Source: Branchiostoma floridae
Taxonomy: Eukaryota; Chordata; Leptocardii; Amphioxiformes; Branchiostomatidae
Direction of reading: 5' to 3'
NCBI RefSeq assembly: GCF_000003815.2
Contig: NC_049996.1
Location: 13,675,297-13,739,296 of the forward strand
Length of the DNA: 64,000 nt
Shown here: one piece after another, positions 1-64,000 of the stretch
Layout of the letters: each line of letters opens with the position of its first letter
How positions within the stretch are numbered: the stretch's first letter is position 1
Made by a program: the position numbers and the translations under genes
Notes under the pieces: generated by a model
What the model was told of the DNA's origin: nothing
What the model saw: only the letters and a program-made list of their open reading frames with translations
Database searches by the model: none

Positions 1-780
1 ATTTACCTGTAGAATAGATATCGCCTGCTTCCAACCATTTTCATAAATATATTCTATCGCTCTTATCCCATCCTACAGGGTGAAAATTAAGGAGTATTAA
101 ACGGTTTGTCTTCATATCAGAAAAAAAATATATCATTTATTTACTTTTATACAAATGTAGCAAACTTAATAGCTAGTAATTTTGATGATTATTCCGAAAC
201 AAATGACACGGCGGTTAAATATTTCTCATTGGCGTGTAAATTGAAGGTTTTGGGTTGGAAAATTCGCTAATTTGGCTGTTGTTAATCCACTATTACTTGC
301 TGGAACATTTCTCTGTGTAGTAATATGCTCTTTATTACGAAATTGTAGGAAAGATGACATGGCCTACTAAAAATCAAATATCTCCAAAATTAAGCGTGTT
401 AGCACCAGACAAAAATAGCAAAAGATAGTCGATATAAGTGGTAACAAGTTCATACCAGCAGGTAAGCGTTTTGGACAACTCTATTTTTTTACAATTTTCT
501 ACCTCCAATTTTCCCAGTTAATGAGGAATGGGCGCTCAGCAAAACTCTTTACTCAGCAGGTTGTCGTCATGGTAACGCGCAAGGCATGCCGGGGTCACGT
601 CTGACAAAGCCGACGGTCAAGTTCGCCACTGTCCGCACACAAAGGCACTTGGCACGATGTTTGTAGACCGTTTATCTGTGCCCTGGGGGTTCTTTGTGAG
701 CATAGTATTCGGGCATGGCAGACCATCCCTCAGTGTGTTAGTCCTTGTAACTCATCCAATCCCACTGAGGTAAAATAGCG
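1..780. other. non-coding, no gene seen
   Basis: AT-rich sequence with stops in all frames and no exon-like open segment with splice signals. I see no recognisable repeat here before the tandem array that starts near 770. Confidence 0.5.
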
Positions 781-1600
781 GGAGACTACATGTATCAGAC
801 AGCTTTTTTTCCTGCAGACGACATTTGGGACATCATTAGCTGAGCAAACTGTAATCTAGGTACTATAAGGACTCTTTGAGATAATAGGAGAAAAGTGCTA
901 CTCTGTGTTATTTTTCTGCAGAACTGCTGAGGTAAATTAACGGGGAATTATATACGTCAGCCTTTTCTTCTGCAGACGACATTTGGAACATCCTTGCCCT
1001 TGGTCTTTGACCGAACAAACTGTACATACATAGTCTATTTGCTGAAAGGAACATTTGAGGGTAATGGCTGGAAAGTGTCACTGCTTTATTTTCCTGCAGA
1101 CCTGCTGAGGTAAATTAGTGGGAAATTATCAGTCAGCCTTTTTTTTTACTGCAGACGACATGTGGTACATCCTTGGTCTTTGACCGAGCAAACTGTGGTC
1201 TAGGCTCTGGAAGGACCTTTTGAGGGTAATGGCGGGAAAGTGTTACTCAGTTTATTTTCCCTGCAGACCTACTGAGGTAAATTTGAATAGCGGGAAATTG
1301 TCAGTCAGCTTTTGCTACTGCAGAAGATTTTTGGGATCGTCGACATTTGAGAAAACTGTGATCTAGGTACTAAAATGACTCTCTGATGGTAATGCCGGGA
1401 AAGTGCCACTCTGCTGTCAGTGACACTCATGCAGACGACATTTGGATCATTCTAGGTCTTTGACCGAGTCTATACTAGGTACTGAAATGAAGAATCGAAG
1501 ATAATGGCGGGGAACTGTCACTAGAATTTTTTTCATTGCTGCAGACGATATTTTGGTCATTGACTGAACAAAATGTAGCCGAAGTACCAGAAGGAAACAA
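770..1600. repeat. degenerate tandem repeat, roughly 110-180 bp unit
   Basis: The phrase CTGCAGACGACATTTGG recurs at about 812, 970, 1149, 1318 (diverged), 1429 and 1539. It is usually preceded by CTGAGGTAAATT, then GGGAAATTAT and GTCAGCCTTTT, and followed by TTTGACCGA and AACTGT. Spacing shrinks from about 160-180 bp to about 110 bp, so the array is an old satellite-like block with internal deletions. The short reading frames across it are not coding. Confidence 0.75.
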
Positions 1601-2050
1601 TAAACGTGATAATGATACGAAAGGTAGGGAAAGAATTTGGAAGAAAATTTTGAGGAGAAAGAAGTCAATTGTCATTAGCGTAAAGATGTACTCAGGGTAA
1701 TAGTCTCTTACCTGCATTGTAGTTCATGCAATTTTATGCTATCAAGAAGCTAAATTCAGATTCATACTAAATGTTGCACACCTGAGGCGTCGCCAAGAAA
1801 GGGCTGCTCTATTTTTGCACGGTTCTATCACCATTGAACATTATTACAGAGAACATGCAGTACGTCTGTCAGTTCTGGACTCAGACACACGTCCGAAGAG
1901 AGAGTCCATTTAGCAGAAGGTCGTACAGCTGTGTATTTAGCCTCTTTCCTCCACTGTTTACCCCCGGAAACCCTATACAGCACAGAGGTCGGGGCTTTAC
2001 ACACACAGAGGGGGGTCTGCATGCTCTTATACGTAAGCCGTAAGGCAGCT
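1601..2050. other. non-coding, no gene seen
   Basis: Short open frames occur on both strands here (for example 1828-2043), but they overlap each other, have no domain signal and no splice context. Confidence 0.4.
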
Positions 2051-2059
2051 TATTTTTAT

Positions 2060-2195
2060 TTCTCGTAATTCGTCGGGAAAACCATCTTATTTACGTAATT
2101 CGTAGAGAGGCCACAAAATTTAGCGTAATTGCCTTCCTTGATTTAGCGTAATGCGTATGGGGTTCTTCTGAATTCAGCGTAAATCGTTGTCGGGA
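2060..2195. repeat. short minisatellite built on AGCGTAATTCG
   Basis: Five imperfect copies of a unit containing (T)TTAGCGTAATTCG followed by a G-rich stretch occur at about 2063, 2091, 2126, 2151 and 2179. Spacing is 25-38 bp. It ends in GTCGGGACCCCCC. Confidence 0.6.
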
Positions 2196-3928
2196 CCCCC
2201 CATGCAGACCCTCACATAGGGGACACGTGGTCCTGTTAGTGGGCAGTACTGACTAGGTGTGAACCAGGGAAAGTGGGAGCCGATCATAATATTGACAGCG
2301 GCGGTTCACCTGCTATTTATGTTTGGGCGACCCGTAATGTGATAGTGATAGGACAGGAAACGGTTGGTATTCAGGTATTGGTATAGGGTGGGAGGGGGGC
2401 ACCAAGTCTCTACCAGTCTAGCAAAGTCTCTACTCTTGAGTTGTTCAACATATAGTTAAGGTTGAATACTATAAAAATCCTTCCCATAATTACGCGACTA
2501 TGGCACGGAGTTTACACCAACCCATTGCCCATATGGCCTTAAAAAGGCTATGCGGCTAGTCGGCTACCATCACCATATACCTTTACAATGAGAGGGGGCG
2601 GCATGCTCGCAAAGTCACGCAAGTGCCCCTACCACCTTTTACCTCCCCAACCGAAGTCATGTGTCCATTTTTACAGCTGGGTAGACTGAGGAAAGTCGTG
2701 TTAAGTTCGTTTTCCAAGGACGCAAGATCGGTGATTTGAAGACACCTAATGATTCCAGTAGACAAAGTGGTTGCAACCCTGACAATGCGTCCTTATTTGT
2801 GTTATGTCAGTCATCAAATATGGCTAAAGCACGATGATCTTATCTTACACTCTTCCCCGTACATTTCCTCCGCTTGACGAGACAAGAACCAAACCGCCTC
2901 TCCAGGCGATACATCTACGCTGAATAGCTGTCTTTGTTGTTTGTATCGCCAGGCCTGAATGGGCATTATACATATGTACAGCTGTTAAACTGTGGACTGA
3001 AGAGAACTTGAAACGTTAAGCCATGGAAGACCGGTACCGACACTCTTACAAAGTATGATAACATCTTTTAATGTTTTGACTTATATCAAACCTGATACAA
3101 CTACGTGATTGATGTAGCAAATTGTTGTCGTAAAACCGGCGAAAATTAGCGAAATGTTGATAACTTTAAATGCCACTCATGAAGCAAAGATGTATGATCG
3201 TTTCCGTTGAAAGTATTGCTTAGATTGTAACATCATCACAATAGATAATGCTGAATTACCACATCACCGATACAGTGTAGTGAGGGGGGGGGGTGTTACA
3301 TCATCGCAAAATCTTGCCATGAAAGTGGCCTTGCCGCATTTTACTTGTCACGTCGTTAATTGCTCAGAGGACCTTTGTTATCGAAGGAATCCAAGGAAAC
3401 CCTATCTGTCGACTATCTGCAGGAATCTGTCTAGAACGGAGATGGCAGCCGATGGAATGCAAACAGATGGTCAAAATGGTATAAAAGGAAAATGAGTTTT
3501 CTACTTTTTATAGCAGAATCTTTTCCGAAGCGCAAGAGGGCGCAGCGCCCTTGTTCATGTGTTAAAAACGACTATATATAGGAAAGCGCACAGGGCCCAA
3601 ACATATAATGATGATTTCATTCAAAGGAAAAGACCCAACCTCAGGGCAGTCAGACAAAGGGGCAAGTTGATCAATCCATCACCCATAGCTTCTTGAATTA
3701 TGCTGTTAAAGCATATCTTTATATGTATATGAACATGAATACATACATACATACATACAATTAAACAAACAAGTATATATATATACAAGCGGTATAAAAA
3801 TTATGTTCTAGGAGAAAACAGACAAAGGAACGCTATATCTATCTACGATCCACCCCCACCCCCAATCAAACGTCTTGCGGAACCCCTCGGTTTTTCGTCA
3901 AACAGGTTCATACAAATTCAAAGCAACT
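2196..3928. other. non-coding, no gene seen
   Basis: No supported exon on either strand. The stretch contains a short ACAT microsatellite near 3743-3762 and a G run near 3286. Open frames here are under 75 codons and look like chance. Confidence 0.4.
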
Positions 3929-4150
3929 TGCAGATGGTATATTGCATAGACAACCTTGACCCGACATAGGGCATTACAACTGCAGCTGTATACAGTCACT
4001 CGTTTTGAACCTCCTTATATGATACCCTTAAACTTCAGACTGGGCACTCTAAGCATTCATTCAAAAGCAGGGTGCATGTGATATAATGTACAGACAGCCT
4101 TGGCCCGAAATATGGCAGCTGTATACAGTCACTCGTTTTGAACCTCCTTG
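3929..4150. repeat. two-copy direct repeat, about 85 bp
   Basis: The segment ending CAGCTGTATACAGTCACTCG TTTTGAACCTCC occurs at about 3929-4013 and again at about 4077-4148, with similar upstream sequence (GACA.CCTTGRCCCGA). The second copy has a short deletion. It is a local duplication of unknown origin. Confidence 0.6.
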
Positions 4151-4663
4151 TCCGTATATCCTGCGAGTGTTATAACGTCTTGTGACAGGCTACACGCCCA
4201 AGCATGCACTTCCTGCAAGGTTACCTCCGCAGTAACAATGTTTGTTATTGAAAGACTTGGAAACATCTGCAGAAGGAAGCCCAGACTCGCCCGAGGTGCA
4301 GAAGAGGGACCCACGTGTGGTATGGTGCTGTTTGATCACATGTATGGCCTACAGATGTCGCCTGACATGCTGCGAACTTCGGGTGTTAATTGGGAGAGGT
4401 CAGGGTCAAAATGTGCCCTGAGAGTCAATTGTGCCCAGTGTCAAAATCATTGTGAGACGAAGTCTAGTTTATTAATAGTGTGGAACGATATTATACCCCG
4501 AAGCACGACAACAATATACAGAGTGTGTTGAAATTGATGGATTACCCTAGTTTCAAGGAACAGTTTGTGCAGCGACAACGTTAAACAACAGAGGGGCATT
4601 TGGTGTACTTGAAGGCCAGACGGAAACCTCTGGCAAAAGAGACCGTTATCAATCAATTTTGTC

Positions 4664-5324
<661 letters not shown>

Positions 5325-6005
5325 ATGATCTCCCCTAATATCTGCTTGGACATAATCTTCCTGTATATAGTTGCTGACACTGTCCTCAGCGCTGATGTAC
5401 CAGGCACTCCACCACCGCTGTGTAATTCCTGTCCAAATCTCTACCACGTTTTCAAAAGATATTATACCACCAAACATCTGCTTTGACATAATCTTGCCCG
5501 TACATAGTTGTTGATGCAGTCCTCAGCACAGACATACTAGACACTTCGCCACTGCTGAAAAATTCCTGTCTAAATCTCTACCACGACTTGTCAAAAGTTT
5601 TGATCTATCCAAACATCTGCTTGGACATAATCTTTCCATGTACATAGTTATTGACACAGTCCTCAGTCCAGGCATACAAGACATTTTGCCACTGCTATGG
5701 AATTCCTACCAAAGCCTCTCACACGAGTTCTTGAACGTTATGGTTCCTCTAACATCTGCTTCAACATAATCTTTCCATGTATATAGCTGTTGATACATTC
5801 CTCGACGTAGACATACTAGACACTTCGCCACTGGTGAGGAATTTCTGTTTAAGCCTTTTACACGAGTTTTTGAACGTTATGAACATCTGCTTGGACATAA
5901 TCTCTCCCTGTACATAGTTATTGATACAGTCCTTGTCGTAGACATACTAGACACTTTGCCACTGCTATGGAATTCCTATCCAAGCCTCTCACGCGAGTTT
6001 TTGCC
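5325..6005. repeat. minisatellite, five copies of a ~137 bp unit
   Basis: The phrase AACATCTGCTTGGACATAAT (with variants) recurs at about 5338, 5473, 5612, 5751 and 5883. Each copy is followed by a CTGTATATAGTTGYTGA-like segment, TCCTCAG, GACATACTAGACACT, CCACTGCT and GGAATTCCT. Period is 131-139 bp. Copies share 70-85% by eye. The core phrase also occurs singly elsewhere in the window as a dispersed repeat. Confidence 0.8.
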
Positions 6006-6134
6006 CATCTCTCGCCAGGTGCCATTAGCCTCCGCTCAGACGGCGCCGCCAGGTAACGGGAACCCGGCAGACTACGCCGGGACGGAGGAACGACAGATTA
6101 CCGGGTAATAAAAGTGACAAATTTATTTTATACG

Positions 6135-6452
6135 TACTGTAAAATGCGAAATGTCCGCGCTGGCTTTTAAGTAAATATTACGTTTTGCACGGCGACGTAT
6201 CCACTGCGAACTTAAAAACCACCCTTTCAAAGTAAAATCCTATCCTTGCTATACCTTCTGTCTGTAAGCCGTATGTGGCACCGTGATATAAGTTACTAGC
6301 TTGAGTGCAGTGCCACATTGTCCTCGTCTGTCCCAAAGCAAATAAAAAAGTAAAATTATGCATTGCAGTTAGTTTCAATCGCGAACTTAAATCCACCTCG
6401 AACACTTCCTACCACGAAGTTAGATCCCCGCGAATCTTTCTCCTTTACAGTA
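6135..6452. mobile_element. putative small TIR element (MITE-like)
   Basis: Ends in TACTGTAAA at 6135 and its reverse complement TTTACAGTA at 6444-6452. The interior has inverted-looking GCGAACTTAAA blocks (near 6207 and 6380). It is non-coding and lies about 280 bp upstream of the first MMP exon. The short terminal match makes the boundaries tentative. Confidence 0.4.
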
Positions 6453-6731
6453 TGCCCTACAGTAAAACAAGGCTACTGTGTAAGACCCTCTGAACCGTTC
6501 AGACGATACGGAAATGATATATTTACGCATTAGGTAGTACCAGTAACCATTGTGTATTTATGTTTGCTTCGTTGTGTATACATACCTTCTGTATCAAGAC
6601 ACTAAATACGGCATGCAATAGGACATCAACATATGTAGAAAATCGGCACTATCTGTGACTCATATTTTCCACAGAGATGTGTCGAGTGTTGAGTTGTAAG
6701 GGTTGAAAACGTGTATCAGTGCTTGGGCAAT

Positions 6732-9700
6732 ATGAGGATACGTATATTTACAGTGGTTACATTGCTACTTCTATCAATAAGAGATGGCTGGGCCACCAAA
6801 CCCGCAAGACGTTCCTCTGACTCTTGTCGTAATACTGAACACGACTATGTCCCTTGCAGGACCGCTGATCTTGAGAAAGAAGAAGACGACGATGAAGACT
6901 CCTTCTGCGGGTTTGACTACACCGTGGACCGGTCGTTGGCACCTACCGAGCCCGGGCGGCAGCGCAGACAGATCGCGATGTACGGTAAGTTAGCATGTCA
7001 CATTGTAGACTTAAAACCGTATTTTGTAGGCATAATCTTTGTATACTGAAACTTTCATGAGCTTTTATGACACGCTACCATATTAACGATAGATATAATC
7101 GCTCGTTTTACTTGTATTTCAATTAAGGTCTACGGATTAATAAAGGAGTTCGACTTGTTGTATAAGTCGTAGCTTATGGAAATGACGATAATATGAAATG
7201 ATGAAGGCCTTGATTTGTTAATATGTATTTGTGAGACCAGAACCTCTACTGCAGTACCAAAGGAAGTTGCTACGTGCATGCTCTCTCCCTCATTGCTTAT
7301 ATTCGACCGGCGTCTTAGAGGGAGGGCCAGTTACAGTCACACAGACTAATCGAACACCAGTGGGGAAGAGATATCAGAGAAACGCTATAACATAATCAAT
7401 ATGTATCCCGTCCTGTAGGAAACAAGTGGGGTAAGAAGCACCTGACGTACCGGATCATCAACGCTCCCCAGGGTGACGACGCCGAGCGGTACCGGGTCCA
7501 GAACACCATCACGCGCGCTCTCAAGCTGTGGAGCGACGCTTCGCCGCTGTCCTTTTACCAGGCTAAGGAGGACGAGGAGGCCGACATCATGGTCAAGTTC
7601 ACCCGCGGAGACCACAGCGACGGGTACCCGTTTGATGGGAAAGGTACGCCATTGGGACTACTAACTACTTGGTAGCGTGACAAACTCATCATTTTTAAAG
7701 ACCACAAGCCTGGAGAAACCACCTTTCATGCTTTTTTTCATTTGCCTTGTAAAATTGATTGACTGAATTTCCCGTCTATCGAGGTACTTCTCGTAAATCT
7801 AGATCCTAAATTCCATGAAGAAGACACTATAGGTTTGGGCCCAGAGCACTTTATTCTTTACTTAACATGCAAATTCTGCACATCAAATAGATGTTAGATT
7901 AAACACACTTGTTCCAAACTGTCCCTTGTACGACCACGAAAGAAAGTACTAGTAACCTTAAGACAGGCCACCATAATCATTCCTAATTTGTACTCATTTA
8001 TAGACAAAAAGAAAACTACCTTCGTCTTAAAGTCACAGAGGAGATGGGATCCTTCGTGTTCCACAGCTGTCTCAAAAATATCATCCCAATAAGTTATCTG
8101 AATTTAGAGACAGTTTCTAGCCTGAAGTAGACACATGTGTAATGTTACTTTTAACAAACGTTTTGCATTAATGAGTTGTTATTACGACTTAAGTGTGTCT
8201 TCTGACCCACTAGGTGGAGTGTTCGCCCACGCGTTCTTCCCCCATGACGGCGACGTCCACTTTGACGACGACGAGCCGTGGGCCCTGGACAACTACGTGG
8301 CGACCTCCCGCAAGGACCTGTACATCATCGCGGCGCACGAGCTGGGCCACAGCCTGGGCCTGGGCCACTCCGACGCCTGGGGCGCGCTCATGAGACCCAA
8401 GTACACCGACGTCAAGTGGATGAAGACCATCAGCGCGCTACCACCAGAAGATAGGAACGCCATACAGGCCATGTACGGTACGTAGACTCAGCCAGGGTTC
8501 TAGTATATGCTTCTAGTATATAGGGGCGCGCTCATGAGACACAAGTGCATGGACGTCAAGTGGATGAAGACCATCAGTGCGCTTCCGCCTGAGGATAGGA
8601 ACGCCATACAGGCCATGTACGGTACGGAGTTTTTTTTTGGCGACGCCTAAGAAGCGGTGCCGTAGGCGCAGTGTTGCTTGTGTTTGCCTTTGCCTGGCAA
8701 TATTCTTTTGACAAGGATCTAGTACACGGACGTCGAGTGGATCAAAAACATAAGTCAGAGGACAGAAACGCCAGACAGGCCGTGTACGGTACGTAGACAC
8801 AAAGGTTTTTGGTGACGCCTTAGGACCCTTGTGTCGTATTGTTTGTCATGAGTATATAGGTCTCGATGTAGGCAATGTTTGGGAGTAGAATGTCCTAGCG
8901 ACAGGAATTTTCGTGTGGATTTTATTTCAAAATGGGGCAGTCTAATTGCGAAATATGGTCAGACAAGTTACAGCTAGTTGATATGTTTTCTTAGGCCCGT
9001 GTCCGCGGCTGGAGTGGAACGTGCGCTACATGCTGGAGTCGTCCCGCCGGTCCGGCCGCGCTCCCAAACAGACACGGCCCAACACGTGCTCCGCGCCGTA
9101 CGACGCCATCTTCAGAGGTAACTTGCAGAGTTTTTAAATTTTATGGTTATCTAGAAGAAATACCTTACCTTGAAATTTTTCGATAGTGCATTACGGAAGT
9201 GACGTCAGAAGTTGGTCAAAAGTGTCTGGAAGTTGACACCTCCCGCCTTCCTGATTTTTGAAATTATCTAAAAATGTATTATGTATATATCTTTGTAGTC
9301 AATGAGCTGTAATTAGTTATAAACAGAATTATGCTAACGATGTTTAATTTCAACTTCACTTAATGCCATATTTTAGTATTAGATATATGGCAGTATGAGT
9401 ATCTTTTTTGTACTTCCGAGGTAACTGTAACATTTGAATTCACGATAAAAGTTTATTTGCTTGATTGTATTGGTCGAAAACATATCACAGAGATTTAAAA
9501 ATTAGGGTCAACAGGAAGAATTACTCAACAAATTTTTGACCGCACACGTTGAAAATGTGATGTCAGGAGTGGGTCGAAGGTGCCTGATATCGCCTTCTAG
9601 CACAAATCAAGTTATCCACGCATATATAATTTTCTGCTCAATGAACGGTATGTGCCAATGTACAAAATCTGTCAGAATGTTACATATCTATGAACAGAAT

Positions 9701-12700
9701 ATGACAGAATGTTCCATGATATCTTCACTTTATACCATCTCTTTAGTATCAAATTAGTATTAAACTTGGATGGAAGACATATCTATGAATATATACACCC
9801 CCATAAAAAAACACAACGTGTAAAGGATTAACACATATGACCATGTGCATGATGTTAAAGGTCCGGACAGAAAAACGTACGCCATGCGAGGCCTGTACTA
9901 CTGGCGTCTGAACGATGGGAACGAGATCGGGCGGCCCATGCCGCTCCTTATAAGGCACCGCTGGCCCGGTCTCCCTGGCAACATCAACGCAGCCGTGACG
10001 TCAGCATATACCGGCAGGACGTACTTTTTCAAAGGTAACAAAGTTTGAGCTAAGTTTTACTAACATATCAATGCATTGGGTAGAAAATATCCCATCTTAT
10101 GGGCAAAAAGTAGTTACTCAAAAAACTGGATGTGATTTTGGAGTCCAGTTGCTTGAGTAGCTACGTACTTTTTGGCAAATCTTATTACCTGGATGTGTCT
10201 AGCCTTCATCGACGTTATATTCCATATTTACCATTCTCTATCCCCTCAACGTTGAACACTAGAAAAACCCATATCTGTTATAAAGATTAGTAGAAGCCAA
10301 ACCTTTGCAGAAGTTTTATATTCCTGTGAAGGGGGTGTTTATTCTTCTCGTAAGGAACAGAGTAAGCTACATTGCCGGTGGTGTCTTACATAATCCAATC
10401 AGATCTGTGAACTGTTATTAGTCAATTGGACACCTACTAGGTAAACAGACGCTTTGTACTTAGAAAATGCCTTAGAGACAATGTTTAAAAGCCTGATGAG
10501 AAGGTTGGTGAAAGATGGCGAGCGTTAGGTAGACTAAACCCTCTCTTGCCGTCTTGGTGAAGAAACGGGGACAGCAAACCTACTACATGTATACAGCAAA
10601 CTTCTTTGTCTTAGTTCGACATTCATTACCGACATCTGCAACACACAGTCCTACATGTAAATCATACATGTATATTTTATAAAAACAATCTGCATTTAAT
10701 CAAACCTTCAGAAGTGGCCACCCTCTGCGTAGGAGCCATTTGGCAAATATGACCCATTTTTGGTGGTCCTTTAGATCATTTTTCCTGCTTTTAGAGACCA
10801 CCTGTCCAGATAGACTGGATTTTATTAGTCCCCTAAGTGACTAAGCAGATTTGGCTGTAATTTGATTTTTAAACGCTAACATTTCTTACCATACTGCCTA
10901 CTAGCTACAGATAGTACTAAAACATCTAAACTTAACTTAAGAGTCATTTTAGGTCAGAGTGTCTGTGTGTACACAAGTATCACCCTTAAGGCCAAGACAA
11001 AATATACATAAACATCCTTCCGTCATAACGAAAAGGCAATTCAACACGACAAAACATTGTCGACATACTTTCCGAATAACGTAAAAGCTATACGTCATTT
11101 CAACTACATAGCAGGTGCCTTTTCCATTGTATTTTTGCCATACATGCATGTTAAAAATCTCTTTGAAAAAGGAGGATCGATGTTAAGTAGAAGTGCTTGA
11201 GGAGGATGGTGTTTATTTACTTTGATATCCATATATACCACAGAAATGCCAACTGTAGTGGCGAGCCCGGTCCCTCTTGACCGAAAATGCTCCGCCCGTG
11301 TGAGTTTGGTTTACCGTCGGCGTTCTTTCCCTGAACCGTAACGCCTCCATACCGGTATAACACACACAAGTGGTTGGTGTAGTCTTTGACACAGGTGTCC
11401 CGCGCTTTGGTTTAAAGTACTAGGAGGGGGCGTGTACAATCTCCGTCTTTGCCTCTGATTTAGTCCTCTGATATCAATTTGAAGAGTCTGACGTTTTTCC
11501 CGTCTTGAACAATGGTTATGCACGATGAAAGGGACCCGAATTCGACTAAAAAAGACCTCCAATTTTGTTGAGAATCAGTAAATTCCTTCTTAGAAAAAAG
11601 TCCATGGTTTTGCAAACTAAGGACCAGTATTAATGTTGTTTAAGCTAGCCATACATACAAGGTACTTAGTGTCGAAATGGCATCGGCTGTTTTCAAAAAT
11701 AATACCAAATTGTTTCCGAAACAACATCAAAGTTACCCTCTCAAACAATACTTGTTACTTCAAATGTTATTTTAAACTTGACGTACCGGTATACCACTTA
11801 GTACGTGGTTTCAGTTAACCGTGTTCTATTGTATGAGTATTATTCCGGACATACAATTGTAAGGAAAGCTTGATCCCCTGGGTTGTATTGAGATTATTTG
11901 TTGTCCTTTGTTGTATTGTGTTAGTGACGTTTACTGAGAAAACCCACGCGGTAGGTATGGGTCAGTGGGTCTGGCCAAAGGTGAACTTTGATACTGAAGA
12001 ACGAACACCTGCAGCTAGCTCAACAACATATGACTGTTCTAGAAGTAAGCCAGTCTAATTCACAGGTTCTAGGATATTTGCAAGAAATAATGAAGCCATC
12101 GATCGAAATAAAAATCCCTTAACAGACCTAAATGCTACAGTAACTGTAGGAGCCAGAGATCCAACAGTCTTGTCAACGTTTTAAACAATAAACTTTTGAT
12201 GCATTCAAAAATGGGCAAAACTGTAACATCTACGAAGACAATGGCTTTTCGTAGCTGATTTTGAGCCAACAAATTTTGGTTTGATTCAAACCTAAATGGT
12301 ACATACTTTATTCAAGATCTAAAATTAAGTGGTGAGTACGAGAACCAGGAAATTGATATGGTGTTACGAATTATGTTTGAAGTGGTATTTGTACTAAGAA
12401 GAGTTATCTTTCTCTCTTCCAGGTAACCGTATATGGAGATTCAAGGACAGCATCTTGGATGAATACTTTCCGATCTCCCACAACGAGACCGGCTTGCCTA
12501 GAAGTCCTGACGCGGCGTTCGTCTGGGGTCCCAAACACAAAATCGTTGTCTTCAAACGATCCAAGTTCTACATTTGGAACGAGTTCAACCGGAAGGTAGA
12601 ACCGGGATATCCCAAACTCATCCGGAAGTTCTTCCCCGGACTGCCCAACAATATCGACGCCGCTTTCCAGTGGAAGAATAGACACACTTTCTTTTTCAAA

Positions 12701-12820
12701 CAGGGTTACTACTGGAGATATGACGATGAGATAGGCAGCATCGCCAAGTGCTACCCACGCCCTGTGGCTCTGTACTGGAGCGGATGTGGAGGGACATCAT
12801 GGGAGCGGAAACAGTTATAA
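6732..12820 (+). CDS. secreted matrix metalloproteinase with haemopexin domain (MMP paralogue A)
   Basis: Extracellular zinc endopeptidase of the M10A/MMP family, 478 aa. Exons: 6732-6984, 7419-7643, 8214-8477, 8995-9117, 9861-10034, 12423-12820. Every intron is phase 1 and splits a glycine codon. The ATG at 6732 begins a signal peptide (residues 1-21). A short acidic propeptide follows with Cys59 in FCGFD, then a convertase site RQRR (76-79). The catalytic domain has the structural-metal loop DGYPFDG, the zinc motif HELGHSLGLGH (His201, Glu202, His205, His211) and Met-turn Met219. The hinge contains PCPR. A four-blade haemopexin domain runs from TCSAPYD to YWSGC, with the two cysteines expected to pair. 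There is no GPI or transmembrane tail. The canonical PRCGxPD switch and the globular ~80-residue prodomain are absent. It lies tail to tail with paralogue B. The family is certain; orthology to a vertebrate MMP is not. Confidence 0.92.
8523..8795 (+). pseudogene. two decaying tandem copies of the 3' end of MMP-A exon 3
   Basis: Immediately after exon 3, its last ~100 bp and splice donor are repeated twice. Copy 1 (8523-8627) still reads GGCGCGCTCATGAGAC through GGCCATGTACGGTACG. Copy 2 (about 8718-8795) is more diverged and has internal deletions. Donor-equivalent junctions lie at 8478, 8622 and 8789. Neither copy has an acceptor or the zinc-binding part, so neither can replace exon 3. They are relics of an intron/exon-edge duplication. 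Confidence 0.8.
10120..12420. other. large last intron of MMP-A
   Basis: Non-coding. It contains a copy of a dispersed repeat near 10125-10225 (TCCAGTTGCTTGAGTA, then TTTTTGGC and CATCGACG) that is also found near 13972, 14311, 25545 and 44655. I see no further exon. Confidence 0.5.
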
Positions 12821-13538
12821 AACAGGAAATGACGTCATTCTTCATCACAGATCATCAGAAAACTTCATCTTGAACCATTTCAATTTTTTATGGCGATGAA
12901 GATTCATTCATGACATTGATATCTACGATAAGTAACCTTGTTTGAAAATCTATGAAGAAGTCAGAAGCAGTTGACCTTGCTGTATGCAGCTTTGAACTTG
13001 AACGCAAACAAACTTGAATGATCCGCCATCTTGACTGGTGTTTTGTGATTAATGTTTACATTAATGTATCGTATTATAAAGTTGAAAATCCAAAAAAAAA
13101 AAAATACATTGGTGGCTTGAATGGATAAGGATGGATTCATAAATGAATTTACTTTTTTATATTGGCCAAGGCATGTGAGATACATGACTGTATATTGTAA
13201 TTGCATTACAAGTGGCAACTGGAAAGAAGTCCAAAGCTGTTCTGTAGCCTAATGTCGACCTAATGATGTACTGACCACGTCATCTGCTGTTCTATGAATG
13301 GTTCAGCTGATACAATAAGTTAGAATACATCCTACAAAGCGTGGTACATTGCAAACGTGTGTAGTGACATTGCGTGACTTCTACTGCTAGTCAAACTACC
13401 AAGTATTCGCATCAATGAAATTCATGTATAAAATATCCCCTTATTAGTAATAATCTTCTGATAGTTAAGTTGGGGGCATCTATTGCCAATATGCTGCTGG
13501 AATCGTATATAAGCATCTAAAAGTGTATTAAGCTTTAA
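12821..13538. other. 3' flank of MMP-A
   Basis: Downstream of the stop codon. It has an A13 run near 13092 and no clear AATAAA close to the stop, so the polyadenylation site is not assigned. No other gene is seen. Confidence 0.4.
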
Positions 13539-13703
13539 TGGACAGATCCTGTCGAACGCTATATCGAACAAATAGAACCCCCTATTCTATATCGAACACC
13601 TCCATCAAAAACTGCCACATTGGACAGAAATGGCTATTTTTGACGGAGGTGTTCGAAATAGAACCATGATCGAATAGGGGGCGGGGTTTTGGGATCGGTC
13701 CAT
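13539..13703. mobile_element. imperfect hairpin element (MITE-like)
   Basis: Outer arms TGGACAGATCC (about 13539) and GGATCGGTCCA (about 13693) are near reverse complements. Internal arms also pair (AGAACCCCCTATTC with GAATAGGGGGCG; CGAACACCTCC with GGAGGTGTTCG). The whole ~165 bp could fold as one stem. Non-coding. Confidence 0.65.
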
Positions 13704-13954
13704 AATACTGTACGCCTACGGGGAGTTGCATGAGATGCTGAAGAAGGGGGAGGGGGGCGTCCTCAAAATTCGTTTTCTGTGGAACCCAGCGCGGTATCCT
13801 GGTGCACGAATTGGAGTCGAATTAAATTCCAACATGCTCTAAACTACCATACCGTATATATGGTACTGTTAGCTATCTCCTACTAACTCTGCTATGTTAT
13901 TTGTCTAGTATGGTAAGGTGAGGCTCATTTAATAGGAATATGCTGATGAAGGTT

Positions 13955-14360
13955 GGACATCCAGGTAATAAGATAAGCCAAAAAGGAGATACTCATGCAA
14001 CTGGATATGATTTTGCAAACGGTCAGATGTTTCAGATGCGCATCCTCCATCTTTCGTCAGTGACACTGAAGTGTCCTGGGAGAAACTGGTCTTTCATACC
14101 CAGAGTATAAACGAAAAATGACGGTAGCGGTATAAAAGACACTATGTTTCTCACGCAGCATCACTCTTAGGTGTGATCTGATCGAATACGAATGGTGGAT
14201 GCCATCTATANNNNNNNNNNNNNNNNNNNNNNNNNNNNNNNNNNNNNNNNNNNNNNNNNNNNNNNNNNNNNNNNNNNNNNNNNNNNNNNNNNNNNNNNNN
14301 NNNNNNNNNNTCCAAAACCATATCCAGTTGCTTGAGTATCAACTTTTTGGCTTATAGGAA
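13955..14360. mobile_element. foldback repeat containing the first assembly gap
   Basis: The left arm at about 13972-14016 (AAGCCAAAAAGGAGATACTC then CAACTGGATATGATTTTG) is the reverse complement of the right arm at 14311-14356. The 100-N gap (14211-14310) lies between them. Single arms of the same family occur near 10125, 25545 and 44655. This is a dispersed foldback or TIR element whose centre was not assembled. Confidence 0.65.
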
Positions 14361-17300
14361 TATGTTTGGGTGTTTATGGCATAAAGTACCTGGAATATGT
14401 ATGCTATCGTAAGCATGTATCTAAGTGATTTCTAAGATAATGCCCGTATTTACTGTCACCAGCCGCTGAAGAGTGTACATAATCCTTTGTGAGCAGTGAT
14501 AACTATCTCGCTTTCTGTGTCAGACTGTTTGTTAAAAGGGAACCCCTTTTTAAACACGACAACAATGGATAAATGGGCTATCCTTCCTCCTTAGGTAAAC
14601 AGAGAAATGTTGTGGGGGAGACAAGTCGGTGGGAAGAAATTTTCTTTCAAAGCAAAGCGGTGTTTCTCTGTAGTGTTTGTGTGTGGTGCGGGTCAAAACA
14701 AACAGATAACACGTCTGAATGGGCTGTAGGGTTCTCGAGTGCTGTGGGTACTTGTAGTCGTACAAAGCCTATCGCTTCTGTATAAATAGACATTGAGAAA
14801 TTACTTTAAGGGCCCAGCAGACAGGGTAGCGAGTTTCAGACGGCACGTTTGAAACGTGTATTTGGAGTCAAAACCGGTGGCAGAGTAAATATACACACTG
14901 TGAAGTGCTTCGTCCTGGTAGCACCTTCCGTTGCTTCTTACAATACATGTACTTTTGTTGCACTAAATGATGTGTATTTTCTTTCTTCGTGAGATTTTTC
15001 AATTGCAGTGAGTTTGTATATATTCCCTCACTGTGTGTATTGATTTGTGGATAATGATATAGGCTGTGGTTGTTTTCAGCTATGTGGGCAAAACAGACGA
15101 CAGAAACTCCTCAGCCAAGGCCGCCATGGTAGACATTACCTTGCGTGATGATACTCCACCGGGTGGGGTTGTGTTTATGCCGAACTTTTCTCTTAATGTC
15201 GTGCTGATGTGATTATAATGACATTTCTATTTATAATTTCTATGGGCACCCGAAAACATAAAGCAAAAAAGTTGGGCAAAAACGTCGACTAAATTGTTAA
15301 GGGTCACAGAGTTCGAAGAAGTGATTGAACAATCAGAAAACGGTATATCGAACAATTTTTTTGCCATTTTGCCTCTATTTTCCATGTTGTCTTCCAAATT
15401 GCGGCATATATTTGTTCATTTTGCAGCTTCTTTGTATGACTTACAGTGTGGTCACAAATTGTCTTTCAAGAGGGACGGACAAAATTAATGCTCGAGCGGA
15501 GGTCGTTCATATCATAAAGACAGTGTGGCCTAATGTAATACCTCTTGCTCTCCGTTACCCATACATTACATTTACAATGACTAGACATGCACTTCTGATG
15601 TTTCGTCAGTTGATGGTCTGTATCATACGTATTTAAAAAACGGAAAGAAATGTGTTGTAAGGCATCTTTTTCACCAGTTGTTGAAACCAGTGAATGGTTT
15701 TGCTGTCTTTGTGGCCTTCTTCTCATCCTTGCTCTTCAAGAATATTCGGGACTTCACAATGTCGCATCACTTTTCTACAAAGCGGTTGGCGGAATACACC
15801 ACATACTGTAAGCGCATGCGCAACGGTGCAAAGTCGGTGATTGACAGGTGAGTCAGACGACATATTCCCAGAAACGGTTCCCAACCGGTTTTTCTCATTG
15901 GACTGGTCCAGAAAAACCGGACATGAAAAAAAATCGGTAGACCGGATGTTGGACCTATTGTAAAATGAGCAAATCATATAATCAGGCATTCACACTTTTT
16001 GGGGCTCACCGGTCGAGGAAAACAACACGAGCGAAGTAGAGTCTGTAGACATTTCTACCAAGTTTTAAAGTCAAAAGTACAGAGGCAGTTAGCTTTGTAG
16101 GATTTTAAAATACCAGTGGGAGTCACATACTGAATCAGGTCCAGGTTCGAAACTGGACTTGATCCTTTGGACCTGGATTTTCTGTACCGGTACCCACCCC
16201 TGCGGGACGGTAAGCAAACACTGCCGGTGTTTGGGGGCTTACCTTTCTTGTCTTCATGAATAAACCATGAATTCTTTGTATATTTACCGTACTTTTCTCA
16301 ATAAAACGGGTGGCTGATTGCTAAATATATCACTGGCTGGCCACGATTTAGAACCATGGGTTGGAAACTGAAGTCAAACATTTTTACTTCCGATTCAACT
16401 CATGAAATGTGGTTAAAAAAGAAGTTTCAAATACAGTTTAGAGAGGGGGAGAATTGGAAGTATAAACTAAATGGAGACGCAGAGCATAGATATTCGGTAG
16501 AGTAAACTTCAAAGGGATTATATGTACTAGTATTGGTTGATTGATTGCAAAAGCCAGTAGGTCGGCCGTTTCCAAAATTGCATCCGCATCCGAAGTCTAG
16601 ACACATTTGTATTACTTAACTATGCCATTATCATGCACGTGTCCCTATACTACTACTAACTACGCCATGTAAGTGACAGTAATGAAATAAGGTTGCGTTT
16701 TCGTAAGAATTCATCAAGACATTCATGACTGAAGATCTGACTGAAAGACACAAATGCTTAATTAGATTTAGCAGCTATAACCGCATTTTCAAACCATGAC
16801 AAATGTAATGCGTTTATGACAAATCATCGCAACTCTCACATGTCTGTTTCGTGTCAATCTGAAGGCTTGAAATTCAATAAGCCCAATTTGTACCCGTACA
16901 CAGTTCCTATTCAGACGGTGTTTCTACACATGCGTCCCGGTATGTGCTTAAGTAATTGCTACACTTGTTCGGAGTAGGCAGAACTATGCACGGAATCCGT
17001 CCCGCTATACAAGTAGAACCATCCTCCGAAACGACGCAAAATAAACACTCTTACCTCAAAAATGTTAATCACGTATGTCTCGTCACGCTTGTAAATTAAG
17101 TAGGCATTAGAGTGACACATGTTAATCAATCATGTGATTTTATAAACAGACAGATGCGAAATTGTACCGAGATAGACAAGGTCGATGTAGATATCAAGTC
17201 ATCAAAAAGAATGAACGAATACAAACAGGTATTCTCGTCGTAAAGGTGAGCCATTGGCTGAAAGCTTTGATCACTGTCAAGTGGCGGGAATAGTTTTCCC

Positions 17301-18180
17301 GCCAACTGTGAAACCACGGTTTATTTTGAGGTCTGTGATGTCATTAACCGTAGTCAAAAGGTAAAGCATTTACACAATCACAGGTTGGGTATGGGGGAAA
17401 CATGTCGACAAAGGACTTGATTTGGTTCTCATGCCCTGTTCCAACCTGAAAGCAATATTTATGGGAGAGAGAAACCCGAAAACTGTCTGAAGAAAAAAAC
17501 ACGTGTGTATACAAGGAAATGAAATACATTGTGGCTCTCCATACCCCCTAAAACACATCATAATGAAGTCATTCATTTGAAAGAAAATGCATTGGCTGTT
17601 CGTGCAATCTAAGCTTGATAACCAACAGCCAAAGTTAATTTTATTTTCTGTTTTAATAGACAATTTTAATGCAAAAGAGAAAGTTCACCTTCGCTCAATT
17701 GTGAGCATCCACTTCATAGCACCACCTAGCATCTCATTTTTGAAATGCACGTCCACGTATCTCCTGAACATTGCATTCTTTATCGAATGCTACCACCCTT
17801 CAACTTCAAATTTTTGTTCATATTCATAACACATAATACATCTGTAAATGTATCAAACATGACAGACAGAGCAGCACCAACAATGTTGAAAAGTTTACAA
17901 TGAATTCAGGAAGCCAATTCATATGTTGAAGAAACATGAAAAAAACTGTATCTTTACTGTACAAAATAGTTGGGAGCATACACAGCATGATCCATAGACT
18001 AGCTCACTAAGCATTGATATCTGAATGTCAAATGTTAGACAGATTTTACAAGCAAATGTCAAACAATTTATAGCATATTGGTCTGTTGTATCATTTTAGG
18101 AAAATTCACCTCATACTTGCTAAGCTGTCCCTGTATGTTCTAAATATGTGTGTCTCAAAATGTGACATACTACTATAAGT
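14361..18180. other. non-coding spacer between the convergent MMP genes
   Basis: No supported exon on either strand. Near 16172-16202 there is a hAT-like terminal motif (read on the - strand, CAGGGGTGGGTACCGGTAC). Its partner end is unclear; the 15880-15960 stretch rich in ACCGG may belong to it. The rest is AT-rich. Confidence 0.4.
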
Positions 18181-18181
18181 C

Positions 18182-18495
18182 CAGGGCTCGAAATAGCTGC
18201 ACTGGTGCAAGTAACACTCAAATTACCTGCATGCACCAGACAAATTTTACCTGCACCAGTCTGAATTCAGGAAGTATGGATCACACTAGAAATGCTCAGG
18301 AACCATTTTTTTTTCTTTTCTACTTTCTAGGTGGTAACATTCAATGCAGCTTATAACAATCCATATACATCATATGACATTTATGTATAAAACCCACCAC
18401 ATGAACCAGTGCAGGTAGACACCAGAAATACCTGCACAGGTCCAATTTTACCTGAACTAACCTGCATACTATGCAGGTGGTATTTCGAGCCCTCA
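18182..18495. mobile_element. hAT-like non-autonomous element
   Basis: Terminal inverted repeats AGGGCTCGAAATA at about 18184 and TATTTCGAGCCCT at about 18481-18493. The interior has several CCTGCA/TGCAGG inverted blocks. About 310 bp and non-coding. AGGGCTCGAAAT-type ends suit hAT MITEs, but I could not find a convincing 8-bp target duplication. Confidence 0.6.
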
Positions 18496-18705
18496 GTCAT
18501 TCCTAGGAAAGCAGTGTGTGTACTATTAAGCTAGCCATAACCTTGAATGGTGTTGTTAGGCCTTGGTTTCACCCTGCAACAGTCTACTGCGACATTCTAC
18601 ACTCAGGTTGACACCCTTCACAGTTAGCAACCTGGGAAGACACACAATGTCCAAAACAAACTTCAAGGTCAAAAGGCCAGGGAAATCCAAGATGGCGGCC
18701 TCTGC

Positions 18706-21700
18706 TCATGTCCCATATCTCTCCAATGACGTTCCACCACAACTGCTCCAATACAGCGCCACCGGTCGCGGGTAACACTTCGCTGTTTTCTCCAAGTCGT
18801 CCTCAAATTTCCAATAGTAGCCGCTCTTGAAGAAGTAAGTTATGCCGTTTTTCCAGCGCAAGGCAGCGTCTAGATGGTTGGGGACTCCGTGCCAGTATTT
18901 GCGGATGAGTTTTGGGAACCCCATGTCTACTCTTCTAGTGAATTCGTTCCAGACCCAGAATTTTTTGCCCCTGAAGATGACGATTCTGTTTTTAGGCCCC
19001 CAGACTAGAGCGGCATCCGGGTTCTTTGGCAAACCTGTGCCCTTTATTTTGATTGGATAATTGCTGTCCAGGACATTGTTGTTGTATCTCCAAACCCGGT
19101 CACCTAGGGGAGGAAACAAACAGTCAGTAGGCAACCAAAGCATTTTATCTATCTCAGCCTTTGACTTCTTGAGCAACTCATACATAGTGGAATTTATTAC
19201 TAATAATGACCTAGACGAGAGCTTGCAATGCAGGGTTAAAAAAATACACCCTCTCATAGATCCTAGTGCAAAATGGGAGATGCGTAGACACTATGGTTAA
19301 CTCAAGAGGGAAAAACATCATTAAAATGGGAACACGGATCAGACCTAACTCAACACCCATATACCGAATTACGTGTTGTCATGTTTATGATGCTTTTTGC
19401 CCCGAGATACCCATAATGCCCTGCATCTCCCAGCATACGATGGCATTCGTACAAAAGACCATGGCTAAACATGTACGTACCAATCTATCAAGCATTTCTT
19501 TTAACTCATGAATGCCAATGCTATGTTACATTGCTACCTTTGAAGAAATATGTTCTTTTAGTGTAATACGACGTGACGGCAGCGTTGACGTTCCCCGGTA
19601 AGCCAGGCCAGCGATGTTTGATGAGCAGAGGCTGTGGCCTGCCGATCATCCTCTCTTCATTCAGCTTCCAGTAGTACCGGCCTCTCATCACATAGGTCCT
19701 CATGTCAGGGCCTGGACATAAACAATAATGTGTTAGTAACAAAACTTCAGCTTCCAGTAGTACCGGCCTCTCATCACATAGGACCTCATGTCAGCGCCTG
19801 GACACAAAAAATAATGTGTTAGTAACAAAACTTCAGCTTCCAGAAGTACCGGCCTCTCATCACGTAGGTCCTCATGTCAGCGCCTGGACACAAACAGTAA
19901 TAAGTCCAACGTTTCCAGGAAGATTTGCGCTAGGTCCAGAAAGATCAGCTACTATGTATTTATCATGTATAACGATAGGTGATAGACTGAATAAAGTATC
20001 AAAGTGTCAAGGTCCTAATTGTCGAGGCCTGAAGACAAACAATAATGTGTCAATAACGAATCTTTATCTTTCCAAGCGTTTGCAACGATGTTGCAGTGAC
20101 GCACTGGCTGGCAGAATACCACAGGCAGAGCACAAAAGATTGATTTGAATGTTAATTCAAATGTCAACCAGTAGCCTAATCTACAGATGTCCAGATGCAC
20201 CAGTGGTAGAACATCCTGGATGTAAACAAAACCAGTGATTGTCTGGAGCAATGGGTCAAAGGTTTTTGGAAGCTGGTATCATCCCCCATCCCGGTAAATG
20301 CTAAGGTTCATCTCTTCGACACCAATATGGCATAATAGATCTTACAGAAGAACCCATTTTTTCGTGCATTATGAATGCACCATGGCATAAAGTTGCTTAC
20401 CAAGGAACATGGCATCAAAAGGTCCAGAACACGTACTGGGTCGCCTTTTACCAATCGGTGGTCTTGGCTTCGTTCTTCTTTTCAGAAGGTCTTTTAACCA
20501 ATACTCCACTTTAGGGCATGGGCCTAAATAGATGACACAAATGAAACACAAAGTTGAAATATAATACTTTTCTCTGATTTATTTGAACATTAAAAAACAT
20601 TAGCTAAAAAAACTACCGTATATTCTCAAATAAAGTACGCACCCCAATTAAAGTACGCACCCCTGATTTTGGACAAGTCTTAGACAGATCTTTGGGACTG
20701 AAAGGTACAAAGGAAAAACTCAAATAAAGTACGCACCCCTTCTCCACCAGTTTTGAACAGACCTTTAACTAAATAAATTCGAATTTATGATGTTTTCCCC
20801 AGGTCATTTTGCATAAAATAACCTGGGTTTACACTGTCATTGTCTCTATAAACTTGTGAATTGCCTGCTGCAAATTATAAAAATCACTGAGAACTGGTAG
20901 AAGAAATCAGGCAAAACCAGTTGTACAAGTCAAAGTCACTAACTCAAAAGGATTGTATGCAAATGCCACTGTTAATATGTAAATCATGTTAAGACAATTT
21001 CTTTGTTTCATGTTTAGACAACTTCAAGACAACAACAATGTGTATGTTTTGAAACATTACTAGAAGTGTAGCTCCACCTTGCTTTATTTTAGGCTTTTCT
21101 TACCATTTATCTGTGCAGTAACCTCAAATAAAGTACGCACCCCAACTTTGGCAACAACTTGTAGCACCTTTTCAATTTTGAAAAGTTAACAAAGTGCGTA
21201 CTTTATTCGAGAATATACGGTACATGCAAAATGAAGATTACCAAAAGACTGATATCTGATGTAGCTGATATCTAAGTTGCTCAACAACAACATTCTAATT
21301 TGCTCTACACTTACTATAACTCTTACTCATATATTAACTCACTCTCTCACTCACTCTCACTCACTCACTCACTCACTCACTCACTCACTCACTCACCCAT
21401 GCACTCACTCACTCTCATCTATATACTCACTCCTTTTACTCAACCACTCAGACTAATTCTCACACTCACTCACTTATCCACTCCTTCTCTCATTCACTCA
21501 TTCCCACCCACCAACACATGCAGCTATAATATTCCCTTTGTTTCCATGGGCTAAAAGCTACATGATATATACCAACCATATACAGCCTGTATAGCAGCCG
21601 TGTCATCAGAAGACAGTTTCTCAATGTCCTTATGTTTCATGATATCCCGGTACTTCGGCCTCATGACCGCTCCGTCAACCTTAGAGTGTCCAAGACCAAG

Positions 21701-23456
21701 GCTATGCCCAAGTTCATGTGCTGCGATGATGAAAAGGTCCTTCTTAGGGCTGTTCTCTTGTTTCAGAGCCCAGATCTCGTCATTGTCGAAATGCACGTCT
21801 CCATCTTGAGGAAAGAAGGCATGTGCATAGATACCACCTGTTGGAAAGACAATATGGATACAGGCAGATAAATACAAGTACAGCAATATTGTTGTAACAT
21901 TGAAGAAGGGATGGAACCAATATGGAAAACAATGGCACGAAGATCTCACAATTTCCTATATTGTTGTACTGTTTCATTCCCTCACTTGATCACTAGGCTA
22001 CTAGCACTGAAAAATCTATATTCATATTGTGTCTTGGGAAACTGGCACTTGCTTATTACTATTGACTACCAACTATTGTCAAGACGAACATCTATGCTAG
22101 GATAGATGTATGAATTTTACATGTATCTTTTGTCTTCTTAGTAACCTGTACTTAGCTTGGTTGGGTAAAAATGCACCATGAAGTTCTTCATTCATTATCA
22201 GTATCTACTATGACAAGCAAGGAGTCTATAATAAAAATATTAAGAAAAAACATTTCGTACCTTCACCATCAAAAGGGTATCCGTCGTTGTGATCACCCTT
22301 GATAAACTTTACAACGAAATCCGCTTTTTGTCTGTCTTTCGCCTCATAAAACGTGAGCGGTGAGGCATCACTCCACAGCTTAATGGCACGTGCCACTGTG
22401 TTTTGTACACGATACTTCTCAGCCTCGTTGTTGTGAGGAGAGTTGACTATGCGGTAGTAGAGATGTTTCTTTTTCCACTTACTCGCTGCAAAATGTGATA
22501 ACAAAATTTTACTTAAAACTTGATGATAGCTGATGAAAATATCTCCAGGCCAAAGAGAGATGAAAATGATAAAAGGAAAGATAAAGCGAATCACACTTGA
22601 AGTGTAATGCTTGAGATAAAGTGCCTTATCAATAGCAGTGCAATGCAGCTTTGCTATGCCGTGCATTTTCAGTTAACACTGAGTCACCCCTACTTCTAAT
22701 AACTATGATAAGTTTAGTTTCTTCACATGCAGGTTTGACACCTCAACCAAGCCAAAGCCTAGGACTTCCAGCTGTATGTTCCTATCCAAAAGGACTCAAT
22801 GTAAGATCACACAAACTATTGTCAAGCTTAAACTAACATAAAATAGAAGAAAGTTAGATGAAGAAATTGACAGTGATGTTTACCGTATAAGGAATATCTC
22901 TGACTTCTTCCACTGCTGTCATGGGTAACATCCAGGACAGAGTCATCAAACCCACAGACCATGCTGTCCAGCTCATCATCACTCTCTTTGTCATCTGTAC
23001 CTCCTGAAACAACACTGATCAAAAGGACACAGACTATGAAAGCTTCCACACACTGTATGTTTTTCCATTGAACTATTTAAGAGTAGAACTTTACCTGACT
23101 TTCAGCTTGGGGAGATAAAAAGCAATGGAAGGAGAGGGATGGGCTCTGTCTTCCAATTCTCAGTGTAATAGACAACCCATTGCCCCTACAGTCTCAAAAA
23201 GGCTATGGGTCTACCTTTACTCTACCATCTACTTGTATGTCCTTGTTGTGAACCATAAATAAACCAAGAGGAACTAATTTGGCACCATAATAGCATGATA
23301 AAGGGCAAGAAAAGGGCAAGAACTGTAAGGGCAAGAAAAGTTACATTAATGAGAAGCAGTTCCAACTAGAGTGATACTGAGACCTACTCAACTGAAGAAC
23401 TCTAACTCTAACTCAAACTCTAATGGCACCTGAATACTTACCCTGTGTCTGTCCAT
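18706..23456 (-). CDS. secreted matrix metalloproteinase with haemopexin domain (MMP paralogue B)
   Basis: Paralogue of the + strand MMP. Predicted 454 aa. Exons (5' to 3' on the - strand): 23456-23442, 23052-22884, 22485-22261, 21837-21577, 20523-20401, 19711-19538, 19103-18706. The last six match paralogue A in order and phase; lengths 225, 123, 174 and 398 nt are identical. The ~34-residue propeptide is acidic with Cys38 in VCGFDD. The convertase site is only the minimal RSQR (54-57). The catalytic domain keeps DGYPFDG and HELGHSLGLGH (His177, Glu178, His181, His187). Four haemopexin blades end in YWSSCGG. The exon holding the signal peptide has no in-frame ATG. I propose a 15-nt first exon (ATG at 23456, donor GTAAGT) joined in phase 0 at 23052, giving n-region MDRHR. 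That first exon is inference; the rest is firm. Confidence 0.88.
19661..20080 (-). repeat. 86-bp tandem repeat carrying the start of MMP-B exon 5
   Basis: Units start at 19661, 19747 and 19833, a period of exactly 86 bp. Each holds the intron acceptor, the first ~50 nt of the exon coding for GPDMRTYVMRGRYYWKL, and adjoining intron. A fourth, worn unit lies near 20025-20080 (GGCCTGAAGACAAACAATAA). Only the copy nearest the rest of the exon continues into a complete exon with a donor. The others are pseudo-exon heads with functional-looking acceptors. Confidence 0.85.
20614..21222. mobile_element. TA-flanked MITE in an MMP-B intron
   Basis: Begins TACCGTATATTCTC followed by AAATAAAGTACGCACC. 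It ends with the reverse complement GTGCGTACTTTATTCGAG then AATATACGGTA. The ~27-bp terminal inverted repeats flanked by TA suggest a Tc1/mariner-superfamily target. The GTACGCACC phrase also repeats internally at about 20655, 20728 and 21133. Non-coding, ~609 bp. Confidence 0.75.
21330..21500. repeat. (ACTC)n microsatellite
   Basis: Interrupted tandem CACT/ACTC tetranucleotides in the MMP-B intron, purest at about 21347-21396. Confidence 0.9.
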
Positions 23457-26400
23457 GATAATGTGGTGTTTGGTTGGCCCTCACCTATCTCATTTAGATT
23501 ATTCCATTCTGTTACCTATGAGGAGAGAGGGAAATAATCATTTCTTGTTATTACACAAAAATAAGGTTGCCAAACAGTTGATAATGTTATATATGTAAGG
23601 ACTGAGGTAATTCAATGTTGTAATATTGTATTCTCTGTGGTTTTATGTGGGGATCACTTGCTTCGCTTTGTGTCAAGAGTCAGATATGTGCACATGACAA
23701 ACACAGAGACTGACATCATCCTGATAACGATTTCGCGCAATACCTAAATTCTGACAAAGAGGGTGAACCAATAGTCTGCTACACTATATATGTATCAGGA
23801 GACAATGACGTCATGACCTTTGACCCACATAAGCGGAGACTGATAAACAGCAAAAAGGCATATTTCTCTAAGTCTAACGGACGTTGAAGTTATCATTTGG
23901 GTTTAACGTGCAACTCTAAGCTCATCAAATCGTAATTTTAATCCTCGAAACTATTTCTAGCGAATGCGAACCGTGTTTGAGATAGTGGGGAGGGGGGCAT
24001 CAACGTTTTTTTGGCAAGACAGAAGTCTCAGATTGTTTCAATGTTTAAATATCATGGGAAATAATATGAAGATATTGGTAAGAACTTTCTGAACTCACCT
24101 CAACAGACTCTAATTCACCAAAACTATAGTCTTACTGCAAAGTCATTGGTATACGCAGAGTTTTAGACCCTTCAGTTCAGGAAAATTTTCTCATCAGTAC
24201 CACTCGAATGTTCCGTCACATCTTATGACCTTTGACACTTGGGTCACAGTGATGATCTGACCTTAACCTGGTTACTCAGACGTATCACTTGTCCATCCAT
24301 GTCGATCATGGACACTGTCCACACTTTACTATGGTACCAAAGGTTATAGCTGAAATATATGGCACAAATGTTCACATTCTTAATTTTTCAATGACATAAA
24401 GAAAACTTTCTTTGATCGAGAACTTGTGCGCTTTTGCACAATGACACTGACCGTCGTAGTCTACTTGGCTGTTTTGTCTTGCTAAGGACTTCCATGGATT
24501 TTGTCAGTTTGGCACGAGTTATACGGCATGTATGGAATGATCATGATATTTCAGGGTGAATCGAACTTGTGGCAGATTTGACATGGGTTCCGGCTACATT
24601 TCCGCCATAGCTGTCGTTATAAGGAGAGGGCAATGGAGGTTGAGAGGAGGAATTCAACATGGCTGCGATAGGTGCCAAAAGTGTTACTGTAGACAAATTG
24701 TCGAATTAGTATACCCTCCAAGCAGATGTGGTTTGGGAAAATTGTGACCTTCTAATCACACGCCGCGTTTTTCGTCCGCTCTCCAGTACAAAGAGGGGTC
24801 AGATGATTGGGAATGCTAACATCGATCGCCACTGCCACTATCGCTGTCACCATAAAAAAGCAACAACTTTATACTTCTTTTTCATGTCATTCACAATAGG
24901 AATCAGATATTCTCCTACATGTACAGTAACAGAAATTCATGGAGCAACAAGTATCACACAGCAGCCCGGCCTTTGAGTCCAGCCGTATTGCTAATAATAT
25001 GATAACGTAGTTTTATTGACACGTCAAAAAGTACAGTGACTCTTGTATACAATGGTCAAGGATAAACTACTAATAATACGAGAGAAGGGAGAGTCATAAT
25101 GGAACGTCCAAACATTCTGTCATCAGCTGGACCTCATACACATTCGAGGGCCACTGAAGGGCTTTGGGTACTTAAGGTAACCAGAAAAGTAACTCCGAAC
25201 CGTGTATAGAAGCTCTGTGAGGCAGTGTTGGCCGAATATTCCCTTGGGTCCCTGATATGTGAGAACATGTTTACAGTCAAGTTCATATGAAGTGCGATCC
25301 TTAAAGAGAGTTAAACCTAATGTGAAATTACGTAGGGAAGGGGGCACAGTTTCTTGACAGTTTTGTAGATCCGTTAGACCACCCACTTTAAAACCTTTGT
25401 GTCATCGCCCTTCCAAAACCGTCTGGTGATCGCCATTAGCCTTCGCGCCCTCATCTCATTTTGTGTCACAGAACGGATCCAATTGCACAGCAGGACATGG
25501 TATTTTCTACAATTGTAATCATATAGAAAATTGTGTGAACTCCTCCAAAATCATATCCAGTTGCTTGAGTAACTGCTTTTTGGCTTGTCCTATCATACCT
25601 CTCTAACTCTCATCGACGTAATTTTAATTATAGAAAAGATATACTTAAACCAGGTGTGCGTGTTTTAGCCTCCTTCGCAGACTTTCGGAGCGGCGGCGTT
25701 TATTTTTTGGGGGGAGCGCTGACTCCAATTCAATATATTGGAAGAGAACCAAAAGTACAAATGTCTCCACGTTGCTGTCATTAAGATTGACGAGTAAAGC
25801 GACCCACAGTGAAACGATCCTCCTGAGTTAGTATCTCCTGAGCCAAGTCAAACTTCAGATCCTCTGATCCCGACAAGTCTGGGGTTCCTCAGATTGGCAC
25901 AATTCTTACAGTGACAAATCGTTTCCATGCGGTATTGTGTCACCTATGGAGCATGACTAATACTGAAGAGGTTGGCCCTCGCGTGACAGTAAGGCTGTAC
26001 ATTAAAGATTTACAGATTGCGGCAAAGCGCAACAATCAGAAGCGAGAATCCCTCTCAGATTTTATTTTGGAAACCACCCATTCAAGTTGAAGGATTGCAT
26101 CGACATGTTCAAGCAGATATATCGGCCCATAGTTTATTTGCTTGCCCACTCGGTTGAGCTAAGGTGGCCCGGGGACGCTCGATCCACGTTGGAGTTGTGG
26201 CGCCTGTCCCCTTGTCCAGCCGAATTCGAATGATGTTCGATGATTTTCTATCACGTAATTCGAACCGAACGCGCGTTCGAACCTGTGGTTATTTGCGACT
26301 ATTCAATGTAAACACGCACCACAAGGACCTTTAATCATTGGAGTATCGACAAGTCTCATGCTAGGATACAGACACATTCGGTATTGTCGCCGTAAGATCG

Positions 26401-27694
26401 GATATACTTTATCGAACAGTAAAAGAAGCTAGCTAGAAAAAGGGAAGTCTTGGACTTTGGGGTTTATTATCTAACTCTGCAAGACACCTGAAATATCACG
26501 ACGTCCCAAGGGGTCCCTAACGTCTTGACATTCAAGTAATCATTTTACCGAAGTGTTTGGTGATTTTGTGCTCATCAAATCCTTACTTATTTTCATAGTG
26601 TTAGCTGTAATACTTGGTTTAATGTGTCTACAGTGGACACACCAGGGTTCCTATTAAGCCCAGCTCTGGGACTATAAACAAAGATGGGTGGGAATCACTC
26701 GATCTTTCTTAAGGGCGTTTCAACATAGAGTAAAAGTGTTGATTTATATTCGTCTGTCACAATATACAGAGGAAGGTAGGCCAGTTGTAACATCCTTTGA
26801 CAAACCATATTTTGTGAACTCGTTTCGGAGGAAATAGCAGAATGGCTTTACTGTGTGTATATAAGACATCGTCGCTTTTTATTGAGTCAGTTTGTGTTCT
26901 GAGAAAGTGTTTATTCTTATAGTACCCAGGAAGACGAATAGCTCAAGTTTGAACTTAATTCACAAAGTGAAGATCAGAAGTGACGGGAGCTTATACTAGT
27001 TCAGTACTGTACTTGGTACATATATATACTACTCTGCTTACATTTGGATTTAAGTCTTTATCCAAACAGACACAGGCGTACGCTTAAACTTTAACATGCC
27101 TCTTTTGACGAGCGTTACACTACTGTAGATGATAGGGTCCTTTGGATTTTATCTTCAATGTCAACAGCATTTTGGATTTCACTTTATTTCATCTATATAG
27201 TATGACTCAATATGCAATCTCCTTTGCATTTATTTTTTTTTCATTTTCGCATTCAAAAGATCAATATATTTTTAGCAGACAAAATGATTGACGTGCTTTG
27301 ACAGTTACCTAGCGAGTGGAGCCAAACGTACATAGTAGAAATAAACCTACAACCGGAAATGAAGACAGTGTTTATCTAACACACTGCGAGGGAGGGGCTC
27401 TGTCTCAGTCTGCTAAAATCTGCCCAAATATTTTCGCTGCTGGAGTCGAGCCAGCGAGGATCTAGTACTCCTCTTCTTAGGTATGTTTCCACAAAGTGTC
27501 AAGTCTACAAGAACGACAAGTGTTTATTTGTAGTTTGGAGGTTGGAAGAGGGTGGGGTGTTGAAGTTTGCATCGAGACATATGTGCAGTAGAGATGCATA
27601 CATGTGTTTATAAATTATGTCTCAAAGTATAAAGACAGGTTCGTAAATCGTTATAAAGATAGCGTTCATTGCACAGATACTTATGACTTCGTTT
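23457..27694. other. non-coding upstream region of MMP-B
   Basis: No convincing gene. A GGGCAAGAA short repeat lies near 23300-23340 and a copy of the CCAGTTGCTTGAGTA repeat near 25550. An 87-codon open frame on the - strand at 25123-25386 has no recognised domain and unclear splice context. GC content rises locally near 26140-26290, but I see no promoter or exon there. Confidence 0.35.
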
Positions 27695-27812
27695 AAACAC
27701 TGCTCTCTATCCTGGTTTAGGTTGCTTTTTTGTACATCCACTTTGTATTGTTGTGTCTTTTTTTTTCAAAAATGAATAAAGATTATGTTCCAAAAAAAAA
27801 ACACTGCTCTCT
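27695..27812 (+). mobile_element. retroposed 3' end of a polyadenylated transcript
   Basis: A ~90-bp insert (27709-27798) ends with AATAAA (27775-27780), then ~11 nt, then a run of A. It is flanked by a 14-bp duplication AAACACTGCTCTCT at 27695-27708 and 27799-27812. Polyadenylation signal, A tail and target duplication are the marks of LINE-driven retroposition of an mRNA, strongly 5'-truncated. The parent gene cannot be named from this fragment. Confidence 0.8.
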
Positions 27813-28946
27813 GTTGTATACATACTACATAGTTTATGTTTGTGACCTTGGTGACTTTGCACTTGAAATAAATTAAATCTATCAAAATATTTCCTCTCTG
27901 TCAAGCACAATATATGAATGCTGTTGTTTACTGATAATAGTGTTTCAAGTTATGACATGTACAACACAAATAAAACATATAACAATGACTGTTCGACACA
28001 ACTGTACACAACAAGCATGTATGCAGTTCAACTCTGCTGACTGACACTGAAGCCGCAATGTCTGACGGGACTGTCGCAGTGTTATCACAAAAAGCCGTTA
28101 CCGGAATCTGTCAGTAAACTGAAATCAGTGCGGGATGACTTCAGGTCATGTTGGAAGGACAATAAACTAAAATCTCTCCTTGTACCCAAAATTAGAGCAG
28201 AAAGTGAGGCCACACTGACTCAATTCTATGGATGCCATCTGCGCGCGCACTGATTTTCGCCTGTTCTCTATGAGAAACTGTGGCGACATATGGCCCAATA
28301 GCAAAAGACAATCCAAGCCCATGAAAGGATGGAGTGAATGTTTAGTCCTGTGGTTTAGCAGCATTTATTGCTGGATTTTTATTCATCTTTTCGCCCTCAC
28401 GCATTGTCTTGTGTCTCCAAATGATGACATCCATAAAATTAAGAAAGCGTGGCCTAACCTTCGTATCCAGATCTATACAGTGAGCCCACAAGTTGATCCG
28501 AAAGTTTGTTCGTTTGTTGGTTGTTTTGCTTCAACATGATAGCTACATAGGGATACAGATAAGAGATAGAGGCAGATCTAGACCTAGACGTCCTTCCAAC
28601 ACCATATGGTGTATAGGTCGGTGCCCATCGCCGTTTCTATAGCCCTTGGGCCACACAACTTTGCAAAAAAATAATCAAAATCATGTTTTTCAATCAATTG
28701 AATACAATGTTTACATGAGACTCCACAGCCTTGGGATAGAACAACATGGCCTACATTTCTTGCCGAATGCATCAGGCAAGACGGGTTGGTATTTTTCAAT
28801 AGACTCCTCGACAATTTGAGGAATCCGCAGTGCTATTAGTTACTTACTAAGTCTGCTGGTGGTTCGGAATGTTATCCCTGGCTTCCTATGTGTGCACACA
28901 TTGTTGTGACGGGACTGGTCTAAGGTTGACAGCACCAGTTACATTA
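27813..28946. other. non-coding, no gene seen
   Basis: Open frames up to ~100 codons (28228-28539) overlap on both strands and lack domains or splice context. Confidence 0.35.
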
Positions 28947-29222
28947 ACCTAGAATCCAGTCTCCTTGTGGAACAGCCTACCGTAGTTAGTGTAGGCTCTC
29001 TACGCGGCCATTGCAGCTCTCAGCCGCCGGGGTAATCGTTTACACCCGGTAAAATTTTCACGCGGTTTGACTTTGCCCAGTGGCCGGCTAATATCCCTCT
29101 GGGCGAGTAAATCCTACAGGGTGTTGTCGAGTACCCCGGCGGCTGAGAGCTACACTTGCCCCGTAAAAAGCCTGCACTAACTACGGTAGACCGAGCCACA
29201 AGGAGGCTGGATTCCAGGTTAC
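28947..29222. mobile_element. MITE with ~90-bp terminal inverted repeats
   Basis: The left end (TAGAATCCAGTCTCCTTGTGG, then CTACCGTAGTTAGTG, then CTCTCAGCCGCCGGGGTA) is repeated in inverse orientation at the right end. About 276 bp in all and non-coding. Flanks read TTAA on the left and TTAC on the right, so a 3-bp TTA target site is possible but not clear. Confidence 0.8.
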
Positions 29223-29394
29223 AGTCACATACACACACGTCTTGTACTGGGGACAGGGAACTGTGCGACATCTTGGGTGACGGAGAAATAAGAACAAGCT
29301 GCCGCAGTGTCACCGTTTGTCCTAAAGTTAATTGATTATGAACGCTTCGACATGCCTTTAAAGATACGTAAAACCTATGTTGTGTGTGGATGTA

Positions 29395-29465
29395 AAGGGG
29401 GTGGAGTGGGTAACATACTTTAACTATTGCAAAATCAGCGAGTGGGTAACATACTTTAACTATTA
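29395..29465. repeat. two-copy direct repeat
   Basis: GAGTGGGTAACATACTTTAA then CTATT.CAAAA occurs twice in a row with a ~38-bp period. Confidence 0.8.
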
Positions 29466-29548
29466 CAAAAAGAAAAACAAATATTTTCAATCCAGTAGTG
29501 TCTAATTTGTATGGAATGCTACCAGAGTAATTTCGAAATCTGCCGATA

Positions 29549-31640
29549 CATGCCCGGCCAACACACCAATTAGGCCAATTAACTCCTATTAGAATTTTAT
29601 TCCTAACTTGGCCAAGGATAAAATATCTGTTGTTGTTTCTGTCCTGCAATTTGCCGGCCGTACCTACACATTCTACGAATTCTATTACTATTGGCCAGGG
29701 AGTTTGGTAGAGACTAAGAATAGTTTTTGTATGTTAAGTTTTCTCAGTCGCTGATTTTGCAATAGCCATCCACTCCAGACAAATATCTATACCGAACATC
29801 TGCTTGGAGACTGACCAACAGTCATGTAAATACTGCCTACACGTGGTTACAACTTATTCTACAAGCAACTTCTGCTTGGAGAATAGTTACGTAATAAACC
29901 CATCAGATGCTGAAATCATTTTAAGGTACAAGAGATGCTAACAGAAGTACCCACCTACTGCAAACTTTCCCTGCCTTAATCCAAAGATGATTTACACCGC
30001 ATGTGTCCATCCGGATTATCCACACACATATGGTCAAAGGTTATTCTGATTTATGTCATCAAGTTTTCTGATCATTTTATGGTCTGTAATATTCTATATC
30101 AGGAACCTGCGTTTATGGGTAGAAAGCAGACTGTATGCATGGAGAAGAGGTCACCAGATTTGTTTGAACCCTTCGCCCTTCAAAAAAACTTTATTGTGTG
30201 CCGAAGATTCTGAAGAACTATATGTTGTACTATTGGTGTTTTAGAACTTCGGATATATTCGTTTCGCGACTGGCAGAATTATGATAGGCTACAAAAATTC
30301 AGGGGACTTAGAAATTTAACAGAAATGACGTGAATATGTTTAAGTAAGTCACACTTGGTGCCAAAATTCTACAATAGGTACTTTAACCTGATGTATATGT
30401 TTTGACAACGGCATTTTCTCATTACCTCACGTGATGTTACTAGACACTACAGACGTTACGTGATCGCATAGACACAGACAAGTTTACATTATAAGCAGGT
30501 TACAGCACAGGGTCCTGCATCAGCGCTCTCTCCGTAAGACCACCCTTGTCAACACAGTAGGCTTGAAATACTCCCTGAACAACGGGGAAGGTTATGACTA
30601 CACACAGGCACTCACTTAGCGATAACAAACCATTCTTGTTCAAAAAATCAATCCGCTGTGCTTGAAGGGCAAAGCTCTTATGTATTTCGACCATATTAAT
30701 GTTTTAAGGGCGTCTATAGTTACACAGTTTAAGTGGCGTCGCGGCCAACCTAAGAGTCAAGTTGTTAAGTTTACAATAGTCGTTGTAGGCCACTTGTCAC
30801 ATTTGGCTTATGCAACCGTTAAGTTCCGCCTTCCTGTGTGATCAAGTCAACGCTCTATAAACTATCTGTTGTTGTTTTTGATCTGCAATTTGCCGGTGGT
30901 GCCTACACATTCTACGAATTCTGTAGCCATGCTATGTTAGAATGTTGAGTTAGAATCTGAGGCATGCTGCCTTAAGTTAAACTTTGTAATAACCGGTATA
31001 GTAACTGTAAAAGATCTTACCAAAATCGCTGTACTTTTATAGTGTAAATAAGGATTACTGTATTAATCTGAGTCATGGTTGTCTCCGCCAAAAAGGTTGC
31101 GTTTTGGTAGCTTTGGTAAATTTGAATGAACAGCACAACTCGAGAAGCATGGATTGTTTTTAATTGATATTTGTAATGTGGGTAGGCCTCGAAATAATGA
31201 AAGATTTTGTTTTAATGTACCACTTAGTCTCTTGGCTTTTAACACCTACTTACGGATAGTTCCTACGCCTATAAACGGGCCTATAAACGAGGCCTTAATC
31301 ATACGGATACATTTGAATGGCGGCTATGTTGATCTAGGCTGCCATTTAACGCCACTTCAAGCACGATGAAGTATCAGTCTTTTCAAAACACAAGGGAATC
31401 CTAGTCTCCAAGCAGATGTGTTAGCTGGATGACAAAAGAGAAGAATTTGGTCAAATAGGGACAAATAAGTTACTATTGTTTTTCAGTCAGTATTTTTCAG
31501 TCTATCCAGCTATCCGCCGGCTGGTCAGTTCACTTCTAGGCCAATTAACTCTCACTAGACTTTTATTCCTAACTTAGCCAAAGTCCCCCAGTACTCTGGC
31601 CAGGCCGGAGTCTGGTAGAGACTAAGTAAACCTGATTCTC
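29549..31640. repeat. two related copies of a dispersed repeat
   Basis: The block at 29549-29725 (GGCCAATTAACTC, TTTATTCCTAACTT, CTGTTGTTGTTT, CTACACATTCTACGAATTCT, TGGTAGAGACTAAG) reappears in two pieces at 30840-30925 and 31540-31632. The pieces are separated by unrelated sequence. This looks like one element family, the second copy rearranged or interrupted. Confidence 0.55.
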
Positions 31641-31995
31641 ATGTTCTTTCAACATTTGGTGACTAAATCACTCGTTTAAAGATGGTTATGTCGAGTACGA
31701 GAAAAATACATTTTCAAAAATAAGACATCCTTAAACGGTATATATTATTAATGGCTTAATCAGAGTTGCCCTCATTCTTGGACGTCTGTACCCTACAGTT
31801 TGGGTAAAAGCCTCATACGGAGTTTATGTTTTAGGAGTTGTCTCCCGCAATAAGGCAGTGACATCTAGCTGGCCTTTCAGATTTAGCCCTTTTACTGACC
31901 TCGTAAAGTCTGTTGTCCCTGGAAGTGGTGTCTGCTCTAGCTAGTTCCCAAGCGAGTACGGTACCGATGATGAGTAGAACATCCAGCGGCCTCAT
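30500..31995 (-). CDS. signal-peptide exon of a - strand gene; possible two-exon secreted peptide
   Basis: The exon at 31995-31900 starts at ATG in a GC-rich 5' stretch. It codes 32 residues beginning MRPLDVLLIIGTVLAWELAR, a good signal peptide, and ends at a phase-0 GTCAGT donor. The next plausible in-phase exon on the - strand is 30574-30500. It follows a strong pyrimidine tract and CAG, reads GVFQAYCVDKGGLTERALMQ and a few more residues, then stops. The joined product would be 56 aa, with a ~36-aa mature peptide holding one cysteine. I do not recognise it. The first exon is fairly well supported; the pairing with the second is a guess, and other downstream exons are possible. Confidence 0.35.
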
Positions 31996-32364
31996 GGCGC
32001 CTGCTGCCCGCCGAAGTCTGCGCGGCTGCTCGGTGACGGTTCCCCGGTCCTCGCCCTACGGCAACTGGCCCTCTGCATGCTCTCCCGCCGCGAAGCCTGT
32101 CTCTAAGTAGAAGCCGCGCGTTGTTGCGTATGCGCACCACGTACAGTGGTATGACGAGAAAACGCCCTACTATGTGGTCAGGTGCGCGGCGCTCCCCACC
32201 CAATGCACCTTCTCATAACGTCACGCGCGGAGTCTGATCTCAACCCGCCACCCCCGCTACTAAATTGGCAATCAGTGTCAACAACCAGGGGCTCGGGTAT
32301 TTGGGAAGGGTCACGAGGCAGGGAAAACCAGGCCACAGCGCCTTGCTGTGACGCGCAGAACATT

Positions 32365-32560
32365 TAAGGGTGGTTAGCGACCCTGCAACAGGACCAAGGG
32401 GTTGGGAGTTCGAATCCTGGATGTTGTCGCCAACAATAAAATGCACGCTACTGGAAATGGTTGCAGTTAAGCCGTGGTCTACTGTTCGTTGTCCTTGCAA
32501 TCGTCGAAAATAAAGAGCTAGGGGAATTTCCCTGTACAATGAACTTGTACAATACTGCAC
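32365..32560 (+). mobile_element. tRNA-derived SINE copy
   Basis: Has a B-box-like GAGTTCGAATCC at about 32408 and an A-box-like TGGTTAGCGA upstream at the usual distance. An unrelated body follows. It lacks a complete cloverleaf, so it is a SINE head rather than a tRNA gene. Confidence 0.5.
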
Positions 32561-34761
32561 ATAGCGTCTGTCTTCTCTGTCACCTCAAGTGGAAGTTTAG
32601 CTTTTCAGTGGGCGGGGCTAAACTTTCTTGAGATCATTTTCGAGGAATACAAGTCAACAACAGGTCGTTTAGTGTCGGACGATGTTTTGCGCCCGTCGCT
32701 ATGACAACGAGGTCGTTTTGTGGAAAAAGGTGTTAAGACTTTCAGGCGACAAAAGGTTGAAGTTGAATAGCTGGACTCAAGCTGGACTCATTTTAAAGTA
32801 TCTGTCTCTTATTCTTTTATTACCTGAGAAGTAAAAACTTTTGCGAAGCGTGGAAGTCACGAATCGGGGGCGCAAGTGACGTATGACATACGGGGTCTTT
32901 GTGTGACACATTCGTGGAACTTCAGTAGAAGCACGGCGATCGCAGCTGTCCAATCGTAGGACAGGTTTGTATGTCTCCTCTTTTTAATTGGACAGAAGAC
33001 TGCTGTTCTGGGATTGACTAAGGTGCAGCATAAATATGTTTCGGAAAGAATGACATATTAATGGAAATTTATATATATTTCAGTTCTACAATCCTTATCA
33101 GGATTATTAATGAATGAGCTAAGACGGGAACTGTACATTGTGTAGTCAAGAAAGAATCGACAAATCAAGCAAGCATACTAGCCAACCAATCAATAGCAAT
33201 CTCCCCTCAAACATCTGCTTGAAGAGCGCTTTTCAAGATCCCCTCCATTGGCGCCGTCTAGAGGTTGACTTTGGGAATGCATCTTTAGCTATCGTGTCGT
33301 TCATGATCGCCGTTGGTTTGTGAAAAACAAAGCGCCTCTAACGGCGGCCTTCCGTACTGCACAAACGAATTAGCAACTGGTTTGGGCTGCATTGCTATCA
33401 ACGCAGACAAACCTTTGTTAGAAACATAAGTAACCTTGTTTTTAGTTTCAAAAACGTCAAGAAGAGAGCGTTTGTGAATATGGGCAAGTGGAACTTGGGC
33501 GAATCAAGGAGGTTAAAAAAAACCTCCCCAAACCTTGGAGGTTAAAACCTCCTTGGGCGAATTGAAAGAATGACAGGACTATTCCTGCACACTAACAATT
33601 GACGGTGAAGTTTATTCATTAACGAATATCATATCATATCATATCATGTTTAGACACTTTCAGTATACAGAAGCCTGACAAATGTCATGGAGGTGATAAC
33701 ATGAAAATGTAAAGTAAAGTGAGGACATTTCACTTGTACACTTAGATGAATGAACTGCATACAACACTTCACGGGTAAGGTTTTTGTGACAGAGATTTAG
33801 TAACCTTAATATTTCACTGTTTCACTTTGCAGGATTTCAAAGCATATAGATGGACACTTACACGTCACAATGTGCAGACTATATTATGTTACCTACCTAC
33901 TACCTACCTAGTCCCTTGACCTTGATATTATGTTACGGACACACAAACATACATTTATGTATATACGAGACCAAGAAAACCCAACCCCAGTCAGTTATCC
34001 TTTTGTAACATAGCAAATGTGGCGTATACATGACATAACTGATGAGATATACAGACAAGTTGTGTTGTGTTCTTCTAAATGTAATTTCACTTATGTTTTA
34101 GATGGACGCTTTCCACCTAAACCTGTAAGATACATAATACCAGCTGGTACAACGGTTAAAATCAGAAAATGGGGATAGGCGTACCTGGCTAAGGATACTT
34201 GTTCTTTTCAAGTTGAACTTTGACATACGTGCACAGACGATTCAAATAACATATTCAACATCACCAAAGTATGAATATTATTCTACTGTACAGAAGATAT
34301 TGTTCCCACCCCCGTGGTGGTATTGTGACGTCATCATGACTTTGAAGAGATTCAACATCTGTCGGACCAGTCAGACCAAACTGTTTTGCACGTGACAACA
34401 ACTTTGACCAATCACAATGCAGCAATAAAATCTGTGAAGGCCATCATGTTCGTCCGGAAAAAAGATTACTTAAAAGCCTCAGTGACACTTAAAACGGCCA
34501 CTTCATGAGCAAAAGTAGTCTTCAGGATGACACAATTTTCTTCAGTTATTTCTGAAATTCGATTGTTTTTCTACTGCACTGAACATTCTGATGAAAACTA
34601 AAAAAAATGAAATTGGTCGGTTTACACAGAGATTTGAGGGCGTCGAATTAGATTTGGTTTGAACAAGGAGCTTATGGTTTGAAGAAACATTTGTGTCAGC
34701 CTGTAAGTGCCTGGAACATACCACGCAGAGGAAGAGGGGAGGGGGGGTGTAGAGTTTGCTC
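32561..34761. other. non-coding, with a nested palindrome near 33490-33560
   Basis: No gene seen. At 33494-33561 the arms TTGGGCGAAT, AAGGAGGTT and AACCTCCTT form overlapping hairpins, probably a MITE remnant. ATATC pentamers repeat near 33630 and CTAC/CTAC near 33892. Confidence 0.4.
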
Positions 34762-36773
34762 TCATTGTAGCACTGCGGCTAGCGACACGGCGATCAAAGC
34801 TGACGTCATCGCGATTTGAGGAAGAACAGCTGTCCCTCCGTTACACTTATCCTTGGTACAACACTTCGAGGAAGTAACTGAAAATGTAAAGCACAACATA
34901 GATAAAAACAATTAAAATCGCTCTTTTCTAAAACAAACAAACGATACTAATTATAATCACGTGGTCAGGAATAAGGTCACGTGTTCTAAGTGATTGGCCA
35001 TTCATACGTGAAGAAGGTTGCAGCTAGCCTCCATATCAGGCTCTCTAGGGCCTTTTTGGCTCATAATACACTTTTGCTGGCCATTTCTTTTTGTGCTGGG
35101 TCGCTGATTGCTGGCCTTGTCTGNNNNNNNNNNNNNNNNNNNNNNNNNNNNNNNNNNNNNNNNNNNNNNNNNNNNNNNNNNNNNNNNNNNNNNNNNNNNN
35201 NNNNNNNNNNNNNNNNNNNNNNNAATAGCCAGCAAAAGTGTATTACGACCCAAACAGGCCCTAGAGAGCCTGATATTGAGGCTAGGTTGCAGCAGGGATG
35301 CCCAGGAAGTTATGTTCAAACAAAATGTAGCTGTTTACAATATATGTTATCCACCAATACTCGTACAAACTTTTATCTACTGCCCAACAGTGGAGCTGCT
35401 ACCAGTTGAACCAAATGGACACTTACCTGTACAGTTACTGATATCAGCATTGCCTCCAAATGCCTGACAGGCTGCTGTAACGTTAGTAAGGGTTGTTGAG
35501 CTGCACTGCGAAGTTCCAGCGCAGCCTCGGCCGTACAGCATGGCGCCCGATGAGTTAAACTGTAGCTTCATAGACTGCGAGAAAGAGAAGACAAAGCATG
35601 TAATGCTACAGTCACATGTCTAAACGGATACCCCTCCGGGCAGTTTCCTTAAAATCATCCCGGGGCCCGGCGGGAAAAATACGCCGTTTCCAGGCCGTAC
35701 CGTTATTGTGAATAAAGTATTATTGGTAGGGCTCCGCCGGACCCTCTGATTTTTAGTGCGAATTAAGATAAACCGGTCCCCAAATGGGTCCTCAAAATAG
35801 GCATACTAGCATTTGAAAGCCCCACAGAAATTACCCGAAAGTGAAAAGAAATTCCATCAAACTATACATCAGAGCATCGGTCTTTAAATATTACTGCGAT
35901 GGTTGGTATAGCCGGGTCCTTCAGAATAAGCATAAGTACAGCATTATACAGCAATCAAATGATTGTCAAGATGCCTGGTGAAGATATCAAACTTATTATA
36001 AACAAATTTTGGAACAACAAAAACAATAGAAAGTCTCACAAAGCAGTTTGTGGTGCCATTAGCACAGGTGGTCAGGTTGGAGTTCTTGTTGTTGCTGCAG
36101 TCGTCATAGGCCGATCCCGTCATGCCACTGCACGTGTAGCACTGCAGGGACGTCACCTGGCCGACTGGATTCAACGAAATCAAACAAAAGAAAATAGATA
36201 TTGGGATTCAAAAATTTGCAAGCAAAAACATAGTGTTAACCTTTACATGATCTAGCCTTAGAAACTTCTGTGATTACTAAAGATTCATAGAAATATTCAT
36301 ATAAATGGTGACCATCACATCTGTCCTGCCGCTTGCTACATAATGTAATCGAACACCACTGGGTATCTACCACATTACCAGTTACCATGGTGACAGCAGT
36401 CTAGTCTAGGTAACTGACCTTATTTGTTTGGAGAAGAAGAAGTAACAGACCAAAAGCATTTATGTTTCCTTTCCGTGAGGATAGGGCGTAAATTTTGACA
36501 TATATCCCGTTGGTATGATGCCAATAGAAATTATTGGTCCCCGAACTGTTATGGGTTAGGGAACCCATGTTTCAAATAAAAGTTTCATGGAACATGCCAG
36601 TATTTTATCGTTTTCACATGTATAAGTTGTCACAAAGTCAGCCTAATAACAGACCTTTGTGTGATGTACTGTGAGGATACAAGTTTGACATGACCATGTA
36701 ACATACAATATTCATAACCTTCCTTACCGCAGTAGATGAACGTCACCAGTAGAGCACACGCAATAATCTTCAT
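34762..36773 (-). CDS. Ly6/uPAR (LU-domain) GPI-anchored-type surface protein
   Basis: Predicted 144-aa three-finger protein. Exons: 36773-36728, 36164-36040, 35574-35427, 34877-34762, with intron phases 1, 0, 1. Residues 1-15 (MKIIACALLVTFIYC) are a signal peptide. The LU domain starts LQCYTCSG and ends CCTKDKCN, the family's closing signature. The mature part has twelve cysteines, slightly more than the usual ten. Several NxT/NxS sites are seen (NLT, NGT, NSS, NVT, NCT). The C-terminus after CNGG is hydrophobic (ALIAVSLAAVLQ) and then stops, as expected for a GPI-anchor signal. The protein probably sits on the outer cell surface. Ligand unknown. A foldback element with an N gap lies in intron 3, so the intron length is uncertain. 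Confidence 0.85.
34984..35310. mobile_element. foldback element containing the second assembly gap
   Basis: The left arm (GCAGCTAGCCTCCATATCAG, GCTCTCTAGGGCC, AATACACTTTTGCTGGC) is inverted on the right side of the 100-N gap (GCCAGCAAAAGTGTATT, GGCCCTAGAGAGC, CTGATATTGAGGCTAG). Arms are ~85 bp. It lies in the last intron of the Ly6 gene. Confidence 0.8.
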
Positions 36774-37943
36774 CTTGTTCGAAAGGGTCAGAGGTCACTT
36801 GAAATGAGCTGTGAAACACGGGAAGTGACGAAGTGCAACATTAATCCATTGTTATATACATTTTTTTTTGCTAAAATTGAAGGATTTTGTGTCTAAAATC
36901 AGTGTGTTGCGAATTCCGAAGAATTGTACCCATGGGATGACACAATGAAGAACAGATAAATTGAAATACATAATTGATTATCTTATGCCTAAAGTGACAA
37001 TCTATATCAATTTAGCATTGTTAACGTCGACTATTGTACTGCATAGAAACAGTTTGAACAAAGGGAACAGCTGAATGTTCCAGAAGTTTCTATTTCGTGA
37101 CTGACAATAAAATAATTTCGTCATAAAAAGGTCGGTGTAGCTTTAATCTGAACTTACAATCTTTTTGTAGGTCCAAGAGAACAAAATTTAGCTGCACGTT
37201 TTACACTTGATTCATTCAACAGAAATATTTTTCAAAATCTCTATAGATATTCAAGCGTAGTCATGCATTCAATGTACATATTTAGCATATGCTGAAGTGT
37301 AAAGATTTCATAACATTTAAGGCATACTCTGTAAATGTCTGAAAATGTTATAGTGTAGTATCGAGTTGTAAGATATTATTCAGCAAAAAAAATTATACAT
37401 CTTTTGGGACATAAGCAACTGGTAAACATTTCTTCGAAATATCCCCTTTGACTTTGTATTTCTCCGTTTTACATAAGGTTCTTGATAAAGCATATACCAG
37501 TAAACTCTCCTCATTGTTTCCAATTTGTTACTTAAAGTAATGTATAAAGACAAACCAAAATATGATTCAAAATCTTCTGTTCTTTCAAATCTTTCTGTGA
37601 AGGCCTGCCCATGGATGAGTGGCAAATATTGTTCATCACTCTAGGTTAGGGCGTGGTTGGCGTATCATTCCAGAATTTAGATATTTTCATTTAGATTTTA
37701 TTTTTTTGAATGCAGGTTATTGTATAGACTACAAACAAAAGAATGTGGTTAACGAGAAACATACCAGATTACAAGCTTCATCTTTTATATCCTACACTTA
37801 AGTAATCTTCTGGTCATATAAAGAGTAACACACAAATCGGCTGAATCAACTTAACACCTCAGCACTTGATTTGTACTTTTACGAACTACAATATAACTAA
37901 ATTGCTTAATTAATACGGGTTTTAAGAATATAAAACTGTTTAC

Positions 37944-38130
37944 CTGTGTATGAAGCGTCCGCTTGAGCTGGGGAATGTACAAGTGTTGTCAGATGAGCAC
38001 AACTCGCGGGTATGTCTTTACAAAACACAAGAGCCTGTCTCCCCGCAACCAATGTCATTAGCATAGCTGCGCCTGTCAACAACAATTGTGACAGACGACG
38101 TTTTAAAGGCCACTGGTCACGTGGTAGGGG
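37944..38130 (-). promoter_or_regulatory. possible 5' untranslated first exon of the Ly6 gene
   Basis: On the - strand a moderately GC-rich stretch ends at a good donor (ACACAG then GTAAAC at 37943). About 1.1 kb downstream an acceptor TTTCACAG precedes the Ly6 ATG. Its frame has no start context matching the Ly6 frame, so it would be untranslated. Low certainty. Confidence 0.3.
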
Positions 38131-39851
38131 TGTTGTCACGCGACCGCTTCGTTAAAGTACACAATAACTGACATTTCAGATGGGCACACGAAAATTGCTA
38201 TCAAAATAAAAATCTTTTGTCGACGACAACAGAACTAAAAATCAAAGTACATCAATATGAGTACTGGTTTATCGTTTGTGTTGCTATAGCAAGAAACAAC
38301 ATGTGTAATAATGCTGTCTAAATGGTTGGGTGTTTATTTCATTTTGATTGGACAAACAGTTAACTGTCATAACAAATTATCCTGAGTCACGAAGTATCAA
38401 TGCAAACAAATCCTATCACCTGTTACAACTTTTCACCAAAGTCTCGCCAAATCAAAAGTTACGGCTTTGCAGTTGGATTCTTGTAAAGCCGTCGTTATAG
38501 ATTATAGAAACAAGTTTATCTGTAAGGTCAAATCTTTGCAAGGGATCTCCAGGGACGTATCAAGGCTCTTAGATTAATATGATTTATCAATTATTTATGG
38601 CACGATTCATTTGATGATGTCAATCATCCCACATAAGTGTATAGCCAGTGATAGCTGGGCACTAAAACACGCAAAATAATCAGCATCGCTTTCGTAAATT
38701 TGAAGCAAATAAAAAAAAAACCTGAAATGTTGTGAACACGCGTCTATAAAATATTAAATAACTACAGTTGAATCATATATTCACAGCTTGCACGTTCTTT
38801 ATAAAGTGACAGTTGGGGCATTTTATCTGTACATCATTTCTCACGTCTGAATGCTTCTTCAATGACATATTGTCATGTTTTTCCTATTTCATCAGGTCTT
38901 TATGATTTATTGATATTGGTTGCCAGGATAGATACTTGTTTGTTGTTAACAAGCGGCGCTAACAGAGAAAGACTCCACAACATGGACACCACAAAAACGA
39001 GGTGCATTAAAATGGACATTAAATATGCACCTTTGGGGAGCACATGTGCCATTTATGGTATTATAAAAAAGAGTGAACATGAAGTAACAACGTCGGTGGT
39101 TAAAACAACCCGAAAATCACATATATTATATTCATACAGTTATGCATATAATAGTAACGTATTGGTGTCAAAAGAGCTGTGTAGTATATCATGTATGTAA
39201 AAGTCATCACTTAATGTTCCATCCGAAAGGACTGATGCAACCCCATTCACACCATGCCCGGGCGGGGTTTGAACCTGCCCAGCCCTCTGGATCCACTTAA
39301 TGCCCCTTACAAGATAGCCTCACTGGAACACCTAGCCTCACCTACTAAAGGCATATCCATCCATTCACTGTGCTTCGCTCACTCGGTGGTTTATTCAACG
39401 GTTGTATGTCACATTAATCGTCGAATAAAACTCCAAGTGTATTGTGGTTAGAAAGAAAACTACGGGCGCTAGGAAACCTGGCGACGAACAGGACAAAGTG
39501 AAGGGAGTTGAAGAAAGACTGACTGCAGCTGCAGGTTGTCCAGACCACTGCAGCAGCAGGACACAGTGGACTACTACTAAAATATGTAACGTTATACATG
39601 TAATCGTTAAAACCAGTTTTGGTGGTTGGGCTACAAATCAACAGTAAATTTAAACACCGAGTGAAAAACGACCGGGTCATTAATTTGTATCACAATTAAA
39701 AGGCCTTACGTAAACCTTTTGAATCAGGATCGTAGGGCCTGATGTTACCATCATGAAGATGAAGAGCGGCCCATAGTAGCAGCATTTCTTCTCCCTAAGT
39801 CAGAAACATCAAGCTTACTAATAGGCAAGCTTGACTTCACTGACTCAATAC
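38131..39851. other. non-coding, with a possible - strand SINE head
   Basis: No gene seen. On the - strand near 39265-39276 the B-box-like AGGTTCAAACCCC fits a tRNA-derived SINE covering about 39210-39340. The boundaries cannot be set. Confidence 0.35.
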
Positions 39852-40095
39852 CTAATCTACACAAAGAATATCTGTATATGCTTCCTTGATCTTGTTGGGA
39901 TTGATATGCAATAGTTCTATGTCATCCGGGTTCACGGTGTTGCAGTTCTCATTGATGTAACAGGCGGCGCCCTCACCAATGGTGACGTCACGATTTGGGT
40001 TCTCTGATGACGTCTCGATAACAAAGACTGTCGGATGCGCGTGGTTGTCCGGTTTCGGGGTTGTGTGCGATTCTTCACTTCTAGTTGCCATTCTT
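39852..40095 (-). CDS. orphan C-terminal exon, tail-like
   Basis: After a long pyrimidine tract and acceptor CAG, a phase-2 exon opens as AGA ATG GCA and runs 81 codons to TAG at 39852-39854. It is hydrophilic with no membrane segment: it begins RMATRSEESHTTPKPDNHAH and later has the tyrosine-containing phrases ACYINEN and EAYTDIL. It looks like the cytoplasmic tail of a receptor. No matching upstream exon lies within 1.2 kb. The nearest exon on the - strand with the matching phase-2 donor is the transmembrane exon at 59310-59418, about 19 kb away across the reductase array. No family recognised. Confidence 0.5.
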
Positions 40096-40319
40096 CTGTC
40101 GGATGAAACAAAAAAACAAAAAAAAACAAGAATGTACATTGAACTTCCATGTTTCCCAAACACAAACAAACAATACCTATATAGCGTTACGTTATACTAA
40201 TTGTGCCCAATGGCAAGGGTAAGAGGAGGGTTAACGTTTTTACTAAATAAGTGTTTCTTCAAGTAGACATTCGTAATGCAATGTATATGACATAAAATCT
40301 GCCCAGCTTTATTTCTGTG

Positions 40320-41165
40320 ACCCCTCACTTAAGCAGGTATAGATCTCATTCCATGAACAAGAGTTCGGAGACCTCATACCTCCATGAAATATTCTGATTA
40401 TGCAAATGACTTTCACATCTGCATAATTTATGATTGCTAATGTACACCTTTCACTAACTTACACAGGTCACAATGTTGACAGCCCAATCATTTACTATAT
40501 GTATTAAGAATTAGGACACTTTCACATTTCTTATGCAAATTAGGGACTTATTTGCATAATTAGAATCTGCTTATCTTCCACCTACCACAAACTACATGAT
40601 ACATGTATCTGAGTCCTATATTGGAAGACACTGTAAATACAGATTTTCCTCATTAAGTATGCAAATTCAGTCCAATTTTGCATAATTTGCATTTCATTAT
40701 ATACATCTCTGCCACAGGTATCTGCATACCAAATATCATGGAAATCCATCATTCCTATCTTCCGTTATGCTCCTTGTATTGGAAGATTTTGACAAAAACA
40801 CTCCTACAGTTCTAGAGCTGCTAGGAGGCCCAAACATACACCACTTATTCCTTACATCACAAGCTATCTGCCACCAAAAAAACTGGACTTTTATCTGGAC
40901 CATAGCATGTCCAGGTAAAAAGATACAAAAAATTGAAGTTCTGCTGCAGTACCAAGGTCACATGCCAGGGTGCCCAAAATTGACCTTGACCTTCGTCTTC
41001 CCAACCACTACCCAAGTAACATTGTAGTCCATCTAGAGGATCTTAAGTTATGCTTACCACAAATATCCGGAAACACAAACACACACACAAACAGACAACC
41101 CCCCCCCCCACACACACACACAGACACACACACAGAAAAACTATACCTCCATTTTTCATTTAGGT
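40320..41165. repeat. dispersed repeat family, longest copy in the window
   Basis: Includes repeated ATGCAAAT/ATTTGCAT pairs (40400-40690), GCTAGGAGGCCCAAACATACAC, GAAGTTCTGCTGCAGTACCA, AAATTGACCTTGACCTT, an AC-rich block, and the end ACTATACCTCCATTTTTCAT then TTAGGTAA. Parts recur at 45050-45303, 46940-47770, 58600-59125 and 59795-59965. It has no long open frame. Class unknown; the constant 3' end suggests a transposable element. Confidence 0.65.
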
Positions 41166-41380
41166 AACAAGCTCGACTTGTTTTGTGTCCACAGCTTTAG
41201 CTTTTCTTCCATCCATATTCCCATGCTAATTACAAATGTGTAATTACGTTGGATTGGATGAATGAATAAATGAATCATACAGAAATAAAACACGTCTACC
41301 CTTTTCATTAAAATAAGTATGACACAGTGACATTGATATTTTCGTAAGCCTCCTTATGATACATTAAGTACATTTTGTAG

Positions 41381-44300
41381 GGAGGTTGGCCAGGCCAGTG
41401 CGACGAGGCGGCCTCCCATGCCATCCTGGATCGCTACGCGGAGCTGGGAGGAAACTTCCTTGACACAGCAGACATGTATGCAATGGGCAAGTCTGAAGAA
41501 TACATTGGCAGCTGGTTGGAGAAGTGAGTATCTTGTTACACGTCGATCAAGGAAGGTTAGACACTCCAGTATTGAGAATATGTATATTATATGTCAACCA
41601 TACCACAGTATGGGTTGAAATATATTGTTTTTCTGGTGTTCTCCTCCTCCGTCTTCTGTCAGATTCATCTCTGTAGCATTGTGAGCTTCTAGGGGTTGAC
41701 ATCGATGTCTCGTCTAGCTACGTTATGATGATTGATCCACATTATTCTGGGTAACAAAAACGTCTTCAACTGTAAAAGTGGGGGGGGGGGGGGCAGAACG
41801 TTCAACGTTTGGATGCCTGGCTCTATGCCTTATGATCCACGATAGACATCAAAATTAAGTCAAAGTGGAAGACGGCTAACATCTTATTTGCCGAGTTGAC
41901 GTTTGGGGATGTGTTGCATTTTAGGCAGCAGCGAGAGAAGTTTATTGTTGCCTCCAAAGTCCGGTTCAACACCAGCCGCTGGACTCAGGACATCAACCGC
42001 TGGGGACTGAGCCGCCATCACATCATGCATTCCATAGACGACAGTCTGCGCAGGCTCCGTACGGATTATCTGGACCTGTACCAGGTGGGTAGATTGTCCG
42101 TTTGTTCATCTGTTGTGCGTTTTACTCTATGAATATTCGCAGGGTGTAATGTTTGTTTTATAACCATTTGGTCCAATGTCATTATCAGGGTAATAATTGC
42201 CATCAACATCAGTACAAATAGCAAAGCCATTTGCCACCAACAAACTGTTTCTTCTCACTTTGCCTCAACTTGTAACACCTTTTCTATTTTCATATCGTCC
42301 TTTGCACACAATGTTAACTCATAACGTAAGCAGATACATGCTTAATTTGCGCGTTATTTATGGCGTCTTCCTGGTGGTGCACGTGTCATTTGTAATCTCT
42401 CGTCATATATAACCAATCTGGTCCAAGGGGCCGGAAGAGAGCGCATCATATCGCAATGTGTAAAGCCCATCATGTTGTAGACACAATATTTTCAGACAAT
42501 GATTTCAACAGGAGTCTATTTAAGACAGGTTAGCTATTGGGTATAGTTTCCTCCCTAACCGCACGTCACCATTTTAGATCCACCTCTGGGACGAGGCTGT
42601 CCCCATCGAAGAGACCCTGTCAGCTCTGAATGACCTGGTGCGCGCAGGGAAGGTGCGTTACCTGGGCGCCAGTAACGTCAAAGGCTGGCAGTTGCAGAAG
42701 ATTGTTGATCTTAGCAAGTACATGGGACTCAACAAGTGGATATCTTTTCAGGTGCGAAGTGTTTAGTTTCAAAACGTGCAATCTTTGAAAGATTAACAAT
42801 AGGGAAGATATTTGCCACTCATTGGAAATTGAAACTCACATTAACGATTTGTACCTGTCAGGTCCGTAGTTAAAAATAATAGTCCGCCGATAGTGCTACC
42901 GTGTGGATTTTGAAAAAAGAATCACATATAAAGAGTAGAGTGATGTTGATCTTGAATTCCAGGCGGAGTACAGCCTGGTGTGCCGTGGAATAGAGTGGGA
43001 GCTGACTGATGTCTGCAGGCGGGAGGGTATCGGGATCATCCCGTGGAGTCCACTCAAAGGGTGCGTTGAATAATCGTCATCCTTTAGTTCAATTTCTTTG
43101 AGCCATTTCCAAGTTGACGAGAGTCATATGAAACGTTCAGCAGGACATTCCACTCATCTTTTGGCGACAATGGCTGCTAATTTGGGGATGATGCCTGTTA
43201 CTTTAGAGTTTTGTTTCATATTGCTTTATCCATGTAGCAAAAAGAAAGTATTGAATCATTCATCCGGATATCCTTTAAGTGACGTCACTGTTAACGTTTA
43301 TCTATTGATCAGAGGTCTGCTGACTGGGAAGTTCAAACGAGAAGCCGCTGCGCCCGAGGGAAGCAGGATCGCACACTCCACAAAGACTGGCCATACCTTC
43401 GAGGCGGCTCCGGATTTCGAGAAGGCCAAGAAAGATGACAAGACCTGGAACGTACGTCCTTGATGTCATAAAGAAGGTTGCCGAAGCACACGGTAAGAGT
43501 AACATATTATATGTATCATCTTTCCATATTGTTATCCAACTCTATATGTATATCGGTACATCAGTTCCTACGGAAAGATACAATATTATCCTGTGTCAAC
43601 ATTGCCATGAGACTAGAACCATATCGACTTTTTTTCCCTTTCGAAGTCAATAAGCATAGCTCAACTTGCATGCCACCAATACCGGTTACCGCAAAATGAC
43701 ATAGATTTATATTAATCGCCAGCGCTAGAATGTACTTTACCCTTCTGAGCTACATTCTTGTATGGACTACCATCATCATCTTCTATGGAATACCCTATGG
43801 GAGGAGAATACCGCAGTATCTGATAAGTGTTGAACTGATTATGACCGTTACTTTCAGGCAAGACTGTGGCTCAGGTGGCAATCCGCTGGCTGCTACAGAA
43901 GGACGTGGTGTCGTCTGTCATCATTGGCGCGAAAACTCTTCAGCAGCTGTAGGACAACATGGGCGCCTCCACTGGCTGGGAGATCACAGATGAGCAGGTG
44001 AGGGAGCTAACAGGCATTTCATTAAGTTCAATATCCACATTGCATTTAGTCAGCGCAGGAAAGCTAGTGCCAGGCAAGACAGTTTGACAGAATACCGTAA
44101 ACGTGAATATTGTCCATTGAAAGTCAATGCAAACACAACGTGATGGATATAACGTCAGAACTGCTAAGAAGAGTATTCCTCTCAACATTAACCTGTGACT
44201 TGAGATCTAAGATAATGTGCTCATGATCAACGAGTGAGGAATCTTGAACGCACACAGGCATCATGATGATGGTGGCAGACCAGAAAGGCACTGCACAAAA

Positions 44301-44544
44301 TGACATTACAGATGCTTGGGAAGATTTGTGGTCGGGCTTTCCAAATCCAGATGAATGTGTTTGTATTACAAATAGATTACTTTAATGAAGAGAAGGTTAT
44401 TACATTTACCACTAACGTTACCCTACGTTGACCATGTTCCAGATGGCAGAACTCGACACTGTCAGTCAGATGGATGCGTTCTACCCCTACAACATGATCA
44501 ATTTTGCGAACAACGACAGGGTGAGGAAGAACATGTGTCAGTAA
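41381..44544 (+). pseudogene. aldo-keto reductase copy 1, degenerate
   Basis: Counterparts of exons 2-8 of the intact copy are at 41381-41523, 41925-42084, 42578-42751, 42963-43060, 43313-43492, 43858-43997 and 44443-44544. All have good splice sites and correct phases. The catalytic Asp, Tyr, Lys and His codons survive (NFLDTADMY, VASKVRF, LYQIH). Three defects are seen. Exon 1 is not found upstream. Exon 6 is 180 nt instead of 176 because ACGT is doubled at 43450-43457, which shifts the frame to a TGA at 43461. Exon 7 has TAG (43950-43952) where copy 2 has GAG. Intron and 3' sequences still match copy 2, so the duplication is recent. An assembly error could explain one lesion but hardly all three. 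Confidence 0.8.
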
Positions 44545-44984
44545 ACACGTGACACAGGACATCACTCTGTAGAGTGTCTACCTGCTGTACAACCCAGCTT
44601 GGGTCGACAGCACGGTTCAGAAGCTTTTATGAACGTCAACAGTGGTTTATCATACATACTTGATTTTGGAATCCAGTTGCTTGTCAATGAGTAACTGCTA
44701 TTTGGCATGCCTTCTTACCTGGATGTCTAACCTTAATCGACGCATTATACATTATTGTTTGGATGTAATTGTTTGAGTCACCATTCAGTCAACGATTATA
44801 GTGCATCTTGCAAACTTGAACACCATGTTTTAGTTCGTTCACGAGAGTTATTAATATGTTGATGTTCATACGTGTTTCTTTGCTTGACGGATGTAATGCT
44901 TTCTTTCCTCGTGTTTATACCGGGCAGCATTCATTAGTACGGATGGCCATTACTGAGGGGACTTGATATGCCTGCACTTGTCAA

Positions 44985-44994
44985 AATAAATAAA
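44985..44994 (+). promoter_or_regulatory. polyadenylation signal of reductase copy 1
   Basis: Overlapping AATAAA hexamers (44985 and 44989) 441 nt past the stop codon. The same AATAAAGAGA context follows copy 2. Confidence 0.55.
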
Positions 44995-45049
44995 GAGAAA
45001 TCTCTCCAAAAGCATTGCCATATCTCTTTAATCTCTTAATCAAGACCAG

Positions 45050-45303
45050 CGTGTCCAGGTAAAAAAATACAAAAAAATCGAAGTTCTGCTGCAGTACCAA
45101 GATCACATTCCAGGGTCCAAAAATCGACCTTGACCTTCGTATTATCAACACCTACCAACATGCCAAATATCATCGTAATACATCCAGAAGTTCTAGAGTT
45201 TTGGCTTTTGCTGACCACAAATATATGGAAACACAGACAGACAAACAAATAGACACAAAGACAGACGCATCAAAAACTATACCTGCATTTCTCATAGAGG
45301 TAA
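45050..45303. repeat. copy of the 40320-41165 repeat family (3' part)
   Basis: Shares GTGTCCAGGTAAAAA, GAAGTTCTGCTGCAGTACCA and TGACCTTGACCTTCG, then the ACAGACAGA block and the ending ACTATACCTGCATTTCTCAT plus AGAGGTAA with the longer copy. Confidence 0.7.
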
Positions 45304-45676
45304 CTATCTACAGTGGCATGCCATATGGAGTTGATTGCTACAAATACAATCTACATTACAATTCCACGTCTTGGTAATTCAGTCTTATGTTAGGATATGT
45401 TTGAAAACGGTGTGAAAATGCCTAAAATGCCTCGTGACAGCGAAGAGGTCCATGACCTTTCGGATTTTTACCACAATCTAAAATTTTAATTTTAATTTCT
45501 GTTTGGAGACAGTGCTCAGGGGTAGTACCAGTACAAAACCAGTTTTTCTTGTTGGACTCAGGTGAGCACGGGTGTGCCGTCGATACTCGCTCACCGGGTA
45601 CAGGTGCAGGCAGAGGTCAAAGGTCGTATAAGCGCTATAAGGAAGTATAACCGCACTTACTAGTACTTAAGTCAAC

Positions 45677-46634
45677 ATGGCCGACAAGACTGAGTACCGA
45701 TTCCTAGGCGGCAGCGGTTTGAAGGTGTCCAACATCTGCCTGGGCACCATGACGTTTGGAGACTGGGTGAGTGCGAAGACGTAGACCGTGCTCTGTGTGG
45801 GTGCGTGGGTGAGAGTTCCGAGGAGTTATGAGAGATTTCTTATTGGGAGGTTTGTGTGTGTGTGTGTGTGTGTCTTTTTTTTTTGGGGGGGGGGGGGTCA
45901 TTCAACTTTTTGCCTAGTACGTCACGACAGTTCAAGGTTTTATACCCAAACGGAATAATTGTGGCAATAAAAACTAATGCCATGGCGACGGTTTTATTGT
46001 TTTCAAGTATTATTGATTGTTGTTGTAGGTGTGTTGTATTTACTGTAATTTTTGATTTTATGGCGGTAACTTAATTTTAGCGTTTTTAGCGCCCACTAGC
46101 CGAGCGCTAAATTTTCATTACGTGACTTTTTCATTACGCGAATACACCCCCCTCCCTCTAATGTCGCGGCACCGATTTCTGGTTTTGTTATATACGGTCA
46201 CGATCTAACTCTTATCCTTTACAAAAACGTGCACACAGTACACTAGAAATTCACACAGGAACAAGAATTTCGTCAATCTTCAAGAAATAATTAATATAAA
46301 ACATGTATTTAAATGGAAAGTTTGTCGTCATTTCTTTTACAAAATGCAGTGAATGCATGCTGACGTACACAACACAAATTCGTTACGAGCTGAGCTGCAT
46401 ATTTACACAACTTATTTTATCAATATTATTCTAACGTTACGCTACGATTTAGAAGTTTGTCCATAAAATATACAATACAGTTACGAAATTCACGTTGTGC
46501 TACGATGTTACACAAGACTTAGAAAATGTCGGCGTCATCTTAGCGTGCAGACAACAACAGCAAAAATGGACCGTGCTCTGTGTGGGTGCGTGGGTGAGAG
46601 TTCCGAGGAGTTATGAGAGATTTCTTATTGGGAG

Positions 46635-46689
<55 letters not shown>

Positions 46690-49600
46690 TTGGGGGGGGG
46701 GGTCATTCAACTATTTGCCTAGTCACGACAGTTCAAGGTTTTATACCCAAACGGAATAATTGTGGCAATAAAAACTAATGCCATGGCGACGGTTTTATTG
46801 TTTTCAAGTATTATTGATTGTTGTTGTAGGTGTGTTGTATTTACTAGTATGTTAGATCCTTTCACCTGGCTGTGTGTATGAAGACTGTTTTACGACATTA
46901 ATTTAGGACATTGCTGAAGAAAAGCGACCTCTTGTGACGAGTGGCCTATCACAAATGTTTGTGATTGATTATGCAAATGAGGTCCTCATTTGCATAAAAG
47001 ATATCAGTTGATCATCTTCTTTACCTAAATAACAATGTGTTCAGAGTATGAAAGTCTTTGCAAAGAAAGCTATTGTCTCATAAATTATGTAAATGAGACC
47101 AAAATTTGCATGACTTACGTCCACATGTTCAACTTAACGTACATGTTGTTGCCAAATATCGCAAGAATGCAGTTTTCATCATTAAACACTATAATATCAA
47201 TTTCTCAATTTCTTTATTATGTAAATTAGGCAACAATTTGCATAATTGATGTCTATCGATATTTCTCTCTTTTCTACGTATATACAACATGTATGACATG
47301 TGTCCTAGTAGTAATTAGATACTGTGCTTAGTAAACTATGCTCATTAATTGTGCAAATTAGCCCCTAGTTTGCATGAATAGCCCTTATTCGTGAAAGGCA
47401 TCTCCCAAGTTATCTACATATGAAAAATTACGATGATCCGTCAACCCCTTCCCGAGTTATTCCCTTCCAAAAGGATGGTGCATTTGCGAACGCGCAGACG
47501 AATTGCAATAGAATTTTCAGAATTTTTACCACTTAATATATACTTAACAGCATGTCTGATATTTCTCTCTTTTTGAGTTACATATAGCATATTTTGAGCC
47601 TTCTAACACCAAATACAGCGTAGTTATAATTATGCAAATAAGCCCCTGATTTGCGTAATTAGCATTTCATTCCGTAAGTTATCTCTGAAGCTATCTATTC
47701 CAAATATAAAGAAGATCCGTCAATTCATTCCCGAGTTATTCCACTCTTAAAGGATGATGCAACTAAAGTTCCTGACATGCCTGTAGAAAAATTCCTGAAA
47801 TTTTGGGAAGCCTTGTCAAACGGTCAAAAAGTATACATTTAGGCTTGCTTGCCCCTAAGGCGTCGCAAAAAGACTGCTTGTGAAGACGCGTGGGTACGTA
47901 AACCCAGTGTAAACATGTGTTTTGATGAAGACATTGACTGTGTTGGTCCTGTCAGCTTTTGCCCGGCCAGTGCGACGAAGCGGCCTCTCATGCCATCCTG
48001 GATCGCTACGTGGAGCTGGGAGGGAACTTCATCGATACTGCAGACGTGTATGGAGAAGGCAGGTCTGAACAAATCATAGGAAGCTGGTTGGAAAAGTAAG
48101 TGCAGTTAAAATTGTATTCAACAACCACACAAGGGACCTTGTGATGAGAAATATAATTCTTAATTTTGTACCATTTTCTGCTTGAAGACAGAACAAGAGG
48201 CTAAAAAAACGGATGAAGTTTTTATTTCATTTAGAAATCGGCATTCCTTGTCCAAGTGTAAGGAGATACGGCGGTCGTGGTCATGTTGTCCATGTTGGTC
48301 ATGAGTCAGTCCAAACAGCAATCTTCCAGGTTTCACATAATGTCAAGACTAAGAAAGAGCGTTGTTTGATGTTGTCCGAAAGGTCAATTATCTGGAGACT
48401 ATGCTACTCGTATATTCCAGGCAGCAGCGAGAGAAGTTTGTGGTGGCCACTAAAGTTCGCTTCGGCAAGGGCATTAACGGGGTAGGACTAAGCCGCCATC
48501 ACATCATGCAGTCCATAGACGACAGTCTGCGCAGGCTCCGTACGGACTATGTGGACCTGTACCAGGTAAGTAGATTTGTTCTTCTTCATCTCATCAACAT
48601 ACTTAAGAACCTCACACAGCAGAGGCTTTATGTTCTATCAAATCAGCTTCGTCATCTACGTCGACCTCCTTATCAATGTCATGGAATTTCGACATGCCCA
48701 TGCAATGTTTCAAGACACGTTTTTAACCGACGATATGCTTGAAAATCAGAAGCTGGGCGGCTGTATCCTCGTGCGCAGCCTTTCAAAGACATTTGAATTA
48801 AACAGATTCTTTCTCGACAAACACGTGTGCATAAAATCGCCATTTTGTTAGACTGTAACAACGTCTGCTTCACACTGACAATGATCTTTGCAGGTTGTTG
48901 AATCGACCATCCTATCGCAGCTTCGACCAGTTTGATATTATGATGATTACATCTGTCAGTGATGTTTACTAGTTTGTATTGTATTGTATATTCGGTAGGG
49001 TAAACCGCCTCGTGGCGTAACACCCTAGGTTTGTATGCATGAGACGCATAAGTACCAGTGTATCAAGACAGATTTGATTGATCTACTCACACCGTGAGGA
49101 CATGTACACCCACTCTTTTTTTATTAGCGTGCTAGAGGTGTTGCTTTCCTCTACGCCCTTCTCTATAAACTACATGGTTTTGAATGGTAGAGCTGTTGGA
49201 TATAACTCAGTTATTTACAAACCCATCATGTATGATCTCATTCTAGATCCATATGTGGGACGAGGCTGTCCCCATCGAAGAGACCCTGTCGGCTCTGAAT
49301 GACCTGGTGCGCGCAGGGAAGGTGCGTTACCTGGGCGCCAGTAACGTCAAAGGCTGGCAGCTGCAGAAGATTGTTGAGCTGAGCAAATCCATGGGACTCA
49401 ACAAGTGGATATCTCTTCAGGTGCGACATTTTTGGGGTTTAGAACAAGCTGTCTAAATAGGAGTTTGCATCGGTCATATTTGGCTCTTGGCTTTATCTAT
49501 GCAAGTCCAACGTGAAATGAATAGCCCACCGTTTGTGTGACCTATGAATTTTGAAAAAGCATCACCTATATCATTAAAGATAATGAATCCTAATTCCAGG

Positions 49601-51128
49601 CGGAGTACAGCCTTTTGTGCCGTGGGATAGAGTGGGAGCTGACTGACGTCTGCAGGCGGGAGGGTATCGGGATCATCCCGTGGAGTCCGCTCAGAGGGTG
49701 CGCACGGTGCTTATAGTCCTTCAACATGAAATGATGAATCCATTTCATACATCCTTTTTCTTCGACATCGGTGGATAAGATAGGAAATGATGACTATTGA
49801 TTTGATATTGTCTTGATAATGATCATTTCATCAGTAAAGAGAAAGCATTGCCGAATTTGCGCTGTACATTTTGACTTTTGAACAGAGGCCTGCTGACTGG
49901 GAAGTTCAAAAGAGAAGCCGATGCGCCAGAGGGAACCAGAATCGAGCACGTCACAAAGAAGGGAATGATTTTCGAGGGGGTCCCGGATTTCAAGAAGGTC
50001 AAGAAAGATGACAAGACATGGGACATCCTTGATGTCCTGAAGAAGGTTGCTGATGCACACGGTAAGAGTAAAATTTGTAGTACAGTACATGTATCAACAT
50101 AGTACATAATGGTGCCAAATTGTAATTATAAGAGCATGTATATGGTCTCGTTGCCGACGAATCGGCTACCCAAGGTCGTAGAAAAATTAAAGGGGTACGG
50201 TATAATTACTAGTGGTACTAGTTAAGTCATTGTGTAACTTTAATTCCATCGGTTCCAATGGAATTCCTCATCGATCACTGGCACTAGAGTAGCGCATTGT
50301 CAGTAGAGCTGTCCATACAGACTTAATCAGCAGCTGGTTGCCCAAAAGGACATCTGTCATCGCATGTGCCAGAATTGGTTTTATGCCTGGTCGGAACTGC
50401 ATCTTTGTGTTGACTACAACATGGGCCAGAAGGGAAAATCCTTGCTATAGATCTGATCATGTTTGAAAATTTCAGGTAAAACCCCGGCCCAGGTTGCAAT
50501 CCGCTGGCTACTACAGAAGGACGTGGTGTCGTCTGTCATCATTGGCGCGAAAACTCTTCAGCAGCTGGAGGACAACATGGGCGCCGCCACTGGCTGGGAG
50601 ATCACGGAGGAAACAGTGAGGAAGCTAACAGGCATTCATTAAGCTCAATATCCACATTGCATTTAGTCAGCCCAGGAAAGCTAGTGCCAGGCACGACAGT
50701 TTGACAGAATACCGTACACGTAAATATTGTCTATGCAAACAAAACGTGATGGATATAACGTCAGAACTGCTCAACATCAACCTTTGACTTGAGATGTAAG
50801 ATGATGTGCTAAAGCACGCAAGAAATATTGAACTCACGCAGGCATCGTAATGATGGCGGACCGGAAAGACAATGCACAAATCCACATTGCAGATGCTTGG
50901 GAAAATTTGCGGTCAGGTCTTCAAGATTCAAACAAATGTGTTTTGTATTACAAGTGGATTAATGCCATTAGAAGAGAAAGTTATTACATTTATTACTAAC
51001 GTTACTCTTCTTTGATCATGTTCCAGATGGCAGAGCTCGACACTGAGAGCCAGATGGACGCGTTCTACCCCTACAACATGATCAAAAGGCGGAACAAGGA
51101 CAGGGTGAGGAAGAACATGTGTCAGTAA
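45677..51128 (+). CDS. aldo-keto reductase, YajO/IolS-like (copy 2, intact)
   Basis: Predicted cytosolic NAD(P)H-dependent oxidoreductase of the AKR superfamily, 354 aa. Exons: 45677-45766, 47956-48095, 48421-48565, 49247-49420, 49600-49697, 49886-50061, 50476-50615, 51027-51128. The frame is continuous across all seven introns. The N-terminus reads [20 protein letters not shown] with the family's LGTMTFG. The catalytic tetrad is visible: Asp57 and Tyr62 in NFIDTADVY, Lys88 in ATKVRF, His127 in [18 protein letters not shown] and the cofactor-region phrase SSVIIGAKT lie further on. There is no signal peptide or membrane segment. The substrate is unknown. Animal homologues are often named after bacterial YajO, but sequence alone does not show that activity. 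It is the only complete member of the three-copy + strand array. Confidence 0.9.
45784..46845. repeat. direct duplication of ~265 bp inside intron 1 of reductase copy 2
   Basis: 45784-46044 and 46569-46845 are nearly identical (GACCGTGCTCTGTGTGGGTG through GGTGTGTTGTATTTACT). They differ mainly in the length of a (GT)n tract (about 11 against 24 units) and a G run. The block begins just after the exon 1 donor. Confidence 0.9.
46940..47770. repeat. array of paired octamers ATGCAAAT...ATTTGCAT
   Basis: Inverted octamer pairs or close variants occur near 46971/46988, 47083/47103, 47218/47236, 47352/47370 and 47633/47650. They are separated by AT-rich sequence and by GATCCGTCAA.CC.TTCCCGAGTTATTCC, seen twice (47433 and 47717). 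The same pairs occur in the 40320 copy, so they belong to a repeat family. Confidence 0.6.
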
Positions 51129-52225
51129 ACACGTGTGGTACAGGACATCACTCTGTACAACTCAGCGCGATTCGGCAGCATGGTTCAGCATCTTGTATGA
51201 ACGTCAGCAGTACATACACATAATTGTTAGGACATAATTGTTTGAGTCAAACTTCTATTTCTAGTTAACGTTACTGCATCTAATATGAGGGAACCTGTAG
51301 TCAGTTCGTACACAACGACCATCAAAATGTTGCTGCCCGTAACGTTACGTGTTTCCCTGCTGCATAGATGTAATACCTTAATCTTGTTGAAAGCAGACAG
51401 AAATCATTTACTGTGGATGGTAAGCACAGTAGTAAAACACTGTGCAATGAGTGTTTTACTACTGAGTATAAAACACTTGAAATACGTATACGTACTTGGA
51501 AAAATGTCAGTGGTGTCATTTTCATTAATTTACGAGAACCCAGGCCCAGTCCCCGGTCCTTGTCTGACCTCACACGTGGCCACCGCGTGTCCGTCCTTGC
51601 CTATTCACACTTCCGCCCACCGACACCGGGGCTCTCATTCTGTCTCGCGGGAAGCGAGGCGCACGAGACTCGCTCCCCGGCTTTCGACTCACCGCCAACC
51701 CCTTATCTCCTCCAATTTCCTTACCATAGATAAATTGTAGTATTTGCAGTTACGTAGAGTTGTCTTCATGATTAGTTTGTGTTCATATGTTATGATGTTG
51801 AAGGCTCGTTCTACTGACCTTTATCGATGTTATGGGCGTGTTTCTGTGGAAAAGTACGAGAATAAATCTTTTCACTTTTGTTTGCCAAACGCGTTTCGAC
51901 TCCAGTTGCTTACAGTTAATTACTAAGATGATTAGACGTATCCGTTCTACTTACAGATGATCAAATAAAGAGACGACACTCCAACAGCTTTGTCATATCT
52001 CTGTATTGGCTCCGTTAGTAGTGCCTTATACGATTGTGATATTCAAGCGCCCTTTATGCCATGGCTAGTGCTGTTGGTCATCAACGCACAGACTAGCAAA
52101 CCAAATGAGACCCTATTTTAAGACCCTGTAACGGGACACCATCTGGAGATTAACACTGCACGATCGAGGTAATTACGGTTTTGCAAGTGATACATGTTCT
52201 AAGACATTCCAAACAACGGTTGCGA
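51129..52225. other. 3' flank between reductase copies 2 and 3
   Basis: Holds the 3' UTR of copy 2 and a pyrimidine-rich GC block (51540-51720) open in two + frames. That block has no domain, splice context or codon pattern that I trust. Confidence 0.4.
51964..51969 (+). promoter_or_regulatory. polyadenylation signal of reductase copy 2
   Basis: AATAAAGAGA 836 nt past the stop, matching the signal after copy 1. Confidence 0.5.
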
Positions 52226-52383
52226 CATCGGTGGATAATTATGCTTATTGCATTAAAATCGTTTTGATATCATTCCACCAACTCATTAAAAAACAAAATA
52301 TCACCGAATTCGCGCTGTACATTTCGTCTTTTGAACAGGGGTCTGCTGACTGGAAAGTTCAAAAGAGAAGCCGATGCGACCAC
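52226..52383 (+). pseudogene. orphan fragment of reductase exon 6 with its upstream intron
   Basis: Matches copy 2 from about 49765 to 49925: the intron phrase GACATCGGTGGATAA, GCGCTGTACATTT, the acceptor TTTTGAACAG, then ~40 nt of exon reading [13 protein letters not shown] (52339-52378). Homology then stops abruptly. It lies 5' of copy 3's first exon, so the array has been rearranged. Confidence 0.8.
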
Positions 52384-52584
52384 CTGTACATAGAGACAGA
52401 TTTCTGTTATCCCGGAGCCGCAGTAATGCCCTTTGTTTTGGGGCCCAGATAACCTTTCAGCTTTTGACAACAATACATGGTTGAAGACAATGCACAGGTG
52501 ATTATGGATGTAGCGAGGTCGACGCAATGCCCGCCGGATACAAGTGCAGGCCGAAGGTCCAGCGCTGCAAAAGCTGGAGTGGAC

Positions 52585-53032
52585 ATGGCCGACAAGACTG
52601 AGTACCGATTCCTGGGCGGCAGTGGGCTGAAGGTGTCTAACATCTGCCTGGGCACCTTGACGTTTGGAAACTGGGTTAGTGCGAAGATGTGGACCGTGCT
52701 TTGTGTGTGGGGGTGAATGTTATGTGGGTTCTGAATGGTGATCATCAAGTTTTTGCATAGTCACGCCAGACCAGGGGTTTATGCCCAAAGGGCAAAGCCA
52801 GCTTGTGAAGACGCGATTGTAGTCAATTTTCCTCCTTACATAAAGAGGCGTTTATACAGAGACATGGACTATGTTGGTCCCGTTAGGCACTTTTTCCCGG
52901 CCAGTGCGACGAGGCGGCCTCCCATGCCATCCAGCTGGATCGCTACGTAGAGCTGGGAGGAAACTTCATCGATACAGCAGACATATATGCAGAGGGCAGG
53001 TCTGAGGAAACCATAGGAAGCTGGTTGGAAAA
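52585..53032 (+). pseudogene. aldo-keto reductase copy 3, truncated after exon 2
   Basis: Exon 1 is 52585-52674 ([29 protein letters not shown]) and exon 2 is 52887-53032 ([27 protein letters not shown]). Both have intact splice sites, and exon 2 has one extra codon (Gln) relative to copy 2. Exons 3-8 are not found downstream. In copy 2 exon 3 follows within 330 bp; here SINE, MITE and LINE insertions follow instead. The frame is open upstream of the ATG to 52477, but MADKTEYRF is the likely start by comparison with copy 2. Without the Lys and His of the tetrad it cannot make an active enzyme. Confidence 0.8.
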
Positions 53033-53264
53033 GTAAGTATCTTGTGATGACAAATCTAATGCTGAACCATAAGAAGAAAGTTAAGTTTAAAAAAAAACAG
53101 ATGAAGGCCATTACATTAAAATTGCCCCTATCTCAATCATGTAGTCCTCCCCTATAGTGCAGAAGGCGTCTTTTATGTTAGGTGCTAGTATGGGGAATGA
53201 GATTAGGGACAAGTGGGACATTTCTGCACCTCCTCATAGGTACTCGTTTTACACCTGAGTAAAT

Positions 53265-53370
53265 TGAGGAAATTGTGTGGGGTGCCTTTCACAAGATCGG
53301 TGACACGGCAGGATTCGAACTTGAGACCTCTCGGTCCTGAGCCAAACACGCTTCGCTTCGCTACGCGATC
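53265..53370 (-). mobile_element. tRNA-derived SINE fragment
   Basis: Read on the - strand it contains AAGTTCGAATCCTGCC (B box) preceded by an A-box-like segment. The acceptor stem does not pair as in a tRNA gene. Confidence 0.45.
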
Positions 53371-53482
53371 TCACTAAATTTTAATGTATTATATATCAAT
53401 TGAAAGCTTGTGTGATTCCCTTTCCTATATGTTACCAACCTTATCATGATTGTAAAGTCATGAAACGAGCACCAGACCTGCT

Positions 53483-53670
53483 TAGGCCTGAGTCACAATT
53501 CCCAACCCGGGGCCCGGCCGGGTAGCTTTTGGGAACGAAAATATGATATGAAAGGCAACAAAACACACAAAACATAGAAAAAAAAAGAGATAGATAGTAG
53601 ATACTTTTATTTTTCGTTTTTCATAAACAGCCCGACCGGGCCCCGGTTTGGAAATGTGACCCAAGCCTTA
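53483..53670. mobile_element. Harbinger-like MITE
   Basis: Terminal inverted repeats GGCCTGAGTCACAATTCCCA / GGAAATGTGACCCAAGCC, extended by CGGGGCCCGG...CCGGGCCCCGG, are flanked by TTA on both sides. About 180 bp and non-coding. A 3-bp TTA target site is typical of PIF/Harbinger elements. Confidence 0.7.
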
Positions 53671-53745
53671 CAGTGCCCAAATTTCCCTGATTTTGTTTAA
53701 CACTGTCTCGTCCTGTTAGCCGGTGCAATGGCCTAGTGGGTAGAG

Positions 53746-56700
53746 TTTATTGTTTATTGTTTATTCAACGGATCTCCATTAGTGATTACAATTGAAATTG
53801 CATCTCTAATCTTCCTGGAGTCGTTACAAAAACACATTACATGATACAACATTAACACATTACTTATTTACACCTAACAACGCTTAAATCTAATCTAAAT
53901 AAGTCTCAAGTAGCTGAGAGGTCAGAGGTCAGTGTCAAAATTCTATACATAATTTTATATACATAGATGTCAATGAATGTCTTTACCACCATTTCTGTAG
54001 AGGTTTGTGTTGTGTCTGTGTTTTTAGTCTGTCTTTGATGTGTTGCTTGAACATGGATGGTGTAGATGCTTTAATGTATTGTGGGAATGAGTTGTAGGAT
54101 TTAATACATCTATACAGGAAAGTTCTGGTTGCTGCGCAAGTTTTAGGTTTGGACAGTCTGAATCCCCCCCCTTGTGCTAGGCGTGTGTTGTGTCGGTGGG
54201 TGTTTTTGATTGTGTGTAGTCTCTTGTAGGTAGCTTCTGGTTTCTTAGCTGTAAGGAGTTTGTGGAACATAGTGAGGGTTCTGGTGTAGAGTCGTTCGTT
54301 TACCTTTGGCCAGTTCAGCTTTCTGTGTAGGTCATCAGTGTTGGAAGTGTACTTTGCATTAAGTACTAGCCTGGCAGCCTTATTTTGCAGGGTCTGTAGT
54401 TTATTTAAATTAGGTTGAGAACCTGCAGACAGAAGACATGCACAATAATCCATGTGACTCAGAACAAGTGTTTGAGCAACAGTTTTTAACGTGTCTCTAG
54501 TGAAAAAGTCCTGAGATTTAGCCAGTGCTGCTAGTGCGCGTGCCATTTTAGATGTTACTTTGTCCAGATGTTGTGCCCAGGTTAACTGCTGGTCCATCAA
54601 CATTCCTAGAAGCTTAGCCTGCTCAACCTGTTCTATCATTTTGTTGCGCATCGAAAGCTGTAAGGCTGGCTTATTTTTTAGTTTGTGCCGGCTTCCAATA
54701 ACTATAGATTTGGTCTTGTCAACGTTGAGCACCAGTCTGTTAGCTTGAACCCAGTCATTAATATGAGTGAGTTCAGCTTGAAGAGTGGCTTGTACCTCCG
54801 CTATGCTGGGGCCTGCTGCAGATGGGGTTGTGTCGTCTGCGTACAGTACTACGTCGCAGTGTTTTACCACTGTAGGTAAGTCGTTAGTATATACGCAGAA
54901 CAGCAGTGGGCCTAAACAGCTACCCTGTGGTACTCCACTATTAATCTCTCTGTAAGTCGAGATACCACCATTTACAAAAACGGCCTGCATCCTGTTTGTC
55001 AAATAACTTCGCATCCAGTGTAGGGCAGAATCCACGAAGCCATAACTTTTCAGTTTGGCTAGCAATATGTCATGATTTACAACATCAAACGCGGCGCTAA
55101 AGTCCAAAAGGACAGCGCCTACCAGGTTTCCCTTGTCAATTTCCTCAAGCCATTTGTCCGTCATTTCTACCAATGCACTCGCGGTGGAGTGTTGTCGCTT
55201 ATAGGCATGCTGGTAGTCGGACATGATGGCGTTAGAGACAAGGTAGGTTTGTATCTGATTGTTGCATATCTTTTCCAGTAATTTGCTTAGAGCCGGAAGC
55301 AAGCTGATTGGACGACTGTTGGGTCCATTTAATGGAAGTGCCTTGTTTTTTACAAGAGGTAGTATTTTGGCTCTTTTCCACTCAGTGGGGAATGTGTGTT
55401 GTTTGATAGAGCAGTTGAAAATGTGACACACTGGATTTGCTATATGATCGGCCGCTATTCGCAATAGCGTGTTATCAATGTTGTCAAACCCCGTCGATTT
55501 ACAAGGCGGAAGTGAAGTAAGTAATTCATGTACGTAGTTCTCTGTTAGTTCTTGAAAGGAAAAAGAACAGCTTTTTGATGTCATGATGTTTTCGTTGATC
55601 GGTGCAGTGACACTGGCTATATCTACAGGACTTCGCGGTGTCAGGTCTTCAACTTTTTTTACGAAGTAATCATTGAAATATTCAGCAATGTCCCTAGGTT
55701 TTGTCAATGTCTTACCGTTTGTCTCGATGAACGTTGCAGTTCGACGTGAGTTTCTACCTAGAATCCCATTCAGTACTTGCCAGAGCTGTTTGCTGTTTCT
55801 GTCTCTACAATGTTCTTCAATCAATTCCCTGTAGTGTGTTTTCTTCTTCCTTCTATTTTCTTTGACAACTACGTTTCTCAATCGTTTATAAATATCGTAG
55901 TCAGATGCTAGACCTGAAGCTTGCGCTGCCTTTTTAGCGTCGTCCCTCATGTTCATAAGGTCTCTAAGGCCTTCATCGATCCAATGAGCCGGGGATGACC
56001 TTACAGATCTCTTACGGATGGGAGCGTGCTTGTCGGCTATTTGTGAGAACAGGGACATGAAACAGCTCAAGGCATCATTAACATCTTCTTCATTATTCAC
56101 AAGGTGCCAAGGAACTAGAGAGACGTCATGTAGGAAATTTTCTTGATTAAACTTACTGTAAGAGCGTTTGAGTGTGATGATTGGATGTCCCTTTGGTACC
56201 TTAGTCTTCCTTGTGGTGTGTATCAAGTTATGGTCTGTATATCCTAACGGGATTGATCTCGTGTCGGTGAATATGTCAGATCTGTTTGTGAAGATGAGAT
56301 CTATACAGGTGCTGGTCACATGATCACCATTTGAGTGTGCTACCCTTGTCGGCTGCTTTACTAGTTGGTGCATGTTGAGTGTAGAGGTTTCCAACTGAAG
56401 TCTGCCGCGCAGGGGACAGCTGGTGTCCGACCAGTTAATGTTGTAATCCCCTAATACCAACACCTCTTGATTACCGTGTGTGACTGTGTCGAACATATGT
56501 GTGATTCTATGTAGGTAGTCTATCGTGGCATTTGGTGGTCTGTACATGCATCCTACCGAGATCGGCTTGACATAGGGAAGATGTATCTCAACCCAAATAG
56601 CTTCAATTTCCGGCATCTGTAAATCTAATTTACATTTGTATGGAATGTTGTCTTTGATATACAGAGCAACGCCTCCACCCTTGTTATTACGGTCCCTTCT

Positions 56701-57004
56701 CACCAGGGTATAATCTGCTACACTCAACACTCCGTCATCTATTCCATTATCGAGGTGTGTTTCAGAAATAGCTAAAATATGCAAATTGTTAGAGCACAAT
56801 AAGTCTGATATTTCGTGCACTTTATTCCGCAGGCTATTTATGTTGATATGACCGACGTGGAGTCCTTTACTTGCCAGACCAAGGTCTTCAGGGCCGGGGT
56901 TGGTGTGGATATCTCCGGACAGTAACAGCACGAACATGGCTAGTAGTGTAGACACATCAGTTGAGGCTCTATTCTGTGTTCTGTGTGTCGATTGTCCTCC
57001 ACTC
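53746..57004 (-). mobile_element. APE-type non-LTR retrotransposon (CR1/L2/Rex-like LINE)
   Basis: The element lies on the - strand with its 3' end at 53746. The 3' terminus is a short tandem tail (read on the - strand, AATAAACAATAAACAATAAA), as in CR1/L2-group LINEs. A perfect 11-bp target duplication AGTGGGTAGAG flanks it (53735-53745 and 57005-57015). The 5' untranslated region is only ~50-65 nt, so a slight 5' truncation is possible. The open frame and perfect duplication imply recent insertion. Confidence 0.9.
53983..56938 (-). CDS. LINE protein: AP-like endonuclease and reverse transcriptase
   Basis: One uninterrupted frame. The first ATG is at 56938; the frame is open up to a GTG at 56955, which gives the 990-codon length. 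The N-terminus is hydrophobic and runs into SGDIHTNPGP, resembling a 2A ribosome-skipping motif with His in place of Glu. The endonuclease half shows HININSLRNK, ISETHLD, GGGVALYI, GDYNIN and YTDHN. The reverse transcriptase half shows LDFSAAFDVVNHDIL, SGVPQGSCLGPLLF and the catalytic YADD, then LGMLMDQQLTW. The product nicks target DNA and copies the element RNA into it. No stop or frameshift is seen, so it may be competent. No separate ORF1 is visible. Confidence 0.93.
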
Positions 57005-57275
57005 AGTGGGTAGAGTGTTCGCCTTGCATTCGGAAGGGCGTGAGTTCGATCCCCGGCCGATCCCCGGCCGAGTCATACCAAAGACAAAAAATGGTACATG
57101 CTGCTTTCTCTGCTTAGCACTCAGCATTCGGGAAAGAGTATGGAAGTGGAACACACACCACACACACACAGTGATTGCGTTGTGTGGCCCAGGGCTAAGG
57201 AAACAGAGATGGGCACCGCCCTATGCGCCACCAGGCGCGGGAAGGGTTTAACTTTAACTGTCTCATCCTGTTGGC

Positions 57276-57760
57276 ATTGGCACTTTTGTCAGTGACCCAA
57301 TCAATCCTTTTTTCACGTCACGTTTGGTATACAGAACATGAAGTTTGTTTTAGCACATCAGCATATCTGCCCTTCCGGCAGTTGGATGACCAAATCAAAG
57401 CGTGGAAGCGGCAAGGAGAACCGCACGCTGAGACGGCAAGGGTATTAGTTCTTTCAGCGTTTGGTGGTGGAGGCAGCGTCATGGTGTGGGGCGGCATAAC
57501 TGCCATAGGAAAAACAAGACTCGTCATCATTTCACCGGCAACTTCAATGTTTTGAGATATAGGGACACCACCGTCGCAATATCCTACCTCTTCAATATTG
57601 GACCAAATGCCATTCTGCAACATTACAACACCCATCCATACATGGCAAGCTCCATGATGCCGGAGTACAATAATGGAATAGCGGCTTATGGCTAGCACCT
57701 CTTGGTTCAAATTGTTTTCTTGAATAAAGAGCTTTGATTGACATGTCCTGTTTATCCAAC
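57276..57760 (+). pseudogene. Tc1/mariner-like transposase fossil
   Basis: At about 57320-57540 a + frame reads through QIKAWKRQGEPHAET and FGGGGSVMVWGGITA, the signature preceding the second catalytic Asp region of Tc1 transposases. A frameshift near 57535 moves the match to another frame: FTGNFNVLRYRDTTVA, then GPNAILQHYNTHPYMA, where intact relatives have an Asp in the (Q/H)DNARPH phrase. The N-terminal DNA-binding part is missing. It is dead by frameshift and loss of a catalytic residue. The SINE lies immediately upstream. Confidence 0.75.
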
Positions 57761-57779
57761 TTGCCTTCATTCACAAGTC

Positions 57780-59130
57780 AATACCGACGGCACAAAATGA
57801 GCTGAATGGAGTGTTTAACTTTAGTAGGGTAATTTCAGTAATTTATTTTTGTGACCTCCCTGTATGTAAACAGGCCTGGTGCTCGTTACATAAATTTACA
57901 ATCATAGAGTACTAGTACTCATTATGCTAAAAGGAAATGTTCTGTATACCAAAAGTTACATGAAAAAATGATTGACTGAATCATTGTCACCCGCGACCAT
58001 AACAACCGGGCGATACAATGCTGAACAGAAGCGGGGAAATTAGGGCACTTTTTTGGTCACCGGGCAATTACTTCCGCCTATATCCCGCTTCTCAAAATGG
58101 GAAAGCGCACTAAACTTAAACTTAAAATATAATATAAATGTTATGGGAAAGTAGTGGTGTATTTATTTAATGACACAGAGGATGTCCATCTGATTAGTAA
58201 TTATCAAAATGTGACACTTAATTGTGTAATGTGCGTTTAGAGGTCGACGGCATATGGTAGCGTGGTGTTCCTTGAGCTTGATGTTTGGCAGACTAAGGTT
58301 GTCAGCATTATTGAGGTTCGACTTTGTGCCTCAGAGCTGTGTGGTGGGAGGAAGTTGGGAAACTCAGAAAGAAGAAGGGATGTGGCCAACTTTAGTCAGA
58401 TGGTGATTTGATTTTCCACCAATATGTCATAACATCAGCTGTTCACACGGTACAAAACGAGATGCACACTTTCCTCTGACAGCCCTACACCAACTGTAAG
58501 ATGAATACTTGGCGCCAACACCGTCTGCTAAAAACAAGTACCATTGGCTACGAAAGAGACAACTAACAACTGTCCCTTATCGTAACAAAATCAGAAGATC
58601 TTTTTCGCCCATAAAACTTCTGACACCCAACCCAGATGAGAGGACCTAATGGCATTTTAATCACCATGTCACTCAAATCAGCAGTACAGTATGTGAGACA
58701 TCCATACCTGTTAAGCATTATCGTTAAATGTACCTCAACTTCTTAAAATTATACTTACGCTTCACATCTCCATGATATCCTAAGCAGACATAACTAAAAC
58801 TAATTATCATATTAAAAAAACTCGGGGTTCCCCAAACAGCTGTCACTTCATCTGCTTGGAGCTAAGCCCATTAACAAACACATAAAGCACGATGCCTGTA
58901 CCAATATACCTCAAATATAGGGGTGATTTCTGATATTATTACATCGATTATAACGACAGATACGGCTCCCAAAATCTCATCAATTCGAGCTTTCATCACA
59001 CCCCACCAACACAACAAGTATGAAACCAATCCATCCAGCCATTCTTGAGTAATCATCTACACAGACAGAGACACATAACAGAAAATATAACCTCCATTCC
59101 ATGACATTTCATGGAGGTAATTAACAATCA
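57780..59130. repeat. repeat-rich stretch including a copy of the 40320 family
   Basis: No gene seen. The part from about 58600 to 59125 ends with AACCTCCATTCCATGACATT then TCATGGAGGTAA, the 3' hairpin of the same family as 40320-41165. It contains CATCTGCTTGGAGCTAA, another copy of the dispersed CATCTGCTTGGA motif. Confidence 0.5.
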
Positions 59131-59309
59131 TATTAAGTTGGATATCATAGAAAAAGAAATTGCACAAACTTTCTTATGGTGCATAGTGCATTGAAATTGA
59201 TGCAGAAGCAAGGGAATTATGATCAGCCAAAGTTAATGTTACAGCCTTTTTTTGCTGAGTGTAGATAGCCCACAGACAGTGCTATGGCTGCAAAGTAATA
59301 TTTTCCAAC

Positions 59310-60301
59310 CTTTTCATCCAGTACACACAGCACATGGCCACGATCATCAGAAGAATGGCCACGCCTCCCACCGTCACTGGGATGATGATTTCCAAATGAT
59401 CAAATTGTGACGATGATTCTGCAACAAAATTGGGAACCAATCACCAAGGATGGTGTGTTACGTCGAAGGGCAGTTATTATGGTGACCGGCTATGTTGACA
59501 CAGATACAATCGCTCAACGCTTGTAGTAATGACCGAGGAAAATATCAGATTATAATACTAGAATCTCAATGGATAGTTTAGTTAAGACTGTGACCAATCA
59601 TTAAACGCTTTGTAGTTTTATCCTGCACTAGCACATTAATCCGCTAGAGGCTCTCGTACACCGGGAAATAGATAGGCTCAAGTATTCTCCACGTAGCCAG
59701 GCAAATGTGATAAGCAGGGCCATAAAGAACATTGGTAACAACAGTAACAAGACAAAGTACTTCAGACACCAACAACGGTGGGACAAAAACAAGGATTTAA
59801 CTAGGCGGCCCAAACATACACCACTTCGTCCTTACATCACAAGCTACCTGCTGACAAAAAATCGAGACCATAGCACGCCATCAAAAGCTACAAAAAAAAA
59901 ACACGAAAATTCTGATGCAGTACCTAGGTCATATACCAGGAGGCCCAAAATTGACCTTGACCTTTTACATACTTAGTTTCCTGGTTAAGCTGAGCTGAAC
60001 CTCTCGTCTGGTGACAAAACTGTCTCTTGGGTTCACCACTGTCATGCTGATACAAATGGAGTTGTAACGTCAGAATCTAATGAAAAGATGAGAATAAAGG
60101 TACATAAAAACACTATGTACACGGGCAGGCGTATAATGTAACCTGGAGTAATGTCACCCAGAAAAAGTTACAAGAGTAATGTGGCAGAGAATGTCTGTAA
60201 ACCACATTATTTACATTTAAGTTTACAAGTACAGTTACCTTCCCACGTGTGTTGTTCGGCCGAAGACACACCGACGACAGTAGAAGAATGGCAAGTGTCA
60301 T
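59310..60301 (-). CDS. tentative small single-pass membrane protein gene (TM exon firm, others weak)
   Basis: The exon 59418-59310 is open after an acceptor TTGCAG. It codes SSSQFDHLE and a transmembrane segment (IIIPVTVGGVAILLMIVAM, CCVYW), then MK and a weak GTTGGA donor in phase 2. Reading on instead gives RLENITLQP and a stop at 59282. Its phase class (1 in, 2 out) equals that of the lectin receptor's transmembrane exon, suggesting a paralogous module. Upstream, 60301-60239 reads MTLAILLLSSVCLRPNNTRG, a possible signal exon ending in phase 0. An exon from about 60075 (ILTLQLHLYQHDSGEPKRQF) follows a very good acceptor in phase 0. The phases between that exon and the TM exon do not join, so at least one exon is missing or misjudged. 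Confidence 0.4.
59795..59965. repeat. fragment of the 40320 repeat family
   Basis: CTAGGCGGCCCAAACATACA, CTTACATCACAAGCTACCTG and AAATTGACCTTGACCTTTTA match 40826-41000 in the same order. Confidence 0.7.
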
Positions 60302-60399
60302 GTAGCAGTCTCGGTGTAACCCATCCGCACACTCCAGTAAAACATGCAAGCGCCTCCAGAAAACAATGGTCGACGAACTAGTCCAAAGTAAATACATGC

Positions 60400-61101
60400 G
60401 CTACATGTACTTGGACCCGTATGGAACCACTTTTAATTTACAGCCGCAAACGCTCTGTTTGTACTTGGTGACGACACTATAGCTAGTAACGGTCGCCGTA
60501 TATTTGCCATAGCAACTTCCGTACATTAGCAAAGACGGCAACTTGTTATACAATCAAGGTCCATAGTGCATTGGGTCTTTGCAACAGATGTTTACATTGG
60601 CACTGGAAACAATGGCAATAAATAGTTCTTGTAGCCACAGTAGTGTTGGATTTATTGATGACAGATTTTTAGATATATTGTTGTACTGGTTTACAAAAGG
60701 TGCACGCCTATAAAATGCCTGGACGGCAATAACGGATAAACACACTACGTGACTAAGAGCATTTCTATGTACATAAATGTGGTGTGAGGTACGTCGAGAT
60801 ACGCATGTGTGACTGTGTGTGAATGTTGGCGTATGTGTGAATGTATATTCATGCAGGTGTATGTGTATCGGTGTGCACGTGTACATGTTTGTATGTTTGT
60901 GTTTCTTTTTCATGTGTCTGAAATGTTGAACAACGAGAAAACGTTTAGATTTATAATCTTAACAGATCTAAGTAAGATAAAGCAGTTAAAGAAGTTGAAA
61001 AATCATTGCTATCTAAGACGAAAAAGACAAATTTTGAAGAGGGAAAAGCTTGAAGATTTGGTCTGATTTGAAATATACCTATAAACATGAACTGTCTGCT
61101 T
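60400..61101. other. non-coding, no gene seen
   Basis: Contains a GT-rich stretch near 60806-60905. It is the region 3' of the lectin receptor stop codon; no clear AATAAA was found. Confidence 0.4.
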
Positions 61102-63723
61102 TCATGCAGTACTTCCATACAACTCATTGTCAACGTACCCTTCCTCGTTACCTGCTGTAGTAAACGTGATATTACCTGTAGTCTCATACAACATGTTATC
61201 AACAGAACCATCTTCCTCATTGTCTAGTTCATTGTCATATTGGCTATTTGAGACACCTGTCGTCTTATGTGGCTTGGCATACATCTCATCTAAATTTGAG
61301 ACATTGGATTTCTTCTTCATAGGCTTAGCATAGAGTTGGTCAACATTAGGGGTTGGCTTCTTCTTGTTTGGTTTTGCGTAGAGGTCGGCAATGTTAGGCG
61401 GGTCTGTGGGGTTGCAGTCTCCGTCCATTCGGTACGTGGCGCCTGTGTCTGTGAGCTGGATGTTGGAGGAAGTTGTGACGTCATCATAGATGTTGTTGTG
61501 CACGCTGGTTGGGGAGTCTGCTGAATCAGGTCTTTTTCTGTCACGAAAAACGTACTATGAAGACATTTCATCTCATACAGTTACAATTTGAACATGAATG
61601 TCTTGTTCTGAAATGAAATATATGAAGAAACTGGTTTCAAATGACTTATTCAAGTCTAAAATGGGCATTCAATGTATATATCTTAAGCATAACACAATGC
61701 CACCATTCTTGTAATATAACATATAGCATAAAACGTAGTACCTTCGTTTCCAGAAAATGAAACCCGCAACTCCAGCGATAAGAACGACAGCAGCCACACT
61801 TGCACTGACAGCGGCTATGATTATGATGTTGTTTTGTGATGGCCCTTGAATGATAGGAATTTACAGAAAAAGGTGCACTTTGAGTGAACAAAACTCATGT
61901 AACATTTAAACAGTCTACAAATCAAATCAATTGAACGCTTCAATGATATGTTGGAATCAGCCTTTAAAAAGAATCAAAGTACAAAATGATGATGAATAAC
62001 AAGAAAGTACACAATACTCAAAAGTATACAATAGTATACTGTGTGTGTGTGTCATTCGGTCTATACAGACTATGAATTATATACTGCTAAGGAGAATAAT
62101 CTGAAAAATGAGAGCAACTTACGACCGCCGTCCAGAGCACCAGAATTTCCCCTTAAAGTAGTTTGGACTTCAACAATAGTTCCTGAAACGGAAATCATAT
62201 TAAATAATTTACATGTAACATCTTGTATACAAGATAACGTTATTTCAAATGCAACGTTATTTCAAATGCAATTTCCAGTGTGATTGTTCAGTTCATCCAT
62301 GAAAGATACATAACCTGAAGTGTTGATGTCTTCAGCTGTGAAGCCTTGGTCAGTTGTTTTCAGAACTGTCTGTGGTCCAGCTCCAACTGTTGATTGAGGC
62401 CGAATGATGGACCCTACTTGGAGATATTGATGTTAACATTTGAGAGATTTTTCCACAGTGATCAGTACAAGTCACATTAGATTACCAATCGTCATTTTGC
62501 GACGAAAATCACCAATCAAAACTTTGTAGTGAACTTAACCTTGTGCCTTCATAATAATAAAAAATGATATGAATATTACAAAAAATGCCACAACATCACT
62601 TCCTACGAAACTTTTTGTCATATACACAATTACGAGTGGTAAAAGGAACTGTGGCTACGGTTGCAGAAGAACTTGTACTTGGCTGAACTGCCGTGATAAC
62701 CTCTGCATGTAATGTAATAACAAAGACGTAGATATGTTATTGACACGGATGATAAGCCTAGGTCACATTATGTAGTAAAGGAAACATAGACGTGCCAAGA
62801 AAAATCTTTAAATCTTTCAACTAGCAGCTATTTTACTAATCAGTGTTACAATCGAACAAACAAAGAGAAGTTGAAAACAGTACCGAAGGAACAGCTGTAC
62901 TTTAGAGTGAGCACTTTGGATCTTCCTGGACAGGGATCTTCAAGTACATCGTTGTGACTCCTGACCTCGCAGGTGGATTTGCCATCACACAAATCATGTA
63001 CTCGAGCAGTAACGTCAGAAGAGCAGTCACAACCCGGAAAACCAAGGATAGGAAAACAAACCCCACCACAGCGGGCTGTATAGTCTCTTGCCCCATATGA
63101 AGCTGAAATAATGTCGATTGTGCCTGGTCGGATACACTGAATGATCTTATATTTGCCTTCGCAGATGTATGTCGTTTGTGGACCTGGAATAAGAAGTTGA
63201 ATAAGTAACGAATAATAACTATTTTAATGAACGAAATGGCACCAATTGGAATTATGCTAGTGTTGATACGATTTTGAACTGTATTGTATTGTGTTGACCT
63301 TTACACTAGCTAAACAGTTTGCCTGTGTTGGTTCGTTGTGAACAAACGTAAATGAATGAAAACAACAACAACCTGTTTTAAGATTTCAAATGACAAACTT
63401 CTACTGATTTTTTAGAAAAATGTGACAAGCTAGCACTAGTCTATTCTCCTTTTTACTGTCACAGTAAGTACACACAGGTTGCAAAGTTATACAAAGGGTT
63501 ACGACTCACGAGTAATTTTCCTTCATGATGATTAGTGCCTATCTATTGTTGTGTCATACCGTTTCCTTGTAAAGCATAAACCCTAGTTTAGATACAGCTC
63601 AAGATGGCTTATTGTGTACATACCTTCGTTTTCTTGGCTGGAAACTTGGACTAGAAACATGGACACAAAGAACAGAGAGAATACGACAGAATACCCCATT
63701 CTCCTGCTTTCTAACGTAGACAT
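61102..63723 (-). CDS. SUEL/galactose-rhamnose-binding lectin single-pass receptor with multi-tyrosine tail
   Basis: Predicted 386 aa. Exons: 63723-63624, 63183-62884, 62702-62634, 62413-62315, 62182-62123, 61844-61742, 61531-61102. The first five introns are phase 1, the last is phase 2. A signal peptide (hydrophobic VVFSLFFVSMFLVQVSS) is followed by one SUEL-type lectin domain filling exon 2 (about 34-133): YICEGKYKII, SASYGARDY, LCDGKSTCEV and DPCPGRSKVLTLKYSC. These domains bind galactose/rhamnose-type sugars. A Ser/Thr-rich stalk (134-209), a transmembrane helix (about 215-237) and a 143-residue tail follow. The tail has nine tyrosines, three in YAKP (295, 311, 328), plus YDNE at 342. 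YxxP is the known docking motif of Crk/Nck-type SH2 domains and YxN of Grb2. A sugar-sensing, tyrosine-phosphorylated receptor is my inference. Confidence 0.9.
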
Positions 63724-64000
63724 CGTCTAAATCACTACTATGTCAAACAGCTACTAGCATGAAAGAGAAGAACTGTTGGTTTCAGAAGTTGGAAACAACA
63801 GCGTCGTGTTCCTCAAATCGTTTCCGTGTTAGCGTAGGGCCCAATTGTTAATCTTTAACACGGCATGCTTAAGCGCTTGGTGTGTGGACTTTCATTGGTA
63901 TTGCATAGTGATTACAATGGTAGTTAGATGGGTTCACCGATATAAGGAAAGCACATTTGGAGCTGCATGCGTTTCAGACTTCTACGTTAATGTTCAACAG
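63724..64000. promoter_or_regulatory. upstream flank of the lectin receptor gene
   Basis: Lies 5' of the ATG on the - strand. It contains the likely 5' UTR and promoter, but I see no clear TATA box or other recognisable site on the - strand. The window ends before a neighbouring gene is seen. Confidence 0.3.

Follow-up and report, generated by a model that had tools for sequence, protein, structure and literature searches.

A predicted single-pass SUEL-lectin receptor of Branchiostoma floridae whose tail, with three YAKP motifs, recurs in apparent paralogues

The window analysed here is a stretch of 64,000 nucleotides of the Branchiostoma floridae genome (C18:13675297-13739296, contig NC_049996.1), and genome searches covered 513431437 bases in 431 contigs. 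Two matrix-metalloproteinase-like genes lie in the window in opposite orientation (6700-12820, plus strand, and 18706-23076, minus strand); hemopexin repeats were confirmed by Pfam and the catalytic HELGHSLGLGH was recognized by eye. Cysteine-rich exons on the minus strand at 35377-36207 (LQCYTCSG...) look Ly6/three-finger-like by eye; for 35947-36207 the one match in Pfam was to a different family, and it was weak and did not reach that family's cut-off. On the plus strand, repeated exons at 41836-53000 resemble aldo/keto reductase and are perhaps a small tandem cluster; 48353-48742 matched Pfam with E 1.4e-12, the others were assigned by eye, and 52468-52716 had no Pfam match.

The gene of main interest is a 388-residue frame assembled from seven exons of the minus strand (63723-61102; Table 1), the model being read from the sequence alone. 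All six introns are GT-AG with matching phases, phase 1 for the first five and phase 2 for the last. The predicted protein consists, in order, of a signal peptide, one SUEL domain, an S/T/P-rich stalk, one transmembrane (TM) helix followed directly by WKRRKR, and a 145-residue tail. An earlier note on this DNA had described a single SUEL domain, a TM segment and a tandem YxxP tail, and the seven-exon model together with Pfam bears this out. The tail exon reads on the minus strand, frame 1 of the plus strand being interrupted by stops over 61102..61531. Two AATAAA/ATTAAA sites were found downstream of the gene, at 60656 and 60437. A separate TM exon (SSSQFDHLEIIIPVTVGGVAILLMIVAMCCVYWMK; 59310-59418, minus), with phases 1 in and 2 out like the TM exon of the SUEL gene, sits about 1.7 kb downstream of the stop codon of that gene; it could belong to a second receptor gene or provide the SUEL gene with an alternative end.

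Table 1. Exons and tail motifs of the predicted SUEL-tail gene, in positions of the window.
Feature	Position	Strand	Basis or remark
Exon 1: start codon and signal peptide (MSTLESRRMGYSVVFSLFFVSMFLVQVSS...)	63624..63723	minus	phase-1 GT donor; signal peptide recognized by eye
Exon 2: SUEL / rhamnose-binding lectin domain	62884..63183	minus	Pfam, solved RBLs, genome HMM, AlphaFold2
Exon 3: S/T/P-rich stalk	62634..62702	minus	gene model, phase 1-1
Exon 4: stalk	62315..62413	minus	gene model, phase 1-1
Exon 5: stalk	62123..62182	minus	gene model, phase 1-1
Exon 6: juxtamembrane and TM helix, about residues 216-240	61742..61844	minus	phase 1 in, 2 out; hydropathy 2.76
Exon 7: 145-residue cytoplasmic tail and stop codon	61102..61537	minus	gene model; homologous tails elsewhere in genome
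Tyr261 in YDDV, Nck-like YDxV (consensus from general knowledge)	61486..61488	minus	gene model
YAKP 1, Tyr297	61369..61380	minus	gene model
YAKP 2, Tyr313; in invariant YxKPxK columns of four-tail alignment	61321..61332	minus	gene model, alignment
YAKP 3, Tyr330	61270..61281	minus	gene model
Tyr344 in YDNE, Grb2-like YxN	61237..61239	minus	gene model
NxLY-type VDNMLYE with Tyr361; V, N, L, Y, E shared by all four tails read	61183..61203	minus	alignment
C-terminal YVDNELYG, Tyr378 and Tyr384	61114..61137	minus	alignment

Pfam placed SUEL_Lectin at residues 48-131 (E 8.5e-12, 45.7 bits against a cut-off of 31.4), the sole Pfam family above its cut-off in the protein. The SUEL exon alone matched solved rhamnose-binding lectins (RBLs) with a best E of 2.4e-24, ADGRL structures being among the matches; it scored 49.2 bits in the genome HMM search, and its AlphaFold2 model was confident (mean pLDDT 88.6, pTM 0.78). 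In the latrophilin-1 RBL, Glu42 and Lys120 are required for sugar binding and Tyr63 and Gly117 touch the sugar, and RBL domains borne on receptors often lack these residues (PMC2430599, in the excerpts available). In the HMMER alignment to 2jx9, the equivalents of all four are identical in the window's SUEL (CEG, YG, DPCPG..K), and Ala stands at the aligned position of latrophilin's structural Arg65. By this alignment the window's SUEL retains the latrophilin-1 sugar-contact residues, sugar binding itself being putative. Neither of the two paralogue SUEL exons that we read (L055 and L056) has an equivalent of Lys120, and their first cysteine and glutamate are either beyond the fetched stretch or missing; sugar binding looks lost in both. 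We also considered recent copies of the SUEL domain, and this idea was dropped: among 46 other matches, the best-scoring is 41% identical, and the top identities are 43% (over nearly the whole domain) and 47% (over 48 residues).

The tail reads ...IADLYAKPNKKKP...VDQLYAKPMKKKS...LDEMYAKPHKTTG... and carries nine tyrosines. The three evenly spaced YAKP motifs announced in the earlier note were found, 16 and 17 residues apart, the numbering given there (Tyr295, Tyr311 and Tyr328) being two too low. Its six further tyrosines, with YDNE (344) and LYET (361) among them, are present as well; the lysines that it placed after each YAKP form a KKK run in units 1 and 2, and unit 3 has a single K. In 200000 shuffles of the tail, three YAKP were never reached and at least one was reached 541 times, and at least three YxxP of any kind occurred 3064 times. 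Three YxxP are thus by themselves only moderately rare, and what is improbable is chiefly that YAKP is repeated. The motif is spelled TAC GCA AAA CCA, TAT GCT AAG CCT and TAT GCC AAG CCA in the three units. Over the 17 codons of each unit, codons for the same residue are differently versus identically spelled 6 to 4 times between units 1 and 2, 4 to 2 times between units 1 and 3, and 3 to 4 times between units 2 and 3. Since the silent sites have diverged, the duplication is not a recent one, and YAKP is maintained at the protein level. ITAMs are pairs of YxxL/I and ITIMs follow I/V/L/SxYxxL/V/I; none of the nine tyrosines has L or I at +3, and Tyr261 (YDDV), the one with V at +3, is preceded by Asn at -2, so that the window's tail fits neither pattern. 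Nck prefers pYDxV, and YDDV is the sole YDxV-type site in the tail; the earlier proposal that Nck is recruited by YxxP is thus not supported. No solved structure matched the tail at E<=1.

With a query of 95 residues there was a single match at E<=0.001, as if the tail were unique to the window's gene; this was rejected when the looser whole-tail query found homologues at C18:8440847-8441260+ (E 1.1e-7, 40%), C18:7679104-7679463- (E 0.002, 36%) and C14:2499738-2499932+ (E 0.074, 37%). Use of the C18:8.44M tail as query added C13:21179594-21179809- (E 0.013, and 0.0105 using its last 56 residues), the C18:7.68M tail added a weak fifth, C18:7520146-7520355- (E 0.34), and the C14 tail matched itself and the window's tail only (E 0.022). 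At least four other tails are thus present in the same genome at E<0.1, the counts of these searches being lower bounds since only the best candidates get scored. Weaker matches at C1:11427788 (E 0.88), C7:16757640 (E 1.2), C4:27112082 (E 2.3) and C6:22622167 (E 4.6) were excluded as members.

Three of the other tails were read, and they are 42, 33 and 34% identical to the window's. Across the four, 14 columns are invariant, including Y-x-K-P-x-K, G-x-V-x-N-x-L-Y-E and the C-terminal tyrosine; the latter, Tyr384 in the window's gene, is of the NxLY form in three of the four. This paralogue family, and the invariant NxLY-type motifs with it, had been overlooked in the earlier note. YxxP occurs three times in the window's tail and two, two and three times in the others, and two were reached in 5591 (L052) and 2612 (L053) of 50000 shuffles. 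The counts of YxKPxK are 3, 1, 1 and 2, reached in 0, 49, 62 and 0 of 50000 shuffles. A single YxKP column is common to all four tails, and the triplication is peculiar to the window's gene. YxxI is found in all three other tails (YSTI; YASI; YDTI and YSTI), in no case with I/V/L/S at -2, and is absent from the window's tail. Conversely, YDDV and YDNE are absent from these three; as no YxN was found in them, recruitment of Grb2 through YxN, suggested earlier, is not supported as a general feature. When identical residues were compared with Met and Trp left out, different codons outnumbered the same codon in all six tail pairs, from 27 against 20 (window and C18:8.44M) up to 28 against 10 (window and C18:7.68M). 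Moreover, the L052 and L053 tails, the two whose starts were read, begin with Arg at an apparent phase-2 acceptor, as the window's tail does. As judged from these sequences, the genes that combine SUEL with a YxKP/NxLY tail look like paralogues kept under selection at the protein level.

SUEL matches are numerous in the genome (at least 108 at E<=0.01, 102 of them above the Pfam cut-off). Besides the window's own, four tails were found at E<0.1, and three of them lie on the same strand as, and 2536, 3665 and 5335 bases downstream of, a SUEL match, namely C18:7681999- (E 5.3e-4, below the cut-off), C14:2495846+ (3.9e-6) and C13:21185144- (2.7e-5). The chance of at least three of four tails lying near a SUEL match is about 1e-9, a rough figure that ignores clustering and uses the 108 matches with a 6 kb limit chosen after the distances were seen. 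For the C18:8.44M tail, no SUEL match was found in the genome HMM search or in a search with the C18:7.68M SUEL exon. The latter exon (L055) has relatives at C18:18511054- (82%), near which the tail searches of the genome gave no match, and at C18:7530282- (62%), 9.9 kb upstream of the weak tail at C18:7520146, which is therefore counted as a possible member. Four genes including the window's, perhaps five, thus look to combine SUEL with the tail, and one more tail stands alone; the links in the paralogues are ones of position and strand, a gene model having been made for the window's gene alone. That the tail might be a general feature of SUEL genes was considered and rejected, as a four-tail HMM run against 9220 ORFs from the window and loci L001-L051 found below E 1 only the window's tail (the L001 match is the same place); L002-L031 are stretches of 3.2 kb and L032-L051 total 9.5-9.9 kb per locus, and tails behind long introns would escape. 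The tail-bearing family is small and old.

How these receptors compare with known ones bears on their possible function. DCBLD1 and DCBLD2 (ESDN) are likewise single-pass receptors with many cytosolic YxxP, and the window's gene model has several; their YxxP motifs were shown to be required for CRKL-SH2 binding, and their number is eight in DCBLD1 and seven in DCBLD2 compared to three here (PMC6029619, available text). Their ectodomain is of the CUB-LCCL-discoidin type, in contrast to SUEL here, and Pfam did not assign the window's protein to the DCBLD family. Choanoflagellate TM proteins (PTSG_05573, A9VAL3 and others) carry cytosolic YxxP repeats proposed to recruit Crk, but have other ectodomains (DUF5011, thrombospondin repeats, C2/EGF), and three of five have SH2-like domains (PMC5043372, in part). 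Since TM proteins with repeated cytosolic YxxP are thus known, the phrase "undescribed system" of the earlier note was too strong. In p130Cas/BCAR1, tandem YxxP serve as multivalent Crk-SH2 sites, as proposed below for the tail (PMC2689226, from the portion available); unlike the window's receptor, this protein is cytosolic, with an SH3 domain and 15 YxxP. EVA-1 and EVA1C (C21orf63) share with the window's receptor a single pass and an RBL ectodomain, but have two RBL domains, in which C. elegans EVA-1 has replacements of key sugar residues (PMC2430599). The window's protein has one SUEL stretch, and the window one SUEL match. We know of no YxxP tail in EVA-1 or EVA1C. Latrophilins (ADGRL) and PKD1L2 also bear SUEL/RBL domains but are multi-pass, whereas the window's model has one TM exon, followed by the tail and the stop codon, and no 7TM or GAIN match in Pfam. 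In the limited, open-licence literature searched, we found no description of a receptor that joins SUEL or a rhamnose lectin to a tyrosine or YxxP tail, nor of a lancelet YxxP receptor; predicted orthologues may well be already on record. The parts are of known kinds, and the combination of SUEL with a YxxP tail and the conserved tail family seem new.

We consider it probable, though not strongly so, that the protein is a multivalent phosphotyrosine scaffold for Crk on a single-pass lectin receptor, working like DCBLD1/2. YxxP is the Crk/CrkL SH2 binding consensus (PMC6029619, PMC5043372), which supports Crk, one of the SH2 adaptors named earlier, as the most likely SH2 partner, and a choanoflagellate Crk SH2 binds pYxxP (PMC5043372). 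Three or more YxxP within one 100 kDa intracellular protein were called rare (PMC2689226), and engulfment involves Crk, DOCK180 and Rac both in worms and in mammals (PMC2672617). Crk-like SH2 exon pairs are found in the lancelet genome at C3:19.834M (60 and 79%) and C11:12.89M (61 and 67%). Because YxxP is the Crk consensus, tandem-YxxP scaffolds are known and Crk-like SH2 exons are at hand, we propose a clustered Crk scaffold, probably for adhesion or uptake. For the window's receptor we infer expression, surface location, phosphorylation, Crk binding, ligand and output. The SUEL domain, on its mucin-like stalk, would bind a glycan or a glycosylated ligand; clustering of the receptor would lead to phosphorylation of the tail by Src- or Abl-family kinases, and the tandem pYxxP could then recruit several Crk molecules via their SH2 domains. 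Crk SH3 partners of the DOCK/C3G type would in turn drive Rac/Rap-dependent adhesion, spreading or engulfment. The conservation of NxLY among the tails suggests a second arm through PTB domains, these motifs being likely PTB-type docking or sorting sites. Against Crk speaks the nature of the sites, which are YAKP/YSKP with basic residues after them, compared to YDVP in the Crk-binding peptides whose sequences were at hand (PMC5043372).

The same NxLY motifs could instead be the main output, the tail docking PTB domains or clathrin adaptors (in the paralogues also through YxxI) in an endocytic or CED-1/Draper-like uptake receptor, with YAKP secondary. We regard this as possible but rather unlikely. 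GxVxNxLYE contributes six of the invariant columns against four for YxKPxK, and three of the four tails have two [DE]NxLY, a count attained 1, 0 and 0 times in 50000 shuffles, but the motif lacks the Pro of NPxY, any PTB or adaptor partner is hypothetical, and the recurrence of two or three YxxP in every tail read would be left unexplained. The YxxI of the three paralogue tails points to sorting or to other SH2 partners, against a pure Crk reading, and we therefore give Crk slightly less weight and NxLY or sorting slightly more, although the window's own tail has no YxxL/I. That the basic YxKPxKK segments work unphosphorylated, as membrane- or SH3-binding patches without Crk, appears to us quite improbable: in one set of aligned columns all four tails do share Lys at Y+2, Pro at Y+3 and Lys at Y+5, and the YxKPxK counts given above exceed chance, but the Tyr is equally invariant and would be needless for a purely basic patch. 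We know of no SH3 consensus that fits YxKPxKK. That the protein is a lectin without signalling function or a decoy, its tail drifting and its YAKP repeats a neutral local duplication, is very improbable, as YAKP was kept despite diverged silent sites and motifs are conserved among paralogue tails of only 33-42% identity to the window's.

If the Crk-scaffold mechanism is true, a single polypeptide would couple a lectin domain of wide occurrence to the Crk-DOCK-Rac route, and this would offer an invertebrate counterpart for comparing vertebrate DCBLD-type scaffolds, which were termed orphan receptors with ligands unknown in 2017 (PMC6029619, available text). A single family with a conserved tail, and with ectodomains keeping or losing the sugar pocket, would be a clean test system. 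More speculative, and in our estimate unlikely, is a lancelet pattern-recognition family whose rhamnose/galactose-type lectin would be coupled straight to multivalent Crk recruitment, such that bacterial or egg glycans would set off Rac-driven engulfment with no need of an ITAM, a kinase or a co-receptor, while ectodomains diverge, some losing sugar binding, and the YxKP and NxLY tail stays constant.

Some minor observations were made besides. The Crk-like SH2 halves at C3:19833965-19834267 (minus) lie in one open frame of 379 residues, which may be an intronless Crk copy, and the C11 copy is split over about 8 kb. In the window, an open exon at 40095-39852 (minus) with a phase-2 acceptor weakly resembles the first part of the YAKP tail (GAACYINENCNTVNPDDIELLHINPNKIK) and was considered as belonging to a neighbouring gene with this tail; it has no YxxP and no Pfam match, was not matched in the four-tail HMM search, and compared with the tail gave E 0.25 by phmmer and E 1e-4 over 29 residues in the pairwise comparison. 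Between two receptor-like pieces lies an open frame of 1029 residues (53983-57072, minus), which by eye looks like a non-LTR retrotransposon with endonuclease and reverse transcriptase.
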